DNA of 64,000 nt from the NCBI RefSeq assembly GCF_902506165.1, contig NZ_LR733817.1, forward strand, positions 976,255 through 1,040,254, given 5' to 3'. Origin of the DNA: Bosea sp. 29B. GTDB taxonomy: Bacteria; Pseudomonadota; Alphaproteobacteria; Rhizobiales; Beijerinckiaceae. A model generated the notes under the pieces. It did not search any database, was not told the origin of the DNA, and saw nothing but the letters and a program-made list of their open reading frames with translations. Shown piece after piece: positions 1 through 64,000 of this stretch. The first letter of the stretch is position 1, and each line of letters opens with the position of its first letter. Both the position numbers and the translations under genes were made by a program.

Positions 1-198
1 CGGGCGGTCTGGTACGACGCAGATGGATCGACCTCCGGGAAACTGTACCTGGCGCGGGAGAAAGGCGATGTTTGTATCTATGACAGCCTCACATCGGCGC
101 TGCCGGCTCCCCTCGCTCCACCGAACGAGCGCGCAGGTGGCGGCGTTTCCGCCTACGTCTCAGCCACAGACCGAATGCGAATGGCAGCAAGGCGCTGA
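1..198 (+). CDS. Possible C-terminal end of a gene cut by the window edge
   Basis: The first reading frame is open from base 1 and stops at TGA 196-198, giving 65 residues that begin AVWYDADGSTSGKLYL. The first 25 or so residues look protein-like, while the rest is Ala/Arg/Pro-rich and overlaps the end of the leftward gene that stops at 89. No family is recognised. It may equally be chance coding, because in this GC-rich DNA open frames of this length are common. Confidence 0.25.
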   Translation, partial: RAVWYDADGSTSGKLYLAREKGDVCIYDSLTSALPAPLAPPNERAGGGVSAYVSATDRMRMAARR

Positions 199-379
199 CG
201 GCAAGCGGCGCTGCATGCGGAAAAAGTTCGATGCTATAGAACTTCCCGACGCCCCACACGGCCACTCCGAAAAGGCAGACGCTGATCAGGCCATAAGTCA
301 GCGCCGAGCCAACGGGTGCGGGAGCATAGGCGGAGGCCGCGATTTCGGCCGCTACGCTTTGGCGGTCAACGCGGTTCAA
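89..379 (-). CDS. Small membrane protein, unknown function
   Basis: About 96 residues if it starts at TTG 379-377, which overlaps the TGA stop of the upstream small gene (the four bases TTGA), suggesting translational coupling. Two hydrophobic segments are visible around residues 24-43 and 52-68. A strongly basic tail (LRRRRKRRHLR) follows and would favour a cytoplasmic C-terminus. An in-frame ATG at 463 would add 28 residues unlike a membrane protein, so the TTG is preferred. No family recognised; inferred to be an inner-membrane protein of a two-gene unit. Confidence 0.5.
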   Translation of the reverse strand: MNRVDRQSVAAEIAASAYAPAPVGSALTYGLISVCLFGVAVWGVGKFYSIELFPHAAPLAVSALLPFAFGLWLRRRRKRRHLRARSVERGEPAAPM

Positions 380-516
380 TGCGATACGACGGCAAAAGCC
401 AGCGCCATGGCTGCAATCAGCCCGCAATAGGCCAGCCAGACCGGATATCGGCTCAAGAGCCAAACCCTGTACAAGGTCCAGTGCGACATGACGTTGGTCA
501 TTGCGGGCTCCGACAT
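376..516 (-). CDS. 46-residue single-span membrane protein, unknown function
   Basis: Starts at ATG 516-514 (MSEPAMTNVMSHWTLY) and ends with a hydrophobic helix of about 20 residues running nearly to the C-terminus. An upstream extension to 651 is possible but has no membrane character. Its stop overlaps the TTG start of the next small membrane gene, so the two are probably co-translated. The function is unknown, and the small size makes the call moderate. Confidence 0.5.
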   Translation of the reverse strand: MSEPAMTNVMSHWTLYRVWLLSRYPVWLAYCGLIAAMALAFAVVSH

Positions 517-691
517 TCTGCTCTGGGGAATAGGCAAGGCCCTCGCATTAACGATGCATCTGGAATCGGGTTTCTGACAGCATGCCTGCCAAGCTCGCCT
601 GAGGGCGCACGCCTCGCCCCGTTCGCCGAACCACTCCCATGGCTCGATCATCCGCCTGGCGTAAGAATCCAGCTATCGCCGAAACCCGACC

Positions 692-916
692 TCAGACGCG
701 TTCCATCACCCGTCCGGCAAACGTCAGATGGTCCGCGCCGATCGACGTGATCCTGATATGGCACCGTCCACCGTCGTCGGTCTCGAGCATCAGATCGCCT
801 TGAAGGTCGGCGAGAGCCAATATGCCCGGGTTGCAGATGAGCTTGCCCGATCTCCCATTCGACATGTCGCAGACCATCTCGGCACGCTGTCCTGTCTTCG
901 TGATCAAACGAGCCAT
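692..916 (-). CDS. Small conserved-looking cytosolic protein, unknown function
   Basis: 74 residues from ATG 916-914, with an AAGGA ribosome-binding site about 8 bases upstream on the minus strand; this is why the longer frame to 949 was not chosen. The protein alternates short hydrophobic and polar stretches (MARLITKTGQRAEMVCDM, then ITSIGADHLTFAGRVMERV), as expected for a small beta-rich fold such as a PilZ-like or SH3-like barrel. No PilZ RxxxR motif is seen, so no family is assigned. It has no coding neighbour within 170 bp. Confidence 0.55.
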   Translation of the reverse strand: MARLITKTGQRAEMVCDMSNGRSGKLICNPGILALADLQGDLMLETDDGGRCHIRITSIGADHLTFAGRVMERV

Positions 917-1340
917 GAGTCGATTCCTTCTGCGCGAGGGCGGGCACACCGCACACGCTCGGAATGACAGTCTGCCAACCCCATCATGTCCCTGTCTGCA
1001 AGCGCAGCGAGCCTTTGATATGGGAAATCGCCACCTGAATCGGTAGAGACAAAAAATAATAAACGGCCAAAACCTTAGACATCGAGATATTATCGCACGG
1101 GATCAACGTTTTGAGGGGAGATTTTATAGGAAAAATATTTGATTATAACTGTATTTCATAAAATTTCTGAGAGAGAATTATTTTTCTCGCCTTGTATCAG
1201 GTGAAATTTATCCCATATCCGAGCGTGATCGGTCGGTATTGAAATTGCTGGCCGCGAGCGGTCGGGCTGTCGCCTGGCACGCCTTTCCCCGTTCGTCGGA
1301 AACCTCCGACAAGATCATGTTGCTTAGGAAGGAGGCCGCA
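917..1340. other. Intergenic region with an unusually AT-rich core
   Basis: No convincing gene. The segment from about 1041 to 1220 is conspicuously AT-rich (for example AAAAAATAATAAAC and GGAAAAATATTTGATTATA), unlike the surrounding GC-rich DNA. It lies upstream of the gene at 1341 and behind the start of the leftward gene at 916, so it may hold divergent promoters. A short GAGAA/TTCTC inverted repeat occurs near 1173-1188. No clear -35/-10 pair at standard spacing was found. Confidence 0.5.
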
Positions 1341-1604
1341 GTGACCAATCGCACCACGCAGATCTCCGTCCACTTTTCACGCCCATTTTTGCTGCCCGAT
1401 TTCGAGGCGCCGCTGCCGGCCGGAGAATACCGGGTCGACTACGACGAGGTATCGATCGAGAGCACGTCCAGACTTGCCTGGCGACGTGTGGGCGGCTTCA
1501 TCAATTTGCCGGCTATTGGACTGCCCGAATCCTTACAGCAGATGGTTCCGATCGAGCCGGCTTATCTCGCCGCGGCCCTTGAAAAGGACCAGCGGCTGCC
1601 TTGA
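1341..1604 (+). CDS. Small hypothetical protein (87 aa)
   Basis: Starts at GTG 1341, directly preceded by a strong AGGAAGGAGG ribosome-binding site; an upstream TTG in frame lacks one. The sequence begins VTNRTTQISVHFSRPFLL and continues with an acidic Y-D-Y-D-E stretch and a LAWRR motif. Small rhizobial proteins of the same general form (a HFS-PF-LP-F-AP-PAG-Y-V-D start followed by a LAWRR region) are familiar to me as conserved hypotheticals, but no function is known. Soluble, no signal peptide. Confidence 0.7.
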   Translation: MTNRTTQISVHFSRPFLLPDFEAPLPAGEYRVDYDEVSIESTSRLAWRRVGGFINLPAIGLPESLQQMVPIEPAYLAAALEKDQRLP

Positions 1605-1767
1605 TCGGCAGGTGCTGAAAGCCGCGGGCCGGAACTCGGTCGCTCTTGCAAAGACAAGGCCCGCAAAGGCCGGTGCCTTCGCCGGTATCCATGCCTTGCC
1701 GGCCCCGCCGCAGCGTCTTTCGACAATCCCGTCGAACCGTCGAAGCCCGGCGATCTTGGAGTTCGCC

Positions 1768-2724
1768 ATGGCCCTCGAATTGGCTCGCCTGCAGGCCGTA
1801 CCTAAACCTTGGGGCTCGCACGATCTCCTGCCGTGGAGCGGAACCGATCATCACGACGTCGCCATCGGCGAAATCTGGTTGCAGCGCCACGATTCGGCTC
1901 TTGAGCCCGCTTTGCTCCTCAAGCTGCTGTTCACGCGCGAAGCGCTGTCGATCCAGGTGCATCCGGATGACGACGCAGCCCACGCAATGGGGCTTGCCCG
2001 CGGCAAGACCGAAGCCTGGTATGTGCTTGCTGCCGAGCCTGGCGCCGCGCTGGCGCTCGGCTTGCAGTCGTCGCTCTCGCGGGAGCAACTGCGAACTGCG
2101 ATCGAGGACGGCTCGATCGCCGAGCGCATGTCCTGGCAAGCCGCCGCGGCGGGCGATGTCATCTTCGTGCCGGCGGGGACGATCCATGCGATCGGTCCAG
2201 GCCTCGTGCTTGCCGAGATCCAGCAACGCAGCGACACGACCTTCCGCCTGTTCGACCACGGTCGCCAGCGCGAGCTCCATATCGAGCTTGGTGTTGCCGC
2301 CGCCCATGCCGGACCGGCCGCAAAACAGGTGCCGACGCGACGCCTGAGCGATGCCAGGACACTGCTCCTGGCGACCCCGTTCTTCACCCTCGAGCGGTTC
2401 GACCTTGCTGCGGAATCGCTTTGGGAATTGCGCGCGCAGGCCGAGACCTGGCTGCTGGTGATCGCTGGCGAAGGCCGGATCGGGCCATGGCGGGCGCAAA
2501 TGGGCGAAGGCTGCTTCGTGCAGGCGCAGACAACGCATCTCGCCGCCGGGCGAACGGGCCTGACCTGCCTCGTCGCCTATGATGCCACCTTGCCCAGCCA
2601 TGACATTCTTCGGCCGATCACAGACCGACATGCGATCGCGCCGGCCCGCAGCACGATCCACGGGCCTCTGCTGCCCGCCGCGGGGGCGAAAGCGCAGATT
2701 CCAACCACAGAGGCACGCGCATGA
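1768..2724 (+). CDS. manA: Mannose-6-phosphate isomerase, class I
   Basis: Interconverts mannose-6-phosphate and fructose-6-phosphate in the cytosol. The 318-residue protein has the class I cupin signature: the zinc-binding QVHPDD motif near residues 61-66, K-T-E-A-W near 79-83, and GTIHAIGPG near 137-145. The start ATG 1768 (MALELARLQAVPKPWG) matches the family N-terminus; the frame is open far upstream but that part is not family-like. It overlaps the next gene by 4 bp (ATGA). Its place at the head of a glycosyltransferase/GH130 block suggests it links hexose phosphate to a mannose-containing glycan. Confidence 0.85.
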   Translation: MALELARLQAVPKPWGSHDLLPWSGTDHHDVAIGEIWLQRHDSALEPALLLKLLFTREALSIQVHPDDDAAHAMGLARGKTEAWYVLAAEPGAALALGLQSSLSREQLRTAIEDGSIAERMSWQAAAAGDVIFVPAGTIHAIGPGLVLAEIQQRSDTTFRLFDHGRQRELHIELGVAAAHAGPAAKQVPTRRLSDARTLLLATPFFTLERFDLAAESLWELRAQAETWLLVIAGEGRIGPWRAQMGEGCFVQAQTTHLAAGRTGLTCLVAYDATLPSHDILRPITDRHAIAPARSTIHGPLLPAAGAKAQIPTTEARA

Positions 2725-5003
2725 CCGCACTCCATCGGATCGCCTTCATCGGCAACTCGCTGCCGCGCCGCTGCGGCATCGCCACCTTCACCACGGACCT
2801 GCAGCAGGCGGTTGCTGCATCTGCCTCCGATCTGACGACCTCGATCGTGGCGATGAACGATGGCGACGGTTACGATTATCCAGGCTCCGTCGGGTTCCAG
2901 ATCCGCGATGACCAAATAGAGGACTATGCGCGCGCTGCCGACTTCCTGAACGAGGGCCGGTTCGACGTCGTCTCGCTGCAGCACGAATTCGGCATCTTCG
3001 GCGGCGAAGCGGGCGCGCATGTCGCCGGATTGCTGTCACGGCTGACGATGCCGGTTGTCACCACGCTTCATACCGTCTTGTCGAAACCGAGCCCGGCGCA
3101 GCGCGGCGTCATGGAGCGGATCGTCGATGCCTCGTCCCGCGTCGTCGTCATGGCGGAGAAAGGGCGCGACATGCTGCGCACCATCTACCGGCTTCCCGCC
3201 GACAAGATCGAGGTGATCGCGCACGGCATCCCCGATTTTGCTTTCGTCGAGCCGGACGAGGCCAAGGCCAGGCTCGGCTTCGCCGGCCGCTCGGTGATCC
3301 TGACCTTCGGCCTGCTGTCACCCAATAAAGGCATCGAGGTGATGATCGATGCGATGCCGTCGATCCTGAGGCGCCGGCCCGATGCCGTCTATGTCGTCCT
3401 TGGAGCCACCCACCCTCATCTCGTCCGCGAGCAGGGCGAGGCCTATCGCATCGGTTTGCAGAAGCGCGTCCACGAGCTCGGCATCGAGGATCACGTCGTC
3501 TTCCTCGACCAGTTTGTCGATCGCGAGACGCTGCTCGGCTTCATCTCGATGTGCGACGTTTACGTCACGCCCTATCTCAACGAGGCGCAGATGACCTCGG
3601 GCACGCTGGCCTATAGCTTCGGGCTTGGAAAAGCGGTCGTCTCGACGCCCTATTGGCATGCCCAGGAATTGCTCGCCGATGGCCGCGGCGCGCTGGTGCC
3701 GTTCGGCGACGTCGTCGCGACCGGCAATGAGATCGCGGGATTGCTGACTGACTCGACCAGGCGACAGGCCATGCGCCAGCGCGCCTATGCCAGCAGCCGC
3801 TCCATGACCTGGGAGCAGACCGCAAAGCGCTATCTCGCCACATTCGAGTCGGCGCGGCGTAGCCGTTTGCTGAGCGTGATTGCCGGGACGGCGCAGGCAA
3901 AGCCATTCCTTCAGCCATCCGCGCCGCCGGAGCTGCGGACCGACCACCTCCATTGCATGTGCGACGACACTGGCCTGTTCCAGCACGCCGTCCATTCCGT
4001 GCCGGATCGCGCGCATGGCTACTGCGTCGACGACAATGCCCGGGCGCTGCTGCTGTCCTGCCTTCTCGGCAGCGCCGGCGAGCAGCACCTGCCCGAGCCC
4101 CTGACGGCGCGGTTCGCCTCCTTCGTCCAGCATGCCTGGAATCCGCAGGCGCGGCGCTTCCGCAACTTCATGAGCTTCGATCGACGCTGGCTCGAGGAGG
4201 TCGGCTCGGAGGACAGCCATGGCCGGACCCTCTGGGCCCTCGGCGAATGCGCGCGCAGCGACGCCAGCCCGTCACGGCGGCGCTGGGCCGCTGCGCTGTT
4301 CGCCGAAGCGCTGCCCGCGGTCGAGAGCTTCAGCTCGCCTCGTGCCTGGGGATTCGCCCTGCTCGGCTTGGACGCCTACTGCGCCGTGGTCGCGGCGCCG
4401 TCCTCCACCATCCAGTTGCGCTCCCTGCTGGCGGACCGTCTGCTTGCCCTGCTGTCGACGGTCGAGACGCCGGACTGGGTCTGGTTCGAGGAAGGTCTCT
4501 CTTATGACAATGCCCGCTTGCCGCAGGCTTTGATCGCGACCGGGCTTTCGATGCAGGTTCCCGCCTATGTCGAAGCCGGCCTGCGCTCGCTGCGCTGGCT
4601 GGTCGGGGTGCAGAGCACACCTGCCGGCCTGTTCCGGCCGGTGGGTTCGGAGAGCTTCGGCGACAGGCTCAGCCCGCCGAAGGCGTTTGACCAGCAGCCC
4701 CTGGAGGCCACGGCGACGATTTCGGCCTGCCTTGCGGCCTGGCGCGCCGATGGTGACGCGCAATGGCGGACGGAAGCGGTGCGCGCCTTCGCCTGGTTCA
4801 TTGGCGAGAACGACCTGTCGACACCGCTGGTCGATCTCGAAACCGGCGCCTGCCGCGATGGTCTCCACCGCGACCGGCCGAATGAGAACCGCGGCGGCGA
4901 ATCCGTGGTATCCTACCTTCTCAGCCTCGCCGAGATTCGCCAGCTCTCCCGCATGAGTGGGGACCGCCCGAAACTGGCGCCGCTTCGGGTCTTGCACGCC
5001 TGA
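2721..5003 (+). CDS. GT4-family glycosyltransferase with large C-terminal domain
   Basis: 760 residues. The first 390 or so form a GT-B glycosyltransferase: an N-terminal IAFIGNSLPRRCGIATFT segment, a donor-domain strand ILTFGLLSPNKGIEVMI near 193-209, and a conserved NEAQMTSGTLAYSFG loop near 287-301. After a linker, residues 405-750 form a second domain with HCMCDDTGLFQHAV and GYCVDDNARALL motifs, probably an alpha/alpha toroid like those attached to some mannoside-handling glycosyltransferases. The start overlaps the manA stop. The GH130-like gene immediately downstream suggests a linked synthesis/phosphorolysis pair for a beta-mannoside; acceptor and product are unknown. Confidence 0.8.
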   Translation: MTALHRIAFIGNSLPRRCGIATFTTDLQQAVAASASDLTTSIVAMNDGDGYDYPGSVGFQIRDDQIEDYARAADFLNEGRFDVVSLQHEFGIFGGEAGAHVAGLLSRLTMPVVTTLHTVLSKPSPAQRGVMERIVDASSRVVVMAEKGRDMLRTIYRLPADKIEVIAHGIPDFAFVEPDEAKARLGFAGRSVILTFGLLSPNKGIEVMIDAMPSILRRRPDAVYVVLGATHPHLVREQGEAYRIGLQKRVHELGIEDHVVFLDQFVDRETLLGFISMCDVYVTPYLNEAQMTSGTLAYSFGLGKAVVSTPYWHAQELLADGRGALVPFGDVVATGNEIAGLLTDSTRRQAMRQRAYASSRSMTWEQTAKRYLATFESARRSRLLSVIAGTAQAKPFLQPSAPPELRTDHLHCMCDDTGLFQHAVHSVPDRAHGYCVDDNARALLLSCLLGSAGEQHLPEPLTARFASFVQHAWNPQARRFRNFMSFDRRWLEEVGSEDSHGRTLWALGECARSDASPSRRRWAAALFAEALPAVESFSSPRAWGFALLGLDAYCAVVAAPSSTIQLRSLLADRLLALLSTVETPDWVWFEEGLSYDNARLPQALIATGLSMQVPAYVEAGLRSLRWLVGVQSTPAGLFRPVGSESFGDRLSPPKAFDQQPLEATATISACLAAWRADGDAQWRTEAVRAFAWFIGENDLSTPLVDLETGACRDGLHRDRPNENRGGESVVSYLLSLAEIRQLSRMSGDRPKLAPLRVLHA

Positions 5004-5040
5004 GCCTTCGGCGATCCGCACAAACCGAACTGGGGCCGCC

Positions 5041-6411
5041 TTGCCGCAAGCCACCTTCCTGAACCGGCAGGCTTTGCACCTCTACCCCGATCCCGCCCGG
5101 GTGGTGGTGCGCCGCTTCGGGCCCTCGCCCGATCCGCGCGACATGAACCCGACCGACAAGCTGCGCGCGAACCACATCGTTGCGCGCGTCATGGGGCTGG
5201 ACCAGGAGGCGGCGGCAAGCCAGCTCGCCGAGGTGCTGGAGAACTTCAACGGCCGACACCGCAACCTACTGGAACGTTTCGAGGCGCGGGCCGACGAGAT
5301 GGAGGAGGTGTTCACCACGCACCGCGAGTTCAGCAGAGCGCAACGCCAGCTGCTCGGATCCTATTTCCTGCATGAGTATTCGTTTGAGGCGGCAGCGCTC
5401 TTCAACCCGAGCATCGTCTCGCACCCCGACCAGTCCGGCGCTCCACCGGGCGGGCGCCGCTTCGTCCTCAGCCTTCGCGCGGTCGGCGAGGGCCATATCT
5501 CGTCCCTGACCTTCCGCTCCGGCACGATCGCCGCTGACGGCAGCCTGAGCGTCGATCCCACCTCTCGTCTCGCGACGATCGCGACCTTCCGCAATCGCAT
5601 GGTGCGCCTCGACGGCGACGACGTCGAAGTGGCGTTCTCCCCGGACGGCGACATCAGCGAGCGGGTGATCTTTCCGATCACGGCCTCGCAGTCGAACGGG
5701 ATCGAGGATGCGCGCTTCGTCGAGTTCGACGAGGGTGGGCACAGCGTGTTCCGCGCGACCTACACGGCCTATAACGGCAGGGGGATACGCTCCGAGCTGA
5801 TCGAGACCACCGACTTCCTGTCGTTCCGAATGTCGCCCCTGCGAGGCAGCGCCGCCGTGAACAAGGGCATGGCGCTGTTCCCGCGCAAGATCGCTGGTCG
5901 CTACGCCATGATCGCGCGGCAGGACAATGAAAACCTCTATCTCGTCTATTCGGACGATCTGATGAATTGGGATGGCGGCGTCGCGATCCTGAAGCCGCAA
6001 TACCCCTGGGAGTTCATCCAGATCGGGACTTGCGGCTCCCCGATCGAGCTCGACGAAGGCTGGCTCTTGTTCACCCATGGCGTCGGACCGGTGCGGCGCT
6101 ATGCGATCGGCGCCGTCCTGCTCGACAAGCAGGATCCGTCGAAGGTGCTGGCGCGTTCGCGCGAGCCCCTGGTCCGGCCGGAGCCGTCCGAGCGAGAGGG
6201 CTATGTTCCCAACGTCGTCTACACCTGCGGTGCGATGCGCCACCGGGACCAGATCGTCCTGCCCTATGCGGTCTCCGACACCTACTGCAATTTCGCGACG
6301 ATCAGGATCGGGGCGCTGCTGCAGGCCCTGAGCCCGGTCGCCGCCGACGAGACGCATGATCTGCGGCAGGGCGCCCTCCCTGAGAAAGAGCACGAACATG
6401 ACCCAAGATAA
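5041..6411 (+). CDS. GH130-like beta-mannoside phosphorylase or hydrolase
   Basis: 456 residues if read from TTG 5041 (LPQATFLNRQALHLYPDP), 37 bp after the glycosyltransferase; ATG 5143 is an alternative. The five-bladed beta-propeller signature of GH130 is visible: NGIEDARFVEFDEGGH near residues 219-234 (catalytic Asp of the E-D-x-R motif), ATYTAYNG soon after, and later KGMALFPRKI and EREGYVPNVVYTCG. GH130 enzymes phosphorolyse or hydrolyse beta-1,2- or beta-1,4-mannosides. Which chemistry applies cannot be decided by eye. Probably co-transcribed with manA and the GT4 gene. Confidence 0.75.
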   Translation: MPQATFLNRQALHLYPDPARVVVRRFGPSPDPRDMNPTDKLRANHIVARVMGLDQEAAASQLAEVLENFNGRHRNLLERFEARADEMEEVFTTHREFSRAQRQLLGSYFLHEYSFEAAALFNPSIVSHPDQSGAPPGGRRFVLSLRAVGEGHISSLTFRSGTIAADGSLSVDPTSRLATIATFRNRMVRLDGDDVEVAFSPDGDISERVIFPITASQSNGIEDARFVEFDEGGHSVFRATYTAYNGRGIRSELIETTDFLSFRMSPLRGSAAVNKGMALFPRKIAGRYAMIARQDNENLYLVYSDDLMNWDGGVAILKPQYPWEFIQIGTCGSPIELDEGWLLFTHGVGPVRRYAIGAVLLDKQDPSKVLARSREPLVRPEPSEREGYVPNVVYTCGAMRHRDQIVLPYAVSDTYCNFATIRIGALLQALSPVAADETHDLRQGALPEKEHEHDPR

Positions 6412-6637
6412 GCCCACGACCCACCGCCCGATCGCGCCGGGAGACGTGGTCCGACTGTCCTTCGGCTTCGCCGATCAGTCCGGTGCCGGAGACTACGAGA
6501 TCGTGCGGATCATGCCGACGCGGGCGAGCGGCGAGCGCGAATACCGCGTTCGCGGTGCCGATGGCCATGAGCGGGCGATCGGCCATGACCAGATTGTTTC
6601 GGACAGCCCCGGATCGGTGCGCAGCCGCGTCGGGTGA
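6398..6637 (+). CDS. Small protein, paralogue of the product at 13405
   Basis: 79 residues from ATG 6398, inside the 3' end of the GH130-like gene (14-bp overlap), with GAGAAAGAG upstream as ribosome-binding site. It holds a compact motif set: GDVVRLSFGFADQSGAGDYEI, then EREYRVRGADGHERAIG. The same order (GDQVSLAFGF, PQYRVRG, DRERVIGEAQI) occurs in the 93-residue product at 13405-13686, so the two are paralogues. The shared segment resembles an SH3-like or KOW-type barrel, but no function is known. Overlap with the glycoside gene implies co-translation. Confidence 0.7.
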   Translation: MTQDKPTTHRPIAPGDVVRLSFGFADQSGAGDYEIVRIMPTRASGEREYRVRGADGHERAIGHDQIVSDSPGSVRSRVG

Positions 6638-6691
6638 CGCTTGCTCGAGGCTCGTCTCCTACCCCACGCCGACCCACTTCGGAGAAGACAC

Positions 6692-6916
6692 TTGGCAGAG
6701 AACTCGAAATCCCGCGTGACCGCAGATGCTGCGTTCCTGAGAACGCAAACCCAGTCGTTGTCGCGCAATCGCGTGCTGTCCGAAACGGACACCATCAATC
6801 AGGCGCGCGACGCCAACACGGCGCGCTTGAGAGAATTGCGGCTGCAGAAAGAGGCGGCCGACCGAGCCGCTGCAGCGTCGGCGCCACCACGGCCCAAGCG
6901 TAAGCAGCCGGTTTGA
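6692..6916 (+). CDS. Small helical/basic hypothetical protein
   Basis: 74 residues from TTG 6692, with GGAGAAG 5-10 bases upstream. The middle (SETDTINQARDANTARLRELR) is strongly helical and charged; the tail is Ala/Pro-rich and ends PKRKQPV. Lacks Cys and membrane segments. It lies 54 bp after the small paralogue gene and runs the same way. The middle resembles small rhizobial proteins with a T-x-R-L-R-x-L-R-L-A-K-E form, but no function is known. Confidence 0.55.
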   Translation: MAENSKSRVTADAAFLRTQTQSLSRNRVLSETDTINQARDANTARLRELRLQKEAADRAAAASAPPRPKRKQPV

Positions 6917-7024
6917 CGGGCCCTATCACCGTTTCCGGGTAACCCACGATAAGACCTCTGCCCCGACTGGTTGAAGCCCGCCCCTTGAGCCCCTCGGATC
7001 GGGGGGCCGACGAACGGAGATCGC

Positions 7025-7285
7025 TTGGACATCGACGTGACGCGGAAGCCGGACGGAACGGCCTGGCTGCTAACCGACCTGCTCGGCCGAGCGATGGGAT
7101 ATGTCGAGGACAGGGCGGAGGGCGAATTCATGATCTACCCCGCGGGCCAGGCGATCGCGACGATGCAGGCCATGCGGCGAGGCCCTTTCGGGTCGCTCGA
7201 TGCCGCGCTGGCCGAGATCGAGCGCTTTACCCGGGGAACCTGCCGGCGCGTTGTCGACGATGCGCGGCCTGATTCCGATGGCTGA
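7025..7285 (+). CDS. Small hypothetical protein (86 aa)
   Basis: Starts at TTG 7025, preceded by GGAGATCGC. The product begins LDIDVTRKPDGTAWLLTD and contains VEDRAEGEFMIYPAGQAI and a C-terminal helix SLDAALAEIERFTRG. This pattern (short beta strands, then a helix with a D-A-A-L-A-A-I-E form) resembles small single-domain proteins common in rhizobia. No membrane segment or signal peptide. Function unknown. Confidence 0.6.
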   Translation: MDIDVTRKPDGTAWLLTDLLGRAMGYVEDRAEGEFMIYPAGQAIATMQAMRRGPFGSLDAALAEIERFTRGTCRRVVDDARPDSDG

Positions 7286-7316
7286 GCAAGGCCGTCCAGC
7301 GGTGCGCAGGCACAGG

Positions 7317-7616
7317 CTAGGCCGGACCGGGCTTGGATCGCTTCGCGGGCCTTTTGATCGGGGTGTCGTCCGGCAGCTCGATCAGCTTCGCCTTGCGCGA
7401 TGCCTTGGCCTGGTCGGAGATCGGCAGTTCCGACAGCGCCTCATCGATATGCTGGCCTGCCAGCGAACGCGCAGCCCGCTGCTGCCGCTTCCTGACGACA
7501 TTGCGCGGCGCATCCACCGGCAGCGACAGCTCCATGTCGTGGTCGCCGACCGGCGGGCTCCCTGTCTGGGGGGCTGGATCGGGACGGATCGATGGAACCT
7601 TGCGGAGATTGGTCAT
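7317..7616 (-). CDS. Small basic hypothetical protein
   Basis: 99 residues from ATG 7616 (MTNLRKVPSIRPDPAPQ). It has a polar Pro-rich N-terminus, a central helical part (RNVVRKRQQRAARSLAGQHI, then DEALSELPISDQAKASRKAK) and a basic end. It runs opposite to its neighbours and is divergent from the alpha-glucosidase gene that starts about 95 bp away. The ribosome-binding site is weak, and the opposite strand also has open frames, so the call is moderate. Confidence 0.5.
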   Translation of the reverse strand: MTNLRKVPSIRPDPAPQTGSPPVGDHDMELSLPVDAPRNVVRKRQQRAARSLAGQHIDEALSELPISDQAKASRKAKLIELPDDTPIKRPAKRSKPGPA

Positions 7617-7711
7617 GAAGAGCGAACTGTCGCCGCGGCACTTTTGTTCCGGTTTGCGGCGAGCTTGCTCGGAAACGAGGCCGTCATGTCCCGGCCGTGC
7701 GCGGTGAGGCG

Positions 7712-9319
7712 ATGATGCCCGCGCCGTGGTGGCAGAGCGGCGTGATCTACCAGATCTACGCGCGCTCGTTCCAGGACAGCAACGGCGATGGAATCGGTGA
7801 CCTCCAGGGTATCACGCAGCGGCTGGGCCATCTTCCCGAACTCGGCGTCGATGCGATCTGGATTTCGCCGATCTATCCCTCGCCGATGGCCGATTTCGGC
7901 TACGACGTCTCCGATTACCGCGACGTCGATCCTCGCTTCGGCACGCTCGCCGATTTCGACGACCTGCTCGCGCAGGCCCATGCGCGCGGGCTCAAGCTCC
8001 TGCTCGATTTCGTGCCGAACCATACCTCCGACCAGCATCCCTGGTTCGCCGAAAGCCGCTCCTCGCGCGGCAGTCCGAAACGGGACTGGTATCTCTGGCG
8101 CGACCCTGCCCCAGGAGGCGGACCACCCAACAACTGGATCAGCGATTTCGGCGGATCGGCCTGGGAATGGGACGAGGCCAGCGGCCAGTACTACTATCAT
8201 GCCTTCCTGAAGCAGCAGCCGGACCTCAACTGGCGCAATCCGGCCGTGCAGGCGGCGATGCACGGCGTGCTGCGCTTCTGGCTCGACCGCGGCGTCGACG
8301 GCTTCCGCATCGATGTGCTCTGGCACCTGATCAAGGCTGCCGACTTCCCGGACAACCCGCCGAACCCGGCCTATTGGCCTGCCCTCGACGAGAAGGACCG
8401 GTTGGTCCAGCTGCAATCGACCGACCAGCCCGAAGTCCATGGCATCGCGGCCGAAATGCGTGCCTTTGCGGATGAATATGAGGCCGCAGGGAGAGGCGAG
8501 CGCCTGCTGGTCGGCGAGATCTATCTGCCGGTTGAGCGGCTGATGCGCTATTACGGCGAAGATCGGCCCGGCGTGCACCTGCCCTTCAACTTCCAACTCA
8601 TCGACGCGCCCTGGCAGGCACGGTCGCTTGGCGCGCTCATCGCCGCTTACGAGGCGGCGCTGCCGCCCGGCGGCTGGCCGAACTGGGTACTCGGCAATCA
8701 CGACCGCCCGCGCGTCGCCACCAGATTGGGGGAAAGCCAGGCCCGGGTCGCGGCGATGCTGCTGTTGACGCTGCGGGGCACGCCCACCCTCTATTATGGC
8801 GACGAGCTCGGCTTGAGCGATGTCACGATCCCGCCCGATCAGGTCCAGGATCCGCGCGAGCTACGCCAGCCGGGCAAGGGTCTCGGGCGCGATCCGGTCC
8901 GCACGCCGATGCCGTGGGACGACAGTGCGCATGCCGGCTTCAGCACCGCTGCGCCCTGGCTGCCGCTCAACGCCGACTGGCCAGCCCGGAACGTGGAGCG
9001 CCAATCGGCCGATCCGGCCTCGATGCTGGCGCTGCATCGCCGATTGCTTGCAGCTCGACGCGCCCATCCTGCACTGGCCATCGGTGATTTCGCGCTGCTG
9101 GATGCCGAGGGCGATATACTCGCCTACGAGCGTCGGCATGATGCAGAGCGGCTGATTGTGGCGCTCAATCTCGGGGAGCGGCGGCAGCGTCTGGCCTTGC
9201 CGGGCTGGGCGCATGGTTGCCGCCCCCTCCTGTCCACGCTCGCCGGTCTGACGCTGGCGCAGGACGGCGCGTTGCTCCTGCGGCCGAACGAGGGCGTGAT
9301 CCTGACGCTCGCCGACTGA
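7712..9319 (+). CDS. GH13 alpha-glucosidase (maltase / oligo-1,6-glucosidase type)
   Basis: 535 residues from ATG 7712, which has GTGAGG just upstream; a GTG at 7697 is possible. It hydrolyses terminal alpha-glucosidic bonds, probably in the cytosol because no signal peptide is present. The GH13 core is complete: YQIYARSFQDSNGDGIGDL near the N-terminus, DFVPNHTSDQHPWF, the nucleophile Asp in GFRIDVLWH near residue 200, the acid/base Glu in VGEIYLP near 269, and the transition-state Asp in LGNHDRPR near 331. A GT4 gene follows 20 bp downstream, suggesting a unit handling alpha-glucosides. Confidence 0.85.
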   Translation: MMPAPWWQSGVIYQIYARSFQDSNGDGIGDLQGITQRLGHLPELGVDAIWISPIYPSPMADFGYDVSDYRDVDPRFGTLADFDDLLAQAHARGLKLLLDFVPNHTSDQHPWFAESRSSRGSPKRDWYLWRDPAPGGGPPNNWISDFGGSAWEWDEASGQYYYHAFLKQQPDLNWRNPAVQAAMHGVLRFWLDRGVDGFRIDVLWHLIKAADFPDNPPNPAYWPALDEKDRLVQLQSTDQPEVHGIAAEMRAFADEYEAAGRGERLLVGEIYLPVERLMRYYGEDRPGVHLPFNFQLIDAPWQARSLGALIAAYEAALPPGGWPNWVLGNHDRPRVATRLGESQARVAAMLLLTLRGTPTLYYGDELGLSDVTIPPDQVQDPRELRQPGKGLGRDPVRTPMPWDDSAHAGFSTAAPWLPLNADWPARNVERQSADPASMLALHRRLLAARRAHPALAIGDFALLDAEGDILAYERRHDAERLIVALNLGERRQRLALPGWAHGCRPLLSTLAGLTLAQDGALLLRPNEGVILTLAD

Positions 9320-9339
9320 CCAGAAGGAGGAGCGAACGG

Positions 9340-10347
9340 ATGCGCATCGCCATGCTGGCGCCGATCTCCTGGCGCACCCCGCCGCGCCATTACGGCCCCT
9401 GGGAGCTTGTGACGAGCCTGCTGACCGAGGCGCTGGTGGTGCGCGGCGTCGACGTCACCCTGTTCGCCACCCGGGACAGCCATACGGCCGGCACCTTGGC
9501 CGGCATCTGCCCGGCGCCGTACTCCGAAGACCCGACGATCGACGCCAAGGTCTGGGAGCTGCTGCACGTCGCCCACGTCTTCGAGCGCGCCGGCGAATTC
9601 GATATCATCCACAACCAGGCCGATTTCGTGCCGCTCGCCTTCTCGCGCCTGGTCGGCACGCCGGTGGTGACGACGATTCACGGCTTCTCCTCGGAGCGCA
9701 TCCTGCCGGCCTTCAAGGCCTATGAGGACCGGATCCACTATGTCGCGATCAGCGCCGCCGACCGGCACCCCGATTTGCGCTATGCCGCGACGATCCATCA
9801 CGGCATCCGGATCGAGGATTTTCCCTTCGATCCAACCGGGAGCGACGACCTGCTCTTCTTCGGCCGCATCCACCCCGACAAGGGCGCGGCCGAGGCGATC
9901 GCCGCGGCGCGCGCAGCCGGCCGGCGTCTGGTCATGGCCGGCATCGTCCAGGACCGCGGCTACTACGACGCGCAGGTCGCGCCCGCGCTCGCCAGCGAGA
10001 GTGTGGCCTATCTCGGTCCCGTCGGCGGCAGCGCTCGCATGCATGCGCTCGGCTCGGCGAAGGCGTTGTTGCACCTGATCAACTTCGAGGAGCCGTTCGG
10101 ATTGTCGGTCATCGAGGCGCTGGCCTGCGGCACCCCCGTCATCGCCTCCCGGCGCGGCTCGATGCCTGAGCTGATAGAACACGGCGTGACCGGGTTCCTT
10201 GTCGACAGCGTCGATGAGGCCGTGGCTGCGATCGCGCGCCTCTCCGAGATCGACCGCACCGCCTGCCGTGCAGCGGTCGCGGCGCGCTTCACCGTCGACC
10301 GAATGGCCGATCGTTATCTCGAGCTGTATCGGTCCATCCTCGGATGA
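9340..10347 (+). CDS. GT4-family glycosyltransferase
   Basis: 335 residues from ATG 9340, preceded by a strong AAGGAGG. A GT-B protein: N-terminus MRIAMLAPISWRTPPRHYGPW with an acceptor-side H-Y-G-P-W-E element, donor-domain strand LLFFGRIHPDKGAAEAI near residues 170-186, and the nucleotide-sugar motif EEPFGLSVIEALACGTPVI near 249-267. Proteins with this N-terminus transfer sugar from an NDP-sugar; donor and acceptor are unknown. It follows the alpha-glucosidase by 20 bp and is probably in the same transcript. Confidence 0.8.
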   Translation: MRIAMLAPISWRTPPRHYGPWELVTSLLTEALVVRGVDVTLFATRDSHTAGTLAGICPAPYSEDPTIDAKVWELLHVAHVFERAGEFDIIHNQADFVPLAFSRLVGTPVVTTIHGFSSERILPAFKAYEDRIHYVAISAADRHPDLRYAATIHHGIRIEDFPFDPTGSDDLLFFGRIHPDKGAAEAIAAARAAGRRLVMAGIVQDRGYYDAQVAPALASESVAYLGPVGGSARMHALGSAKALLHLINFEEPFGLSVIEALACGTPVIASRRGSMPELIEHGVTGFLVDSVDEAVAAIARLSEIDRTACRAAVAARFTVDRMADRYLELYRSILG

Positions 10348-10665
10348 GCCACATGCACTCCCGGCGGACGGAAGGCACGCGGGTCCCAAGGGAGAGCCGC
10401 GAAGAAACAACGTGCGCTTTCCTCAGCCCTGGCCTAGGCTGCAACCCTGCTTCGACATGACTTGCCTGGGCTCGCCCCCAGGTAGCCGCGGCAGCTGCTA
10501 GCCGGCCGCGCTGCACCGAGCACTTGCTCGCTTCTCCTGAGTGACATCCGCGCCTGCAATCTCGCATGCGCATTTCGATGGCGATTGCCTGCAAGGCACC
10601 CAGCTCCAGCCGATACGAACCCGAGAGATCGCGACCCGCGATCTCCGAGCAAGGACAAGAACGGC
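10348..10665. other. Intergenic gap of about 320 bp with hairpins, no gene seen
   Basis: No open frame here looks like a protein. A CCTGGG/CCCAGG inverted repeat lies at 10465-10482 and may lower read-through from the glycosyltransferase gene, although no T-run follows. A stronger hairpin at 10625-10645 is listed separately. Confidence 0.5.
10625..10645 (+). repeat. Perfect 9-bp hairpin in the 5' leader of the small gene at 10666
   Basis: GAGATCGCG and CGCGATCTC are separated by only ACC, giving a perfect 9-bp stem with a 3-base loop. It ends 20 bases before the ATG at 10666, just ahead of the AAGGACAAG ribosome-binding region. It could be an operator or an mRNA structure that affects stability or translation. 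Confidence 0.55.
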
Positions 10666-10797
10666 ATGTCAAAAAGCGAACGACGCGGGAACCGCGAGGC
10701 CAAGAAGCCGAAGCAGGAAAAACCGAAGCTAGCAGATCCTGCCCCCAACAGCCTTGCCACTACGGTCGTGAAGGTCGCGGCGCCGAAGAGGAAGTAG
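10666..10797 (+). CDS. Very small basic protein (43 aa)
   Basis: Begins MSKSERRGNREAKKPKQEKP and ends VVKVAAPKRK. A good AAGGACAAG ribosome-binding site precedes the ATG. Tiny Lys/Arg-rich proteins starting M-S/A-K-S-x-x-R-x-N-R-E-A/V-K-K-P-K recur in Bosea- and Methylobacterium-like genomes as conserved hypotheticals. That is recognition by pattern, not by search. A longer reading in the same frame from 10585 lacks a ribosome-binding site. Function unknown; nucleic-acid binding would fit the charge. Confidence 0.65.
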   Translation: MSKSERRGNREAKKPKQEKPKLADPAPNSLATTVVKVAAPKRK

Positions 10798-10868
10798 CGT
10801 TCAGTGCTCTCGGGCAGCAGTCCCATGGACCGAATTCATGCTGCGAGCGTCAGCGAACCGACAGGATA

Positions 10869-11060
10869 ATGATGATCCGTTTCAGGACGATCGAGCCGAA
10901 GCCGGCCGCAAACACCAATAAGCCGACAATCGCCCCGACAGCCGCGCCGGCCGCACCGGCCGCACCCGCGCCGGCTGCCGATAAAGTCACGCTGCGGCAG
11001 CCAGAAGCCCCCGGGAAGCCTGTGGGCCAGCCGTCGGGGGAGAAGCACGAGCACGATTAG
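10869..11060 (+). CDS. Small Ala/Pro-rich hypothetical protein
   Basis: 63 residues from ATG 10869 (MMIRFRTIEPKPAANTNKP), with GACAGG upstream. The middle is a low-complexity run of alternating Ala and Pro, and the C-terminus is polar (QPSGEKHEHD). Its stop overlaps the stop of the leftward DUF1488 gene by 4 bp. Low complexity makes this uncertain, but the start context and polar end look real. Function unknown. Confidence 0.4.
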   Translation: MMIRFRTIEPKPAANTNKPTIAPTAAPAAPAAPAPAADKVTLRQPEAPGKPVGQPSGEKHEHD

Positions 11061-11320
11061 AAGTCGGCAGCAGTCAAGCGATGGTAGCTCTGACGCTTGC
11101 GGGAATAGGCTGCCCCGGCAGCCTTCCGGATGGTAGCGAGGTGCCCGTCATAAGCTCGCAGCATCGACGCTTCGCCCGGCCCGGCTGACAAGTCGATGCT
11201 GCGCAACGCTGCGAGCTCGACCTCGAATGCGATCTCAAGGGCGGAATCGGAGCCCCAGAAGCACACGCAGTCCCGGGCGGTGTCATATCGCCGGATTGGA
11301 TTGGGGAAGTGGAGGCTCAT
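11057..11320 (-). CDS. DUF1488 family protein
   Basis: 87 residues beginning MSLHFPNPIRRYDTARDCV followed by FWGSDSALEIAFEVE. The N-F-P-N-P-x-R-x-Y-D start and F-W-G-x-D-x-A-x-E-V/I-x-F centre are the hallmark of DUF1488, a small family common in rhizobia and other proteobacteria with no known reaction. Full length for the family (80-90 residues). Lies between other small genes; ATG 11320 is followed on the plus strand by TCATCCTCC, giving GGAGGATGA as the ribosome-binding site on the coding strand. Confidence 0.8.
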   Translation of the reverse strand: MSLHFPNPIRRYDTARDCVCFWGSDSALEIAFEVELAALRSIDLSAGPGEASMLRAYDGHLATIRKAAGAAYSRKRQSYHRLTAADF

Positions 11321-11454
11321 CGGATCATCCTCCAGGGTTGACCAGGTTCAGGCGTGCCGTGGGTGCGCTGGGGTCGTTGTCGCGCGACGCCGAGAAGGTG
11401 CGTCGCGCGACAAGGCGCAGGCTGGTCGCAGCGCCGCGCGACGAACGAACCATC

Positions 11455-11808
11455 TCAGGTTTTCGGAACGCCCAGGGCTGCCGCGCAGGCCTTGGCCACG
11501 TCTGAATCGGGCGAGGAGCTCCCCGGCATCGTCGCCCATCCACCTTTCGCGATGAAATCACCCTGCTGCCAGGAGCTGATCTTCTTGAATTCGACGAGCT
11601 GCTCGGTCGCATTGGCCTGCTGCTGGAACTTCGCCACGCAGATCGGCGAGAGAGCCGCCACAAGAGCGGTGCTCGAACGCGTCCTGGCTTCTCGCTCCGC
11701 CGTGCTGTGCGTCACCCACCCGCCCCAGGTGAAACCAATGATCGCAAGGGCAATAGCCCCGCCGACGGCGCCCCAGGCGGCCGGCTTCAGTTCTGCTGGA
11801 ATTTTCAT
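11455..11808 (-). CDS. Membrane-anchored hypothetical protein (117 aa)
   Basis: Begins MKIPAELKPAAWGAVGGAIA and has a single N-terminal hydrophobic span near residues 11-31 with a GFTWGGWVT end. A helical, probably periplasmic region follows (AEREARTRSSTALVAALSPIC), then a C-terminal part with SSWQQGDFIAKGGWATMPG. Two Cys (near residues 57 and 108) could form a disulfide. Proteins of this architecture are conserved hypotheticals in Bosea/Bradyrhizobium-type genomes. No operon partner is evident. Confidence 0.7.
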   Translation of the reverse strand: MKIPAELKPAAWGAVGGAIALAIIGFTWGGWVTHSTAEREARTRSSTALVAALSPICVAKFQQQANATEQLVEFKKISSWQQGDFIAKGGWATMPGSSSPDSDVAKACAAALGVPKT

Positions 11809-11828
11809 GATGTCGGACTTTCCGAACC

Positions 11829-11843
11829 GGAAGAAAATCTTCC
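11829..11843 (-). promoter_or_regulatory. Short inverted repeat upstream of the gene at 11455-11808
   Basis: GGAAGA-AAA-TCTTCC forms a perfect 6-bp inverted repeat about 20 bp ahead of the ATG at 11808. It could be an operator or a leader hairpin for the membrane-anchored protein. No T-run follows on either strand, so it is not a standard terminator. Confidence 0.35.
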
Positions 11844-12027
11844 GTCGAAGATCATATCACAATTGGGAGAGACTGATCATCATTTGATTCGATTCAACCA
11901 TTTCTTCGACAGCACATTTAGATGGAGCATCCGAATAGTCGACGCGCGCCGTTTTCTTCGATGATGGTCACCTGTCGATCCGGCATACGGGTCTCCGCGG
12001 CTTGCAGCAGGCAAGAACCTGGCACAG

Positions 12028-12372
12028 ATGCGGATCAAGCCATCTCCCGTTTTGCCCTGGTCGAACGCGGGCGTCGCCGCCACGACATTCGGCATCGCTG
12101 CCCTGATCTGGCTAGCTCTGGTTCACCTGGTTGCGGCCGGCGCCGGCGGCAATCTCGCCGGACGGCTGCGCGCCAAGCGCGTTGGTCTCCACACCGACGA
12201 GGTCGCGTTCTGCGATACAGCGCACGACTTCATGACCTGGGCCAAGCAGCTCGGCCACAAGGAGGCGGTGGCGCTGCTGGACGCGACACTCGCCGAGGAG
12301 ACCAGGACCGACAAGCTGCTGACGCAGCTCGGCGAGCCGGCCAACTCGGCGGCTGTCGCCAAAGCGGCCTGA
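12028..12372 (+). pseudogene. DUF892 (YciE-like ferritin fold) C-terminal fragment
   Basis: The frame from ATG 12028 gives 114 residues. From about residue 57 it matches the last helices of DUF892 proteins: DEVAFCDTAHDFMTWAKQLG, then HKEAVALLDATLAEETRTDK. DUF892 proteins are normally about 160-170 residues with paired ferritin-like helices. Here the first two helices are absent and replaced by a hydrophobic segment (residues 17-42) unlike the family. It therefore looks like a truncated remnant fused to unrelated sequence, although expression as a short membrane-anchored protein cannot be excluded. A terminator follows directly. Confidence 0.55.
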
Positions 12373-12390
12373 TCCGCAGGGATACCAAGA

Positions 12391-12426
12391 AAGGCTCGCC
12401 GAGCATTGTTCGGCGAGCCTTTCCTT
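12391..12426 (+). terminator. Rho-independent terminator
   Basis: GGCTCGCCGA (12393-12402) and TCGGCGAGCC (12410-12419) form a perfect 10-bp stem with a 7-base loop, followed by TTTCCTT. It lies 20 bp after the stop of the DUF892-like fragment. Confidence 0.9.
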
Positions 12427-12518
12427 GACCGTTGTCACATTGTCTGCAGGCACCCTTGCTATCGGTGTCGATCCGTCATGGATTCGAACGGCATGGCGCG
12501 ACTGGGAAAGGGCCTGAA

Positions 12519-13178
12519 TTGCACCAACCGACGCAGGGGCGCTTCCACTTCGATCGTGCCGAGCTTTGGGCCGATGGTCTGATCCATGGGCTCGGAATCG
12601 TGCTGGGGGTCGGCGCGGTCGCGTATCTGATCGCGCGCGTTGTCGCAGCTTCGATGCCTGGTCTGATCCCGGTTGCGATCTACAGCTCCGCGCTGATGGC
12701 TGTCCTGATCACCTCCGCCGTCTACAACATGTTGCCGGTTTCGCCGGTGAAGTGGCTGATGCGGCGCTTCGACCATTCGGCGATCTACATTTTGATCGCG
12801 GGAACCTACACGCCTTTCCTGGCGCGAATAGGCGAGAGCGCGGCAGCGCATGTCCTCCTGGCCATCGTCTGGATCGCATCGGCTGTCGGCGTCCTGCTCA
12901 AGGTCGCCTTACCCGGCCGATATGATCGCCTGTCGATTGTGCTCTATCTCCTCATGGGCTGGAGCGGCGTCTTTGCCTGGGAGAGCATCGCGCAGCTTCC
13001 GAGCGTCGCCTTGTGGCTGATCGTGACGGGCGGCCTTCTCTACACGCTGGGCGTGGTCTTTCACGTCTGGCAGACCCTTCCGTTCCAGAACGCCATCTGG
13101 CACGCCTTCGTCCTCGTCGCCTCCGGCTGTTTCTACGGGGCCGTCTTTCAGGCTTATGCGATCGCTCCATCGAGCTGA
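12519..13178 (+). CDS. Hemolysin III family (PAQR/HlyIII-type) membrane protein
   Basis: 219 residues from TTG 12519, with GGGAAAGGG upstream; an upstream in-frame start at 12432 would add an unlikely, non-family N-terminus. The family motifs are present: ELWADGLIHGLGIVLG in the first segment, SAVYNMLP, FDHSAIYILIAGTYTPF, and HAFVLVASGCFYGAVF at the end. His and Asp residues in these motifs are the expected metal ligands of the seven-helix PAQR-like core. Integral inner-membrane protein; despite the name, hemolytic activity is not implied. Confidence 0.85.
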   Translation: MHQPTQGRFHFDRAELWADGLIHGLGIVLGVGAVAYLIARVVAASMPGLIPVAIYSSALMAVLITSAVYNMLPVSPVKWLMRRFDHSAIYILIAGTYTPFLARIGESAAAHVLLAIVWIASAVGVLLKVALPGRYDRLSIVLYLLMGWSGVFAWESIAQLPSVALWLIVTGGLLYTLGVVFHVWQTLPFQNAIWHAFVLVASGCFYGAVFQAYAIAPSS

Positions 13179-13404
13179 CGGCGCTTACGGCCTTTCAGGA
13201 AAAAGCGGCTGGCGGGTTCTCGTTCGCAGCCTTGGGAGCTGGGCGTCACGCTGCCGATAAGAGCAGACGGCTCCGGGGGGCCATATTCCTCTACGGCACA
13301 CGCGTGACGCGATGGCCACGAAAGCTCCGATTTTTGATTTGATCTCAATGCGATGTGCTACTGTTAGTCTCAGCTCCTCAAGCTGACGCAGGCAGGAGAT
13401 GGAA

Positions 13405-13686
13405 ATGGCGCATCACTATGACGTCGGCGACCAGGTCAGCCTGGCTTTCGGCTTTCACGACCAGAATGCCGTCGGGCTCTATACGGTCACGCGCCGCTTG
13501 CCCTCTCTGGTCGACAGCGAGCCTCAGTATCGCGTGAGGGGTCTCGATGATCGGGAACGGGTCATCGGTGAAGCGCAGATCAATGGTTCAGCCGGACAAC
13601 GCAATGCGGATCGGCCTGCCCGGTCACGCCGCCAGAACAACCCGATAACCGAGATGTTCAATCCCTTGGGCATCGAAAAGAAATAG
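13405..13686 (+). CDS. Small protein, paralogue of the product at 6398
   Basis: 93 residues from ATG 13405, chosen over ATG 13399 because AGGAG (13394-13398) would then have normal spacing. Residues 7-16 (GDQVSLAFGF), then LYTVTRRLP, PQYRVRGLDDRERVIGEAQI repeat the order seen in the product of 6398-6637. The last third (RPARSRRQNNPITEMFNPLG) is unique and basic. It stands alone between hemolysin III and the LuxR-type gene. No catalytic motif; a small beta-barrel adaptor or nucleic-acid-binding role is possible but unproven. Confidence 0.7.
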   Translation: MAHHYDVGDQVSLAFGFHDQNAVGLYTVTRRLPSLVDSEPQYRVRGLDDRERVIGEAQINGSAGQRNADRPARSRRQNNPITEMFNPLGIEKK

Positions 13687-13808
13687 ACACGCAAATTTCT
13701 TGAAGGCCGTGCTCTCATTCAGGCCGATGCAGAAGCTTCTCTTTCATCAAGCTGTTTCTGACTCCATCTGAATCCCCGGACATGCTGCCCACGGAAGGGC
13801 TCGCGATA

Positions 13809-14477
13809 ATGCCGGCGCCATTTCAGCAGCGGATTGCGCTTTTCGGCGATCAGCCAATCATGCTTGCCGGCCTGAACGCGCTTGTCGGCGCAGTCCCCGG
13901 CGCGACCATCATTGGCGTGCCATTGGCGATGTTCGACGCGGTCGAATTCATTCGCTCGCAGAGCCCCGAAGTAGCCATCATCTGTATCGGTACGCTGAGG
14001 CCGGCCGGTCTTGCCTTCGTAAGGCGCATCTTGGGCGTGTCACCGCTCATTCTGATCTTGCTCGTATGCGACGATCGCGATGCGAGGTCGATCAAGGCAG
14101 CATTTCAGCTCGGCATCGCAGGTTACCTGCTGAATGGCGCCTCCAACGACAGACTGCTGCAAGCCCTAAGGGCTGTTCGGGGCGGCGGGCTGTACCTCGA
14201 TGGAGGCCTGGCGCTGTCGGTGCGAGAATTAAGACGCCCAATAGGCAGCATGGAAAGTCGCCTCGACAACCCAGATGACGAACTGAGCGAACGCGAAATT
14301 CAGGTCCTGCGCCTCGTCGTCTCGAGCAATTCGAACAAGAGCATCGCAGACCAGACCGGCCTGAGCGTCAGGTCAGTCGAAACCTACCGCTTCCGCGCCT
14401 GTAGGAAACTAGGTTTGTCTTCACGAGGAGACATCATGCGGTATGGCTCGGATCGTGGATGGACGCTTTTTGATTGA
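13809..14477 (+). CDS. LuxR/NarL-type regulator with degenerate receiver domain
   Basis: 222 residues from ATG 13809 (GGAAGGG upstream); ATG 13782 is an alternative. The C-terminal helix-turn-helix is typical (LSEREIQVLRLVVSSNSNKS, then SVRSVETYRFRACRKLGL, roughly residues 158-205). The N-terminal 120 residues look like a REC domain (IALFGDQPIMLAGLNALV start), but the strand that should carry the phospho-acceptor Asp reads PEVAIICIGTLRP, without it, and the acidic pocket has one Asp instead of two. It probably does not receive phosphate. No kinase gene is adjacent. Confidence 0.75.
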   Translation: MPAPFQQRIALFGDQPIMLAGLNALVGAVPGATIIGVPLAMFDAVEFIRSQSPEVAIICIGTLRPAGLAFVRRILGVSPLILILLVCDDRDARSIKAAFQLGIAGYLLNGASNDRLLQALRAVRGGGLYLDGGLALSVRELRRPIGSMESRLDNPDDELSEREIQVLRLVVSSNSNKSIADQTGLSVRSVETYRFRACRKLGLSSRGDIMRYGSDRGWTLFD

Positions 14478-14524
14478 CGTCCTGGGGTCCTTGGTCGCTG
14501 GGCGCACTCCAAGGCTGATGTTAT

Positions 14525-14700
14525 GTGCCGCAGCCGCTGCCGACGGGTGCGCCGCTCGTCGTCGTTCTCCATGGCTGTACGCAGTCGGCTGCCGTTTATG
14601 ACAATGGCTCGGGCTGGTCTCAGCTCGCGGACCGACATGGCTTGCCCTGCTTTATCCCGAGCAGCAGCGCACGAACCATCCGAACCTCTGTTTCAACTGG
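14525..14700 (+). pseudogene. Truncated, frameshifted PHB-depolymerase-like esterase fragment
   Basis: Two frames together resemble the N-terminal half of the LpqC/PHB depolymerase alpha/beta-hydrolase core. Bases 14525-14641 read PLVVVLHGCTQSAAVYDNG and GWSQLADRHG, including the oxyanion HGCTQ motif. After a one-base loss at about 14641 the next frame reads LALLYPEQQRTNHPNLCFNW to 14700. There the family sequence stops; the nucleophile GLSAGG block and everything after it are missing, and no plausible start precedes it. A dead remnant beside a tRNA fragment. Confidence 0.7.
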
Positions 14701-14780
14701 GAACGCAGATGTATCCTATCGGTCGCAGACGCCTACGTCGGGCACGCTCAAGATATTGGAATTGAAGGATAAATCGTTTT

Positions 14781-14821
14781 CCAAGGTTGGCGTCGAGAGT
14801 TCGAATCCCTTCGCCCGCTCC
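14781..14821 (+). other. 3' fragment of a tRNA-Gly gene (probable attachment-site remnant)
   Basis: The 41 bases start CCAAGGTTGG and end CCCTTCGCCCGCTCC. By memory of alphaproteobacterial tRNA-Gly(GCC), this is the stretch from the anticodon through the T-arm to the acceptor end, with two differences (one in the variable region, one in the T stem). The T-loop TTCGAAT is intact. No 5' half is present: the bases before it are AAATCGTTTT. Integrases often duplicate just this 3' segment, so this is best read as an att remnant. Confidence 0.65.
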
Positions 14822-14850
14822 GGACAATTCTCAGGCTCGAGAGGCACATA

Positions 14851-14880
14851 AGCGTCGGGTTTCCCCGCGCTTTTTGCTTT
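14851..14880 (+). terminator. Terminator following the tRNA-Gly fragment
   Basis: AGCG-T-CGGG (14851-14859) pairs with CCCG-CGCT (14864-14871) with one bulged T, followed by TTTTGCTTTT. This placement, about 30 bp after a tRNA 3' end, is typical of a tRNA gene terminator and suggests it was copied along with the tRNA fragment. Confidence 0.6.
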
Positions 14881-14929
14881 TCTGGTCCCACCTGATCACA
14901 ACATCGCCTGCCGCCATCCCTTCGCCCTG

Positions 14930-15904
14930 TCAGGCCGGAACGAGCTTCGATGAATTGCCGCGAACTTTGAAAGCCTCTTTCAAGGCCCAATTCCTGAAAC
15001 CCTGCACGCGCGGATCGTCGAAACGGTTTTCGTGGATCAGGAGGTAATATTCGCCAGCGCTGTCGAGTTCGCTGGTCAACGGAACCGTCAATCCACGCAT
15101 GCCCTCCTCATGCGCCAGGATGATGTCCGGCACGAGCGCAATGCCGCGGCCTTGTCGCGCAGCATCCAGAGACATGAAGAAGTGCCCGAACTGCAGCGTC
15201 GGCTCGATCTCGATCGCCGCCCGCACGCCGTGGGCTTTCAGCCAGTCCGGCCAGGCGTGGCGGCGCGTCGAGGTATGGATCAGCGGCCAGCGCGCCAGAT
15301 CGGCGGGAGTGACGTCCGTCTCGCCGATCAGGCCAGGCGAGCAGACCGGCACCAGCCGATCAGGAAAGAGTTCGTCGGCATGGACCCCGTCCCAGCGCGT
15401 CAGCATGGATAGCTCGATGCGTGGCTGGTTGCGCTCATAGTGCCGGCCCGGCAAGCGTCCGACCCGGATCGCGACATCGGCCTCATGAGCGAGCAGATCC
15501 GCCGGCTCGATCGACGAGACGACACGCAGCTCGATCTCCGGGTGCAGGCTGGTAAAGAGATGCAGCCGCGGCATCAGCCAGACCGAGGCGATCGTCGGCA
15601 GCACCGAGACCGTCAACGTCGCTCGGTCTTTGCGTCGGCTAAAGCGGCCGGCGGCGCGCTCGAGCTCGTCGAGCATGCTCTCGACGCTCCGGAAGAACTG
15701 CTCGCCCTCTGCGGTGAACTCGATCCTGCGGGTGAAGCGGTGGAACAGCTCCTGCCCGAGATGGAGCTCGAGCTCCTTGACCTGACGGCTGACCGCACCC
15801 TGCGTCAGGTTCAGCTCCTCGGCTGCCTTGGTGAAGGACAAATGGCGCGCCGCAGCGTCGAAGCCACGCAACGCATTCAATGGCGGCAGACGCCTCTTTC
15901 GCAT
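14930..15904 (-). CDS. LysR-type transcriptional regulator (GcvA-like)
   Basis: 324 residues beginning MRKRRLPPLNALRGFDAAAR. The winged HTH is near residues 20-65 (FTKAAEELNLTQGAVSRQVK) and the effector-binding domain follows from about 95 (LTVSVLPTIASVWLMPRL), a form typical of the GcvA branch. It is divergent from the sugar ABC operon that begins at 16044 and presumably controls it. Two CATGCATGAG palindromes lie directly between its ATG and the operon. The effector is unknown, probably the substrate of that operon. Confidence 0.85.
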   Translation of the reverse strand: MRKRRLPPLNALRGFDAAARHLSFTKAAEELNLTQGAVSRQVKELELHLGQELFHRFTRRIEFTAEGEQFFRSVESMLDELERAAGRFSRRKDRATLTVSVLPTIASVWLMPRLHLFTSLHPEIELRVVSSIEPADLLAHEADVAIRVGRLPGRHYERNQPRIELSMLTRWDGVHADELFPDRLVPVCSPGLIGETDVTPADLARWPLIHTSTRRHAWPDWLKAHGVRAAIEIEPTLQFGHFFMSLDAARQGRGIALVPDIILAHEEGMRGLTVPLTSELDSAGEYYLLIHENRFDDPRVQGFRNWALKEAFKVRGNSSKLVPA

Positions 15905-15915
15905 GCAGCACCTCT

Positions 15916-15944
15916 CTCATGCATGAGGGTAGATCATGCATGAG
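15916..15944. promoter_or_regulatory. Tandem palindromes, probable LysR operator
   Basis: CTCATGCATGAG (15916-15927) is a perfect 12-bp palindrome. A second, ATCATGCATGAG (15933-15944), shares a perfect 10-bp core TCATGCATGA; centres are 17 bp apart. They begin 12 bp upstream of the LysR ATG and about 100 bp ahead of the ABC operon, a suitable position for autorepression and divergent control. Confidence 0.55.
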
Positions 15945-16043
15945 CGCCGAACAATTCGTTTGTGACGATCGAGCGACGGCCGCATCGTCTCGTCAACGCC
16001 GGACCTGCCCACGGGCATGGCACCGGTGAATGGGGAACTGCCG

Positions 16044-17546
16044 ATGACGATCGAGCCAGCGATCGCGCTCGCCATGCGCGACATCGCCAAGCGCTATGGC
16101 GCGACCTGCGCGCTGCGCAGCGCCGACCTCACCTTGCAAGCTGGCCGCGTCCACGCCTTGCTCGGCGAGAACGGCGCCGGCAAGTCAACCCTGGTGAAGA
16201 TCATCGTCGGCGCTGTGAAGCCCGACAGCGGCAGCGTCACCATCGCTGGCCGGCCGGTCGCCTTCCGCTCGGTAGCCGAGGCGATCGCCGCCGGCATCGT
16301 GCCGATCTACCAGCATCTCAGCCTGTTTCCCGAGCTCTCCGTCCTCGACAATCTTTCTGCCTTCCAGCTCGCCGCCGGCCGTGCCGGCCTCAGCCGCAAG
16401 GCGCTGGTGCCGCGCGAGGAGGCGCGGGCCTGGCTCGCCCGCGTCGGGCTCGACCTCGATCTCGATCGCGCGGTCTCGTCGCTTTCGCTCGGCGAGCGCC
16501 AATTGCTCGAAATCGCCCGCGGTGTCGGCCGCAATTGCCGCATCCTCGTCCTCGACGAGCCCACGGCAGCGCTGAACGGCGCTGAGGCCGACCGGCTCTT
16601 CGCCGTGGTCCGCGATCTCTGCGCCGGCAGCGCGGCCGTGCTCTTCATCTCGCACAAATTCGACGAGATCGAACGCCTTGCCGATGAGGTCACGGTGCTG
16701 CGCGATGGCGCCACCGTGATCGACGCCGCCCCGATCGGCCGGCATGACCGCGCCACGCTGGTCAAGGCGATGCTGGGCATGCAGGTCGAGCACGAGCACC
16801 GCTCCGGCAGCGCCCGGGCCGAACCGGTCCTGACTGCAGCCAATGTCCGCATGGCGACTGGCCATAGCCTCGACCTCTCGGTGCGCGCCGGTGAAATCGT
16901 CGGCCTCGCCGGTCTGGTCGGCTCCGGAGCGCTCGCGATCGCCGCCACCATGGCCGGCGCCGCTCCCGGCCAGGGCGAGATCGCTGTCGGCGACCAGCGC
17001 TTTGCGCTCGGCGATCGGCGCGAAGCCGTCCGCCTCGGCGTCGCCTACGTCCCGGCCGATCGCCATGCCGAGGGACTGTTTCCGCCGGTCAGCGCGATCG
17101 GCAACGCCTCAGCCAGCGCCCTGTCGCGTTTTTCCGCTCGTGGCCTCCTCGGCAAGGCGCGTGAGCGCGACGCGATCGAGCCGCTGCTGCGCCGCCTGCA
17201 CCTGCATCCGGCCCGGCCGGACGCCGAGGCCGCGAGCTTCAGCGGCGGCAACCAGCAGAAGCTGCTGATCGCGCGCTGCCTCGCCTTGCCGAACCTGCGC
17301 GCCCTCGTCCTGCTGGAGCCGACGCGCGGGGTCGACGTCGCCGCCCGCGCCATGATCCACCGCGCCGTCATCGAGATGGCGCGCTCGGGCGTCGCCGTCC
17401 TGGTCGCATCGAGCGACCTCGACGAGCTGACAGCGCTCTGCGACCGCTATCTCGTGGTCCGGGACGGCATGATCGCGCAGGAACTGCCGGCCTGCGCCGC
17501 AACCGAGGCGATCATGGCCGCGCTCGCCGGAAAGGCAGCGGCATGA
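16044..17546 (+). CDS. Sugar ABC transporter ATP-binding protein (RbsA/MglA type, two ABC domains)
   Basis: 500 residues from ATG 16044 (GGGGAA upstream; ATG 16017 also in frame). Energises import of a small sugar or polyol. First ABC domain: Walker A GENGAGKST near 40-48, signature LSLGERQLLEIA near 148-159, Walker B ILVLDEPTA near 166-174. The second domain has the usual degenerate P-loop (GLVGSGALA) and signature FSGGNQQKLLIAR near 400-412. This tandem layout defines the CUT2 class. First gene of a long operon; the next gene overlaps by 4 bp. Confidence 0.9.
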   Translation: MTIEPAIALAMRDIAKRYGATCALRSADLTLQAGRVHALLGENGAGKSTLVKIIVGAVKPDSGSVTIAGRPVAFRSVAEAIAAGIVPIYQHLSLFPELSVLDNLSAFQLAAGRAGLSRKALVPREEARAWLARVGLDLDLDRAVSSLSLGERQLLEIARGVGRNCRILVLDEPTAALNGAEADRLFAVVRDLCAGSAAVLFISHKFDEIERLADEVTVLRDGATVIDAAPIGRHDRATLVKAMLGMQVEHEHRSGSARAEPVLTAANVRMATGHSLDLSVRAGEIVGLAGLVGSGALAIAATMAGAAPGQGEIAVGDQRFALGDRREAVRLGVAYVPADRHAEGLFPPVSAIGNASASALSRFSARGLLGKARERDAIEPLLRRLHLHPARPDAEAASFSGGNQQKLLIARCLALPNLRALVLLEPTRGVDVAARAMIHRAVIEMARSGVAVLVASSDLDELTALCDRYLVVRDGMIAQELPACAATEAIMAALAGKAAA

Positions 17547-18544
17547 GCAGCTTTCCAATCGGCGACCGGGGCCCCTCCAGCATGCCTGCCATCCTGCGCC
17601 CGCCCGCCATCCTCGTCGTGACGGCGCTGCTGTTCGGGCTGGCCGCCCTCGCAGTGCCGCGCTTCGGCACGCTCGGCAATATCGAGAACGTGCTGCGCAT
17701 CGCTGCGATCCTCGGCATCGTCGCCTGCGGCCAGGCCATCGTCGTCATCCTCGCCGGCATCGAGTTCTCGTTCGGTGCCTCGGCGGCGCTGGCCAGCGTC
17801 GTCATCGTCATGGCCCTGCCGACAGCCGGTGTGGTCGGCGCCTTCCTCCTCGGCGGCCTGCTGATCCTTGCGATCGGCATGGTCAACGGCCTACTCGTTG
17901 CCCGCTTTGCCGTGCCGCCGGTGATCGCGACGCTCGGCATGCTGATGATCGCCTCAGGCCTTGCCGCCTGGCTCGCCGGCGGCCTGCCGATCGACGCGCC
18001 GCCCTCGGACGCCTTCTCATGGCCGGCGCGCGGCCGGGTCCTCGGCATACCCGTGCCGATCATCTGCGCCGCTATCGCCTTCGCCGCGCTGCATCTGCTG
18101 CTCGCGAAAACCCGGCTCGGACGCGGCTGGTATCTGGTCGGCGCCAATGCGACGGCTGCCAGGCTCGCCGGCCTCTCCGTGCCCCGCCTCGTCTTCTCCG
18201 GCTACGCCGTGGCCGGCCTGTTCTGCGCGCTCGGCGCCGTCATCCTGACCAGCCGCGTCGCCTCGGGCCAGCCGATGCTCGCGCCGAACCTGCCCTTCGA
18301 GACCATCGCCGCCTGCGCCGTCGGCGGGCTGCCGCTCGGGGGAGGACGCGGCAATGTCCTGCAGGTCGCCTGCGGCGTGCTGATCGTCGCCATGCTCAAC
18401 AACATCGTGGTGCTGCTGAACCTGCCGACCGCCTACCAGCTCATCCTGCTCGGCACGCTCGTCGTCGCTGCCGTGCTGCTCCAGCGCGACTGGGCCTTCC
18501 TCGGCAACGCAATCCGCGTCGTCACCGGCGGGAGGCGCGGATGA
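17543..18544 (+). CDS. Sugar ABC transporter permease (RbsC type)
   Basis: 333 residues, hydrophobic throughout, with 8-10 predicted helices. Family motifs include GQAIVVILAGIEFSFGASAAL (the place of the usual GIDLSVG motif) and the C-terminal CAVGGLPLGGGRGNVLQVA, equivalent to the A-x-x-I-G-G-T-S-x-x-G-G-x-G block. The ATGA overlap with the upstream ATPase fixes the start. One of two permeases here, so the membrane channel is probably a heterodimer. Confidence 0.85.
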   Translation: MSSFPIGDRGPSSMPAILRPPAILVVTALLFGLAALAVPRFGTLGNIENVLRIAAILGIVACGQAIVVILAGIEFSFGASAALASVVIVMALPTAGVVGAFLLGGLLILAIGMVNGLLVARFAVPPVIATLGMLMIASGLAAWLAGGLPIDAPPSDAFSWPARGRVLGIPVPIICAAIAFAALHLLLAKTRLGRGWYLVGANATAARLAGLSVPRLVFSGYAVAGLFCALGAVILTSRVASGQPMLAPNLPFETIAACAVGGLPLGGGRGNVLQVACGVLIVAMLNNIVVLLNLPTAYQLILLGTLVVAAVLLQRDWAFLGNAIRVVTGGRRG

Positions 18545-19506
18545 CCCCGGCCATCGCCCCTCGCCTGCTGGTCGCACCTGCCGGCATCCTCGCCGCCGGC
18601 CTCGTCTTCGCCGCGATAGCGCCCGGCTTCCTCTCGCTCGGCAATGCCGCCAGCATCGCCGGCCAAGCCTGGGTCCTCGTCCTGCTGGCGACAGGCCAGA
18701 TGTTCGCCCTCGCCGCCCGCGGCTTCGACATCTCGGTCGGCGCGATCGCGGCGCTGGCCGGAACGCTCGCCGCCATGGCCGCCAACAGCTTCGGGCTGGC
18801 CGGCCTGCTCGTCGCCCCGCTGGTCGGTCTCGCTTGCGGCACACTGAACGGCTGGCTCGTCGGCCGGCTCGCCTTGCAGCCGATCGTCGCGACGCTCGGC
18901 TCGCTGGTCGCGCTCAAGGGCCTCGCCCTGCTGGTCAGCGATGACGGCCAGGCCGTGCCGCTCACCGAAGCCGGCCATGCCACCAGCCTCGCCTTCGATC
19001 CGGTGCTCGGCCTGCCGCCGCTCGCCTGGCTCGCCCTCGCCTGCGTCCTCGGCGCCCAGTTCCTCCTGAGCCACGCCACACTCGGCAAGCGCATCCTGAT
19101 GCTCGGCGCCAATCCCGAAGCCGTCAGCCTGGTCGGCGCCGATGCCGGCGCGCTCCAAATCCGGGCCTACCAGCTCTGCGGCCTCTTCGCCGGACTTGCC
19201 GGAGCGCTGATGACGGCCCGAGCCGGCGCCGGCCTGCCAACCGAAGGCGCCGGCATGGAATTGCAGGCGATCGCCGCAGCGATCATCGGCGGGACCGCGT
19301 TGTCGGGTGGCGTCGCCAACGCCATCGCGGTCGCGGCCGGTGCGTTCTTCGTTCAGGCCGTGCTGACCGGACTCAATCTCACCGGTGTCTCGCCCTTCCT
19401 GGCGCAGGTCACCGTCGGCCTCGTCATCCTCGGCTCCGGCCTGATGGACACCGCCCTCCGCTCGCTCCTTTCCCGCAACCGCCAGCCCAAGGACGTATCG
19501 CCATGA
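18541..19506 (+). CDS. Sugar ABC transporter permease, second subunit (RbsC type)
   Basis: 321 residues from ATG 18541, again in an ATGA overlap. It has the canonical LAARGFDISVGAIAAL motif near residues 57-72, and AAAIIGGTALSGGVANAIA near 248-266, where CUT2 permeases interact with the ATPase. Polytopic inner-membrane protein. Pairing with the previous permease is normal for CUT2 systems with two permease genes. Confidence 0.85.
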   Translation: MTPAIAPRLLVAPAGILAAGLVFAAIAPGFLSLGNAASIAGQAWVLVLLATGQMFALAARGFDISVGAIAALAGTLAAMAANSFGLAGLLVAPLVGLACGTLNGWLVGRLALQPIVATLGSLVALKGLALLVSDDGQAVPLTEAGHATSLAFDPVLGLPPLAWLALACVLGAQFLLSHATLGKRILMLGANPEAVSLVGADAGALQIRAYQLCGLFAGLAGALMTARAGAGLPTEGAGMELQAIAAAIIGGTALSGGVANAIAVAAGAFFVQAVLTGLNLTGVSPFLAQVTVGLVILGSGLMDTALRSLLSRNRQPKDVSP

Positions 19507-20459
19507 CATTCCTGTCCCGCCGTAGCCTGCTGCTCGCCTCGATCGCTGCCGCCGCTTTGGCGCAGCCGGCCCTCGCCCAGGAGAAGACGATCGGCATCGC
19601 CGTGCCGAACCTCGCCTCCTCCTTCTGGATCTCCGCCGTCTACGGCATGGAGAGCGAGGCGAAGGCGGGTGGCGCCACCGTGCTCAAGCTCAATGCCGGC
19701 GGTGACGCCAACGCCTCGCAGCAGATCGCCCAGGTGCAGGACCTGATCCAGCGCAAGGTCGCGGCGATCGTGATCGGCGCCACCAATGGCGATGCGGTCA
19801 AGCCGATCGTCGAGCGCGCGATCGAGGCCGGCATCCCGGTGGTCGGCATCTCCTCGCCGCCGAACACGCCGAAGCTTGCCTCGCTGGTCAGCGCCGACCA
19901 TGCCGACATGGGCAAGCTCCAGGCCGAATGCCTCGCCAAGGCGGTCGGCGGCAAGGGCACGGTCGCAATGATGGCGGGCCCCGCCGGCCAGGCCTGGTCG
20001 GACCTGCGCGCCAAGGGCTTCCGCGAGGCGCTGGCCAAGGCGGCGCCCGACGTCAAGATCGTCGCAGAATCGCGCCTCGCCGACAATCGCAACGCCGCGC
20101 TCGGCACCGCCGAGGACTGGACGCAGCGCTTCCCCGACCTCGCCGGCATCTATGCGGCGACCGACGACATGGCGGCCGGCGTCGTCTCGGCCTTCAAGTC
20201 GGCGAGCAAGCCGGTGAAGGTCTCGGCCTCGAATTTCAGCCCGACCGCCCAGCAGATGCTGAAGGACGGCGACATCGCCTGCACCTCGATCCAACAGGTC
20301 GTCGCCCAGGGCAAGGCCGCGATGGCGCAGGCGCTGAAGGCCGCGGCCAAGCAGCCGGTCGAGGCGCGTGTCGTCCTGCCGGCTCTGCTGGTGACGCGCG
20401 AGAACGTCGCGACCGTCGACCTCTCCTCGGTCGTCGCGCCGGCCGATTATCGCCCCTGA
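19503..20459 (+). CDS. Periplasmic sugar-binding protein of the CUT2 importer
   Basis: 318 residues. The N-terminus MTFLSRRSLLLASIAAAALA with ALAQ cleavage region near residue 24 is a signal peptide with a twin-arginine-like SRRSLL start. The mature part is a type I periplasmic-binding fold (Peripla_BP_4): KTIGIAVPNLASSFWISAVY, then VAAIVIGATNGDAVKPIVE and FSPTAQQMLKDGDI. It overlaps the permease gene by 4 bp. The ligand cannot be told from sequence; the downstream enzymes do not match a known sugar pathway. Confidence 0.85.
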   Translation: MTFLSRRSLLLASIAAAALAQPALAQEKTIGIAVPNLASSFWISAVYGMESEAKAGGATVLKLNAGGDANASQQIAQVQDLIQRKVAAIVIGATNGDAVKPIVERAIEAGIPVVGISSPPNTPKLASLVSADHADMGKLQAECLAKAVGGKGTVAMMAGPAGQAWSDLRAKGFREALAKAAPDVKIVAESRLADNRNAALGTAEDWTQRFPDLAGIYAATDDMAAGVVSAFKSASKPVKVSASNFSPTAQQMLKDGDIACTSIQQVVAQGKAAMAQALKAAAKQPVEARVVLPALLVTRENVATVDLSSVVAPADYRP

Positions 20460-20472
20460 CGGACGCACGATC

Positions 20473-21360
20473 ATGCTGCCTAGCTCCGGACGCTTCCCCT
20501 ACTCGCCCATCGTCGACCGGCCGGACTTCACCTGGCCGGGCGGCAAGCGGCTCGCCGTCTATGTCGCGCTCTGCGTCGAGCATTTCGCCTATGGCTCGGG
20601 GCTCGGCCTGCCCTATTCGCCGGGACTCCAGCACCCCAACACCTACAACTGGGCCTGGCGCGAATACGGCAACCGCGTCGGCGGCTGGCGGCTGATCGAG
20701 CTCTTCGACGAGTACCGCCTGCCGCTCTCGGTGCTGCTCAACACCGAATGCTACGAGCACTGCCCCGAGTTGGTCGCGGCCCATCGTCGTCGCGGCGACG
20801 AGATCGTCGCCCATGGCCGCACCAATTCCGAGCATCAGAATGGCATGGAGGTCGAGGCCGAGCGAAGGCTGATCGCCGAGGCGACGCAGGCGATCGCGAG
20901 CCATGAAGGCGCTGCGCCTGCCGGCTGGATGAGCCCCGGCGCCCATCCCAGCGCCAACACCGAGGACCTGCTGACTGAGGCCGGCTACGGCTACACCATG
21001 GACTGGCCGATGGACGACCAGCCGGTCTGGCTCAAGACCAAGGGTGGCCCCCTGCTGGCAATGCCCTATCCGCACGAGGTCAACGACGTGCCGATGGTCG
21101 TGCTGCATGATGGCACGGCGCAGGCCTTCGCCGACATGGCGATCGACAATCTCGACGAGATGCTCGGCCAGTCCGAGCAGCAGGCGCTGGTCTACGGCAT
21201 GACGATCCACACCTTCATCGTCGGCCAACCCTTCCGCATCCGACAGTTCCGCCGGGTGCTCGACCATCTCAACAAGCACCAGGACCGCATCTGGTTCACC
21301 ACGGCCGGCGCCTGCGCGCGCCATTACGCCAGCCTGTTCCCGGCCCCGTCGGCCGGCTGA
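20473..21360 (+). CDS. Polysaccharide deacetylase-like hydrolase (CE4/PuuE-like fold)
   Basis: 295 residues. It has a W-P-G-G-K-R-L-A-V-Y start to the NodB-like barrel, a conserved C-Y-E-H-C segment, and the metal region EIVAHGRTNSEHQNGM, in which two His could bind the metal. GWMSPGAHPSANTEDLL corresponds to the third NodB motif. Proteins of this shape include allantoinase-type PuuE and formamide/imide hydrolases as well as sugar deacetylases, so the substrate may be a small amide. Follows the binding protein by 13 bp, in the same operon. Confidence 0.75.
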   Translation: MLPSSGRFPYSPIVDRPDFTWPGGKRLAVYVALCVEHFAYGSGLGLPYSPGLQHPNTYNWAWREYGNRVGGWRLIELFDEYRLPLSVLLNTECYEHCPELVAAHRRRGDEIVAHGRTNSEHQNGMEVEAERRLIAEATQAIASHEGAAPAGWMSPGAHPSANTEDLLTEAGYGYTMDWPMDDQPVWLKTKGGPLLAMPYPHEVNDVPMVVLHDGTAQAFADMAIDNLDEMLGQSEQQALVYGMTIHTFIVGQPFRIRQFRRVLDHLNKHQDRIWFTTAGACARHYASLFPAPSAG

Positions 21361-21376
21361 TCGCAAGGAAACGCCC

Positions 21377-22210
21377 ATGACTTCCCCATCCTCACCCGGC
21401 GCGCATCCGCGCCGGCGGGTCGCCATCGCCGGTCTCGGCGCGGTCGGCCTCAAGATCGCCAGCGTGCTCGACCAGGGCGTGCCCGGCTGCGAGCTCGTCG
21501 CCGTCTCCGCCAATGACCGCGACAAGGCCCGCGAGCGGCTTTCCCATCTCTCCCGCCCGGTCCCGGTCGTCGCAATCGAGGAGCTCGAACGCCTCGCCGA
21601 CATCGTCGTCGAATGCGCGCCGGCCGCCTTGCTGCCGGCCATCGCCAAGCCCTTCCTGCGTGCCGGCAAGACGGTGATCGTGCTGAGCTCCGGCGCCATC
21701 CTCTCGCATGAGGGGCTGATCGAGATCGCCCGCCAGCACGGCGGCCAGATCGTCGTGCCGACCGGCGCCCTGCTCGGCCTCGACGCCGTCACCGCCGCGG
21801 CAGAAGGCGTGATTCGCTCGGTCCGGATGATCACGCGCAAGCCGGTGCGCGGCCTCGTCGGCGCGCCCTATCTGATCGAGAACAACATCGCGCTCGACGA
21901 TGTCAGAGAGCCGACGCGGGTGTTCAGCGGCACGCCGCGCGAGGCGGCGATTGGCTTCCCGGCCAATCTCAATGTCGCGGTCGCGCTCTCGCTCGCCGGC
22001 ATCGGGCCGGACCGGACGACGCTGGAAATCTGGGCCGACCCGGCGCTGACCCGCAATACCCACACGATCGAGGTCGACGCCGACTCCGCCAGCTTCTCGA
22101 TGACCATCGAGAACGTGCCGAGTGACAACCCCAAGACCGGCCGCATCACCGCGCTCTCGGTCATCTCCTATCTGCGCAAGCTCGACGCTCCCTTGCGCAT
22201 CGGCTCGTAA
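21377..22210 (+). CDS. L-aspartate dehydrogenase-like oxidoreductase (NadX/DUF108)
   Basis: 277 residues from ATG 21377 with AAGGAAA upstream. Rossmann domain at the N-terminus (RRVAIAGLGAVGLKIASVL, residues 13-31), then the C-terminal aspartate-dehydrogenase domain with FPANLNVAVALSLAGIGPDR and EVDADSASFSMTIEN, where the family's substrate-binding residues lie. Known members reversibly convert aspartate to iminoaspartate. In catabolic clusters with RraA proteins and SDRs, homologues probably act on other amino or hydroxy acids; that is inferred for this one. Confidence 0.75.
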   Translation: MTSPSSPGAHPRRRVAIAGLGAVGLKIASVLDQGVPGCELVAVSANDRDKARERLSHLSRPVPVVAIEELERLADIVVECAPAALLPAIAKPFLRAGKTVIVLSSGAILSHEGLIEIARQHGGQIVVPTGALLGLDAVTAAAEGVIRSVRMITRKPVRGLVGAPYLIENNIALDDVREPTRVFSGTPREAAIGFPANLNVAVALSLAGIGPDRTTLEIWADPALTRNTHTIEVDADSASFSMTIENVPSDNPKTGRITALSVISYLRKLDAPLRIGS

Positions 22211-22234
22211 GCCAGGACTCACAAGGAACCCACC

Positions 22235-23020
22235 ATGGATCTGGGAATTGCTGGACGCACGGCGCTCGTACTGGGTGCCGGCGGCGGGCTCGGCCGCGCC
22301 ATCGCCAGGACGCTCGCAAGGGAAGGCGCCAAGGTCGCGCTCGCCGATATCGACAAAACGTCGCTCGCCGCCACGGCGGCCGACCTCGCCGCCCTCGGCG
22401 CGCCGCATCTGGCGCAGCGCTGGGACATCGGCCGCCTTGACGAGGCCGACGGGCATCTTTCCGCGATCGGCGAGACGCTCGGGCCGGTCGACATCCTCGT
22501 CAACAATACTGGCGGCCCGCCGCCCAGCCTCGCCGCCGGCGTGCCGCCCGAGACCTGGACGGCGCAGTTCCAGGCGATGGTGCTCTCCGTCATCGCTCTA
22601 ACCGACAAGGTGCTACCGGGGATGCGCGAGCGCGGCTTCGGGCGGGTCGTCACCTCGACCTCCTCGGGCGTCGTCGCACCGATCCCGAATCTGGCGATCT
22701 CGAACGCCCTGCGCCTGTCGCTGGTCGGCTGGTCCAAGACACTGGCGCGCGAGGTCGCCGCTTCCGGCATCACCTGCAATATCATCCTGCCGGGGCGGAT
22801 CGCCACCGACCGCATCCTCTTTCTCGACGAGCAGAAGGCCAGGCGCGAAGGCCGCCCGCTCGCCGACATCGTCGCCGAGAGCACGGGCTCGATCCCGCTC
22901 GGCCGCTACGGCACGCCCGAGGAATACGCCGACGCCGTCGCCTTCCTCGCCAGCGCCCGCGCCGCCTACATCACCGGCTCGGTCATCCGGGTCGATGGCG
23001 GCTATCTCCAGAGCATCTGA
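22235..23020 (+). CDS. SDR family oxidoreductase lacking the usual catalytic Tyr
   Basis: 261 residues, the normal SDR length. The dinucleotide motif is [17 protein letters not shown] near residues 12-28, and NNTGGPPPS replaces the common NNAG motif. At the active site TSTSSG supplies the Ser, but the YxxxK region reads [12 protein letters not shown], with no Tyr or Lys in the expected places. This fits the BKR-like subgroup of SDRs with an altered tetrad. The C-terminus [12 protein letters not shown] is normal. 15 bp separate it from the RraA gene. Reaction unknown. Confidence 0.8.
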
Positions 23021-23034
23021 AAGGACATGAGATC

Positions 23035-23727
23035 ATGACCGAACTGCCCCAGCGCGACGCCATCTGGCGCGAGGACATCCGCCACCGCTTCCTCGCCGTC
23101 GACACCTCCAACGTCGCCGACGTGCTCGACACGCTCGGCCTGCCGGACCAGGGCCTCGCACCGCAATTTGCGCCCTATCCCGCGACGACCGGACAGCTCG
23201 CCGGCTTTGCCTATACGATCCGCGGCCAGATGACGCCGTTTCCGCTCGGCGGCGACGCCGAGAAGATGACGGCTTGCCAGGGCGTCTCGCCCGGCGAGGT
23301 CACGGTCTGGAGCGGCGATGGCGAAGGCATCTGCTATTTCGGCGAGCTGATCGCGATTGGCATGAAGGAGAAGGGCTGCGTCGGCGCCCTCGTCGACGGC
23401 GGTATCCGCGACATTCGCTGGATCGGCGAGCAGGCCTTCCCGGTCTATGCGCGCTATCGCACGCCGGTGCAGTCGATCGGCCGCTGGAAGGTCAATGCCA
23501 GCCAGGTTCCGGTGCTGATGCGCGGCGCGACCAGCCGCTATGTCGAGATCAAGCCCGGCGACTTCATCCTCGCCGACGATGACGGCGCCATCGTCATCCC
23601 GGCCGAGCGGATCGAGGAGGTGCTGGCCGAAGCCGAGCGGCTGACCGCCGTCGAGGTCAAGATCCGGCAGGAGCTCTCGCGCGGGCTCTCGCTCGCCGAC
23701 GCCCTGGCGAAGTACGGCCACGTCTGA
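23035..23727 (+). CDS. RraA family protein, putative 4-hydroxy-4-methyl-2-oxoglutarate aldolase-like
   Basis: 230 residues with the RraA/HMG-aldolase fold. Key features are DTSNVADVLDTLGLPDQGL at the N-terminus, GELIAIGMKEKGCVGALVDGG, and GGIRDI near residue 125, where the Arg and the metal-binding Asp sit. Such proteins cleave 4-hydroxy-2-oxo acids or decarboxylate oxaloacetate; only some bind RNase E. Here it ends a catabolic operon and is likely to act on a hydroxy-oxo acid produced by the preceding oxidoreductases. Confidence 0.8.
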   Translation: MTELPQRDAIWREDIRHRFLAVDTSNVADVLDTLGLPDQGLAPQFAPYPATTGQLAGFAYTIRGQMTPFPLGGDAEKMTACQGVSPGEVTVWSGDGEGICYFGELIAIGMKEKGCVGALVDGGIRDIRWIGEQAFPVYARYRTPVQSIGRWKVNASQVPVLMRGATSRYVEIKPGDFILADDDGAIVIPAERIEEVLAEAERLTAVEVKIRQELSRGLSLADALAKYGHV

Positions 23728-23752
23728 CCGGACGCTCGACCATCGCGGGAGG

Positions 23753-24628
23753 TCAGGCCGTCAAAGCCTCGCGCAGCGGGACCATGAACTCGCGCGCGAG
23801 CTGCGACAGCTCCTCATGCAGCGGATGCAGGATGGCGATCTCGTAGGAGATCGCCGGCCGGAACGGCCGGCGCACCACGTCGGCCGTGAAAGGCCCACTG
23901 ACGACGGGATCGACGATCCCGACCCCGATGCCGGCGGCGACGAGCTCGCAGGCCGAGGAGAAGAACTCCGTCTCGGCGACCACATTCCAGCGCGCGCCAT
24001 ATTCCGAGAAGGCGGCGGCGAGCTTCTGGTAGACCGGATCGCCCCGGAACAGGGTGACGAAGGGCAAGCCATCGAGATCGGCCGGGGTGATCTCCTCGCG
24101 CTCCGCCAAGGGATGGCCGAGCGGCAGCATGCACTGGCACTGATAGCTGAAGACCTCCATCTGCGCGGTCGGATAGTCGAGCGGTAGCTCGGCGATGGCG
24201 AAGTCGAAGGTCCGCGTCGACATCAGCTCCTTCACGCTCTGCGATGCCCGCGTGATGATCTTCATCTGCAACCCGGGCCGCTCGGCAGCGAAGACCGAGA
24301 GCAACCGCGGCAGCAGCGCGATCGAGATGCTGGGATAGGCGGTGATGGCGAGATGGCCGCGCTTTCCGGCGCGGATCTCGCTTGCGACCCGCGCCGTGTT
24401 CTCGACCGCCTCGAGCGCCCGGCTCGCCTCGGCATAGATCAGATGCGCTTCCGGCGTCGGCTGCAGCCGCGTGCCACGCCGCACGAACAGCGGCACGCCG
24501 AAATCGTGCTCCAGCGCCGCGATCATCGTGCTGACGCCGGGCTGCGAGATCCCCAGCAATTCGGCGACGCGCGTCATCGTGCCGTGGATCATCAGGGCGC
24601 GGAAGCATTCGAGCTGGCGCAGGCGCAT
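23753..24628 (-). CDS. LysR-type transcriptional regulator
   Basis: 291 residues beginning MRLRQLECFRALMIHGTMTR, with HTH VAELLGISQPGVSTMIAALE near residues 21-40 and a periplasmic-binding-like effector domain. It is convergent with the RraA gene and divergent from the DUF1989 gene at 24738. The intergenic region of about 110 bp contains two dyads typical of LysR boxes, so the DUF1989/LysR unit is the likely target. Confidence 0.85.
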   Translation of the reverse strand: MRLRQLECFRALMIHGTMTRVAELLGISQPGVSTMIAALEHDFGVPLFVRRGTRLQPTPEAHLIYAEASRALEAVENTARVASEIRAGKRGHLAITAYPSISIALLPRLLSVFAAERPGLQMKIITRASQSVKELMSTRTFDFAIAELPLDYPTAQMEVFSYQCQCMLPLGHPLAEREEITPADLDGLPFVTLFRGDPVYQKLAAAFSEYGARWNVVAETEFFSSACELVAAGIGVGIVDPVVSGPFTADVVRRPFRPAISYEIAILHPLHEELSQLAREFMVPLREALTA

Positions 24629-24641
24629 GCCGCTTCATATG

Positions 24642-24680
24642 TTATTCTAATAATGAAGCCAAATCAAATTATTGGATTTG
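24642..24680. promoter_or_regulatory. LysR-type dyads between 24628 and 24738
   Basis: TTATT-CT-AATAA (24642-24653) is a perfect interrupted dyad. CAAATC (24660-24665) and GATTTG (24675-24680) form a second with a 9-base spacer. The stretch is AT-rich against its surroundings and lies between the divergent LysR and DUF1989 genes. Confidence 0.5.
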
Positions 24681-24737
24681 CATAACGCTTGAGGGTTTCC
24701 TTGCCGGCACAGCGAATGAGCCAGCGAGGAGATCGCC

Positions 24738-25352
24738 ATGAACAAGCAGGTCGGAGCGCTCCAGTCGGCGCTCGAACTGATCCCGGCCCGCAGCGGCGTC
24801 GCCGCAAGGGTCAAGCGCGGCGAGAGCGTCCGCGTCGTCAACACCCATGGCAAGCAGGTGGTCGATACCTGGGCCTTCAGCGCCGCCGATGTCGACGAGC
24901 ATCTCTCGATGGAGCACAGCCGGGCCGCGATCCTGAAGCTGATGCCGGCGGTCGGCGACACGCTGGTCAGCAATCGCCGTAACCCGATGCTGACCGTGGT
25001 CGAGGACACCACCCCCGGCATCCACGACATGCTGATTGCCGCCTGCGACGAGCATCGCTATCGCCAGCTCGGCGCGCACGGTCATCACGACAGCTGCACC
25101 GACAATCTCAAGGCGGCGCTCGCCGCGCTCGGCATCGCCGTGCCGCTGACGCCGAGCCCGCTCAACCTGTTCATGAACGTGCCGGTGCGGACCGATGGCA
25201 GCCTCGCCTTCGAGGCGCCGGTCAGCGAACCCGGCCAGCATATCGCCCTGCGCGCCGAGATGGACCTGATCATCGTCTTCTCGGCCTGCCCGCAGGACAT
25301 GGTGCCGGTCAACGCCATGCATCCGACCGACGCGCATTACCAGATCGCCTGA
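24738..25352 (+). CDS. DUF1989 (urea carboxylase-associated type) protein
   Basis: 204 residues from ATG 24738 with GAGGAG upstream. Matches DUF1989: ARVKRGESVRVVNTHGKQV, then MEHSRAAILKLMPAVGDTLVS, GIHDMLIAACDE, HHDSCTDNL and SPLNLFMNVPV. Conserved His and Cys in HHDSC may bind a metal. The family often sits beside urea carboxylase or amide-using genes, but no urea carboxylase occurs here. The next gene, a LysR regulator, follows by 12 bp. Confidence 0.8.
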   Translation: MNKQVGALQSALELIPARSGVAARVKRGESVRVVNTHGKQVVDTWAFSAADVDEHLSMEHSRAAILKLMPAVGDTLVSNRRNPMLTVVEDTTPGIHDMLIAACDEHRYRQLGAHGHHDSCTDNLKAALAALGIAVPLTPSPLNLFMNVPVRTDGSLAFEAPVSEPGQHIALRAEMDLIIVFSACPQDMVPVNAMHPTDAHYQIA

Positions 25353-25364
25353 CGGAGGCCCATC

Positions 25365-26297
25365 ATGCGCAAGCTGCCTTCGCTCAATGCCGTGCGCGCC
25401 TTCGAGGCGACGGCGCGCCATCTCAGCTTCACCCAGGCCGCCAACGAGCTCTGCGTCACGGTGACGGCGGTGAGCCATCAGGTTCGCCATCTCGAAGCCG
25501 TGCTCGGCCTGAAGCTGTTCGAGCGTCAGGCGCGGGCGCTCGCACTGACCGCGTCGGGCGAGACGCTGTTCCCGCTGTTGCGCGACGGCTTCGACCGGCT
25601 CGCCGACGCCTTCGCCCTGCTCGACGATTCACGCTCGGCCGATGCGGTCACCGTCTCGACCACGCGCGCCTTCGCCGAGCGCTGGTTGATGCCGCGCCTG
25701 CATGCTTTCCATGCGGCACACCCGGCGATCACGGTCCATATCGACGCCTCCGAGGAGGTAATGGACCTGCGGGCCGAGGGCATCGACCTCGCCATCCGCT
25801 ACGGCGCCGTGCCGGCCGATCAGCGTCAGACCGTTCTGCTGGAGGACAACTACATCGCTGTCGCGTCCGGCAACCTTTGCCCCGGCGACCAAAGCCCCGG
25901 CATCGCCAACATGCTGGGCCGCCCGCTGATCGGCTACCGCTGGAAGAACCGCGCGCTCGAAGCGCCGGACTGGCCGGCCTGGCTGGCGCAGGCGCTGCCG
26001 GGAACGGCGCCGGACTTCCGCCAGTCCTGGTTCAGCGAGGAGACTTTGGCCTTGCATGCCGCCGATCGCGGTCTCGGTCCGCTCCTGTGCAGCGATGTCC
26101 TCGTCGACGACGCCTTGCGCGACGGCAGCCTGGTGCGCCTCGACGGCGGCAGCCTGCCGGGCTTCGCCTTTCGGCTGGTCGAGGGCCCGACGCCGCGCAA
26201 GCGCTCGACCGTGCTGTTCCGCGACTGGCTGCGCGCCGAGGCCACCGCCTTCCGCCGGCGCGAGGCGCCCGCGCTCACCCTGCCACGGGCCGCGTGA
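25365..26297 (+). CDS. LysR-type transcriptional regulator (GcvA-like)
   Basis: 310 residues beginning MRKLPSLNAVRAFEATARHL, HTH near 24-50 (AANELCVTVTAVSHQVRHLE), effector domain from about 95. Lies 12 bp after the DUF1989 gene and may share its transcript. Its last 23 bp overlap the 3' end of the leftward deacetylase gene (26275-26297), so the two transcripts are antisense to each other there. Confidence 0.85.
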   Translation: MRKLPSLNAVRAFEATARHLSFTQAANELCVTVTAVSHQVRHLEAVLGLKLFERQARALALTASGETLFPLLRDGFDRLADAFALLDDSRSADAVTVSTTRAFAERWLMPRLHAFHAAHPAITVHIDASEEVMDLRAEGIDLAIRYGAVPADQRQTVLLEDNYIAVASGNLCPGDQSPGIANMLGRPLIGYRWKNRALEAPDWPAWLAQALPGTAPDFRQSWFSEETLALHAADRGLGPLLCSDVLVDDALRDGSLVRLDGGSLPGFAFRLVEGPTPRKRSTVLFRDWLRAEATAFRRREAPALTLPRAA

Positions 26298-27162
26298 AAT
26301 AGGGCAATTCCTCGGTCCGGACCTGGTATTCGCCGGCCGCGACCAGCCGCTCGACATAAGCGACGATCTCTTCCAGAGGCGCAAACCAGACCTGGCGCGT
26401 CGCGAGAACCTGTTCGAGCCAGCGCTCGACCACGGCCCAGCGCGCTAGCCGCCCGGTCAAGAACGGGTGCCAGATCCCCATCCAGAAGCCGCCAGCCTCG
26501 TATTGCGCCTCAAATTCAGCGAAGGAGGCGGCGAGGCCCTGCTCCGGCGATTGCACCTGCATCATGTAGCCGATCTCGGCATAGTGCGCGAAAGGCGGCC
26601 AGTCGTCGGAGCCCCAATGCGGGGGCACCTCGTAGAGATACTTGCCGCCCGAACGCATTCGATAGGGGATGTCGTCGGCCATCAGCGAGGAATCATAAGA
26701 AAAGCCGTGCTCGATCAGGAGATCGATCGTCGCCTGAGTCGCATTGTAGACCGGCGCGCGATAGCCGCGCGGCGTGCGGCCTGTCATCCGCCGGTGGATG
26801 GCGAGGGCTTTCTCGAAAGCGCTACGCTCAGCCTCCGGCGAGATCTCGGTCGGGTCCTCATGGAGATAGCCGTGATGGCCGATCTCGTGGCCACCCGCCA
26901 GGATCGCCTCGACGGCCTCGGGATAGCGTTCCATCGTCCAGCCCGGGATAAAGAAGGACTGCTTCAGTCCGAGCCGGCGATAGGTCTCGAGGATGCGTGG
27001 GACGCCGACGGTCGGTCCGTAGCGCCCCATTGTGATCGGGTATAGCCGGTTCCAGCTGTCCTTCGGCCTGGCGATATGGATCAGGCTGTCGGCGTCGACG
27101 TCGAAGGTGATGGCGCAGGCGCAGCGCGCGCCGTTCGGCCACGGGATCGGATTCTGGATCAA
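26275..27162 (-). CDS. Polysaccharide deacetylase family protein
   Basis: 295 residues from TTG 27162, chosen because GGGAGCG precedes it and it starts 16 bp after the stop of the azoreductase gene; the frame continues upstream but only as non-family sequence. The NodB metal site is clear: ITFDVDADS near the N-terminus (motif 1 Asp) and EIGHHGYLHEDP (motif 2 His-x3-His), followed by GYRAPVYNAT (motif 3). Close in form to proteins that hydrolyse small N-acyl or imide substrates. Co-directional with azoR. Confidence 0.8.
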   Translation of the reverse strand: MIQNPIPWPNGARCACAITFDVDADSLIHIARPKDSWNRLYPITMGRYGPTVGVPRILETYRRLGLKQSFFIPGWTMERYPEAVEAILAGGHEIGHHGYLHEDPTEISPEAERSAFEKALAIHRRMTGRTPRGYRAPVYNATQATIDLLIEHGFSYDSSLMADDIPYRMRSGGKYLYEVPPHWGSDDWPPFAHYAEIGYMMQVQSPEQGLAASFAEFEAQYEAGGFWMGIWHPFLTGRLARWAVVERWLEQVLATRQVWFAPLEEIVAYVERLVAAGEYQVRTEELPYFTRPVAG

Positions 27163-27178
27163 GGTTTCGCTCCCGCTT

Positions 27179-27841
27179 CTACGCCGCCTCGGCGCGGCGG
27201 CCGGCGATGAGCTCATCGACCAGCCCCGGCACCGCCGCATGCGCCTCGGCGATCGAGCGCTTGTGCCGGGCGTCGCCGAACTCCTGATAGTCGATCGCAA
27301 TCGTATGGATCGACTCGACACCGAGATAGTGCGAGCAGGTCCGGATATGCGGGTCGAGCTGGTTCATGTCGGCGCGCACGCCGCCCGGCCCGAATCCGAA
27401 CTCGCCGCGCGAGCTCAGCACCACCAGGGTCTTGCCGCTGAGGATCGGCTCCAGCGGAAAATCGCCACGCGCCAGGTCGAAGCTGAAGGTCTTGCCGATC
27501 CGGATGATCTTGTCGAACCAGGACTTGAGCTGCGCCGGCATGCCGTAATTGTACATCGGCGTGCCCATCACGATGACATCGGCGGCGGCGAGCTCCGCGA
27601 TCAGCTCGTCGGACAGGGCGAGCTCCGCCTTGTGCTGCGGGGTGCGGGCCTCCTCGGGCGTGAAGGCCGCGGCGACCCAGGCCTCGTTGAGGAAGGGCGG
27701 CGGGTCACGCCCGACATCGCGGGCGATCACGTTCGCATCGGGCTCGCGGGCGAGCCAGGCCTCGACGAAGGCCCTGGACAAGGCGCGGCTGAGCGAGCGG
27801 TCGCCGCGGGCGCTGGCGTCGAGATGAAGAAGCGTCGTCAT
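27179..27841 (-). CDS. azoR: FMN-dependent NADH-azoreductase (flavodoxin fold)
   Basis: 220 residues starting MTTLLHLDASARGDRSLSRA. It has the AzoR FMN-binding loop MGTPMYNYGMPAQLKSWFDK near residues 92-111 and the SSRGEFGFGPGG loop near 143-154. Reduces quinones and azo compounds using NADH and FMN in the cytosol. It precedes the deacetylase gene by 16 bp, suggesting one transcript, and is divergent from the BMP-type ABC operon. Confidence 0.85.
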   Translation of the reverse strand: MTTLLHLDASARGDRSLSRALSRAFVEAWLAREPDANVIARDVGRDPPPFLNEAWVAAAFTPEEARTPQHKAELALSDELIAELAAADVIVMGTPMYNYGMPAQLKSWFDKIIRIGKTFSFDLARGDFPLEPILSGKTLVVLSSRGEFGFGPGGVRADMNQLDPHIRTCSHYLGVESIHTIAIDYQEFGDARHKRSIAEAHAAVPGLVDELIAGRRAEAA

Positions 27842-28146
27842 GGCAGGTCCTCGTTGAGGCGGCAGGCCACCAGGCTCGCCGGTTGCAACGAAGATGGGTT
27901 GCCGCCCGTGGTCGCACCAACGAGTTTTTCTTCAGGGCTCTGAAGAGATTTTCATCACGCGTCCCGGCGCCGCTAACCGCTTGTCCAGGTGCTGTTTTCC
28001 GGCTTCTCCGGCTGTTCCAAGAATCTCTCAAGCCGGGTTGAGCAAATCTCACTTTCGCAAGCCGGGGCGTGCTGCTGCCATCGTGCGGGATGGGCCGAAA
28101 ACGATCCGAGGGGAGCCCAGTCCTCATTCCAGCACGGGAGATCAGC
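27842..28146. promoter_or_regulatory. Divergent promoter region between azoR and the BMP operon
   Basis: About 305 bp with no convincing gene. TCTTCAG (27929-27935) and CTGAAGA (27940-27946) form a perfect 7-bp inverted repeat with a GGCT loop after a short T-run; it could be an operator. GGGAGATCAGC just before 28147 is the ribosome-binding site of the binding-protein gene. No standard promoter boxes could be assigned by eye. Confidence 0.45.
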
Positions 28147-29121
28147 ATGACCCTGACCAGGCGAGACATGGCCGCGGCGCTCGCGGCGAGCGTCGGCCTC
28201 GCAGCCCTGCCGCGATCGGCACACGCCGCCGGCGGGCCGCTCAAGGTGGCGATCGCATTGCCGGGCAGCATCGCCGACGGCGGCTGGAGCCAGTCGGCCT
28301 TCGAGGTGCTGGCTCAGGCCCGCACCGAATTGCAGGCGGAGACCGCCTATAGCGAGAAGGTGCACCAACCGCAGCAGGTCGAGGTGCTCTCCGACTATGC
28401 CAGGCGCGGCTACAATCTGGTGATCGGTCATGGCGGCGAATTCCAGGATGCAGTCGACCGCGTCGCCGCGCGCTTCCCCAAGACGAGCTTCCTCGTCACC
28501 AACGGCCTGCGCCCCTCGGCCAATGTCGCGACGGCCGATTTCCACTTCTCGCAGCCGGCCTATCTGCTCGGCTTCCTGGCCGCACGGATGAGCAAGACCG
28601 GCAAGGTCGGCATCATCGCGGCGCAGAAGTTCAAGTTCACCAATGACAGCGTTGCCGGCTTCGAGGCCGGCTTCCGCGCCGCCCGCAGCGACGGCCAGGT
28701 CGTCACCACCTGGACTGGCGACTGGGACGATGTCGCCAAGGGCAAGGAAGCCGCCGTCAACCAGCTCGCGCAGGGCGTCGACATCGTCTGGCCGACCATG
28801 GACAGCGCCACCGCCGGCAGCCTGCAGGCGGTGCGCGAGAAGGGCGCGATGGCCTTCGGACTCTATTACGACGCCGTCACCAAATGGCCTGACATCATGC
28901 TGCAATCGGCCATTCTCGACGTGCGCGGCCTGCTCTTCGCCATGCTGGCCAAAGCCAAGGCCGAGGGCATCGCCGGCCGCAACTACAAGTTCGACATCAC
29001 CATGCCGGAAGCCGTCCGCCTCGGCAGCTTCGGCCCGAAGGTTCCGCCCGGGACCGTCGCCGAGATCGCAGCGCTGGTCGCGCGGATGAAATCCGGCCAG
29101 CTCGCCGTCCAGCCCGTCTGA
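28147..29121 (+). CDS. BMP family (PnrA-like) substrate-binding protein
   Basis: 324 residues from ATG 28147. The N-terminus MTLTRRDMAAALAASVGLAA with PRSAHA cleavage region near residue 27 is a Tat-type signal peptide (TRRDMAA). The mature protein has the BMP fold: IALPGSIADGGWSQSAFEVL, YNLVIGHGGEFQDAV, and TKWPDIMLQSAI near the C-terminus. Characterised family members bind nucleosides; the ligand here is unknown. It precedes a matching ATPase and two permeases by 63 bp. Confidence 0.85.
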   Translation: MTLTRRDMAAALAASVGLAALPRSAHAAGGPLKVAIALPGSIADGGWSQSAFEVLAQARTELQAETAYSEKVHQPQQVEVLSDYARRGYNLVIGHGGEFQDAVDRVAARFPKTSFLVTNGLRPSANVATADFHFSQPAYLLGFLAARMSKTGKVGIIAAQKFKFTNDSVAGFEAGFRAARSDGQVVTTWTGDWDDVAKGKEAAVNQLAQGVDIVWPTMDSATAGSLQAVREKGAMAFGLYYDAVTKWPDIMLQSAILDVRGLLFAMLAKAKAEGIAGRNYKFDITMPEAVRLGSFGPKVPPGTVAEIAALVARMKSGQLAVQPV

Positions 29122-29184
29122 ACCAAAAGCAAGCGTGAGACCGGCCGCGCCGCAAGAGCGCGCCGGCCAGCGAGGGAGGATCGG

Positions 29185-30717
29185 ATGGCAGTGTCCGAGC
29201 ATGACTATCTCGTCGTCGACGGCGTCTCGAAGACGTTCGGACGTTTTCGGGCGCTGGACGGCGTCGACCTCACAGTCGCCAAGGCCAGCATCCATGCAGT
29301 GCTCGGCGAGAACGGCGCCGGCAAGACCAGCCTGATGAACGTGCTCTACGGGCTCTACCGACCGGAAGAGGGCGAAATCCGCATCGCCGGGCAGCCGATC
29401 GCGCTGCATTCCCCGGCCGATGCGATCCGCCATCGCATCGGCATGATCCATCAGCATTTCCACCTCGCCGAGGCGCTGAGCGTCACCGAGAACATCGTGC
29501 TCGGCCTCGGCCGGCCGCTGACGCGGCTGCGGCTGGCCGAGCACGCGGCACGCATAGCCGAGATGAGCCGGCAGATCGGTTTCGAGGTCGATCCCGCCGC
29601 CGAGGTCTGGCGCCTGCCGATGGGAATGCGCCAACGCGTCGAGATCCTGAAGGCGCTCTATCGCGGTGCCGACATTCTCGTCCTCGACGAGCCGACCTCG
29701 GTGCTGGCGCCGAGCGAGATCGACGGCTTTCTCGCCGGCCTTCGGCGCCTGCGCGCCGACGGCACCACCATCCTCTTCGTCACCCACAAGCTCGAGGAGG
29801 TCATGGCGGTCGCCGACGAGGCCTCGGTGATGCGCGCCGGCAAGGTCGTGGCCCGCCGCCGCATCATCGACACCTCGCCACGGGAATTGTCGCATCTGAT
29901 GATCGGGCGGGAGCTCGCGGTCGAGCCGACCACCCGCAGCACGAGCCCCGGCGCGGACCGACTGGTCTTGCGCGACCTCGTCGCCGACAATGATCGCGGC
30001 ACCCGGGCACTGGACCAGTTCTCGCTCACCGTCCGCGCCGGCGAGGTGGTCGGTCTCGTCGGCATCGACGGCAATGGCCAGCGCGAGCTTGCCGAGATCA
30101 TCACCGGGCTGCGGCCGCTGATCTCCGGCGAGATGACAGCCGATGGCCGCGATATTCGCCCGCTCGATGCCCGCTCCCGCCAGCGCGAGGCCAGGATCGG
30201 CTTCGTGCCCGAGGATCGCCACGGCACCGGCCTCGTGCTCGACCATTCGGTCGAGACCAATCTCGTGCTGCGTTCCTTCGATCTGCCGCCGGTCTCGCGG
30301 CATGGCCTGCTCGACCGCGCGACGATCGCGGCGACGGGCAAGCGGCTGGCGGCGGAGTACGACATCCGCCTGCGCTCGCCGCGGCAGGCGGCACGCGACC
30401 TCTCCGGCGGCAACCAGCAGAAGATCATCCTGGCGCGGGAGATCGAAGCTGCGCCGCGCATCCTCATCATCGCCCAGGCGACCAAGGGGCTCGATCTCGG
30501 CGCCATCGCCTTCGTCCAGCGCCAGATCCTGGCGCAGCGCGAGAAGGGTGTCGCCATCCTCTACATCTCGACCGAACTGGAGCATGTCATGGAGGTCGCC
30601 GACCGTATCGGCGTGATCTGCGCCGGCCGCATCACTGGCGAATTGACGCCGCAGGAGGTCAGCGCCGAGCGCGTCGGGCTGCTGATGGCAGGCATCGCTG
30701 CGGAGCGCGCGGCATGA
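29185..30717 (+). CDS. BMP-type ABC transporter ATP-binding protein (two ABC domains)
   Basis: 510 residues, ATG 29185 after GGGAGGA. First domain Walker A GENGAGKTS near 40-48, Q-loop MIHQHFHLAEALSVTEN, and Walker B ILVLDEPTSVL. Second domain has the degenerate P-loop VGIDGNGQRELAE and signature LSGGNQQKIILAR near 406-418. This architecture is that of nucleoside importers such as NupA/YufO. The signature of the first domain (LPMGMRQRVEILKAL) is typical of this class. Overlaps the next permease gene by 4 bp. Confidence 0.9.
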   Translation: MAVSEHDYLVVDGVSKTFGRFRALDGVDLTVAKASIHAVLGENGAGKTSLMNVLYGLYRPEEGEIRIAGQPIALHSPADAIRHRIGMIHQHFHLAEALSVTENIVLGLGRPLTRLRLAEHAARIAEMSRQIGFEVDPAAEVWRLPMGMRQRVEILKALYRGADILVLDEPTSVLAPSEIDGFLAGLRRLRADGTTILFVTHKLEEVMAVADEASVMRAGKVVARRRIIDTSPRELSHLMIGRELAVEPTTRSTSPGADRLVLRDLVADNDRGTRALDQFSLTVRAGEVVGLVGIDGNGQRELAEIITGLRPLISGEMTADGRDIRPLDARSRQREARIGFVPEDRHGTGLVLDHSVETNLVLRSFDLPPVSRHGLLDRATIAATGKRLAAEYDIRLRSPRQAARDLSGGNQQKIILAREIEAAPRILIIAQATKGLDLGAIAFVQRQILAQREKGVAILYISTELEHVMEVADRIGVICAGRITGELTPQEVSAERVGLLMAGIAAERAA

Positions 30718-31811
30718 GCACGCTTCTCGATATCGCCATCCGCCTGCGCAGCCTCTGGGCGACGCTGATCGCGCTGCTGCTCGGCGCGTTGCTGATCTGG
30801 ATCGCCGGACACAACCCGCTCACGGCCTATGCCGTGCTCTTCCACGAAGGCTTCGCCGACTATTGGGGCGTCGCCAACACCCTGGTGAAGGCCAGTCCGA
30901 TCGTGCTCGCAGCGCTTGCCGTCTGCCTGCCTTACCGCGCCGGGCTCTACAACATCGGCGGAGAAGGCCAGATCTATATCGGCGGCCTCTGCGCCACGCT
31001 GGTGGGCCTTAGCCTGCCGGATTGCCCGCCCTGGCTCGGCATTCCGCTCGTCCTGGCGAGCGCCGTGATCGGCGGGGCGGCCTGGGCCGCGATCGCCGGG
31101 GCGCTGAAGGCGTATCGCGGCGTCAACGAGGTCATCGCCACCTTGCTGCTCAACTTCGTCGCGATCCATATCGTCAGCTATGCCGTGAGCGGCCCGCTGC
31201 TGGCGGAAGAGGCGCCCTATCCGTTCTCCGAGCAGTTGCCTGCCAACCTGCACTTGCCGATGTTGCTGCCGCAGACCGACGCCCATCTCGGCGCGCTCTT
31301 CGGCCTCGTGCTGGCGCTCGTACTGCACGTCCATTTCAGCCGGACCAGCCATGGCCTCGCACTCGATGTGATCGGCCGTAACCCGCAGGCTGCGCGTTAT
31401 GCCGGCATCGCGGTCGAGCGCCAGATCGTCGTCGCCATGGCGCTCGGCGGCGGCCTCGCCGGTCTGGCCGGCGGGCTCGAGATCGTCGGCCTGAAATACC
31501 GGCTCTTCCATCTGTTCAGCGCCGGCTATGGCTTCGACGGCATCGTCGTCGCCTTCATGGCAGGCGCGCAGCCGCTGCTGGTGCCGCTCGCCGGACTGCT
31601 GATCGCGGCTCTGAAGGCAGGGTCCGGCAGCATGCAGCGCGCCATCGGCCTCGACGGCAGCATCGTCGAGGCGATCCTCGGCCTTGTGGTGATGACCGTC
31701 GCTGCCGGCCTTGCCTGGAAGCCTTCGCCGGCCTCGCTGCTCGCCTTCCTCCGCTCGAAACCGGCGCCGGCCGAGCCGATCAACCTCAGCCCGCGAAAGG
31801 CGACGCCATGA
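30714..31811 (+). CDS. BMP-type ABC transporter permease 1
   Basis: 365 residues, about 8-10 helices. It shows the family motif YRAGLYNIGGEGQIYIGGL near residues 78-96, where this permease class has a conserved F-N-I-G-x-E-G-Q block, and AYRGVNEVIATLLLNFVAI. ATGA overlaps on both sides tie it to the ATPase and second permease genes. Inner membrane. Confidence 0.9.
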   Translation: MSTLLDIAIRLRSLWATLIALLLGALLIWIAGHNPLTAYAVLFHEGFADYWGVANTLVKASPIVLAALAVCLPYRAGLYNIGGEGQIYIGGLCATLVGLSLPDCPPWLGIPLVLASAVIGGAAWAAIAGALKAYRGVNEVIATLLLNFVAIHIVSYAVSGPLLAEEAPYPFSEQLPANLHLPMLLPQTDAHLGALFGLVLALVLHVHFSRTSHGLALDVIGRNPQAARYAGIAVERQIVVAMALGGGLAGLAGGLEIVGLKYRLFHLFSAGYGFDGIVVAFMAGAQPLLVPLAGLLIAALKAGSGSMQRAIGLDGSIVEAILGLVVMTVAAGLAWKPSPASLLAFLRSKPAPAEPINLSPRKATP

Positions 31812-32749
31812 CCGATCTTGCTTTCGACGCTGCCTTCTTCGCAGCCTTGCTGGCGGCTTCCGTCCGCCTCGCCATGCCGATCGCCTTCGCTGCGCTAGGC
31901 GGCGTCATCGCCGAGCGCAGCGGGGTCTACAACATCGCGCTCGAAGGCCTGATCCTCACCGGCGCGCTCGCCGCGGCGGCCGGAGCCCATGCGACGGGCA
32001 TGCCGCTGATCGGCCTCGCCGCCGGCATCGCCGCAGGCGCGGTCGGCGGCCTCCTCGTCGCTCTGCTGACCGTGACCTTTCGGGTCAACCAGCTCGTCGC
32101 CGGCATCGCCGTCAACATCTTCTGTGCGGGACTCACGGCGTTCCTCGCACGTGCGGTCTTCGGACTCACCACCAGCACGCAGGTCGCCGGATTCCCGGCG
32201 CTCGATCTCGGGCCGCTGTCTGGCTTGCCGATCCTGGGGCCGGCCCTGTTCGCACATGACGCGCTGACCTATGCCTTCGTCGCGCTCTGCCTGCTCGTCA
32301 CCGTCCTGCTCTTCCTGACACCTTGGGGACTTGCCCTGCGCGCGACCGGCGAGAATCCGCGCGCAGCCGACAGCGCCGGCCTGCCGATCATTTGCATCCG
32401 CTATCTCGCGCTGGTGCTCTCCGGCATGCTGGCGGCGCTCGGCGGCTGCCATCTCGTGCTGGCGCAGGTTCACATCTTCTCGGACGGGATGAGTGCGGGC
32501 AAAGGCTTCCTCGCGCTCGCCGCGATCATCCTTGGCCGCTGGCATCCGGCCGGCGTCGCGCTGGCCGCACTGTTCTTCGGCCTCTGCGATGCGCTGCAGT
32601 TCCGGCTGCAGTTTGCCATTCCCGGCGTGCCCTACCAGATCTTCCAGATCCTGCCCTATCTGGTCTCGATCGCAGCGCTCGCCTGGACGATCGGGCGTTC
32701 GCGCCAGCCGGCGGCCGCGGGGCAGGCCTATATGCGCGAGCAGCGCTAG
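31808..32749 (+). CDS. BMP-type ABC transporter permease 2
   Basis: 313 residues with GVIAERSGVYNIALEGLILT near 30-49, the equivalent of the N-I-x-x-E-G-x-M motif, and a conserved FRVNQLVAGIAVNIFCAGLT stretch. LRATGENPRAADSAGL is the cytoplasmic loop that contacts the ATPase. It ends the four-gene importer; the next gene is convergent, 29 bp away, and no strong terminator is visible between them. Confidence 0.9.
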   Translation: MTDLAFDAAFFAALLAASVRLAMPIAFAALGGVIAERSGVYNIALEGLILTGALAAAAGAHATGMPLIGLAAGIAAGAVGGLLVALLTVTFRVNQLVAGIAVNIFCAGLTAFLARAVFGLTTSTQVAGFPALDLGPLSGLPILGPALFAHDALTYAFVALCLLVTVLLFLTPWGLALRATGENPRAADSAGLPIICIRYLALVLSGMLAALGGCHLVLAQVHIFSDGMSAGKGFLALAAIILGRWHPAGVALAALFFGLCDALQFRLQFAIPGVPYQIFQILPYLVSIAALAWTIGRSRQPAAAGQAYMREQR

Positions 32750-32778
32750 CTGCCCGCCGATGAACGCCCGGCCAGACC

Positions 32779-33570
32779 TCAGCGCAGCACGCGGCGCAGG
32801 CCCGAGAGCCGGTCGATGACGACCATCACCACGATGGAGATCAGGATCAGCGAACTGGCGAGCGCCGCCCCGACGGCATCGTACTGGAACTTGATGTAGG
32901 AGAAGAGCTCGACCGGCAGCGGCGTCCAGCCCGCCGGCGCCAGGAAGACCGAGATCGGGAAGTCGTTCCAGGACAGGACGAAGCAGAGCACCAGGCTGGA
33001 GACCAGGCCCGTCCTGATCACCGGCAGGGTGATCGAGACCATGGTCCGGACCGGCCCCGCCCCGACATTGCGCGCGGCTTCCTCGAGCGAGAGATCGAAG
33101 TTCTGCATGCTCGCCGTCAGGATGCGGACGGCGAAGGGCAGGACATGGATCGAGTGCCCGATGACCAGCGCCGGAATGCCGGAACCGAAGCCGAGCCGCG
33201 CGAAGAAGACATAGAGCGCGAGGCTGAAGATCGTCGTCGGGATCAGCAGCGGCGACATGATCAGGAGGTTGATCAGCGCCTTGCCGCGGAAGTCATAGCG
33301 GACCATCGCCAACACGACCATGAAGGCGAGCGTATTGGCGATCAGCGTCGCCGCGATGCCGAGCCAGAGGCTCACCCCCATCCCCCGCACGAAGCTGTCG
33401 GAGGTCCAGGCCTGGCGGAACCATTCCAGCGTGAAGCCGGAGGGCGGCAGGATGAACTCCTGCGGGTTCACCGAAACCAAAAGGGTGATCAGGATCGGGA
33501 AGAACAGGAAGCCCATCGCCAGATAGGTGACGAGCCGCAGCGCCAGCGACCCCAGGTCGAGCCGGATCAT
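32779..33570 (-). CDS. PotC-type ABC transporter permease
   Basis: 263 residues with six helices. The EAA motif is SLEEAARNVGAGPVRTMVSI, followed by the usual TLPVIRTGLVSSLVLCFVL. N-terminus MIRLDLGSLALRLVTYLAMG. Overlaps the PotB-type gene by 4 bp. Last gene of the leftward operon that starts with aldehyde dehydrogenase. The family imports polyamines or other small organic cations and acids. Confidence 0.9.
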   Translation of the reverse strand: MIRLDLGSLALRLVTYLAMGFLFFPILITLLVSVNPQEFILPPSGFTLEWFRQAWTSDSFVRGMGVSLWLGIAATLIANTLAFMVVLAMVRYDFRGKALINLLIMSPLLIPTTIFSLALYVFFARLGFGSGIPALVIGHSIHVLPFAVRILTASMQNFDLSLEEAARNVGAGPVRTMVSITLPVIRTGLVSSLVLCFVLSWNDFPISVFLAPAGWTPLPVELFSYIKFQYDAVGAALASSLILISIVVMVVIDRLSGLRRVLR

Positions 33571-34433
33571 CGTTTCGCCTCCAGCCGGTTGAGGATCAGC
33601 TTGCCGAACAGGAAGGACATGCCGGTCAGCATCGTCGCATTGGCCAGGATCATGATCACCGACAGGCTCGATGCGAAGGGAAGGTCGTTGTTCAGCAGCG
33701 CCTCGCGATAGATGACGAGACCGATCATCTGCGTGTCATTGGCGCCGACCATCAGCGGCACCGCAAAGGCCGAGAAATTGAGCGTGAAGACGATCACCAG
33801 GCCGGCATAGAGGCCGGGCAGCGTCAGCGGGAAAGTGATGCTCCAGAAGGCGCGCCAGCGATTGGCGCCGACATTGCGGGCCGCCTCGACGAATGAGGGA
33901 TTGATGCGCTCGATCGAGTCCAGCAGCGAGAGCACGATATAGGGCATGCCGATATAGACCAGCAGGATGATCACGCCCTTGAGGTCCCACATATAGCGGA
34001 CAGGCTCGTCATAGACGCCGATCGCGATCATCAGTGAGTTCAGGAGGCCGCCGCCGCGGAAGATGACGATCCAGCCATAGACCAGGGTGACGAGGCCGAT
34101 CAGCAGCGGCGCCAGCACCATCGTCATCAGGATGCTCTTCTGCAGCCCGCGCGTCTGGGCGATGTAGAGCGCGACGGGGTAACCGAGCAGCACCGAGATC
34201 GCGGTCGCGACGATGGCGATGCGGATCGAGAACCAGAGCGTGTTGATCAGGTACCAGGAGCTGCCGAGGAAGCGGGCATAATTGTCCATGGTCAGGGCGG
34301 AGACCATGTAGGCGCCGTCGACGCCTTGGTTGAAGCTGGTCCGCGCCACCCAGAGCAGCGGCATGACCACGAAGATCAGCAGCGCCACCATCGCCGGAGC
34401 GAGCAGGAGCGGAGCGGCCATCCCTCTCCTCAC
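33567..34433 (-). CDS. PotB-type ABC transporter permease
   Basis: 288 residues with N-terminal helix PLLLAPAMVALLIFVVMPLL, a larger first periplasmic loop, and the EAA motif FVEAARNVGANRWRAFWSI then TFPLTLPGLYAGLVI. Six helices, as in PotB/PotH. The 4-bp overlaps with neighbours on both sides indicate coupled translation. It pairs with the PotC-type permease to form the channel. Confidence 0.9.
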   Translation of the reverse strand: MRRGMAAPLLLAPAMVALLIFVVMPLLWVARTSFNQGVDGAYMVSALTMDNYARFLGSSWYLINTLWFSIRIAIVATAISVLLGYPVALYIAQTRGLQKSILMTMVLAPLLIGLVTLVYGWIVIFRGGGLLNSLMIAIGVYDEPVRYMWDLKGVIILLVYIGMPYIVLSLLDSIERINPSFVEAARNVGANRWRAFWSITFPLTLPGLYAGLVIVFTLNFSAFAVPLMVGANDTQMIGLVIYREALLNNDLPFASSLSVIMILANATMLTGMSFLFGKLILNRLEAKR

Positions 34434-35527
34434 GGCCGGCCTCCCTCGCTGCGGATCAGCCTGAAATCGCCGGGCTCGACGCCGATGCGGACGTCATCGC
34501 CAATCGCAGCCGCGCCGCCCGCATGATGCGTCTCGACATAGACGCTCTCGCCGCCATCGAGCTGGACGGTGTAGCGGATCGTCGGGCCGTAATATTCGAC
34601 GAAGCTGATCCGGCCGGGAAAGACGTTCGGGCCGTCCTGGCCGGGCGGGTAGATGCGGATGCGCTCGGGGCGCAGCAGCACGCGCACCTGCTCGCCCACG
34701 GCGATCGAGGCCGGGGCCGCCACGAGCAAATCGAGATTGCCGCAGGTGCGCACGGTCAAGACCCCGCCGGACGCCGCGGTGACCGCCCCGTCGAAGAAGT
34801 TGGTGGTGCCGACGAAATCGGCGACGAACTCCGACTGCGGATCGTCATAGACCTCGGCCGGGCGGGCGATGCGGGCGATCTTGCCGCGGTTCATGATCAC
34901 CACCCTGTCGGACATCGACAGCGCCTCTTCCTGATCATGCGTGACATAGAGCGTCGTCATCTTCAGCCGCGACTGCAATTGCTTCAGCTCGCGCCGCATC
35001 GCGACGCGCAGCGCACGGTCAAGATTGCTGAGCGGCTCGTCCATCAGCAGGAGCTGCGGTTCGAGTGCCAGTGCCCGAGCCAAAGCGACGCGCTGCTGCT
35101 GGCCACCGGAAAGCTGGCGCGGCAGTCGGTCCTCATAGCCGGACAGGCCGGTGACCCCGAGCGATTCCTCGATCTTGCGGGCGATGAAGGCCCGATCGCG
35201 CTTGCGCAGCTTCAGGCCGAAGGCGACGTTCTCGGCGACCGTCATATGCGGCCACAAGGCGTAGTTCTGGAAGACGAAGCCGACCTCGCGCTTCTCCGGC
35301 GGCAGATGGGTGACATCGCGGCCGTTGACCCGGATGGTGCCGTCGCTCGCCATGATGAAGCCGGCGATCATCCGCAGGGTCGTGGTCTTGCCGCAGCCGC
35401 TGGGGCCGAGCAACGACACGAACTCGCCATGGCCGACCTCGAAGGAGACGTCGTCGACCGCCATGACGTCGCCATAGCGCCTGCAGACGGAAGCGACCTC
35501 GATGGCCTTGTCCTGTGATGCGTTCAT
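34430..35527 (-). CDS. PotA-type ABC transporter ATP-binding protein
   Basis: 365 residues from ATG 35527; the frame extends upstream as far as 35686, but that part lacks family sequence. Walker A GPSGCGKTT at 41-49, Q-loop FVFQNYALWPHMTVAEN, signature LSGGQQQRVALARAL near 140-154, Walker B LLLMDEPLSNLD. A C-terminal TOBE domain runs from about 280 to 360, normal for PotA/UgpC-type ATPases. Its stop overlaps the start of the PotB-type gene. Confidence 0.9.
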   Translation of the reverse strand: MNASQDKAIEVASVCRRYGDVMAVDDVSFEVGHGEFVSLLGPSGCGKTTTLRMIAGFIMASDGTIRVNGRDVTHLPPEKREVGFVFQNYALWPHMTVAENVAFGLKLRKRDRAFIARKIEESLGVTGLSGYEDRLPRQLSGGQQQRVALARALALEPQLLLMDEPLSNLDRALRVAMRRELKQLQSRLKMTTLYVTHDQEEALSMSDRVVIMNRGKIARIARPAEVYDDPQSEFVADFVGTTNFFDGAVTAASGGVLTVRTCGNLDLLVAAPASIAVGEQVRVLLRPERIRIYPPGQDGPNVFPGRISFVEYYGPTIRYTVQLDGGESVYVETHHAGGAAAIGDDVRIGVEPGDFRLIRSEGGRP

Positions 35528-35649
35528 GTCATCCGCTTTGCCGGATAAAGGCGTCGTCGAGGCTTTGACCGGCGCGCCCGACGAGCGGGCGACGCCTTGC
35601 GAGGAGTGTGGCGCCGACCTGCTCGTCCGGTCGGCGCTTGCGAGCGCGC

Positions 35650-36675
35650 TCACTTGCTCGTCATCTGGTTGAGCTGGTTCTGCCACTTGGCCTTGTTGGC
35701 CGTGATCTTCTCCTGATCGGGCAGGAACAGCCGCTTGAACTGCTCGTTCTGGACCAGGAGGTCACGGAACTGGAAGTCGGCCGGGATCGGCGCGTTCTGC
35801 ACGGTCGGAGCGTAGAGATTGCGCGTCGCGAAGGCGATCTGGACCTCGGGGCTCAGCACGTAGTCGACGAAGGCCTGCGCCTTGGCCGGGTCCTTGGCCG
35901 CCTTGGTGATGTTGATCGTGCTGATCAGCGGGAAGGTGCCCTCGGCCGGGCGGGCGAACTTGACGTTCTTGGCGCCCTTTTCCAGCAGCTCCTTCATGCG
36001 CCCGGTCGCCAGCATGCCGAGCCAGGCGTCCTGCGTCTGGAACAGCGAGACCATCTGGCTCTCGACGTCGAGCGAGCCGATCAGGTTGCCGCTCTTGATC
36101 AGCGCCGCCATCTTGTCGAGGCCGGGCTGGATGTTGTCGATGCCGCCGCCGTTCCGTTCGGCCTGCTGCACGGTCAGGCTGAGTGTCGGGATGTGCTCGA
36201 AGCCATAGATGACGACATGGTTCTTGTAGTCCGGCTTCCAGAGCTCGTCCCAGCTCGTCGGCGCCGTCTTCACCTTGTCGGCATTGTAGGCGAGCACGTA
36301 GTCGCCGACATTGACGAAGACCGTATAGGGCGAATGGACCGCGTTCGGGTACAGGTTCGCCATGTTCGGGATCTTGGCCTTGTCGAGGGCCAGCCACAGA
36401 CCTTCCTTTTCGCCCGCGATCGAATTCAGCAGCGTGTTGGTGGCGACGTCGACCTGGCCGAGCCGGGCCTTGACGAGATGGTCGGGGCTGGCGCCGACGA
36501 CCCACTCGATCTTGCAGTTATGGGCCTTCTCGAAGCCCGCCGCGACCGATTCATAGGTCTTCTGATAGCTGCCGCCCCAGGTGGTGACCCTGAGCTTGCA
36601 CTCCTGGGCCAGCGCGGGAGAGGTCAACGCGCCGAGCGTCCCGGCGAGCAGCAAAGCCGAAATCGTCCTGTTCAT
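35650..36675 (-). CDS. PotD-type periplasmic substrate-binding protein
   Basis: 341 residues beginning MNRTISALLLAGTLGALTSP with an ALAQ cleavage site near residue 23. The mature protein opens CKLRVTTWGGSYQKTYESVA, the W-G-G-x-Y motif of spermidine/putrescine- and iron-type binding proteins (SBP_bac_8). It continues with LGMLATGRMKELLEKGAKNV and ends with a C-terminal helix. Probably the specificity subunit of the following ATPase and permeases. The ligand is unknown but should be the substrate of the ThDP enzyme and aldehyde dehydrogenase upstream, or a precursor. Confidence 0.85.
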   Translation of the reverse strand: MNRTISALLLAGTLGALTSPALAQECKLRVTTWGGSYQKTYESVAAGFEKAHNCKIEWVVGASPDHLVKARLGQVDVATNTLLNSIAGEKEGLWLALDKAKIPNMANLYPNAVHSPYTVFVNVGDYVLAYNADKVKTAPTSWDELWKPDYKNHVVIYGFEHIPTLSLTVQQAERNGGGIDNIQPGLDKMAALIKSGNLIGSLDVESQMVSLFQTQDAWLGMLATGRMKELLEKGAKNVKFARPAEGTFPLISTINITKAAKDPAKAQAFVDYVLSPEVQIAFATRNLYAPTVQNAPIPADFQFRDLLVQNEQFKRLFLPDQEKITANKAKWQNQLNQMTSK

Positions 36676-36799
36676 CTTGGAATCCCCGATTGTTGGTTGC
36701 AGTCAGATCCGCAGCGGCCCTCTTCTGTCGGAGGGCTGGAATGGCCGGCGCCCTCTTGGCGGCGCCGGAAGAGCCTGCCGCCCGCGGCGGCAGGGGCAG

Positions 36800-38491
36800 T
36801 CAGTGCTTCGCCTTGCGACGGTTCCTGAGATCGGTCAGCGAATAGCGCGAGTGGATCGCTTCCTGGTCGACGCACATCTCGATCAGCGCCGGCTTGCCCG
36901 ACGCCAGGCAGCGCTCAAAGGCCGGCGCGAACTCCTCGGTCCGGGTGACGCGCTCGGCATGGGCGCCATAGGCCAGTGCCAGCGCGTGGAAGTCGGGATT
37001 GACCAGCTGGGTACCGTTGACACGGCCCTCGAGGCGGTTCTCCTCGTGGATGCGGATCGTGCCGTACATGTTGTTGTTGAACAGCACGACGATCACCGCC
37101 GCCCCGTATTGCACGGCGGTCGCCAGCTCCTCCGAGCTCATCTGGTAGCAACCGTCGCCGACGAAATCGACGACCACCCGCTTGGGATGCAGCAGCTTGG
37201 CCGAGATCGCCGCCGGCAGGCTGTAGCCCATCGAGCCGCTGATCGGGCCGAGCTGCGTGTGCAGCCGGTAATGCGCGAAGTAGCGCTGGCTCCAGGTCGC
37301 ATAGGCCCCGACGCCGTTGGTGACGATGGCGTCCTCGGGCAGGCGCTGGCGCAGCCATTTCATCAGTTGCGGCAGGTCGATCTCCCCCGGGCAAGGTCGG
37401 GGCGTGGTCTCGATCTCGAAGGTCTCGCGCAGGGCGGCCGTCCACGCGCCGCGCGCCGCATGCTCCACCGGCGCATGGCCGGCGAGCCGGCGGGCGAAGG
37501 CGTCGTTGTCGGCGAGCAGCGCGAGGTCGACCTGGAAGACCCGGTTGAGCTCGTCGAAGCTGCGGGTGACGTGGACGAACTTCTGCCTGGGCACCGGGAT
37601 GTCGAAGAGCGTGAACCCTTCCATGTAGCCGGCGCCGATCGTGTTCACGTCGCTGAGCGCGTCGTTGCACATGATGACGAAGTCGGTGTCCTTGACATGC
37701 GCCAGCAGCGCCGGGTTCGAGCCGATGCCGATCTCGCCGACATAACAGGGCAGACGGTGGTCGATGATGTCGCGCCGCCGGAAGGTGGTGACGACCGGCA
37801 CATTGTTGGCGAGCGCGAAGGCCTGGATGTCGTTGCGCGCACCTTCCGTCCAGCCGGAGCCGCCGACGATCAGCAGCGGGCGCTGCGCAGCCGAGAGCAT
37901 CGCGAAGACCTGCTCGACCGCCTCGTCCGAAGGCTGTCCGGCAGAGGCCGGCACGCTCGGCTTACCCGGCGCGACCTCGCATTCCTCCTCGAACACATCT
38001 TCCGGGACGACCAGCACCACTGGCCCCATCCGCCCGGTCATCGCCGTCTGGTAGGCACGCTGCACGAATTCCGGGATGCGCCTGGGGTCGTCGATCTGGG
38101 CGACCCATTTCGTCATCGGCGCGAACATGGTGCGGAAGTCGTAGGCCATGAAGGCTTCGCGCTCCATCAGGGCGCGCTTCACCTGGCCGACGATCAGGAT
38201 CATCGGCGATGAATCCTGATAGGCGGTGTGGACGGCGTTGACGGCGTTGGTCGCGCCCGGGCTGCGGGTGACGAAGGCGATGCCGGGGCGGCCGGTCAGC
38301 TTGCCATAGGCCTCGGCCATCTGCGCCGCACCGTTTTCGTGCCGGCAGCTGATCGCGCGGATCTCGGGATAGCGGACGCCGAGCGCATCGAGCGCGCAGA
38401 GGAAGCTCTCGCCGGGAACGTGGTAGATGATCTCGGCGCCGTTGAGCTTCAGCTCGTCGGCGAGGATCTCGCTCCCTTTTCTCATCACCAT
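36800..38491 (-). CDS. ThDP-dependent enzyme, acetolactate-synthase-like
   Basis: 563 residues from ATG 38491 (GGAAACC upstream); an ATG two codons later is also possible. Three-domain ThDP fold: N-terminal PYR domain with IIYHVPGESFLCALDALGVR (catalytic Glu near residue 28), a central domain, and the PP domain with DFVGDGCYQMSSEELATAVQ near 440 and the NNNMYGTIR end of the ThDP motif near 472. Closest in form to large-subunit acetolactate synthase-like enzymes that act on 2-oxo acids. No small regulatory subunit is present. It follows aldehyde dehydrogenase, suggesting decarboxylation to an aldehyde that is then oxidised. Confidence 0.85.
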   Translation of the reverse strand: MVMRKGSEILADELKLNGAEIIYHVPGESFLCALDALGVRYPEIRAISCRHENGAAQMAEAYGKLTGRPGIAFVTRSPGATNAVNAVHTAYQDSSPMILIVGQVKRALMEREAFMAYDFRTMFAPMTKWVAQIDDPRRIPEFVQRAYQTAMTGRMGPVVLVVPEDVFEEECEVAPGKPSVPASAGQPSDEAVEQVFAMLSAAQRPLLIVGGSGWTEGARNDIQAFALANNVPVVTTFRRRDIIDHRLPCYVGEIGIGSNPALLAHVKDTDFVIMCNDALSDVNTIGAGYMEGFTLFDIPVPRQKFVHVTRSFDELNRVFQVDLALLADNDAFARRLAGHAPVEHAARGAWTAALRETFEIETTPRPCPGEIDLPQLMKWLRQRLPEDAIVTNGVGAYATWSQRYFAHYRLHTQLGPISGSMGYSLPAAISAKLLHPKRVVVDFVGDGCYQMSSEELATAVQYGAAVIVVLFNNNMYGTIRIHEENRLEGRVNGTQLVNPDFHALALAYGAHAERVTRTEEFAPAFERCLASGKPALIEMCVDQEAIHSRYSLTDLRNRRKAKH

Positions 38492-38543
38492 GACGTCGGT
38501 TTCCGCTTGAGGCAGTGTCGAAGGGCCATGCTGCTGATCACCC

Positions 38544-40040
38544 TCAGCCAATGACGAAGGGGTTGGCGATCTCGTCCGCGGTCGAGAGCCAGACCGCCTT
38601 GGTCTGCAGATATTCGCGGATACCCTCGACGCCGTTCTCGCGACCGATGCCGCTCTTCTTGTAGCCGCCGAACGGGGTCGTGTAGGAGATGTCGCGATAG
38701 GTGTTGACCCAGACACTGCCGGCCTCCAGCCGGTCCGACATGCGCAAGGCGAGCTTCATGTCGCGGGTCCAGACGCCGGCGGCGAGGCCGAACTCGCTGT
38801 CGTTTGCGATCGCGGCTGCCTCGTCGGCATCGTCGAAGACCAGGGTCGAGAGGATCGGCCCGAAGACCTCCTCGCGCGCGATCCGCATCTCGTTGTTGAC
38901 GCCGGTGAAGATCGTCGGCTCGACGAAGAAGCCCCGCGCGCACTCGTCGCCATCCGGGCGCTTGCCGCCGATCAGGAGTTCTGCGCCCTCCTGGCGGGCG
39001 ATGTCGACATAGCCGAGCACCTTCTCGAACTGCATCTTGTTGGCGATCGGGCCGACCTGGGTGCGGGCATCGCGAGGATCGCCGACGCGGGCGGTCTTGG
39101 TGAAGGCCGCGAGCTTCTCGACGAACTCATCGTGGACGCGACGCTGGACCAGGAGGCGCGAGCCGGCGATGCAGGTCTGGCCGGTCGCGCCGAAGATGCC
39201 GCCGACCACGCCGCGCACGGCATTGTTGAGGTCGGCGTCGTCGAAGACGATGTTCGGGGACTTGCCGCCGAGTTCCAGGCTGACCCGCTTCACATCCTTC
39301 GCCGCGAGCGAATAGAGATATGCGCCGGTCGCGGTCGAGCCTGTGAAGCCGACATGGCGGGTCAGCGGATGAGTGACCAGCGGCTCGCCGGCCTCCTTGC
39401 CGAACCCGGTGACGACGTTGACGACGCCGGGCGGGAAGCCGGCGGCCTCGACCAGCTCCATCAGCTTCAGCGCCGTGGCCGAGGTGTGCTCGGCCGGCTT
39501 CAGCACCAGCGTGTTGCCGGCGGCGAGCGCCGGCGCAGCCTTGAGCGAGAGCAGCAGCAGCGGCGCATTCCACGGAATGATCGCCACGCAGACGCCAAGC
39601 GGCTCGGGCCGTGAATAGCTCAGCGCCGGCTTGTCACAGGGATGCACGACCCCTTCGATCTTATCGGCCAGCCCAGCATAGTAATAATACCATTTCGGGA
39701 CGTAGCGGATCTGGTGCTGCATCTCGGCCAGCAGGCGGCCGTTGTCGCGCACCTCGATCTCGGCGAGCGCATCGGCATGCTCTTCGATCAGCGTGCCCAG
39801 CCGGTGAATGAGCTTGCCGCGCTCGGACGGGTGCATCTTGCCCCACGGTCCCTCCTTGAAGGCGCGATGCGCTGCACGCACGGCGCGGTCGGCGTCTGCG
39901 GCGCCGCCGCGCGCAACCATCGCCCAGGGCTGCGCGGTGAAGGGATCAACTGTCTCGAAATACTCCCCGGATGCCGGCTTCACCCATTGACCATCGATGT
40001 ACATGTCCAGTGTACGCAGCGCGGGCGAATGCGACGTCAT
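38544..40040 (-). CDS. Aldehyde dehydrogenase (NAD(P)-dependent)
   Basis: 498 residues from ATG 40040, with GGGAGAGATTCTG just before it. ALDH features in order: IIPWNAPLLLLSLKAAPALA near 154-173, GFTGSTATGAYL near 231-242, catalytic Glu256 in VSLELGGKSPN, catalytic Cys290 in GATGQTCIAGSRLLVQR. Length normal for the family. First gene of the leftward operon and divergent from a GntR regulator, whose probable operators sit in front of it. The specific aldehyde is unknown. Confidence 0.9.
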   Translation of the reverse strand: MTSHSPALRTLDMYIDGQWVKPASGEYFETVDPFTAQPWAMVARGGAADADRAVRAAHRAFKEGPWGKMHPSERGKLIHRLGTLIEEHADALAEIEVRDNGRLLAEMQHQIRYVPKWYYYYAGLADKIEGVVHPCDKPALSYSRPEPLGVCVAIIPWNAPLLLLSLKAAPALAAGNTLVLKPAEHTSATALKLMELVEAAGFPPGVVNVVTGFGKEAGEPLVTHPLTRHVGFTGSTATGAYLYSLAAKDVKRVSLELGGKSPNIVFDDADLNNAVRGVVGGIFGATGQTCIAGSRLLVQRRVHDEFVEKLAAFTKTARVGDPRDARTQVGPIANKMQFEKVLGYVDIARQEGAELLIGGKRPDGDECARGFFVEPTIFTGVNNEMRIAREEVFGPILSTLVFDDADEAAAIANDSEFGLAAGVWTRDMKLALRMSDRLEAGSVWVNTYRDISYTTPFGGYKKSGIGRENGVEGIREYLQTKAVWLSTADEIANPFVIG

Positions 40041-40100
40041 CAGAATCTCTCCCGTCATAGCCGGGCGCAGTCGAGACGAGGCGCTTCCTGGCTAGATTTT

Positions 40101-40132
40101 TATCATATCATTTCGAAGTCGATATGATATCA
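40101..40132. promoter_or_regulatory. Probable GntR operator upstream of the aldehyde dehydrogenase operon
   Basis: TATCATATC (40101-40109) and GATATGATA (40121-40129) form a perfect 9-bp inverted repeat with an 11-base spacer, about 60 bp before the aldehyde dehydrogenase ATG. A TGATATCA palindrome at 40125-40132 overlaps the right arm and recurs at 40243-40250 in front of the regulator gene. Confidence 0.6.
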
Positions 40133-40242
40133 ATATGCGATACTGATCTGAACGATCTGAGGGTGTCAAGCACCTTCCTGTTGAAAAAATACGCATTCCG
40201 CTCTTAAAGGCAGCAGAGGCCGATACCGTTTGGATTGCATTG

Positions 40243-40250
40243 TGATATCA
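40243..40250. promoter_or_regulatory. TGATATCA palindrome before the GntR gene
   Basis: The 8-bp palindrome TGATATCA is identical to that at 40125-40132. It starts 34 bp before the regulator ATG (40277), a good place for autorepression. A single 8-bp site is weak evidence on its own. Confidence 0.4.
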
Positions 40251-40276
40251 GATCTACCCGAACAGAGGACCCTTGC

Positions 40277-41059
40277 ATGACCGAGCTGACCCAGGTCACC
40301 CAGCCGCTCTACGGGCAAATCAAGACCGCGATCGAAAAGCGGATCCGTGCCGCGGAATGGCCGGCGGACTTCCAGGTCCCGCGCGAGGAGGATCTCGCGG
40401 CCGAGTTCGGCGCCTCGGCCCTGACTGTGCGCCGGGCCCTCAGGGAGTTGCAGACCGAGGGCATGCTGGTGCGCGTCCAGGGCCGCGGCACCTTCGTCGT
40501 CGGCCCGCGGATGCAATGCGCGATCTTCGAGCTTTCCGACGTCTCGGAGGAGATTTCGGCGAGCGGCGGCGTCCATACCAGCGAAGTGATGTCGCTCTGC
40601 GCGCTGGCCCTGGACAGCCCCTTCGTCGGCTTGCTGGCTCTGCCGGCGGGTAGCACCGTGTTCCACTCGCGCCTGCTGCACAAGGAGGACGGCACGCCGG
40701 TCCAGATCGAGGACCGCTTCGTCAACGCCGCTGAAGCCCCTACCTATCTCGAGCAGGACTTCACCCGGATCACGCCGCACGCCTATCTGCTGCGCATGAC
40801 CGAGGTCACCTTTGTCGACAACACGATCCGCGCCATCCGGCCCGACGACGAAAGCCGCGAGGCCCTCCAGATCGATGCCAACCAACCTTGCCTGCTGCTC
40901 GACCGCCGGACCTGGCGCGGTGACGTGCCGGTGACGCGCAGCCGCTTCCTCTATCCGGGGGATCGCTACCGCCTGCGCAGCGCCCATGAGGCGACATCGG
41001 CCCAGCCGGTCCTGTCGGCACCGGGCAGCACCGGACAGTTCCCAAGACGGATCCGCTAG
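40277..41059 (+). CDS. GntR-family regulator with UTRA domain (HutC type)
   Basis: 260 residues from ATG 40277. Winged helix at residues 10-75 (PLYGQIKTAIEKRIRAAEWP, then FGASALTVRRALRELQTEGM and RVQGRGTFV), UTRA effector domain from about 95 to 240 (LLHKEDGTPVQIEDRFVN). Proteins of the HutC/FarR branch bind palindromic sites and release them on ligand binding. Divergent from the aldehyde dehydrogenase/ThDP/PotABCD-type operon, which it probably represses. Convergent with the IclR gene, 27 bp away. Confidence 0.9.
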   Translation: MTELTQVTQPLYGQIKTAIEKRIRAAEWPADFQVPREEDLAAEFGASALTVRRALRELQTEGMLVRVQGRGTFVVGPRMQCAIFELSDVSEEISASGGVHTSEVMSLCALALDSPFVGLLALPAGSTVFHSRLLHKEDGTPVQIEDRFVNAAEAPTYLEQDFTRITPHAYLLRMTEVTFVDNTIRAIRPDDESREALQIDANQPCLLLDRRTWRGDVPVTRSRFLYPGDRYRLRSAHEATSAQPVLSAPGSTGQFPRRIR

Positions 41060-41086
41060 CGTCAGGTCACCCCGAACCGCGGTGGC

Positions 41087-41869
41087 CTAACCTTGGCTCC
41101 GCGAAACCCGGCGCGCGGTTTCAACCACCATGGCGATCAATTCCTCCTGCCGTTCCGGCGTGAAGCGGTAGCTCGGCACGGTCACGGTGATGCTGCCGAC
41201 GACCTTGCCACGCGCATCATGGGTCACGGCAGCGATCGCGCTGATCTCGCCGTCGAGCTCGCCGACATTGAGCGCATAGCCGCGCTGGCGGGACGTCGTC
41301 AGTTCCTGCCGCAGCCCCGCGGGATCGGTGATCGTCCGCGCGTTGAAGCGCTCCAGCGCGCCGGCGCAATAGGCCTCGATCGCCTCCTGCGGCTCATGGG
41401 CGAGCAGGATCTTGCCGCAGGCGGTGCAATGGCCGGGATCGCGCCGGCCAGGCTCTGAGAAGATACGGACCGCGCCGGGACCGGGGACCTGCTCGATCGT
41501 CACGGCATCGCTGCCGTCCCACATGTTGAAGCTGGCGGTCTCGCCTGATCGCGCCGCCAGCTCTTCCAGGGCCGGCCGGACCAGGTCCTTGATGTGCAGC
41601 TCGGCCAGCACCGGCGCAGCGAGCAGGACGAGACCGGGCCCGAGCTTGATTCGCGCCGAGGCGGCATCGCGCTCGACTAGCCGCGCCGCGACAAGGGTCG
41701 CAACCAGCCGCGAGATCGAGCTTTTGTGCAGCCCGATCCGCCGCGCGATCTCGTTGATCCCCAGCGGCTCCGGCGATCCCGACAGGCAGCGCAGGACGGC
41801 GATTGCGTGCTCTACCGCACCGACGGTGGCGCCCCGCGCCTCGCTCGCTTGCGCAACGGGATTTTCCAT
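41087..41869 (-). CDS. IclR-family transcriptional regulator
   Basis: 260 residues from ATG 41869 (MENPVAQASEARGATVGAVE), with CGGGAG at good spacing; ATG 41887 would add six residues. The HTH lies near residues 18-75 (IAVLRCLSGSPEPLGINEIA, then IGLHKSSISRLVATL), and the GAF-like effector domain covers residues 85-255. It has a typical G-x-C-T-A-C-G-K-I-L-L-A motif (HCTACGKILLAHEP). Divergent from the NMT1-type ABC/UbiD cluster and probably its regulator. Confidence 0.9.
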   Translation of the reverse strand: MENPVAQASEARGATVGAVEHAIAVLRCLSGSPEPLGINEIARRIGLHKSSISRLVATLVAARLVERDAASARIKLGPGLVLLAAPVLAELHIKDLVRPALEELAARSGETASFNMWDGSDAVTIEQVPGPGAVRIFSEPGRRDPGHCTACGKILLAHEPQEAIEAYCAGALERFNARTITDPAGLRQELTTSRQRGYALNVGELDGEISAIAAVTHDARGKVVGSITVTVPSYRFTPERQEELIAMVVETARRVSRSQG

Positions 41870-41924
41870 CAGGGCACGCTCCCGCATCTCGCTTGACGAG
41901 ACCGTCAAAGGCTGACAAGCTCGT

Positions 41925-41953
41925 ATTGTGCAACACTGTTGCGCATTGCACAA
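41925..41953. promoter_or_regulatory. IclR-type operator candidate
   Basis: TTGTGCAA (41926-41933) and TTGCACAA (41946-41953) form an 8-bp inverted repeat with a 12-base spacer. Inside it, GCAACA-C-TGTTGC (41930-41942) is a perfect 13-bp palindrome. Located about 56 bp upstream of the IclR ATG and 160 bp before the binding-protein gene at 42117. Confidence 0.6.
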
Positions 41954-42116
41954 CATAATTTTCCAGAAAGAGCGCGGCACCCCGGCTCGTTCGATCCGGG
42001 TCGGGCCATTCGGGGACGAACCGGCGGGCACGCCGGTCAGGGGCAATCGCGGCGACGCGAATCCGGACGGTGAGCGGGCGAGGCCCGGCGGCGTTCGGGA
42101 AAACGGGGAGGTTTTG

Positions 42117-43115
42117 ATGCACAAGCTCGGAATTCTGACAGCATCCCTTGCTGCCATGCTCGGCTTCGGTGGCCTGATGACAGTCGAAGCGCAGGCCCAG
42201 GCACCGGCGCTGAAGAAGATCACCTTCCTCACCAACTACGTCTACAATGGCCGTCACGCTCCGTTCTTCGTCGGCCGCGACAAGGGCTTCTATAAGGAAG
42301 CTGGCTTCGACATCGACATCGCACCGGCGACCGGCAGCGGCTTCGTCATCGCCGCCGTCGACGGCGGCAAGGCCGATTACGGCATGGCCGAAATCGGGCC
42401 GGTCGTTCAGGCGATCGCCAAGGGCGCCAAGCTCAAGGCCTTCATGGTCTACACCGACGTCACCACCAGCGGCCTCGCCTCGCTGACGCCGTTCAAGACG
42501 CCGGACTCGATCATCGGCAAGCGGATCGCGGCATCGCAGACCGACAGCGCCCGCGTCGTGCTGCCGATCATCTTCGACGAGAAGAAGCTCGACGCCTCCA
42601 AGCTGGACTGGCAGGCAGCCGACCCCGGCGTCTATTTCTCGCTGCTCCTGAGCAACCGCGCCGACCTGTTCACCGCCAGCTCTGACGGCGACATGCCGGC
42701 CCTGACCAAGGTCGCGACCGCACAGGGCAAGACCGTCGAATTCTCCAGCTTCGTCGACTGGGGCTATGACGTCTTCGGCTATGTCCTCGTCGCCGGCACG
42801 CCGACCCTCGAGAAGAACCTCGACGAGGCCAGGCGCTTTGCTGCTGCAACGCGCAAGGCCGTCGAATACGCGATCAAGAACCCGGAAGAGACCGCCGAGA
42901 TCATGGTCAAGGCCAACCCGGCCATGAACCGCGACACCGTGCTGACGCAGTGGACCGGCGCGATCAAGTCGATACAGACGCCCTACACAGCCGAGCATGG
43001 CTACGGCGCGGCCGAGGACAAGCGCATCCAGCGCACCATCGACCTGGTGAAGAAGGCGCTGAAGCTCGACGCGGCGCTGACGCCCGACGACCTCTTCGCG
43101 ATCAAGGGCAAATAG
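42117..43115 (+). CDS. ABC transporter substrate-binding protein (NMT1/SsuA-like)
   Basis: 332 residues from ATG 42117, with a strong CGGGGAGG upstream. Signal peptide MHKLGILTASLAAMLGFGGL with a VEAQAQA cleavage region near residue 28. The mature domain has the NMT1/Thi5-like fold: ITFLTNYVYNGRHAPFFVGR, KGFYKEAGFDIDI, ADYGMAEIGPVVQAIAKGAK. Such proteins bind sulfonates, pyrimidine precursors, aromatic acids and similar anions. The ligand is likely the substrate of the UbiD/UbiX block downstream. A small GGCCG-CTC-CGGCC hairpin (43115-43127) follows the stop and may stabilise this transcript end. Confidence 0.85.
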   Translation: MHKLGILTASLAAMLGFGGLMTVEAQAQAPALKKITFLTNYVYNGRHAPFFVGRDKGFYKEAGFDIDIAPATGSGFVIAAVDGGKADYGMAEIGPVVQAIAKGAKLKAFMVYTDVTTSGLASLTPFKTPDSIIGKRIAASQTDSARVVLPIIFDEKKLDASKLDWQAADPGVYFSLLLSNRADLFTASSDGDMPALTKVATAQGKTVEFSSFVDWGYDVFGYVLVAGTPTLEKNLDEARRFAAATRKAVEYAIKNPEETAEIMVKANPAMNRDTVLTQWTGAIKSIQTPYTAEHGYGAAEDKRIQRTIDLVKKALKLDAALTPDDLFAIKGK

Positions 43116-43165
43116 GCCGCTCCGGCCACCCTTCTCAGCCTGACGACCGCACTCCGGAAGCCTCC

Positions 43166-43924
43166 ATGTCCACCTCCCTCGTCATCGACAATCTGTCGAA
43201 GACCTTCGGCTCGACCCTGGCGATCGACCGGGCCTCCTTCTCGGTCCCCGAGAACAGCTTCGTCTCGATCGTCGGCCCCAGCGGCTGCGGCAAGTCCACC
43301 TTGCTGCGCATCGCCGCCGGGCTGGTGCGCGCCAGCAGCGGACGCATCAAGCTGCGCGGGCAGGAGGTCACCGGCCCGATCCGTGATGTCGGCATGGTCT
43401 TCCAGTCGCCGGTGCTGCTGCCCTGGCGCACCACCCTTGGCAACATCCTGTTCGTCGCCGAAATGGGCGGGCTGCGCGCTGCCGACTATGAGGGCCGCGC
43501 CCGCGAACTGATGGCGCTCGCCGGCCTCTCCGGCTTCGAGGACAGCCGCCCCTTCGAATTGTCCGGCGGCATGCAGCAGCGCGCCGCGATCTGCCGGGCG
43601 ATGCTGCTCAAGCCCTCGCTGATCCTGATGGACGAGCCCTTCGGCGCGCTCGACGTCATCACCCGCGAGCGCATGGGCTTCGCCCTGCAGACACTCTGGG
43701 AGGAGAGCCGAAACACCGTGCTCTTCGTCACCCACAGCATCACCGAGGCCGTCCTGCTCTCCGACATCGTCGTGGTGATGTCGCCGCGGCCGGGGCGGAT
43801 CCACGACATCGTCGAGATCGACCTGCCGCGCTCGCGCACCACCGCGACCCTGCGCGATCCCCGCTTCGTCGCCTTCGCCGCCCGCGTGCGCGAGGGCATC
43901 GAAGCCGGCGAGACGGAGTACTGA
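43166..43924 (+). CDS. ABC transporter ATP-binding protein (SsuB/TauB-like)
   Basis: 252 residues from ATG 43166. Walker A GPSGCGKST at 37-45, Q-loop MVFQSPVLLPWRTTLGN with the L-P-W-x-T motif of this class, signature LSGGMQQRAAICRAM near 132-146, Walker B LILMDEPFGALD near 152-163. A single-domain ATPase of nitrate/taurine/sulfonate-type importers. It partners the permease 2 bp downstream and the binding protein upstream. Confidence 0.9.
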   Translation: MSTSLVIDNLSKTFGSTLAIDRASFSVPENSFVSIVGPSGCGKSTLLRIAAGLVRASSGRIKLRGQEVTGPIRDVGMVFQSPVLLPWRTTLGNILFVAEMGGLRAADYEGRARELMALAGLSGFEDSRPFELSGGMQQRAAICRAMLLKPSLILMDEPFGALDVITRERMGFALQTLWEESRNTVLFVTHSITEAVLLSDIVVVMSPRPGRIHDIVEIDLPRSRTTATLRDPRFVAFAARVREGIEAGETEY

Positions 43925-43926
43925 CG

Positions 43927-44694
43927 ATGGCCGAGACCTCCCTTGTCGCGCGCCTGCGCCCGCTCCTGTTCCTGGCCGTCCTGCTGCTGGCCTGGGAGAT
44001 CGGCGCGCCGCTGCTGGGCATCCCCGGCTACGTGCTGCCGCTGCCTTCCGCGATCGCCGCCCGCTTCGCCGAGACCGCCTCGATCCAGCTGCACGGACTG
44101 GCGATGACCGGCATGACCACGCTGGTCGGCCTCGTTCTGGCGCTGGTCTTCGGCGTCCTGCTCGCGCTGCTCGTCATCTATGTGCCGATGCTGCGCTCGA
44201 TCGTGATGCCGCTGCTCGCCGCCTTCAACTCGATCCCGAAGATCGCGGTGGCGCCGCTGTTCGTGATCTGGTTCGGCCTCGGCGTCGAATCCAAGATCAT
44301 CCTCGCCTTTCTGCTGGCGCTGTTCCCGATCTTCGTGAACTCGCTGACCGGGCTCGGCGAGATCGAGGCCGATGTCATCGACCTCTCGACGCTGGCCGGC
44401 GGCACGCGCTGGCGCATCTTCACCAAGGTGCGCCTGATGAACGCCGTCCCCTACATCACCGACGCGCTCAAGGTCGCCTTCCCGCTGGCGCTGGTCGGCT
44501 CGATCGTCGGCGAGTTCATCGGCGGCAACGACGGCATCGGCCATCTCATCCTGTTCGGTCAGTTCAACATGGATACCCCGCTCGTCTTCGCGGCGCTGGT
44601 CTCGATCACTGCTTTCACCACGCTCGGCATCGGGGCGGTCTCGCTGTTCGAGCGCATGGCCCTGACCTGGCGCCCATCGCAACGCCGGCGCTGA
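43927..44694 (+). CDS. ABC transporter permease (SsuC/TauC-like)
   Basis: 255 residues with six predicted helices. The EAA-type loop is VIDLSTLAGGTRWRIFTKVR, followed by LMNAVPYITDALKVAFPLAL. The NSIPKIAVAPLFVIWFGLG segment near 101-119 is typical of the family. Starts 2 bp after the ATPase stop and completes the three-part importer. Confidence 0.9.
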   Translation: MAETSLVARLRPLLFLAVLLLAWEIGAPLLGIPGYVLPLPSAIAARFAETASIQLHGLAMTGMTTLVGLVLALVFGVLLALLVIYVPMLRSIVMPLLAAFNSIPKIAVAPLFVIWFGLGVESKIILAFLLALFPIFVNSLTGLGEIEADVIDLSTLAGGTRWRIFTKVRLMNAVPYITDALKVAFPLALVGSIVGEFIGGNDGIGHLILFGQFNMDTPLVFAALVSITAFTTLGIGAVSLFERMALTWRPSQRRR

Positions 44695-44731
44695 CGCGCC
44701 CGCCCGACATCACATCCGCAAGGACAATCCG

Positions 44732-46054
44732 ATGAGAAACTATATCGCGCGCCTGAAGGAAAGAGGCGATCTGCTGGTCGTCGACAGAGAGGTCGATCCC
44801 TTCCACGAGCTCGCCGCCGTGACCCATGCCGCGCAGAAGCGCTGGGGCAAGCCGATCCTGTTCAACAAGGTCAAGGGCACCCGCTTCCCGGTCGTCACCA
44901 ATGTCTATGGCTCGCGCGAGCGGCTGGCCGAGATCATCGGCATCGACGCCGCCGATTTCTGCCGGCAATGGAGCAATCTCGCCAATCTCGGCAGCAGCGC
45001 CGGCGGCCCCGCCTTCGTGCAGTCGCAGGATGACGAGCTGATCGAGTGCAAGCTCTCCGAGCTGCCGCTGATCACCTATTCCGACCGCGACGCAGCGCCC
45101 TATTTTACCTCGGCGATGTTCATCGCCAAGGACCCCGAGACCGGCGTCGGCAACCTGTCCTATCACCGCTCGATGTTCGTCAGCGACGAGGAGCTGCGCT
45201 GCCGGCTGGCACCGCGCCACCACCTGACGATCTATCACGAGAAGGCCGAGAAGATGGGCAAGCCGCTCGAGGCGGCCATGCTGATCGGCGCGCCCTCGAC
45301 CTCGTTCCTGACCGCCGCCGCCCCGCTGCCCTATGATGTCGACGAGCTCGAAGTCGCGGCCCGCCTCAAGGGCAGCCCGATCGCGATGCGCAAGTGCAAG
45401 CATATCGACCTCGAAGTGCCGGCCGATACCGAGATCGTCATCGAGGGCCGCTTCCTGCCGAACGAGCGCCGGCCCGAGGGACCGTTCGGCGAGTTCATGG
45501 GCTATTACGTCCCGGAAGGCCCCAACGCGGTCTTCGAGGTGCTGGGCGTCACCGTCCGCAAGGACGCCGTCTTCCACTCGATCCTGTGCGGCTCGGCCGA
45601 AGAGGTGCTGACGCTGGAGCTCTCTGTCTCCGCCAATATCTACCAGCGCCTCAGCGCCGCCCTGCCGGGGATCCTCGACGTCACCTGCCAGCCCTTCGTC
45701 AACCACGCGATCGTCAAGATGGACACGCAGTTCGAGGGCCATGCCCGCCAGGTCATGCTGGCGACGATCGGCGCCGAGCCGATCTGGGCCAAGATCATCA
45801 CCGTCGTCGACCCCGACGTGAACATCTACGACATGGACGACGTGATGTGGGCGACGCTGACGCGCTGCCGGCCCGACAAGGACATGCTGATCATCCCGGA
45901 GACGCCGTCCTTCTATCGCGACGAGCAGAAGGACCATTGGGGCCGCCTGCTGATCGACGCGACCAAGCCGTTCCACCGCAAGCCGGAATTCGAGCGCAAG
46001 AAGATCCGCCTCGCCGACCAGATCGTCCTCTCCGACTGGTTCGACAACGCCTGA
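44732..46054 (+). CDS. UbiD family decarboxylase (prenyl-FMN dependent)
   Basis: 440 residues. Reversible decarboxylation of an aromatic, heteroaromatic or alpha,beta-unsaturated acid, using prenylated FMN supplied by UbiX. Visible family blocks: MRNYIARLKERGDLLVVDRE, then LSYHRSMFV and RRPEGPFGEFMGYYVPEG near 244-261, carrying the Arg and Glu of the catalytic E-R-E set. Slightly shorter than E. coli UbiD (about 500), as in small-substrate members such as pyrrole-2-carboxylate decarboxylase. The importer upstream and UbiX downstream support a catabolic role rather than ubiquinone synthesis. Confidence 0.85.
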   Translation: MRNYIARLKERGDLLVVDREVDPFHELAAVTHAAQKRWGKPILFNKVKGTRFPVVTNVYGSRERLAEIIGIDAADFCRQWSNLANLGSSAGGPAFVQSQDDELIECKLSELPLITYSDRDAAPYFTSAMFIAKDPETGVGNLSYHRSMFVSDEELRCRLAPRHHLTIYHEKAEKMGKPLEAAMLIGAPSTSFLTAAAPLPYDVDELEVAARLKGSPIAMRKCKHIDLEVPADTEIVIEGRFLPNERRPEGPFGEFMGYYVPEGPNAVFEVLGVTVRKDAVFHSILCGSAEEVLTLELSVSANIYQRLSAALPGILDVTCQPFVNHAIVKMDTQFEGHARQVMLATIGAEPIWAKIITVVDPDVNIYDMDDVMWATLTRCRPDKDMLIIPETPSFYRDEQKDHWGRLLIDATKPFHRKPEFERKKIRLADQIVLSDWFDNA

Positions 46055-46070
46055 GCGCAGCGGGTTTCCC

Positions 46071-46679
46071 ATGAGCGATCGCGACACGCCTTTACGCATC
46101 ATCGTCGGCATCAGCGGCGCCTCCGGCGCCGTCTACGGCGTGCGGGCGCTCGAACTGCTGGCGGCGGCGGGCGTCGAGACCCATCTCGTCGTCACCCGCT
46201 CGGCGCATCTGACTTTGTCGCAGGAGCTCGGCATGAGCCCTGCGGCGCTGGCCGAGAAGGCGAGCGTCGTCCACAACATCCAGGACATCGGCGCGACCAT
46301 CTCCAGCGGCTCGTTTCGCACGCTCGGCATGTTGATCGCCCCCTGCTCGGTGCGCACCATGTCGGAGATCGCGACCGGCGTGACCTCGACCCTGATCAGC
46401 CGGGCGGCCGACGTCGTGCTCAAGGAGCGCCGCAAGCTGGTGCTGATGGTCAGGGAGACTCCGCTGCATCTCGGCCATCTCAGGACGATGACCAGCCTTG
46501 CCGAGATGGGCGCGATCATCATGCCGCCGGTGCCGGCCTTCTACGCCCTGCCGGAGACGATCGCCGACATGGTCGACCACAGCGTCGGGCGCGCGCTCGA
46601 CCCGTTCGGCGTCGATTGCGGCGCGGTCCGCCGCTGGGCCGGCATGGCGGCTGCCCGCAAGACCGCTTCCGAAGCCTGA
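46071..46679 (+). CDS. ubiX: UbiX family flavin prenyltransferase
   Basis: 202 residues, 16 bp after the UbiD gene. Makes prenyl-FMN for UbiD from FMN and dimethylallyl phosphate. Motifs: IIVGISGASGAVYGVRALEL near residues 7-26, SSGSFRTLGMLIAPCSVRTM near 80-99, and RKLVLMVRETPLHLGHLRTM near 124-143. The flavoprotein-like Rossmann fold is complete. Its pairing with UbiD makes both calls stronger. Confidence 0.9.
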   Translation: MSDRDTPLRIIVGISGASGAVYGVRALELLAAAGVETHLVVTRSAHLTLSQELGMSPAALAEKASVVHNIQDIGATISSGSFRTLGMLIAPCSVRTMSEIATGVTSTLISRAADVVLKERRKLVLMVRETPLHLGHLRTMTSLAEMGAIIMPPVPAFYALPETIADMVDHSVGRALDPFGVDCGAVRRWAGMAAARKTASEA

Positions 46680-46695
46680 GCGCAGGAGCCCGGTC

Positions 46696-47439
46696 ATGAC
46701 ACCATCCGCGCCTCACCCCAGACGCCGCCCGGTGCATGGCGCGATGATCGGCGTCATCGTGCTCGACACCGGCTTCGACCGCTTGCCCGGCGACGTCGCC
46801 AACACCGGGACCTGGGACTTCCCGGTGCAGTTCCGCGTCGTGCGCGGCGTCACGCCGAAGGACGTGATCGAGGGCGACCCGCAGCAGGCGCTCGGGCCGT
46901 TCCGCGACGCCATAGACGATCTCGTCGCGATCGGCGCCGCCGGCATCACCACGAGTTGCGGCTTCCTCGCCGCGGTCCATCCGGAGCTGCGCCGCCATTC
47001 CCCGGTCCCGATCGCGACCTCCAGCCTGATGCAGATCCCGCTCGCGCTCAACCTGCTGCCCGAGGATCGGACAGTCGGCGTGATCGTCTCCGACCGCAAG
47101 GCGCTGCAGGACCGGCATTTCCGTAATGTCGGCGCCCCGACCGGCCTGCCGCTCGGCGAGTTGCCGGAGGACGGCGTCATCCGCTCGCATATGCGCGAGA
47201 ACCGGCCGCTCGCCAATCACGAAGCCCAGGAGCGCGAGGTGCTCGCGGTCGTAGAGCGCATGCTGGCTGAGACCCCGGCGATCGGCGCCATCGTCAGCGA
47301 ATGCGCCAACCTGCCGCCGCATTCGGCCGCGATCCAGCGCGCATTCAGCCTGCCGGTCTTCGACATCGTCACTCTGGTCGACTGGCTCCATGCCGCGATC
47401 CGGCCGCGGGATTACGGCATTCCGAGGCTGCGCAGATGA
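46696..47439 (+). CDS. Aspartate/glutamate racemase-like protein
   Basis: 247 residues from ATG 46696 with GCAGGAGCC upstream. Two Cys in the expected racemase positions are present: GITTSCGFLA near residue 88 and IVSECANLPPH near residue 202, the pair used in cofactor-independent racemisation. Also related in form to maleate isomerase and arylmalonate decarboxylase folds. In this cluster it may epimerise the acid substrate, but the reaction is uncertain. Overlaps the FAD enzyme gene by 4 bp. Confidence 0.7.
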   Translation: MTPSAPHPRRRPVHGAMIGVIVLDTGFDRLPGDVANTGTWDFPVQFRVVRGVTPKDVIEGDPQQALGPFRDAIDDLVAIGAAGITTSCGFLAAVHPELRRHSPVPIATSSLMQIPLALNLLPEDRTVGVIVSDRKALQDRHFRNVGAPTGLPLGELPEDGVIRSHMRENRPLANHEAQEREVLAVVERMLAETPAIGAIVSECANLPPHSAAIQRAFSLPVFDIVTLVDWLHAAIRPRDYGIPRLRR

Positions 47440-48539
47440 CCTACGACCTCGTCGTGGTCGGCGGCGGCCTGATCGGCGCCGCGATCGCCTGGGGCGCGAG
47501 CCGCGCCGGCGCCAGCGTCGCCCTCCTCGACGAAGGCGATGTCGCGTACCGGGCCTCGCGCGGCAATTTCGGCCTGATCTGGCTGCAGGGCAAAGGCGTC
47601 GGCAAGCCGGCCTATATGCACTGGTCGCTGCGGGCCGGCCGCTTGTGGAAAGACCTCGCAGGAGAACTCCATGCCGCCACCGGCCTCGATACCGGCTGGC
47701 GGCAAACGGGCGGCCTGCACTTCTGCTTCTCCGAAGCCGAGCTCGACAAGCGCCGCGACGTCCTCGCCCGCAGCCATGCCGATGGCGGCGAGATCACGAT
47801 GCAGTTCCTCGACCGGACGGCGCTGCGCGATCTCGTGCCCGGGATCGGTCCCGAGGTCGTGGGGGCCTCCTTCTCACCGGAGGATTCGCATGTCAGCCCG
47901 CTCTATCTGCTGCGCGCCTTGCAGCAGGCCTTGCAGGATCGCGGCGGCAGCTATCGGCCTGGCACCACCGTCACCGAGATCCGCCCAGAAACCGGTGGCT
48001 TTACCGTCGCGACGCCCGCTGGCGCGGTCCATGGCCGCCGCATCGTCCTCGCCGCCGGCCTCGGTTCCGCCCGGCTCGCGCCGCAGCTCGGCCTGTCCAT
48101 GCCGGTGGAACCCGAGCGCGGCCAGATCGTGGTGACGGAGCGCGTGCGCGCCTGCTTCCCCTACGCCGCAAACTGCCTGCGCCAGACCGCCGAAGGCTCG
48201 TTCCTGTTCGGCAGCAGCCATGAGGAGGTCGGCTTCGACGACGGCACGCAGGTTGCGACCGCGGCTGACCTCTGCGCCACGGCGCTGCGCGTCCTGCCCG
48301 GGCTGGAGACGGCGGGGGTGGTGCGCTTCTGGGGCTCGCTGCGCGTCATGACGCCGGACGGGCTGCCGATCTATGAGGAATCCCACCGCTATCCCGGCGC
48401 CTTCGCCGCGACCTGCCATAGCGGGGTGACGCTCGCCAGCGTGCATGCCTTCGACATCGGCCCGACGGTCGCGGCCGGCGCCCTCCCCGCGGCGGTCGCC
48501 AGTTTCGGAAGCGGACGGTTCGATGTTCAGGCGCATTGA
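47436..48539 (+). CDS. FAD-dependent oxidoreductase, DAO/DadA type (HcnC-like subunit)
   Basis: 367 residues from ATG 47436 in an ATGA overlap. The FAD-binding motif is LVVVGGGLIGAAIAWGASRA at residues 5-24, followed by the DAO-fold segment VEPERGQIVVTE and a C-terminal GLPIYEESHRYPG and CHSGVTLA. Size and neighbours fit the beta subunit of heterotrimeric HcnABC-type and OoxAB-type dehydrogenases that oxidise glycine, opines, or D-hydroxyproline. The next two genes encode the other subunits, overlapping by 17 bp and 4 bp. Confidence 0.85.
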   Translation: MTYDLVVVGGGLIGAAIAWGASRAGASVALLDEGDVAYRASRGNFGLIWLQGKGVGKPAYMHWSLRAGRLWKDLAGELHAATGLDTGWRQTGGLHFCFSEAELDKRRDVLARSHADGGEITMQFLDRTALRDLVPGIGPEVVGASFSPEDSHVSPLYLLRALQQALQDRGGSYRPGTTVTEIRPETGGFTVATPAGAVHGRRIVLAAGLGSARLAPQLGLSMPVEPERGQIVVTERVRACFPYAANCLRQTAEGSFLFGSSHEEVGFDDGTQVATAADLCATALRVLPGLETAGVVRFWGSLRVMTPDGLPIYEESHRYPGAFAATCHSGVTLASVHAFDIGPTVAAGALPAAVASFGSGRFDVQAH

Positions 48540-48819
48540 GCCTGCCGCTGCCGTAGGCGGCCCCTCCCTGAGCTTCGAGGGGCGCGAAATCGCCTTTCAC
48601 CCCGGCGACAGCGTGGCTGCCGCCCTGCTCGCCGCCGGCATCGGCGCACTTCGGCAGAGCCCGGTCGATGCCTCGCCGCGCGCGCCCTACTGCATGATGG
48701 GCGTCTGCTTCGAATGCCTGGTCAAGATCGATGGCCGCCAGAACCAGCAGGCCTGCCTGACACCGGCACAGGACGGCATGGTGGTGCGCCGTCAGATCGG
48801 CGCAAGGCAGTTGCCATGA
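48523..48819 (+). CDS. [2Fe-2S] ferredoxin-like subunit (HcnA-like)
   Basis: 98 residues from ATG 48523, starting inside the end of the previous gene. Four Cys are spaced C57-x4-C62-x2-C65-x12-C78 (CMMGVCFEC then ACLTP), the plant-type ferredoxin cluster. The N-terminal half (LSFEGREIAFHPGDSVAAAL) is the usual beta-grasp. It carries electrons between the two FAD subunits. Overlaps the next gene by 4 bp. Confidence 0.85.
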   Translation: MFRRIEPAAAVGGPSLSFEGREIAFHPGDSVAAALLAAGIGALRQSPVDASPRAPYCMMGVCFECLVKIDGRQNQQACLTPAQDGMVVRRQIGARQLP

Positions 48820-50231
48820 GCCAGGACTGGGATGCGATCGTGATCGGCGCCGGCCCTGCCGGCATGGCGGCAGCGGCGACCTTGGCCGAAGGCGGCGCGC
48901 GGACCCTGCTGCTCGACGAGCAGGCCGAGCCCGGCGGCCAAATCTACCGCGCCATCGAGCGCAACCGCGGCAATGCCAGGCTCTCGGCGATCCTCGGGCC
49001 CGACTATCTGCACGGCGCGGCGCTCACTGAGCGCCTGCGCGCCTCCGGCACCCAGCTACGCTTCTCCAGCACCGTCTGGCGGGTCGAGCCTGGCGCCACG
49101 GTCTGGTCGCGCACCTACGGCACGGTCGCGCTCGACCGGGCCAGAGCCCTGGTGATCGCGACAGGCGCGATGGAACGCCCGGTGCCGCTGGCGGGCTGGA
49201 CCTTGCCGGGCGTGATGACGGTCGGCGCCCTGCAGATCCTGCTGAAATCGAGTGGCCTCGTCCCGAGTGGGCGAGTCGTCCTCGCCGGTACCGGGCCGCT
49301 CTTCTATCTCTTCGCGCGGCAATGCCTCGATGCCGGCGTCGAGCACCTGACCTTGCTCGACACCGCCCGATCCGGAAACATTCCCGCCGCGCTGCCGCAT
49401 CTGCCGCGCGCTTTCACCGGCCAGGGCTGGCGCTATCTCGCCAAGGGCGCCGGCCTGCTCGCGGCCCTGACGCTCGGGCGGGTGAAACTCCTGCGCGGCG
49501 TCAGCGAGATCGCGATCGAGGGCGAAGAGCGCGCCACCGCGATCCGCTTCCGCGTCGGCAAGACCCCGCACCGGCTCGCCTGCGATCTGGTCGGCCTGCA
49601 TGAGGGCGTGATCCCGCAGCAGCAGCTTCCGCGCTCGCTCGGCTGCGCCTTCGATTGGAACGACGCCCAATCCTGCTTCCAGCCGCGCCGCGATGCCCGG
49701 GGCGCCAGCACGCAGCCCGGCATCTTCATCGCCGGCGATACCGGCGGCATCATCGGGGCGCAAGCCAGCCGTCATGAGGGCGAAGCGGCTGCCCACGCCA
49801 TCCTGGCGGAGCTCGGCCGAATTACCCCCTCCGAACGCGACGCCCGGCTGCGCAGCGTCCGACACGCGCGCAACGCTCATCTTTCGGCCCGGCCATTCCT
49901 CGACCGCCTGTACCGGCCGAGCCCGGATCTCGTCGCGCCGCCGGATCCGGTCACGATCTGTCGCTGCGAAGCGGTCTGCGCCGGCTCGCTGCGCCAGGCG
50001 GTGGAGCGCGGGGCGCTCGGCCCCAGCCAGGCGAAAGCCTTCCTGCGTGTCGGCATGGGCCCGTGCCAGGGACGGCTCTGCGGGCCGAGCGTGACCGGGC
50101 TGATCGCGCGAGAGACGAACCGGAGCGAGGCCGAAACCGGCTATTACCGCGTCCGCGACCCAATCAAGCCCGTCACCGTGGGTGAACTGGCAAAGGCCTC
50201 GCAACAGAATGCTTCGCAGTGTGGAGGCTGA
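48816..50231 (+). CDS. FAD/NAD(P)-binding subunit with BFD-like [2Fe-2S] domain (HcnB-like)
   Basis: 471 residues from ATG 48816. N-terminal FAD site AIVIGAGPAGMAAAATLAEG near 8-27 and a C-G-P/A-T-G-A-M-E-R-P-type second motif (VIATGAMERPVPLAGWTLPG). Residues 375-430 form a bacterioferritin-associated-ferredoxin-like domain with paired Cys (TICRCEAVC and GPCQGRLCGP). The subunit set DAO, small Fe-S, and this alpha subunit matches HcnABC/LhpBEF-type dehydrogenases. Membrane association and a quinone acceptor are likely but not visible. Confidence 0.85.
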   Translation: MSQDWDAIVIGAGPAGMAAAATLAEGGARTLLLDEQAEPGGQIYRAIERNRGNARLSAILGPDYLHGAALTERLRASGTQLRFSSTVWRVEPGATVWSRTYGTVALDRARALVIATGAMERPVPLAGWTLPGVMTVGALQILLKSSGLVPSGRVVLAGTGPLFYLFARQCLDAGVEHLTLLDTARSGNIPAALPHLPRAFTGQGWRYLAKGAGLLAALTLGRVKLLRGVSEIAIEGEERATAIRFRVGKTPHRLACDLVGLHEGVIPQQQLPRSLGCAFDWNDAQSCFQPRRDARGASTQPGIFIAGDTGGIIGAQASRHEGEAAAHAILAELGRITPSERDARLRSVRHARNAHLSARPFLDRLYRPSPDLVAPPDPVTICRCEAVCAGSLRQAVERGALGPSQAKAFLRVGMGPCQGRLCGPSVTGLIARETNRSEAETGYYRVRDPIKPVTVGELAKASQQNASQCGG

Positions 50232-50232
50232 C

Positions 50233-50778
50233 ATGAGCAAGCTCGACCTCGACGGCCCGCTCTGGCGCTTCGCGCTGGAATTCTATGCGCTGCCCAGCGT
50301 CGCCGAAGCCTGCCTGACCTTGCAGGACGAAGCCGGGCTCGATGTGATCCAGTTGCTGACAGCGACTTATGCCGATCTTGCCCTGCGGCAGCCGCTCTCG
50401 TCAGAGGATGTCGCTGAGCTCGACCGGCAGACGACCGAATGGCGGGCAGCGACGGTCCTGCCGCTGCGCGAGATCCGCCGTGTCCTCAAACCGCCGAGGG
50501 ATGGCTTTCCCGAGGAGCGGCAGCTCCTGCGGGAGAAGGTCAAGGCAGCCGAGCTTCTCGCTGAACAAATCCAGCTCGCCATGACCGAGCAATGGCTGGG
50601 CCGGCGTGAGCCGAGCCCCGGCCTGCCGATGCAGGAGGTGCTCGGCTTGCTGCTCAGCAAGGACGGCTCGCAGCAAGGGAGCGAACGCACGATCGGCATC
50701 GCCCTCTCCGCCCTGGCGACCGCGCGGGACACCGTCGTCCGCAACCGCGGCGTGACCGGGAGCCCCGCGGACCGCTAG
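50233..50778 (+). CDS. TIGR02444 family (DUF2390-like) hypothetical protein
   Basis: 181 residues from ATG 50233, immediately after the previous stop. It opens LDGPLWRFALEFYALPSVAE with LTLQDEAGLDVIQLLTATYA, the typical L-W-x-F-x-L-x-x-Y-x-x-x-x-V-x-x-A-C-L-x-L-Q-D pattern of this all-helical family. No function is known. Position in the transcript is probably incidental because it occurs elsewhere in unrelated contexts. Convergent with the Gfo/Idh gene. Confidence 0.75.
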   Translation: MSKLDLDGPLWRFALEFYALPSVAEACLTLQDEAGLDVIQLLTATYADLALRQPLSSEDVAELDRQTTEWRAATVLPLREIRRVLKPPRDGFPEERQLLREKVKAAELLAEQIQLAMTEQWLGRREPSPGLPMQEVLGLLLSKDGSQQGSERTIGIALSALATARDTVVRNRGVTGSPADR

Positions 50779-50804
50779 TCCCCTGGCGATGGCCGGCGAA
50801 CGCC

Positions 50805-51872
50805 CTACGCCGGCGGAAGCAGCGTCGCGTAGCGCTCGCGCAGATCGATCCGCCGCCCGCTCGCGGCGGCCTCGGCCACGGCGAGCGTCGCGATCAGCGT
50901 GCGCGCGCCGTCCTCGACCGGTTGCAACGAAGCGGCCTTCCCCCGGACCAGATCGCGGAAATGGTCGAGCTGGGCGATATAGGGATCGAGCGTCGGCGCA
51001 TGGATCCGTTGCGCCTGGATCGGCAGGTTCCAGCTCGGCGTCTCGCCGGCCTGCGTCCACTGCACCAGATTGGGGAATTCGAGCGCGCCGCGGCTGCCCA
51101 TGAAGCGATAGCTGCTCTCGCCGCTGAACGGGAACTCCGGGGATTCGCCGACGCCCTGCTCGGTGGTCCAGGGCGAGACGGCGCTGTCGCTGACGAAGAA
51201 GGTGCCGATCGTCCCATTCTCGAACTCGATCAGCACGCCGGCCGTGTCCTCGACGGCAAAGCCGCGGCGACGATTGGAGAGGACGGCGCCGACCGCGACG
51301 ATCTCGCCGACCGAGAAGCGCAGGAAGTCGATCTCATGGATCAGGTTGATCAGCACCGGCCCGCCGCCGGCCTGCGTCCGCCAGGGCGCCGCGCTGAAAT
51401 AGGCTTCAGGCTTGTGCACCGCCCAGATCGCGGAGACGCCGACAAGATCGCCGATCCGGCCCTCGTTCAGCAGGGAGCGCAAGGTTGCGACCTGGCGATG
51501 GTGGCGGCGATGATGGCCGACCAGCGAGCGGATACCGGCGGCCCGGGTCGCCGCGATCAGCGCAGTCGCCGTTTCCAGCGTGTCCGTGACCGGCTTCTCG
51601 ATCAGGATGTGGATGCCGCGGCGGGCGCATTCGATACCGTTCTCGGCATGGAGCTGGTTGGGCGAGGCGATGATCACGGCGGCCGGCCGGGCTTCGTCGA
51701 GCATTGCGCGATAATCGGCGAAGACGCGCGCATCGGGATTCTGGGCCGCGACCTGCTCGGCATTGACGTCGGCGATTCCCGCCAGCTCGAAGTCGGGATG
51801 CGCGGCGATCTTGGCCAGGTGCTTGCGCCCGATCAGCCCTGCGCCGATCACGCCGATTGCGATGGTCGTCAT
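50805..51872 (-). CDS. Gfo/Idh/MocA family oxidoreductase
   Basis: 355 residues from ATG 51872, with GAGGAGAGC directly before it. NAD(P) Rossmann motif IGVIGAGLIGRKHLAKIA near residues 6-23 and the E-K-P motif IEKPVTDTLETATAL near 98-112, where Lys contributes to catalysis. The C-terminal domain contains LINLIHEIDFLRFSVGEIVA. Acts on a sugar, inositol or similar polyol; the substrate is unknown. Divergent from the TetR gene, with a perfect palindrome between. Confidence 0.85.
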   Translation of the reverse strand: MTTIAIGVIGAGLIGRKHLAKIAAHPDFELAGIADVNAEQVAAQNPDARVFADYRAMLDEARPAAVIIASPNQLHAENGIECARRGIHILIEKPVTDTLETATALIAATRAAGIRSLVGHHRRHHRQVATLRSLLNEGRIGDLVGVSAIWAVHKPEAYFSAAPWRTQAGGGPVLINLIHEIDFLRFSVGEIVAVGAVLSNRRRGFAVEDTAGVLIEFENGTIGTFFVSDSAVSPWTTEQGVGESPEFPFSGESSYRFMGSRGALEFPNLVQWTQAGETPSWNLPIQAQRIHAPTLDPYIAQLDHFRDLVRGKAASLQPVEDGARTLIATLAVAEAAASGRRIDLRERYATLLPPA

Positions 51873-51927
51873 GCTCTCCTCGCTCCCTATGACCACTCCG
51901 ATCAGCCTTAATTAACTGGCCGGATAA

Positions 51928-51963
51928 TTGACAGTAATTATCCACATGGATAATTACTGTCAA
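51928..51963. promoter_or_regulatory. Perfect 16-bp inverted repeat, TetR operator candidate
   Basis: The left arm at 51928-51943 starts TTGACAGTAA and ends TTATCC; the right arm at 51948-51963 is its exact reverse complement, with spacer ACAT. Part of the arm (GGATAATT) occurs once more at 51922-51929. It lies 56 bp from the Gfo/Idh ATG and 60 bp from the TetR ATG, so one dimer pair could control both genes. TTGACA may also serve as a -35 element. Confidence 0.75.
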
Positions 51964-52022
51964 GCGACGCGGGATCGGGTAACAAGAACGCCCGCATCGG
52001 AACGGGCAATCGGGATCGCGGG

Positions 52023-52715
52023 ATGAAGGCAGTGACCACGCGCAAGCCGGCAAGCAGCGAACCGGCCAAGGTTCGCCGCCGGGATCGCGAGAAGACCAAG
52101 GCCGAGATCCTGCAGATCGCCTTCGAGGAGTTCGCCGAGAACGGGTTGCTCGGCGCCAATGCCGACGCCATCGCCGCGCGGGCCGGGATCACCAAGCGGC
52201 TGATCTTCTACTACTTCAACTCGAAGGAAGAGCTCTTCATCGCCGTGCTGGAGATGGCTTATGGCAGGATGCGCCAGGCGGAGGAGAGCCTGCATCTCGA
52301 AACTCTCGAACCGGAGGCGGCGATCCGCCGGCTCGCCGAATTCACCTTCGACTTTCACCAGGCCAACCCGGAATTCGTCCGCCTCGTCGCAATCGAGAAC
52401 ATCCATCGCGGCCGGCATGTCGCCAGCAGCGAGACGCTCCAGCAAATGACGAGGCCGATCATCGGCCAGATCGAGCGCGTGCTCGCCAAGGGTAAAGGTC
52501 TTCGGGCGATCAGGCCGGAGATCGAGGCCCACGTGCTCCATGCCACACTGAACGCCCTGTCGATCTTCTCGGTGGCGAACCGCCATACCTTCGAGGCGCA
52601 GTTCCGCTGGGACATGTCCTCGCTCGAGGCGAAGGCCCGCCAGCGGGCCGAGATCGCCGAGGTGCTTTGGCGCTATGTTCGCAGCGACGAGGCCTCCCCT
52701 GCCCGCGGCAGCTGA
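52023..52715 (+). CDS. TetR family transcriptional regulator
   Basis: 230 residues from ATG 52023. The TetR HTH covers residues 22-70 (TKAEILQIAFEEFAENGLLG, then GANADAIAARAGITKRLIFY and YFNSKEELF). The C-terminal domain (IRRLAEFTFDFHQANPEFVR) resembles TetR_C_6/NicR-type regulators of catabolism. Divergent from the Gfo/Idh gene and followed, end to end, by the leftward PPK2 gene. Confidence 0.9.
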   Translation: MKAVTTRKPASSEPAKVRRRDREKTKAEILQIAFEEFAENGLLGANADAIAARAGITKRLIFYYFNSKEELFIAVLEMAYGRMRQAEESLHLETLEPEAAIRRLAEFTFDFHQANPEFVRLVAIENIHRGRHVASSETLQQMTRPIIGQIERVLAKGKGLRAIRPEIEAHVLHATLNALSIFSVANRHTFEAQFRWDMSSLEAKARQRAEIAEVLWRYVRSDEASPARGS

Positions 52716-53630
52716 CTAATCTCCCCGGCGCTTGCGCCCGTCATCCTCGGCGAGCAGTTCCTTGCGCGCCTTCGCCATCACCTTGCGTGCCTCGTCGTCG
52801 ACCACGGGAAACTGCGGATCGAGCTTCTCGAGGCGGTTGACGATCGCCGCCGCGACGATCAGCCGGGTGAACCATTTGTTGTCGGCGGGAACGACATGCC
52901 AGGGCGCATGCTTGGTCGCGGTCTCGGCGATCGCGTCCTGGTAGGCATCCTGGTAGTCGTCCCAATGCTTGCGTTCGGCGAGATCCCCCGCATCGAACTT
53001 CCAGTTCTTGTCGGCCTCGTCGATCCGCGCCAGCAGGCGCCGGCGCTGCTCGTCCTTCGACAGGTTGAGGAAGAACTTCAGGACGACAGTGCCGTTGCGC
53101 GCCAGATGCTTCTCGAAATCGCGGATGCTCTCGAAGCGATCGCGCCAGACATGCTTGCCGATCAGCTTGGGCGGCAGGCCTTGCTTGCGCAGCAGCTCCT
53201 CATGGACGCGGACGACCAACACCTCCTCGTAATAGGAGCGGTTGAAGATGCCGATCTCGCCGCGTTCCGGCAGCGCGCAGGCGGTGCGCCAGAGAAAGTC
53301 ATGGCGCAGCTCCAGCGAGCTCGGCGCCTTGAAGGAGGTGACCTCGCAGCCCTGCGGATTGACGCCGGACATGACGTGCTCGATCGTCCCGTCCTTGCCG
53401 GCGGTATCGATCGCCTGCAGGACGATCAGCACCGACCAGCGCCGTTCGGCGAAGAGCCGTTCCTGCAGCTCGCGCAGGCGCCTGACGCCGGTCTGCAGCA
53501 GATCGCGCGCGCCGTCCTTGTCGAGGTCGAGGCCGCAGGTCTCACCGGGGTCGAAATGCTTCAGCTTGAAATCGTCGCCATCCGTGACCCTGAAGCGCTT
53601 GACCATCTCGTCCGGCAGCATGCCTGGCAT
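52716..53630 (-). CDS. ppk2: Polyphosphate kinase 2 (PPK2 class I-like)
   Basis: 304 residues; start ATG 53630 or ATG 53621. Phosphorylates a nucleoside diphosphate (or monophosphate) with polyphosphate. P-loop AIDTAGKDGT at 73-82, Walker B/lid region IGIFNRSYYEEVLVVRV near 126-142, and a conserved WKFDAGDLAERKHWDDYQ near 211-228. Length matches single-domain PPK2. Stop abuts the TetR stop, so transcripts converge. The Asp/Glu residues of the P-loop and lid look intact. Confidence 0.9.
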   Translation of the reverse strand: MPGMLPDEMVKRFRVTDGDDFKLKHFDPGETCGLDLDKDGARDLLQTGVRRLRELQERLFAERRWSVLIVLQAIDTAGKDGTIEHVMSGVNPQGCEVTSFKAPSSLELRHDFLWRTACALPERGEIGIFNRSYYEEVLVVRVHEELLRKQGLPPKLIGKHVWRDRFESIRDFEKHLARNGTVVLKFFLNLSKDEQRRRLLARIDEADKNWKFDAGDLAERKHWDDYQDAYQDAIAETATKHAPWHVVPADNKWFTRLIVAAAIVNRLEKLDPQFPVVDDEARKVMAKARKELLAEDDGRKRRGD

Positions 53631-53697
53631 CCTCTCGCAGAAAAACCTGTGTTCAATCTGTCGTGCCGTCGCCGATTGTCCAGCCTTGCGACTGCGA

Positions 53698-54693
53698 TCA
53701 GACGATCAGCTCCGATACCGGCAGCCTGGCTCGCTCTCCCGCAGGCGCGCCATCGGGCTGCCCGAGCCTGAAGACGTTGACCAGACGCCGCCCTTCGGGA
53801 ACGCCATGTCGCTCGATAAGTTGCCGATTGCTCGCCGGCCAGTCGGCCAGCACCGAGACCGGGCAGGCGGCGAGGCCCTGCGCCGTCATCATCAACCAGG
53901 CGCGGTAGAAGGCGCGCCCGGTCGCGAGCGGGTCCTCGCCATCCGGCCGATGGAAAAGTGCGACGGCGGAGTTCGCGAACTTGCCGCGCTCGCTCACCAG
54001 CGTCGCGGCAAGACCCAGCCGACGCAGCGGCGAAAACAGCGGGCCGAGCACCAGCCTGGTCGCGAACGCGACCACGCCCGGCATCGCCATCGCCTCGGCG
54101 CTGAGCCCATCTCGCTGGTAAGCCGGATCAGATCGCGATAGCCGCATCCAGCGCAGCAATTCGGCTCGATGGGCGTCGTCGCAGAGGAAGTGGAAGCCGG
54201 CCTCGTCGGCGATCCCTGCGATCGCGTCAACGGCTTCCGCGCCGCGGACCAGTTTCACATCGCCGGCCATGGCGGAGAACATGTAGAACGCCGCCTCGCC
54301 AGCCTGATCGACCGGGCGGAAGCCGCCGCGCCAGCTCGCCCGGGTGGAGACGAAATCCGCCAGCCCATCGAGTTCGCCGCCCGCTGCGATGGTGATGCGC
54401 GCCATCGGCTGCAAGCCATCCGACGCCGTGGCATCGGTCAGCGGCTCGATCTGCGCGATCCTCAAACCGCGCCGGCCGAGCGCCAGCGACAGCCCCTCGA
54501 TCGCAGCGCCATGCGAGAGCCGGACATCGTGCCCTGACGGATCGGCTGCCGGCAGGCGCCGCGCAACGTCTTCCAGCAGGAGCAGCTCATCGCCGCCAAT
54601 GAGCCGCCAGCGTGTCGGCTGGATATTGTGGACGCTCGGTGCCTGCCGGGCCTCGGCAAGCAGCTCTTCGAGCAGGGGCCGGTCGAGCATCAT
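53698..54693 (-). CDS. Nitroreductase-like (FMN) protein of the six-gene operon
   Basis: 331 residues beginning MMLDRPLLEELLAEARQAPS. The FMN-binding loop APSVHNIQPTRW at 18-29 matches the family A-P-S-x-x-N-x-Q-P-W pattern. VSVLADWPASNRQLIERHGV near the C-terminus is typical of the second half of Acg-like proteins that keep the fold but have altered active sites. Such proteins can oxidise, reduce, or simply bind flavin. Last gene of the operon, 2 bp after the GNAT-like gene; the physical pairing with a ThiF-type enzyme is also seen in MoeY-type fusions. Confidence 0.75.
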   Translation of the reverse strand: MMLDRPLLEELLAEARQAPSVHNIQPTRWRLIGGDELLLLEDVARRLPAADPSGHDVRLSHGAAIEGLSLALGRRGLRIAQIEPLTDATASDGLQPMARITIAAGGELDGLADFVSTRASWRGGFRPVDQAGEAAFYMFSAMAGDVKLVRGAEAVDAIAGIADEAGFHFLCDDAHRAELLRWMRLSRSDPAYQRDGLSAEAMAMPGVVAFATRLVLGPLFSPLRRLGLAATLVSERGKFANSAVALFHRPDGEDPLATGRAFYRAWLMMTAQGLAACPVSVLADWPASNRQLIERHGVPEGRRLVNVFRLGQPDGAPAGERARLPVSELIV

Positions 54694-54695
54694 CG

Positions 54696-55811
54696 TCAGC
54701 CCCGTAGGCTCTTGGCGAAGAGGTGCAGCCGGTGCAGCGGCTTTGCCCCCGCCTTCTCGGCTTGCCTGAGGCTCGGCCCGTTGACGTCGGCGATCCAGGT
54801 GCCGCCGAGCTCGTCATAGCCCGCCGCCTTCAATGCGCTCGTCACCTTGTAGAGCATGGCGCCGTTGAGCCCGTGATTATGGAAGGCGCGATTGACCGAC
54901 TGGTAGACGATGACGGCGCGCCGGTTGCTCCAGCGATGCCAGAGGAAGCGCAAGGGGAAGCTCGGGCCGATCCGCCCGCCGGCCGCCTTCACCAGCGGGT
55001 TGAGGTCGGGGATCGCGATGATCGCACCGACCGGCTCGCCCTTGTGGTGGACCACGGTCGAGATGCGCTTGTCGATCACCCACATCATGTCGCCGGCCTG
55101 GAAGCGGTATTCTTCCGCCGTGGGCGGCACAAACATCGGATTGGCGTCGAAGCCGTCATTGAGGATGAGACGCGACTCTTCCAGCCGCTCGGCAAAATGC
55201 CGGCGGTCGATCGGCATCCAGCGGTAATCGGGATCGGCGAGGATCGCCCTTTGCTTCTCGCCGAGCAGGCCGGAGGGATCGACCTCGGCGAGCGCGATCC
55301 GGAAGGTCGTCATCGGGAAGGTCGGGGCATAGCCGTTCGCTTCGAGCAGCCGCGCGACATGCGGCGGGCTGAAGATCATGTCGGTGAAGGGCGCGTTCTC
55401 GAAGCCGCCTGTGACGACGCCGGCCTGCTGCATCGCCGTCAGGTTGAAGTTGCCGACGAGCTCCGCCATGCCGCGTTCGCGCGCCCAGTTCTCGGCAGCG
55501 CCGAGCAGAGCCGAAGCGATTTCGACACCATCGGTGCAGTCGAAATAGCCGAACTGGGCCCGGGCCGTGCCATGGCGCGCATTCGAGGCGTCGTGGATCG
55601 CAGCGACGATGCGTCCGAGCGGTCGCCCGTCCCTCAGCGCCGTGAACAACTCGAAACGGCCATGCCCGTTCTTGACCAGCGGATTGCGCGCGGGATCGAG
55701 CATGCGGTCGAAATCGGACCACATCGGCGGCACATACGGGCTGTCCGCCGGATAGACCTCGGCCGTGACGGCGAAGGCTGCCTTGCGGTCGTTGCTGGTG
55801 ATCTCGATCAT
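54696..55811 (-). CDS. GNAT-fold N-acyltransferase-like protein (371 aa)
   Basis: Starts at ATG 55811 within the ATGA overlap with the membrane-protein gene. A large two-domain GNAT-like protein: the N-terminal part (MIEITSNDRKAAFAVTAEVY, then GRIVAAIHDASNAR and GAAENWARERGMAELVGNFN) and a C-terminal half with VGAIIAIPDLNPLVKAAG. A candidate acyl-CoA region is FLWHRWSNRRAVIVYQSVN. Similar full-length proteins are annotated as hypothetical or GNAT. Substrate unknown; acyl transfer to an amine is inferred. Confidence 0.65.
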   Translation of the reverse strand: MIEITSNDRKAAFAVTAEVYPADSPYVPPMWSDFDRMLDPARNPLVKNGHGRFELFTALRDGRPLGRIVAAIHDASNARHGTARAQFGYFDCTDGVEIASALLGAAENWARERGMAELVGNFNLTAMQQAGVVTGGFENAPFTDMIFSPPHVARLLEANGYAPTFPMTTFRIALAEVDPSGLLGEKQRAILADPDYRWMPIDRRHFAERLEESRLILNDGFDANPMFVPPTAEEYRFQAGDMMWVIDKRISTVVHHKGEPVGAIIAIPDLNPLVKAAGGRIGPSFPLRFLWHRWSNRRAVIVYQSVNRAFHNHGLNGAMLYKVTSALKAAGYDELGGTWIADVNGPSLRQAEKAGAKPLHRLHLFAKSLRG

Positions 55812-57028
55812 GCCGGGACCTTGCTCGGTGCGCTCGCCAGGAGCCGGCGCACCAGCGCCAGCGCCGTCTCGGTCGCAGGATCGTCCGACACCACCGGCAC
55901 GGTGACCAGCAGCAGGTCGAGCGGCTCCTCGCCGAGCACGAGCAGATGGCTGACGGAATGGGCCGCCATCAAGGCCGCGAGCCGTTCGGCGGCCGGCTCG
56001 GTCGACGGCCAGGGCCAGCTTCGCCCGGAGGCATGGAGCACGCTGATCTCGCGCAGCGCCGGCTTCAGGACGGCGGGGTCGTAATCGCCGAGCTCGGCCT
56101 CGCCGAGCCGGCGGGCGCTGCTGAACAGCGGGTGCCCGGCGAGCTGGGCGATCAGCGTCTCTCGCGTCTCGGCGCGCGAGCGGGCGAGCGAGCCGAGGAC
56201 GCCGGGCGCAGTCGCGTCGAATGAACTCGACAGCGCATCGACCGCGAGCGCGATCGCGAGAACGCCGGCAAGTGTCACGGCGCAGAGCCTGACGCCATGG
56301 GCGAGGTCGGCGCCGGGCGTGACATGTGCGGCAGCTGCGCCCAGCAGCAATGCCGCCGCGACACGCAGGCCGAGCAGGACGAAACCTTGCCGGCGCGTCG
56401 GCGCTGCGCCGCCGGTCACGAGCACGATCGAAACCAGCAGCAATGCGCCGACACCGCCAAGCCGGACCGGCATATCCGGCAGCAGCCCCCGGAAATCGCT
56501 GAGCGCGAAGGGCAGGATCAGGAAGGCGCAGAGCCCGAGCCGCCAGACACTCGTATTCTCCGCTTCGGTCAGCGAAGCCGGATCGCGCCGGAACAGCAGC
56601 AGCCCGCAAAAGGCGACCGTGACGAACTGAAAGCCGGCCAGCGCCAGGTCATAGGCCCAGGGATGATCGGCAAGGCCGATGAGGCTGCCGAGCACGAGCA
56701 GGCCGGAGCCGGCGAGCACGGCGATCTTGCCGACACGCGGCGCATGCCGGCGCAGCATGCCTTCGGTGACGATCAGCGCCCCCAGCGGGAACAGCGCGGC
56801 GCAGGACAGCGCCAATCGCTCCAGCAGGACGCTGCCGCTCCACCAGCCGAGGCCGCGCAGCAGGAAGAGCGCAGCGACGAGCCCCATCGCCAGGAGAAAA
56901 CGCGTCGTCAGCGCCCCGCGTGGATCGCGCCGGCGCAAGGTCAGCATGGCGACGGCAAGGCCGAGCGCGCCGCAGATGTCGACGATGGAATCGGCGACCA
57001 AGGCAGGGTTGGCGAAGCCGCCATTCAT
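55808..57028 (-). CDS. Polytopic membrane protein with soluble C-terminal domain
   Basis: 406 residues from ATG 57028, again an ATGA overlap with the gene before. Residues 10-270 hold about eight hydrophobic spans (for example GALGLAVAMLTLRR and LRVAAALLLGAAAAHV). Residues 275-406 are soluble, helical and include LLVLGEEPLDLLLVTVPVV. No catalytic motif is seen. The layout resembles 7TM sensor or transporter domains. It may present the product of the operon at the membrane; no family assigned. Confidence 0.65.
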   Translation of the reverse strand: MNGGFANPALVADSIVDICGALGLAVAMLTLRRRDPRGALTTRFLLAMGLVAALFLLRGLGWWSGSVLLERLALSCAALFPLGALIVTEGMLRRHAPRVGKIAVLAGSGLLVLGSLIGLADHPWAYDLALAGFQFVTVAFCGLLLFRRDPASLTEAENTSVWRLGLCAFLILPFALSDFRGLLPDMPVRLGGVGALLLVSIVLVTGGAAPTRRQGFVLLGLRVAAALLLGAAAAHVTPGADLAHGVRLCAVTLAGVLAIALAVDALSSSFDATAPGVLGSLARSRAETRETLIAQLAGHPLFSSARRLGEAELGDYDPAVLKPALREISVLHASGRSWPWPSTEPAAERLAALMAAHSVSHLLVLGEEPLDLLLVTVPVVSDDPATETALALVRRLLASAPSKVPA

Positions 57029-57906
57029 GGCCCGGCCACCATCTGCTTGAGCGCTCGCACGACGAAGGGCTTCAGCAGCGCCGCGACCGGCGCCGGCAGG
57101 GGCCGCTCGACCGCCGGCCGATAAGGGTTGAAGAACCAGCCGCGGCAATCGGTGCCGGTGCGCTTGCCGAGCGCCAGCGCAATCGTCTCATAGGCCATCA
57201 TCATGCCGGTGGTGATCACCATCGGCGCAAAGGACATCCGGCTGCGCCGGCCGGCCGCGACCTCGCCGGCAATGGCGAGATCGACATGATGGCGCGAGCG
57301 CGAATGCAGCATCACATGTGTGACCTCGCACAGCATCGCCGCGCGCTTGTCGTCCTCGCTGAGCGTGCGCCAATCCTTGCCGAGGGTCGGGAAGCTGAGC
57401 CGCTCCTCCGGGCGCGGATCCTCCGGCCGGACCACGATCACCGAGGGGAGCGGCGCCATATAGGCGTCGATCACGCTGGCGCCGGCCGCTTTCGCCGTGC
57501 GGTAGAGGTGCAGGCCGGCGGCGATGTCGTCCATGCCGTTGACGATGATTTTGCAGCGCCCCGCGATCTCCGGCAGGCGCTCCGCCCATTCGGCGCCGAG
57601 CACCTCGATCTCGATCTCCGGATTGATCGCGCGCGCCGCCTCGGCGGCGGCTTCCGCCTTGGGCTGGCCGACCGTGCCGGCATTGGCGAAGACCTGCCGG
57701 TTCAGGTTCGAGACCTCGAAGACGTCGATGTCGGCGATGATGAAGCGGCCGATCCCGGCCCGGACCAGTGCCATGAAAGCGGCCCCGCCCATGCCGCCGA
57801 CGCCGCAGACGAAGATCGTCGCCTGCTGCAGCCGCGCCTGCTCTACTTCCGTGACGAAGCCGATATTGCGGGTGGTGAAGAGCTCGTAGCTGAATCCGGG
57901 AATCAT
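57025..57906 (-). CDS. ThiF/MoeB/E1-like adenylyltransferase
   Basis: 293 residues from ATG 57906 (MIPGFSYELFTTRNIGFVTE). E1-type ATP site: VCGVGGMGGAAFMALVRAGI near 33-52, D59-x-D61-x-F-E-V-S-N-L-N-R-Q-V near the second strand, and the adenylate-binding block NGMDDIAAGLHLYRTA. It lacks the two CxxC zinc pairs of MoeB/ThiF and has no clear catalytic Cys in a crossover loop, so it may adenylate a small carboxylate rather than a ubiquitin-like protein. It overlaps its neighbours by 4 bp on both sides. Confidence 0.75.
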   Translation of the reverse strand: MIPGFSYELFTTRNIGFVTEVEQARLQQATIFVCGVGGMGGAAFMALVRAGIGRFIIADIDVFEVSNLNRQVFANAGTVGQPKAEAAAEAARAINPEIEIEVLGAEWAERLPEIAGRCKIIVNGMDDIAAGLHLYRTAKAAGASVIDAYMAPLPSVIVVRPEDPRPEERLSFPTLGKDWRTLSEDDKRAAMLCEVTHVMLHSRSRHHVDLAIAGEVAAGRRSRMSFAPMVITTGMMMAYETIALALGKRTGTDCRGWFFNPYRPAVERPLPAPVAALLKPFVVRALKQMVAGP

Positions 57907-58865
57907 GGCTTCGTCCTGGCGGCGCGTGGACGCAATGTGCCGAAACGCCTGGTATCGTCGAGCCAGTGCAGCAAGGGCAGCACCAGCCGCTGCAGCAGGA
58001 GGAAGGCGGAAGCGCCGATCAGACCGGGCAGCGAGGCGCGCGGAACCTGCCCGAGCAGGTACCTCCGCGCCGCCGCCAGATCCATGCGGCCGAGCTGGAG
58101 CACGTCGTCGCCCCGCTCGTAGTCCAGCGTCTCCCGGCAGAACGTGTTGTAGCGCGGCTCGCGATGCTGGGTCGCCTGCTCGAAGCTCTTCTTCAGATCG
58201 TCCGAGCCACCGGTATAGGCGTCGGTGATGACCGAGCGCGCCTCCTCGAAGCCGGCCTCCTCCCCCACGCCGAAGACATGGCGGTGCCCGCGCATGATCT
58301 GCCGGGCGAGTGAGAGGTGCGCGAAGCTCTGGCGGCTGCCGGCATCCGGCGAAGGATAGACGTCGGAGAAGGTCTCGCAGACCATGCCGACCACGCTCGG
58401 AACCTGCGTCACATTCGAGATCCAGCGCGGCCTCAGGCCCCCGCGCACGAACAGCACCAGCACGGTCAGGCCGTAGAGCACCCAGGAGAGGCCGCGCCCG
58501 CGCACCTCGGGATCGACCATGACGAGCCCGAGATGCGTGACCTGCTCCGGCTCGCCGTTCAGCGAGAGCTGCATCTGCGCCAGGGCGTTGAAGGCGACCG
58601 GTCGCCCGGTCGCCGTCTCGCTGATCAGGGTGACGATGCTCTGGCTCAGGCGCTCGCGCTCGCCGGAGAAGACGCCATAGGTCAGCGCGCCCTGCGCCAG
58701 CGTCCGCCCTGCCACGGTCCGCAACTGCTCGACCAGCGCCGCGAGCTCGGCATCGTCGAGCACAACGCCCGGCCGCTCGATGATCCGCGTCGTCAAACCG
58801 GGCGCGGTCGCGAGCGTAAGGTCGAGCGTTGGCCGCCTGAGTGCCTTCAACCAGAAGCCGAGCAT
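57903..58865 (-). CDS. GNAT family acyltransferase (N-acyl amino acid synthase-like)
   Basis: 320 residues from ATG 58865, 5 bp after the Aas-like gene. The acyl-CoA motif is VDPEVRGRGLSWVLYG near 117-132 (RGRG loop). The protein is larger than simple acetyltransferases and has a long C-terminal tail that ends with a hydrophobic helix (SAFLLLQRLVLPLLHWL near 290-306), suggesting membrane attachment. By shape it resembles long-chain N-acyl amino acid synthases. With a fatty-acid-activating partner upstream, acylation of an amine is a reasonable inference. Confidence 0.65.
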   Translation of the reverse strand: MLGFWLKALRRPTLDLTLATAPGLTTRIIERPGVVLDDAELAALVEQLRTVAGRTLAQGALTYGVFSGERERLSQSIVTLISETATGRPVAFNALAQMQLSLNGEPEQVTHLGLVMVDPEVRGRGLSWVLYGLTVLVLFVRGGLRPRWISNVTQVPSVVGMVCETFSDVYPSPDAGSRQSFAHLSLARQIMRGHRHVFGVGEEAGFEEARSVITDAYTGGSDDLKKSFEQATQHREPRYNTFCRETLDYERGDDVLQLGRMDLAAARRYLLGQVPRASLPGLIGASAFLLLQRLVLPLLHWLDDTRRFGTLRPRAARTKP

Positions 58866-58870
58866 CGCCT

Positions 58871-61800
58871 TCAGGCCACCACGGCAGCGACCGGAGCCTG
58901 GGCACGCTCCTTCACCAGCCTGGAGATGCCGGCGAAGTCGAGCTTGCCGGAGCCGAGCACCGGCACGGCCGGCACCACCATCACCTCGGCCGGGATCATC
59001 AGGTCCGCGGCGCCCTTGCCCTTGGCGAAGGCCTGGAAGGCGGCGCGCGTCGCGTCCTTCTGTTGCGTCACCAGCACCAGCCGCTCGCCCTTGCGGGCAT
59101 CGGGCAGGCTGGCGACGCCGGAGAGCACGCCCGGCCAGCATTCGGCGGCGAGCGCCTCGACCGCGGCGAGCGAGACCATCTCGCCGGCGATCTTGGCGAA
59201 GCGCTTGGCCCGGCCCTTGATGGTGACGAAGCCGTCCTTGTCGATCACGACGATGTCGCCGGTGTCGTGCCAGCCCTCGGGCGGCGGCTCGAGCACGCCT
59301 GGATTCTCCGACTTGAGATAGCCCAGCATGATGTTCGGGCCGCTGACATGCAGCCGGCCGCCCTCCTCGACGCCCGGCATCGGCTCGAGCCTGGCTTCCA
59401 TGCCGGGCATGATCCGACCGACCGTGCCGAAGCGGTTGAACATAGGCGTGTTCAGCGCCAGCACCGGCGCGGTCTCGGTCACGCCGTAGCCCTCCAGGAT
59501 GCGCAGGCCGAACTTCTCGGCATAGGTCCGCCGCGTCGTGTCCTTCACCGGCTCGGCGCCGGCGACGATGTAGCGCAACGAGCGCAGATCGTAGGGGTGC
59601 GCGGCGCGGGCATAGCCGGTGAGGAAGGTGTCGGTGCCGAACAGGATGGTGGCGTTGCAGCCATAGACCAGCTCCGGCACCATTCGGTAGTGCAGCGGCG
59701 ACGGGTAGAGATAGACCGGCACGCCCGAGACCAGCGGCAGGACGAGCCCCGCCGTCAGGCCGAAGGAATGGAACACCGGCAGCACGTTGAAGACCTTGTC
59801 GCGCCGGCCGAAGTCGATGCGGGCCGCGGCCTGCGCCGCATTGGCCAGCATGTTCCGGTGCGAGAGCACCACGCCCTTGGGCGCTCCCTCCGAGCCCGAG
59901 GTGAACAGGATCGCCGCGCGATCCGAGCCTTTGGCCTCTTCGATCGGCGTGCCGTGGTGCCAGAGCGCCCAAAGCTTGTCGCCGGTCGTGACCGTAGCGC
60001 GCACGTCTTCCAGATAGACGATGCGGACATCCGCCTGCAGCGCCTCGATCAGCGGCCCCATCCGGCCCTTCTCGACGAAGGCGCGCGAGGTGACGATCGT
60101 CTTGACCTGCGCCGCCTTGCAGGCTGCGGCGATATTGGTGGCGCCGGCCGTGAAGTTGATCATCGCCGGCACGCGCGCCGCCGACATCAGGCCGAGCAGC
60201 GTCACCGCCGCGCCATTGGCGTTGGGCAGCATCACGCCGATCGCCTCGCCCTTGCCGGCCAGCGGCATCAGCTTGCGGCCGAGCACCTCGGCGCCGATCA
60301 ACAGGCGCTTATAGGTCAGGCTGCCGGTGATCGGATCCTCGACCGCGACGCGGCCCTTGCCGTTGACCACCGCCGCTTCCGCCACCGCCGAAAAGACGCT
60401 GCGGTCGATGTCGGTGGTCTTGAAGATCAGGTCGGACATGATCTGGTAGAGCGCCGCACCCGCCGCCTGGCGCCGCGGCTTGCCCTTCAGCTCCTCCGGC
60501 ACGCTCAGCGAGACCGGCTCCAGCACGGTGACACGCACCTTGGGGAACCAGCGCCGGCGCACCTGCTCGCGGGTCAGGCGCGAGAAGATCGTCGCCTCCA
60601 GCCCCTCGATCCGCACCGGCACGACCTGCGCGCCCGACTTCTCGGCGATCATGCCGACGCCGTCATAGACCTTCATCAGGCTGCCGGTGACGGTGAGGCG
60701 TCCTTCCGGGAAGATCACCAGGCTCTCGCCGTTCTTCACGGCGTTGATCAGCGAGCGCGTCGCCAGCGGCCGCGCCGGATCGAGCGGCATGGCGCGGGTC
60801 AGCTTCAGGAAGGGCTTCACCCACCAGCGCTGGGCGATGCCGTGGTCGATGGCGAAGACCGGCTCCTTGTCGAGGATCGAGAGCGCCAGCGCCGCATCGA
60901 GGAAGGAGACGTGGTTCAGCGCGATGATCGCGTTGTCGCCGGCCTTGGCGATGTTCTCGCGGCCGCTGACCTCGACCCGGTAGAAGGCGCGGAACAGGAT
61001 CGAGAGGAAGTCGCTGAGCGGATTGGTCGGCAGCGTCCGCAGGATCCAGACGGACGCCGCGATGGTGAGGACGCCGATCAGCAGGAAGAGATGGCTGAGC
61101 GTCAGGCCCGCCGCCTGCAGCAGCGCGACCACGACGGCGCCGGCGACCATGAAGGCGGCCGAGAGCACATTGACGGCGGCGACGATGCGGGCGCGCTTCT
61201 CGGCCGGGGCCCAGGCCTGCGCCGCCGCGAAGGACGGCACGACGAAGACGCCGCCGGCGATGGCGAGGCCGGCGAGGTCGATGCCGACGCGCCAGGCGGA
61301 GGGGCCTGCGAAGAAGGCGCCGATATCCTGCGCCGGCTGATGCGCGACGACGCCGGAGACTGCCCAGCCGAGATCGAGCGCGAACAGGCCCATCACCACG
61401 CCGGCGACCGGCACCGGCAGCAGCACGATGCGCCCGCTCGACAGGAAAGAGCCGATGCCGGAGCCGACCGCGATCGCAATGGCGAAGATGCCGAGATAGG
61501 TCGAGACGACCATCTCGGTGCCGCCCATGCCGTTCTTCACCAGCGAGGGCAAGAGCGACATCACCACCGCGCCGATCAGCCAGAACAGCGAGACCATGAC
61601 GCCGGTGCGCCACAGCCGGGCATCGCCCCAGAGATCCTTCAGGAGATCGCGGGTCGAGCGCAGGATGTTGCGGTCGACGACGAGGTCGGGCGCCGCCGGC
61701 CCGGTCTTCGGGATGAACAGGGTCGCGACCCAGCAGGCCAGCGCGAAGACCAGGATCAGCAGGCTGAGCTGCGCGGCATCGCCGCCTTCACGCGCGGTGA

Positions 61801-62281
61801 GGCCGCCGGCGATGGTGCCGAGCAGGATGGCGATGAAGGTCGCGCCCTCGATCAGCGCGTTGCCGGCCGGCAATTCCTCGCGCTTCAGATGGTCGGGCAG
61901 GATGCCGTATTTGATCGGGCCGAACAGCGCCGCGATCACGCCGAACAGGACAAGCGCGACGAACAGCACCGGCACGGAAGGCAGGGTGAAGCCGAGCACC
62001 GCGACCGCCGCCGCGCCGATCTCGGCGAGCTTCAGCCGCTGCGCCATCAGCGCCTTGTCGAAGCGGTCGGCCATCTGGCCGCCGACCCCCGAGAGCAGGA
62101 AGAAGGGTGCGATGAAGAGCCCGCCCGCCAGGGTCACCAGCGCTTCGCCATGCGAGCCGGCGAGCTTGTAGAGGATGATGAAGACCAGCGCGTTCTTGAG
62201 GAAATTGTCGTTGAAAGCTGAGAAGAACTGCGCCCAGAACAGCGGGGCGAAGCGCCGCTTCAGCATCAATGTGTCGAACAT
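58871..62281 (-). CDS. Aas-like fusion: MFS, acyltransferase and acyl-ACP/AMP ligase
   Basis: 1136 residues from ATG 62281; an in-frame start 17 residues upstream is less family-like. Domains in order: MFS-type lysophospholipid flippase-like region (about 1-420), PlsC-type acyltransferase with N-H-x4-D (NHVSFLD 456-462) and FPEGR (524-528), and an AMP-binding ligase with TSGSEGAPKG (794-803) and GYGVTET (931-937). This matches the LplT-Aas fusion that re-acylates lysophospholipids with free fatty acid. Heading this operon, it could supply activated acyl chains to the two GNAT proteins. Confidence 0.85.
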   Translation of the reverse strand: MFDTLMLKRRFAPLFWAQFFSAFNDNFLKNALVFIILYKLAGSHGEALVTLAGGLFIAPFFLLSGVGGQMADRFDKALMAQRLKLAEIGAAAVAVLGFTLPSVPVLFVALVLFGVIAALFGPIKYGILPDHLKREELPAGNALIEGATFIAILLGTIAGGLTAREGGDAAQLSLLILVFALACWVATLFIPKTGPAAPDLVVDRNILRSTRDLLKDLWGDARLWRTGVMVSLFWLIGAVVMSLLPSLVKNGMGGTEMVVSTYLGIFAIAIAVGSGIGSFLSSGRIVLLPVPVAGVVMGLFALDLGWAVSGVVAHQPAQDIGAFFAGPSAWRVGIDLAGLAIAGGVFVVPSFAAAQAWAPAEKRARIVAAVNVLSAAFMVAGAVVVALLQAAGLTLSHLFLLIGVLTIAASVWILRTLPTNPLSDFLSILFRAFYRVEVSGRENIAKAGDNAIIALNHVSFLDAALALSILDKEPVFAIDHGIAQRWWVKPFLKLTRAMPLDPARPLATRSLINAVKNGESLVIFPEGRLTVTGSLMKVYDGVGMIAEKSGAQVVPVRIEGLEATIFSRLTREQVRRRWFPKVRVTVLEPVSLSVPEELKGKPRRQAAGAALYQIMSDLIFKTTDIDRSVFSAVAEAAVVNGKGRVAVEDPITGSLTYKRLLIGAEVLGRKLMPLAGKGEAIGVMLPNANGAAVTLLGLMSAARVPAMINFTAGATNIAAACKAAQVKTIVTSRAFVEKGRMGPLIEALQADVRIVYLEDVRATVTTGDKLWALWHHGTPIEEAKGSDRAAILFTSGSEGAPKGVVLSHRNMLANAAQAAARIDFGRRDKVFNVLPVFHSFGLTAGLVLPLVSGVPVYLYPSPLHYRMVPELVYGCNATILFGTDTFLTGYARAAHPYDLRSLRYIVAGAEPVKDTTRRTYAEKFGLRILEGYGVTETAPVLALNTPMFNRFGTVGRIMPGMEARLEPMPGVEEGGRLHVSGPNIMLGYLKSENPGVLEPPPEGWHDTGDIVVIDKDGFVTIKGRAKRFAKIAGEMVSLAAVEALAAECWPGVLSGVASLPDARKGERLVLVTQQKDATRAAFQAFAKGKGAADLMIPAEVMVVPAVPVLGSGKLDFAGISRLVKERAQAPVAAVVA

Positions 62282-62397
62282 GGCGATCTCACGGGAAGGG
62301 ACGGTGAGGTTGCACCGGCCGGGCTTTAGCAACTCTTGCCTGCGCCGGCCGATCTCGGTTTGCGGTTAAGCGGGACTTGCGGGCCGAGCAGCAAAAC

Positions 62398-62676
62398 TCA
62401 CAGAGCCGGCTTGCCGGCATCCATCAGCAGGCGCTCGGTGCGGGCATCCTCGATCCGGTTCACCAGCTTGGACGCCTCGTGCATGTCGCGGACCGTCTTG
62501 GTCATGGTGATGCAGGACTGGACGAGCATCACGCAGCCCATGGCGAGATAGCCCTTGGCCCACCAGTCGAGCGGCAGGAACAGGACGCCGGCGCCAACCA
62601 TGGCCGCGGCGGCGAAGAACGAGGCGTAGGTGAAGCTGACCCAAGCGCCGCTATGGGGCTGTGCATTCTGGTTCAT
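62398..62676 (-). CDS. YiaA/YiaB family inner-membrane protein
   Basis: 92 residues beginning MNQNAQPHSGAWVSFTYASF. Two hydrophobic spans (residues 14-35 and 41-58) fit the YiaAB domain, with the W-V-x-F-x-Y-x-S-F pattern and KGYLAMGCVMLVQSCITMTKTVRD. The C-terminus is helical and charged. Function unknown; often in stress or membrane-maintenance contexts. It follows the PspA-like gene, which fits such a role. Confidence 0.85.
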   Translation of the reverse strand: MNQNAQPHSGAWVSFTYASFFAAAAMVGAGVLFLPLDWWAKGYLAMGCVMLVQSCITMTKTVRDMHEASKLVNRIEDARTERLLMDAGKPAL

Positions 62677-62715
62677 GGCTGTTCTCCCGTCGGGTGCCTT
62701 TGCAGATGAAAGAGG

Positions 62716-63408
62716 TCAATTCGCCTGGAGCTGGCAGCTGCGCAGCCGCTCCAGCACATCGTCGGCGGTGCTCCGCAGCCTGGGACCGAAGCCCTTGGCT
62801 GCGAGCTTCTCGGTAACCGAGGCGGCGGCCGCGCCGTCGAGTTCGTCGAGTGCGGTCTCGGCCGCCTCGGCCTCGACCTGACGCTCGCGCAGGCGCTTCA
62901 GCGTCTGCTCGGCTTCGGCCAACGTCGATTCATAGGCGGGGCCGGTCTCGATGCGGCCCTGGCGCATCTGGCGCACCGCTTCCGAGGCGCGGGCGAGACG
63001 CCGGCCGCGATCCAGCTCGGCGATCCGCGCCTGGGCCTGGCCGACATGGCGGCGCAGGCGGACGATCTCGGCGGCGAACAGCGCCTGCGCGCCCGCCGCC
63101 GCATCGCGGTCGGCCTCCAAAGCGGCGATAGCCTCCGCGCCCTCACGGGCCAGGACGTCGTCGCCGGCGGTGAGCGCCGCGGCGACCCGGTTCTCCAGAT
63201 CGGCGATGCGGGCATGGCTCGCGGCGAGCCGCTCGCTCTCCTGCCGGTCCTGCGCGATCGCGACCGCGAGCGCCTTCTTGGCACGCTCGAAGGCGCCGGC
63301 GGCATCGCGCATCTGCTGGTCGAGGATGAGGAGCGCGTTGCGATCGGCAAAGCGCTCCTCGGCAATGGCGGCGCTGCCGCGGACAAAGGTGAGAAACATC
63401 TTGAACAT
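62716..63408 (-). CDS. PspA/IM30-like coiled-coil protein
   Basis: 230 residues from ATG 63408 with AAGGAAGC upstream. N-terminal MFKMFLTFVRGSAAIAEERF is the amphipathic membrane-binding helix. Then a long coiled coil (MRDAAGAFERAKKALAVAIA; ALEADRDAAAGAQALFAAEI; YESTLAEAEQTLKRLRERQV) as in PspA/Vipp1. It probably protects or remodels the inner membrane under stress. Divergent from a TetR gene, with three identical-pattern palindromes between; the first lies only 17 bp before its ATG, so repression is plausible. Confidence 0.8.
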   Translation of the reverse strand: MFKMFLTFVRGSAAIAEERFADRNALLILDQQMRDAAGAFERAKKALAVAIAQDRQESERLAASHARIADLENRVAAALTAGDDVLAREGAEAIAALEADRDAAAGAQALFAAEIVRLRRHVGQAQARIAELDRGRRLARASEAVRQMRQGRIETGPAYESTLAEAEQTLKRLRERQVEAEAAETALDELDGAAAASVTEKLAAKGFGPRLRSTADDVLERLRSCQLQAN

Positions 63409-63424
63409 TGACGCTTCCTTGCTA

Positions 63425-63496
63425 TGAACGTTGTTCACGAGGACATGCATAATCCACCCATGAACGGCGTTCAAGAGATATTTTGAACAATGTTCA
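63425..63496. promoter_or_regulatory. Three TGAAC-n3-GTTCA operators between pspA-like and tetR-like genes
   Basis: TGAACgttGTTCA at 63425-63437, TGAACggcGTTCA at 63461-63473 and TGAACaatGTTCA at 63484-63496. The arms are identical and only the 3-base spacers differ. Centres are 36 and 23 bp apart. They fill the 108-bp gap between the divergent genes and are almost certainly the binding sites of the TetR protein encoded at 63517. Confidence 0.85.
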
Positions 63497-63516
63497 CAAA
63501 TTTTGAGATCGACGGA

Positions 63517-64000
63517 ATGACCACGACGGCAGAGCGCCGCGAGCGGCAGCGAATCCAGCTGATCGATGCGGCAGAGAAGGCGATCGCCGAGAGGGGCCTG
63601 CCCGGCCTGAAGGCGCGCGAATTGGCACAGGAGATCGGCTGCGCGCTCGGCGCGATCTACAATCTCGTCGATGACATGGACGAACTCGTCCTGCGTGTCG
63701 GCTCGCGCACGCTGGCACGGCTCGACGCGGCGCTGAGCGCGGCCGAGAGCGATGATGCACCGGCCTCCGCTAACGAGGCCACCGACAGGCTGGTCGCAGT
63801 CGCGCTCGCCTATTGCGCCTTCGCCCGCGACAACCTGCAGCTCTGGCGCGTCCTGTTCGAGCACCGCATGGCCGAGGGCGCGACGGTGCCGGATTGGGCG
63901 GTGAGCGAGCAGATGACGCTGTTCCGCCATATCCTGGAGCCGCTCAGCGTGCTGCTGCCGGATCGAGCCGAGCCGGAGCGGATGCTGATGAGCCGGACCC
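63517..64000 (+). CDS. TetR family transcriptional regulator (cut by window edge)
   Basis: 161 residues are visible; the 3' end lies beyond the window. Start ATG 63517 is preferred; ATG 63490 in the same frame lies inside the third operator. HTH near residues 12-55 (IQLIDAAEKAIAERGLPGLK, then ARELAQEIGCALGAIYNLVD). C-terminal WHG-type domain with LAYCAFARDNLQLWRVLFEH. Presumably represses itself and the PspA-like/YiaAB unit through the three palindromes upstream. Confidence 0.85.
   Translation, partial: MTTTAERRERQRIQLIDAAEKAIAERGLPGLKARELAQEIGCALGAIYNLVDDMDELVLRVGSRTLARLDAALSAAESDDAPASANEATDRLVAVALAYCAFARDNLQLWRVLFEHRMAEGATVPDWAVSEQMTLFRHILEPLSVLLPDRAEPERMLMSRT

Follow-up and report, generated by a model that had tools for sequence, protein, structure and literature searches.

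Genes B to F of the locus described here, encoding a GNAT, a ThiF/E1-like protein, a membrane protein, a ceramide-locus-type GNAT and an Acg-like flavoenzyme, are a conserved unit, and the block is kept across many soil and marine bacteria, often next to a putative membrane-repair module. Its make-up suggests that the proteins assemble a membrane lipid step by step. Our best explanation, which we judge to fall just short of probable, is that the five proteins form an inner-membrane pathway in which an amine or amino acid is made into a lipid and that, in Bosea, they are co-expressed with PspA, YiaA and Aas under a dedicated TetR repressor. Gene content and order, conservation, the operator array, the catalytic residues of the ThiF-like protein, the predicted fold of B and the family relations of E and F are read from the sequence.

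The locus in Bosea sp. 29B and its conserved core

A preliminary description of the window (the whole 64,000-nucleotide stretch of the Bosea sp. 29B genome that was analyzed) reported six leftward genes, A to F. Their coordinates proved exact among the open reading frames of the window, and their domains hold in family searches. The set is longer than reported, however, and position 62281 is not its end: yiaA and pspA lie directly upstream on the same strand, and the full order is a TetR gene, three palindromic operator copies, pspA, yiaA, aas and then B-C-D-E-F. The TetR-family gene (63490..64000, plus strand; TetR_N 26.4 versus 24 bits) is divergent from pspA, starts at 63490 or at a second in-frame ATG at 63517, and is truncated by the window end. 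Its product is 39% identical to those of TetR genes adjoining pspA-yiaA-aas on Shinella and Ensifer plasmids; in one plasmid of each genus, the TetR gene and pspA-yiaA-aas are annotated next to B-F. The Shinella plasmid also has a methyltransferase gene approximately 2 kb upstream of B, outside the neighbor families common to many loci. The pspA product (62716..63408, minus strand; 230 residues) belongs to the PspA/IM30 family (PF04012 74.7 bits, gathering score 33.9), and that of yiaA (62398..62676, minus; 92 residues) is a YiaA/B two-helix membrane protein (PF05360 60.2 versus 26.6 bits) with 54% identity to Ensifer YiaA. Gene A (58871..62281, minus; 1136 residues) is aas-like, with MFS, PlsC and AMP-dependent ligase domains in Pfam, and exceeds the NF005291 cut-off over nearly its full length (1748.2 versus 1349 bits, residues 2-1129). 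At the other end, a PPK2 polyphosphate kinase gene (52716-53630, minus) lies 67 bp after F on the same strand; it was not seen within the conserved set.

A scan of GTDB genomes with a profile of C yielded 151 relatives, and the analysis covered the 80 top-ranking ones, all of which contain C because they were selected by it. Among these best 80 of 151, B-C-D-E-F is complete, in order and on one strand in 67 loci; nine have B-C-D-F without E, and four run into contig ends. Neighboring genes from B to F typically overlap by 1 or 4 bp, and the measured junctions are at most 50 bp in all but two cases. The taxa represented (best 80 of 151) span Alpha-, Beta- and Gammaproteobacteria and one Terrabacteria MAG, and include Bradyrhizobium, Rhizobiaceae, Roseibium, roseobacters, Sphingomonas, Brevundimonas, Cupriavidus, Lysobacter and a Halomonas MAG. 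Ten of the 80 are Bosea-type, counting a “Methylobacterium” MAG and “Rhizobiales bacterium 2SD”, and several of the ten come from the same genomes as the same-genus comparison; Bosea is also among the named close relatives of B and C. In that comparison, 14 of 61 genomes have a close C relative (at least 79% identity), and the order A-B-C-D-E-F is kept in all 13 other than the window's. The ThiF, GNAT and nitroreductase-like genes thus stay together far beyond this genome, against the chance proximity that scattered homologues would have indicated. The cluster is rare: C was found at E<=1e-30 in one of 385 class-wide genomes, namely the window's own. B and D occur in two of 289 genomes, the window's own and G352. 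In the latter (L198:7144-9323) they are side by side and overlapping, with no C, E or F within the 16 kb read; this exceptional pair may reflect decay or a two-gene role.

The five core proteins

Gene C (57025..57906, minus) encodes a ThiF/E1-like adenylating enzyme of 293 residues (PF00899, 128 bits), the adenylation half of which resembles E1, MoeB and TcdA. R70, K83 and D126 are invariant in 81 of 81 C proteins; they match R73, K86 and D130 of MoeB, which we take to be adenylation residues. None of the 81 has a CxxC motif, and no cysteine is invariant (C34 is found in 77 and C254 in 57). These features favor a small molecule as the substrate of C, in agreement with the original proposal. 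We considered C as an E1 of the MoeB/ThiF type, acting on ubiquitin-like proteins or in sulfur transfer, and rejected this assignment, as the 81 proteins have neither CxxC zinc pairs nor a conserved catalytic cysteine.

In a tree of 40 ThiF proteins, the C proteins form their own clade (97/97), and the ThiF proteins of loci L015 and L124-L130 (100/99) and the MoeB-like proteins (100/100) form two more; the tree is unrooted and has no outgroup, such that the nearest pair among the three is not readable from it, and TyzB, OxzB and TrzS themselves are not in it. Two members of the L015/L124-L130 clade adjoin NAS-like genes. C scores 117 bits on PRK08223 (under the cut-off of 266), 90 on the ThiF model and 86 on the MoeB model, and PRK08223 gives 406 bits to the ThiF protein of L124, a locus where genes for a NAS-like acyltransferase and a flavin oxidase are also present. 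The better PRK08223 score of C points to a possible grouping with the ThiF proteins that have NAS neighbors. D147 and R223 of C are invariant in 81 of 81 proteins and absent from the seven ThiF proteins compared. Asp217 of TrzS is described as required for cyclization (PMC12856293), and the ThiF network of that paper could hold these C proteins without naming them. In L125, L127 and L128, ThiF-like genes adjoin what we judged by eye to be PEP-CTERM-type exported proteins.

Both acyltransferases of the core are GNATs. Gene B (57903..58865, minus; 320 residues, unnamed family, 34-sequence alignment) has the GNAT fold in a comparison of its AlphaFold model with the PDB; protein N-acetyltransferases and GCN5 head its structural matches, level with many other GNATs. 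Gene E (54696..55811, minus; 371 residues, PF00583) encodes a two-part GNAT that is kin to the acyltransferase of bacterial ceramide loci. Profiles of B and E gave no match to the NAS-like proteins of L124 and L129, and on this ground neither was accepted as an N-acyl amino acid synthase of the OxzA/TyzA/NasY type. Relatives of E, at 22-29% identity, occur in 16 of 141 other genomes of the class. Among the 14 of these 16 places that were fetched, eight have a member of a serine-palmitoyltransferase (SPT)-like family, and the DEAHSxG motif is present in seven; both SPT-like proteins tested exceeded the SPT cut-off, and a ligase from these loci, the single one tested, proved to be a fatty acyl-AMP ligase. 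Given this neighborhood, we infer that the GNAT of the SPT loci is bCerS, which has been described as a peripheral, cytoplasmic acyltransferase (PMC11087976). No SPT over the cut-off was found in the window's own genome (best model score 253, cut-off 500); E should therefore use an amine other than an SPT product. For the same reason we rejected E as a bCerS serving an SPT pathway of its own genome; it is a relative of that enzyme, not a member. The kinship of E with proteins of SPT loci, together with the partial linkage to Aas, favors acyl-lipid chemistry for B-F, and the acylated amino-acid-like lipid of the preliminary description survives in outline.

Gene F (53698..54693, minus; 331 residues) encodes a putative FMN oxidoreductase closest to Acg/Rv3131, with a profile match to Acg (2ymv) at E 3.6e-21. 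On NF047509 (Acg/Rv3131), F of the window scores 145.9 bits and, with those of four out of four other loci, falls in the range 132-150, all under the cut-off of 199; on NF005901 (TrzS family), the same five proteins score 35-54 bits. The L124 oxidase has the reverse preference (NF005901 89.5 versus NF047509 77.7 bits). According to PMC10404671, Acg, a protein whose function that paper gives as unknown, belongs with Rv3131 to group FDO-B, and the oxazolone oxidases constitute FDO-A; we let NF047509 and NF005901 stand in for FDO-B and FDO-A, respectively. F thus appears to differ from the oxazolone oxidases, and we set aside its identification as an FDO-A oxidase of the TyzC/OxzB/TrzS type, given that its Acg/Rv3131 scores lie far above those for the TrzS family. 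Gene D (55808..57028, minus; 406 residues) encodes a multi-span membrane protein with a C-terminal domain and no named family; it has no Pfam match, and its model (pLDDT 90) has no PDB match at E<=0.001. A conserved stretch around E89, R93, R94, H95 and K101 would, on our reading of the positive-inside rule, face the cytoplasm.

Partner genes and the TetR operator array

Three partner states are found among the best 80 of 151 loci: pspA with yiaA in 40, a gene for a RoxA-like dihaem cytochrome in 23 (none with pspA), and neither in 17. The 40 pspA-yiaA loci comprise ten of the Bosea type, with aas between yiaA and B; nineteen from Bradyrhizobium, with no aas; and eleven from Rhizobiaceae, Mesorhizobium and a Rhizobiales, in which aas and B-F are on opposite strands. 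Ten of this last group have pspA-yiaA-aas pointing towards B-F. The other, L096 of Rhizobium sp. 32-5/1, has pspA and yiaA pointing away; its TetR, pspA and yiaA are oriented differently from those of other loci, it has five operator sites, and its aas (13257-16651) is divided between two frames, with 561 and 568 codons. In 21 of the 23 cytochrome loci (e.g., L054:13222-14904 and L117:14087-15985), the RoxA-like gene is convergent after F, either directly or, in L117, one gene further. As for the 17 loci with neither partner, L079 has aas and TetR, several are short contigs, and in the roseobacter locus L097 F is followed by a MauG-like gene instead.

The earlier view of Aas as a core member could not be upheld. 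It is a frequent but not universal partner, present in 22 of the best 80 of 151 loci, and it is not beside B-F in Bradyrhizobium, Cupriavidus, Lysobacter or roseobacters. Among 37 same-genus genomes (G000-G036), which are not independent, pspA is present in 9/9 C-positive versus 0/28 C-negative genomes, and aas (at least 85% identity) in 9/9 versus 2/28. Of these two exceptions, one is a contig-end fragment; in the other, two stops were flagged in the match, yet 1128 codons read stop-free. More widely, Aas-like matches at E<=1e-150, not all of them full-length, were obtained in 30 of 48 other searchable B-F genomes. A TetR-pspA-yiaA-aas group is also found away from B-F: three Roseibium genomes have both, at separate places, and two genomes have the group but no close C. 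In a tree of Aas proteins, the rhizobial ones cluster with unlinked Aas, not with Bosea Aas, which suggests that aas probably joined B-F on more than one occasion. Repeated joining would support a functional link; a shared origin followed by later loss is possible, though not preferred. Two same-genus loci, L189 (G015) and L190 (G020), have aas, TetR and a three-site array with no close C in the genome. Neither pspA nor yiaA was found in L189, and in L190 yiaA is partial and the contig end leaves a fragment of aas; both look as if they were a decaying cassette.

The gap between TetR and pspA contains operator 1, TGAACGTTGTTCA (63425..63437), operator 2, TGAACGGCGTTCA (63461..63473), and operator 3, TGAACAATGTTCA (63484..63496). 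These are the only matches to TGAACNNNGTTCA in the window, three versus 0.03 expected, and three of the five TGAAC-type palindromes of the entire genome are at this gap. Three copies are present at the same position in 10/10 Bosea-type loci. Where aas is on the opposite strand, 12/12 loci have at least three copies upstream of TetR; the array faces pspA in ten of them and aas in L079 and L096. Arrays are thus present in Bosea, Rhizobiaceae and Mesorhizobium, and Bradyrhizobium has a TGAGC variant, TGAGCNNNGCTCA, of which 20 scanned loci hold three copies (16 loci), two (2 loci) or none (2 loci, cut by contig ends). From its position and conservation, the array is probably bound by the TetR protein, which may sense a membrane or lipid signal. 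In L176 and L178, both from Bradyrhizobium, an unlinked aas has its own TetR and TGAAC-type sites, and pspA-yiaA-B-F has TGAGC-type sites; the two regulators seem to have diverged in specificity.

A candidate membrane-lipid pathway

We infer the substrate, the product, the co-expression and the individual chemical steps, including the role of D, as follows. Acyl-ACP or acyl-CoA would be supplied by the Aas ligase or by the host, and the GNATs B and E would put acyl chains on an amino group. C would adenylate a carboxylate, which would then cyclize or be coupled to a second nucleophile. F would oxidize the product with FMN, and D would anchor, move or complete it in the membrane. PspA and Aas would be the membrane-repair company of the pathway. 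Several lines of evidence argue for this scheme: the five-gene order in 67 of the best 80 of 151 loci, its overlapping junctions and its wide taxonomic range; the adenylation residues of C, the kin of E in SPT loci, the GNAT fold of B and the match of F to Acg; the sharing of pspA and yiaA, the same-genus co-occurrence of pspA and aas, and the operator arrays; and the precedent of acyl-oxazolone synthesis elsewhere (PMC10404671, PMC12856293). Other observations argue against it. B and E lack a NAS match, B is structurally closest to protein N-acetyltransferases and GCN5, though no closer than to many other GNATs, and F resembles a protein to which PMC10404671 assigns no function. G352 keeps only B and D, and E is missing from nine of the best 80 of 151 loci. 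No pspA is seen in 40 of these 80, and so the link to stress is not universal; pspA-yiaA-aas exists without B-F, and Aas may simply recycle lysophospholipids.

The nearest known systems are those in which an N-acyltransferase, a ThiF-like protein and a flavin oxidase make acyl-oxazolones (PMC10404671, PMC12856293). TyzACB and TrzAS of mycobacteria and OxzAB of Pseudoalteromonas have, as here, an acyltransferase, a ThiF-like ATP-dependent cyclase and a nitroreductase-superfamily flavin oxidase side by side. The present set differs in its Acg/Rv3131-like F, which is not of the TyzC/OxzB/TrzS type, in the lack of a NAS profile match for B and E, in the extra membrane protein D, and in its linkage in many loci to pspA/yiaA/aas or a RoxA-like cytochrome. 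Likewise, clusters for the N-acyl dehydrotyrosines, treated by comparative genomics in PMC12479983 (thalassotalic acids, kyonggic acids and stieleriacines), have NAS, ThiF and nitroreductase genes close by, operon-like in two producers; the arrangement here is similar, but has no NAS match and has a five-gene core with D and E. Of four features that define the acyl-oxazolone family, the oxidase type and the N-acyl amino acid synthase were looked for and not found; the other two are a cyclase-clade ThiF protein with a conserved ATP-binding Asp, for which C shows the invariant D126 and a clade of its own in the unrooted tree, and an acyl-oxazolone product. Thus, B-F may be a variant of acyl-oxazolone-type logic that works alike, rather than a member. 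Bacterial ceramide loci (Spt-bCerS-CerR) share with it a GNAT related to E, but the window's genome has no SPT over the cut-off and the core has a ThiF protein and a flavoenzyme instead. The PSP envelope stress response (PspA/IM30) likewise has a pspA operon with a gene for a small membrane protein; here, a TetR with an operator array and the partners Aas and B-F are added, and the main text of two PSP surveys mentions ThiF, acyltransferase and nitroreductase zero times. Gene A is a full-length member of the Aas-type acyl-[ACP]--phospholipid O-acyltransferases, and only its operon company is new. The claim that no comparable system had been described holds for this gene set itself, which does not turn up in the open literature among the matches listed (subscription papers being mostly outside the scope); it fails for sets of acyltransferase, ThiF and flavin oxidase as such, which have been characterized (PMC10404671, PMC12856293, PMC12479983).

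These likenesses raise the question of whether a divergent acyl-oxazolone or N-acyl dehydro-amino acid pathway is at hand, in which B or E would N-acylate an aromatic amino acid, C would cyclize it with ATP and F would desaturate it, yielding a secreted or signaling small molecule with the stress genes as regulatory company. We think this unlikely. The three enzyme types do adjoin as in the tyz, trz, thalassotalic and kyonggic clusters (PMC10404671, PMC12856293, PMC12479983), and the best score of C is on PRK08223, the model so strongly matched by the L124 ThiF protein. However, F prefers Acg/Rv3131 over the TrzS type, opposite to the L124 oxidase; B and E have no sequence link to NAS; C stands in its own clade of the unrooted tree, with D147 and R223 absent from the seven ThiF proteins compared; and no counterpart of D or E was seen in the sections of the cluster papers that were compared.

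Quite unlikely, in our estimation, is a detoxification and damage-repair operon that makes no lipid, in which TetR would sense a membrane-active foreign compound, F would reduce it, a GNAT would acylate it, and PspA, YiaA and Aas would mend the membrane. A TetR whose operator is nearly private, the inclusion of PspA and Aas, a nitroreductase-family member, two GNATs and a patchy distribution within the genus (14 of 61 genomes) would all suit such an operon, but a ThiF protein, an E of ceramide-locus type and a strict gene order suggest multi-step synthesis. Further, the operon has no stand-alone efflux pump gene, the MFS domain of A being part of the Aas fusion, and half of the best 80 of 151 loci have no pspA. 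It is very improbable that C, in the manner of an E1, activates a protein or tRNA and that the acyltransferases modify that macromolecule. The E1-, MoeB- and TcdA-like adenylation half of C and the N-terminal protein acetyltransferases among the nearest folds of B are consistent with that idea, but the junctions are too short to contain a ubiquitin-like gene within the core (a partner elsewhere is conceivable, as frames of at least 110 residues were taken outside it), C has no conserved thioester cysteine, and the kin of E are in lipid loci.

To return to the lipid pathway, a more specific form of it is conceivable, if doubtful: B-F would make a new class of membrane lipid, an N-acylated, adenylation-activated and oxidized amino-acid or long-chain-amine lipid, on demand when TetR senses membrane damage, and this lipid would act alongside PspA and the reacylation of lysophospholipids in sealing or remodeling the inner membrane. 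If this is true, an envelope stress response would have its own dedicated lipid. Apart from this specific form, the conserved five-gene set, a pathway of lipid type, carries the logic of acyltransferase, ThiF protein and flavoenzyme into rhizobia and marine bacteria, where the enzymes belong to different subfamilies and the set is in many cases joined to PspA. The nearly private TetR operator array offers a simple handle for switching the pathway on and finding its product.
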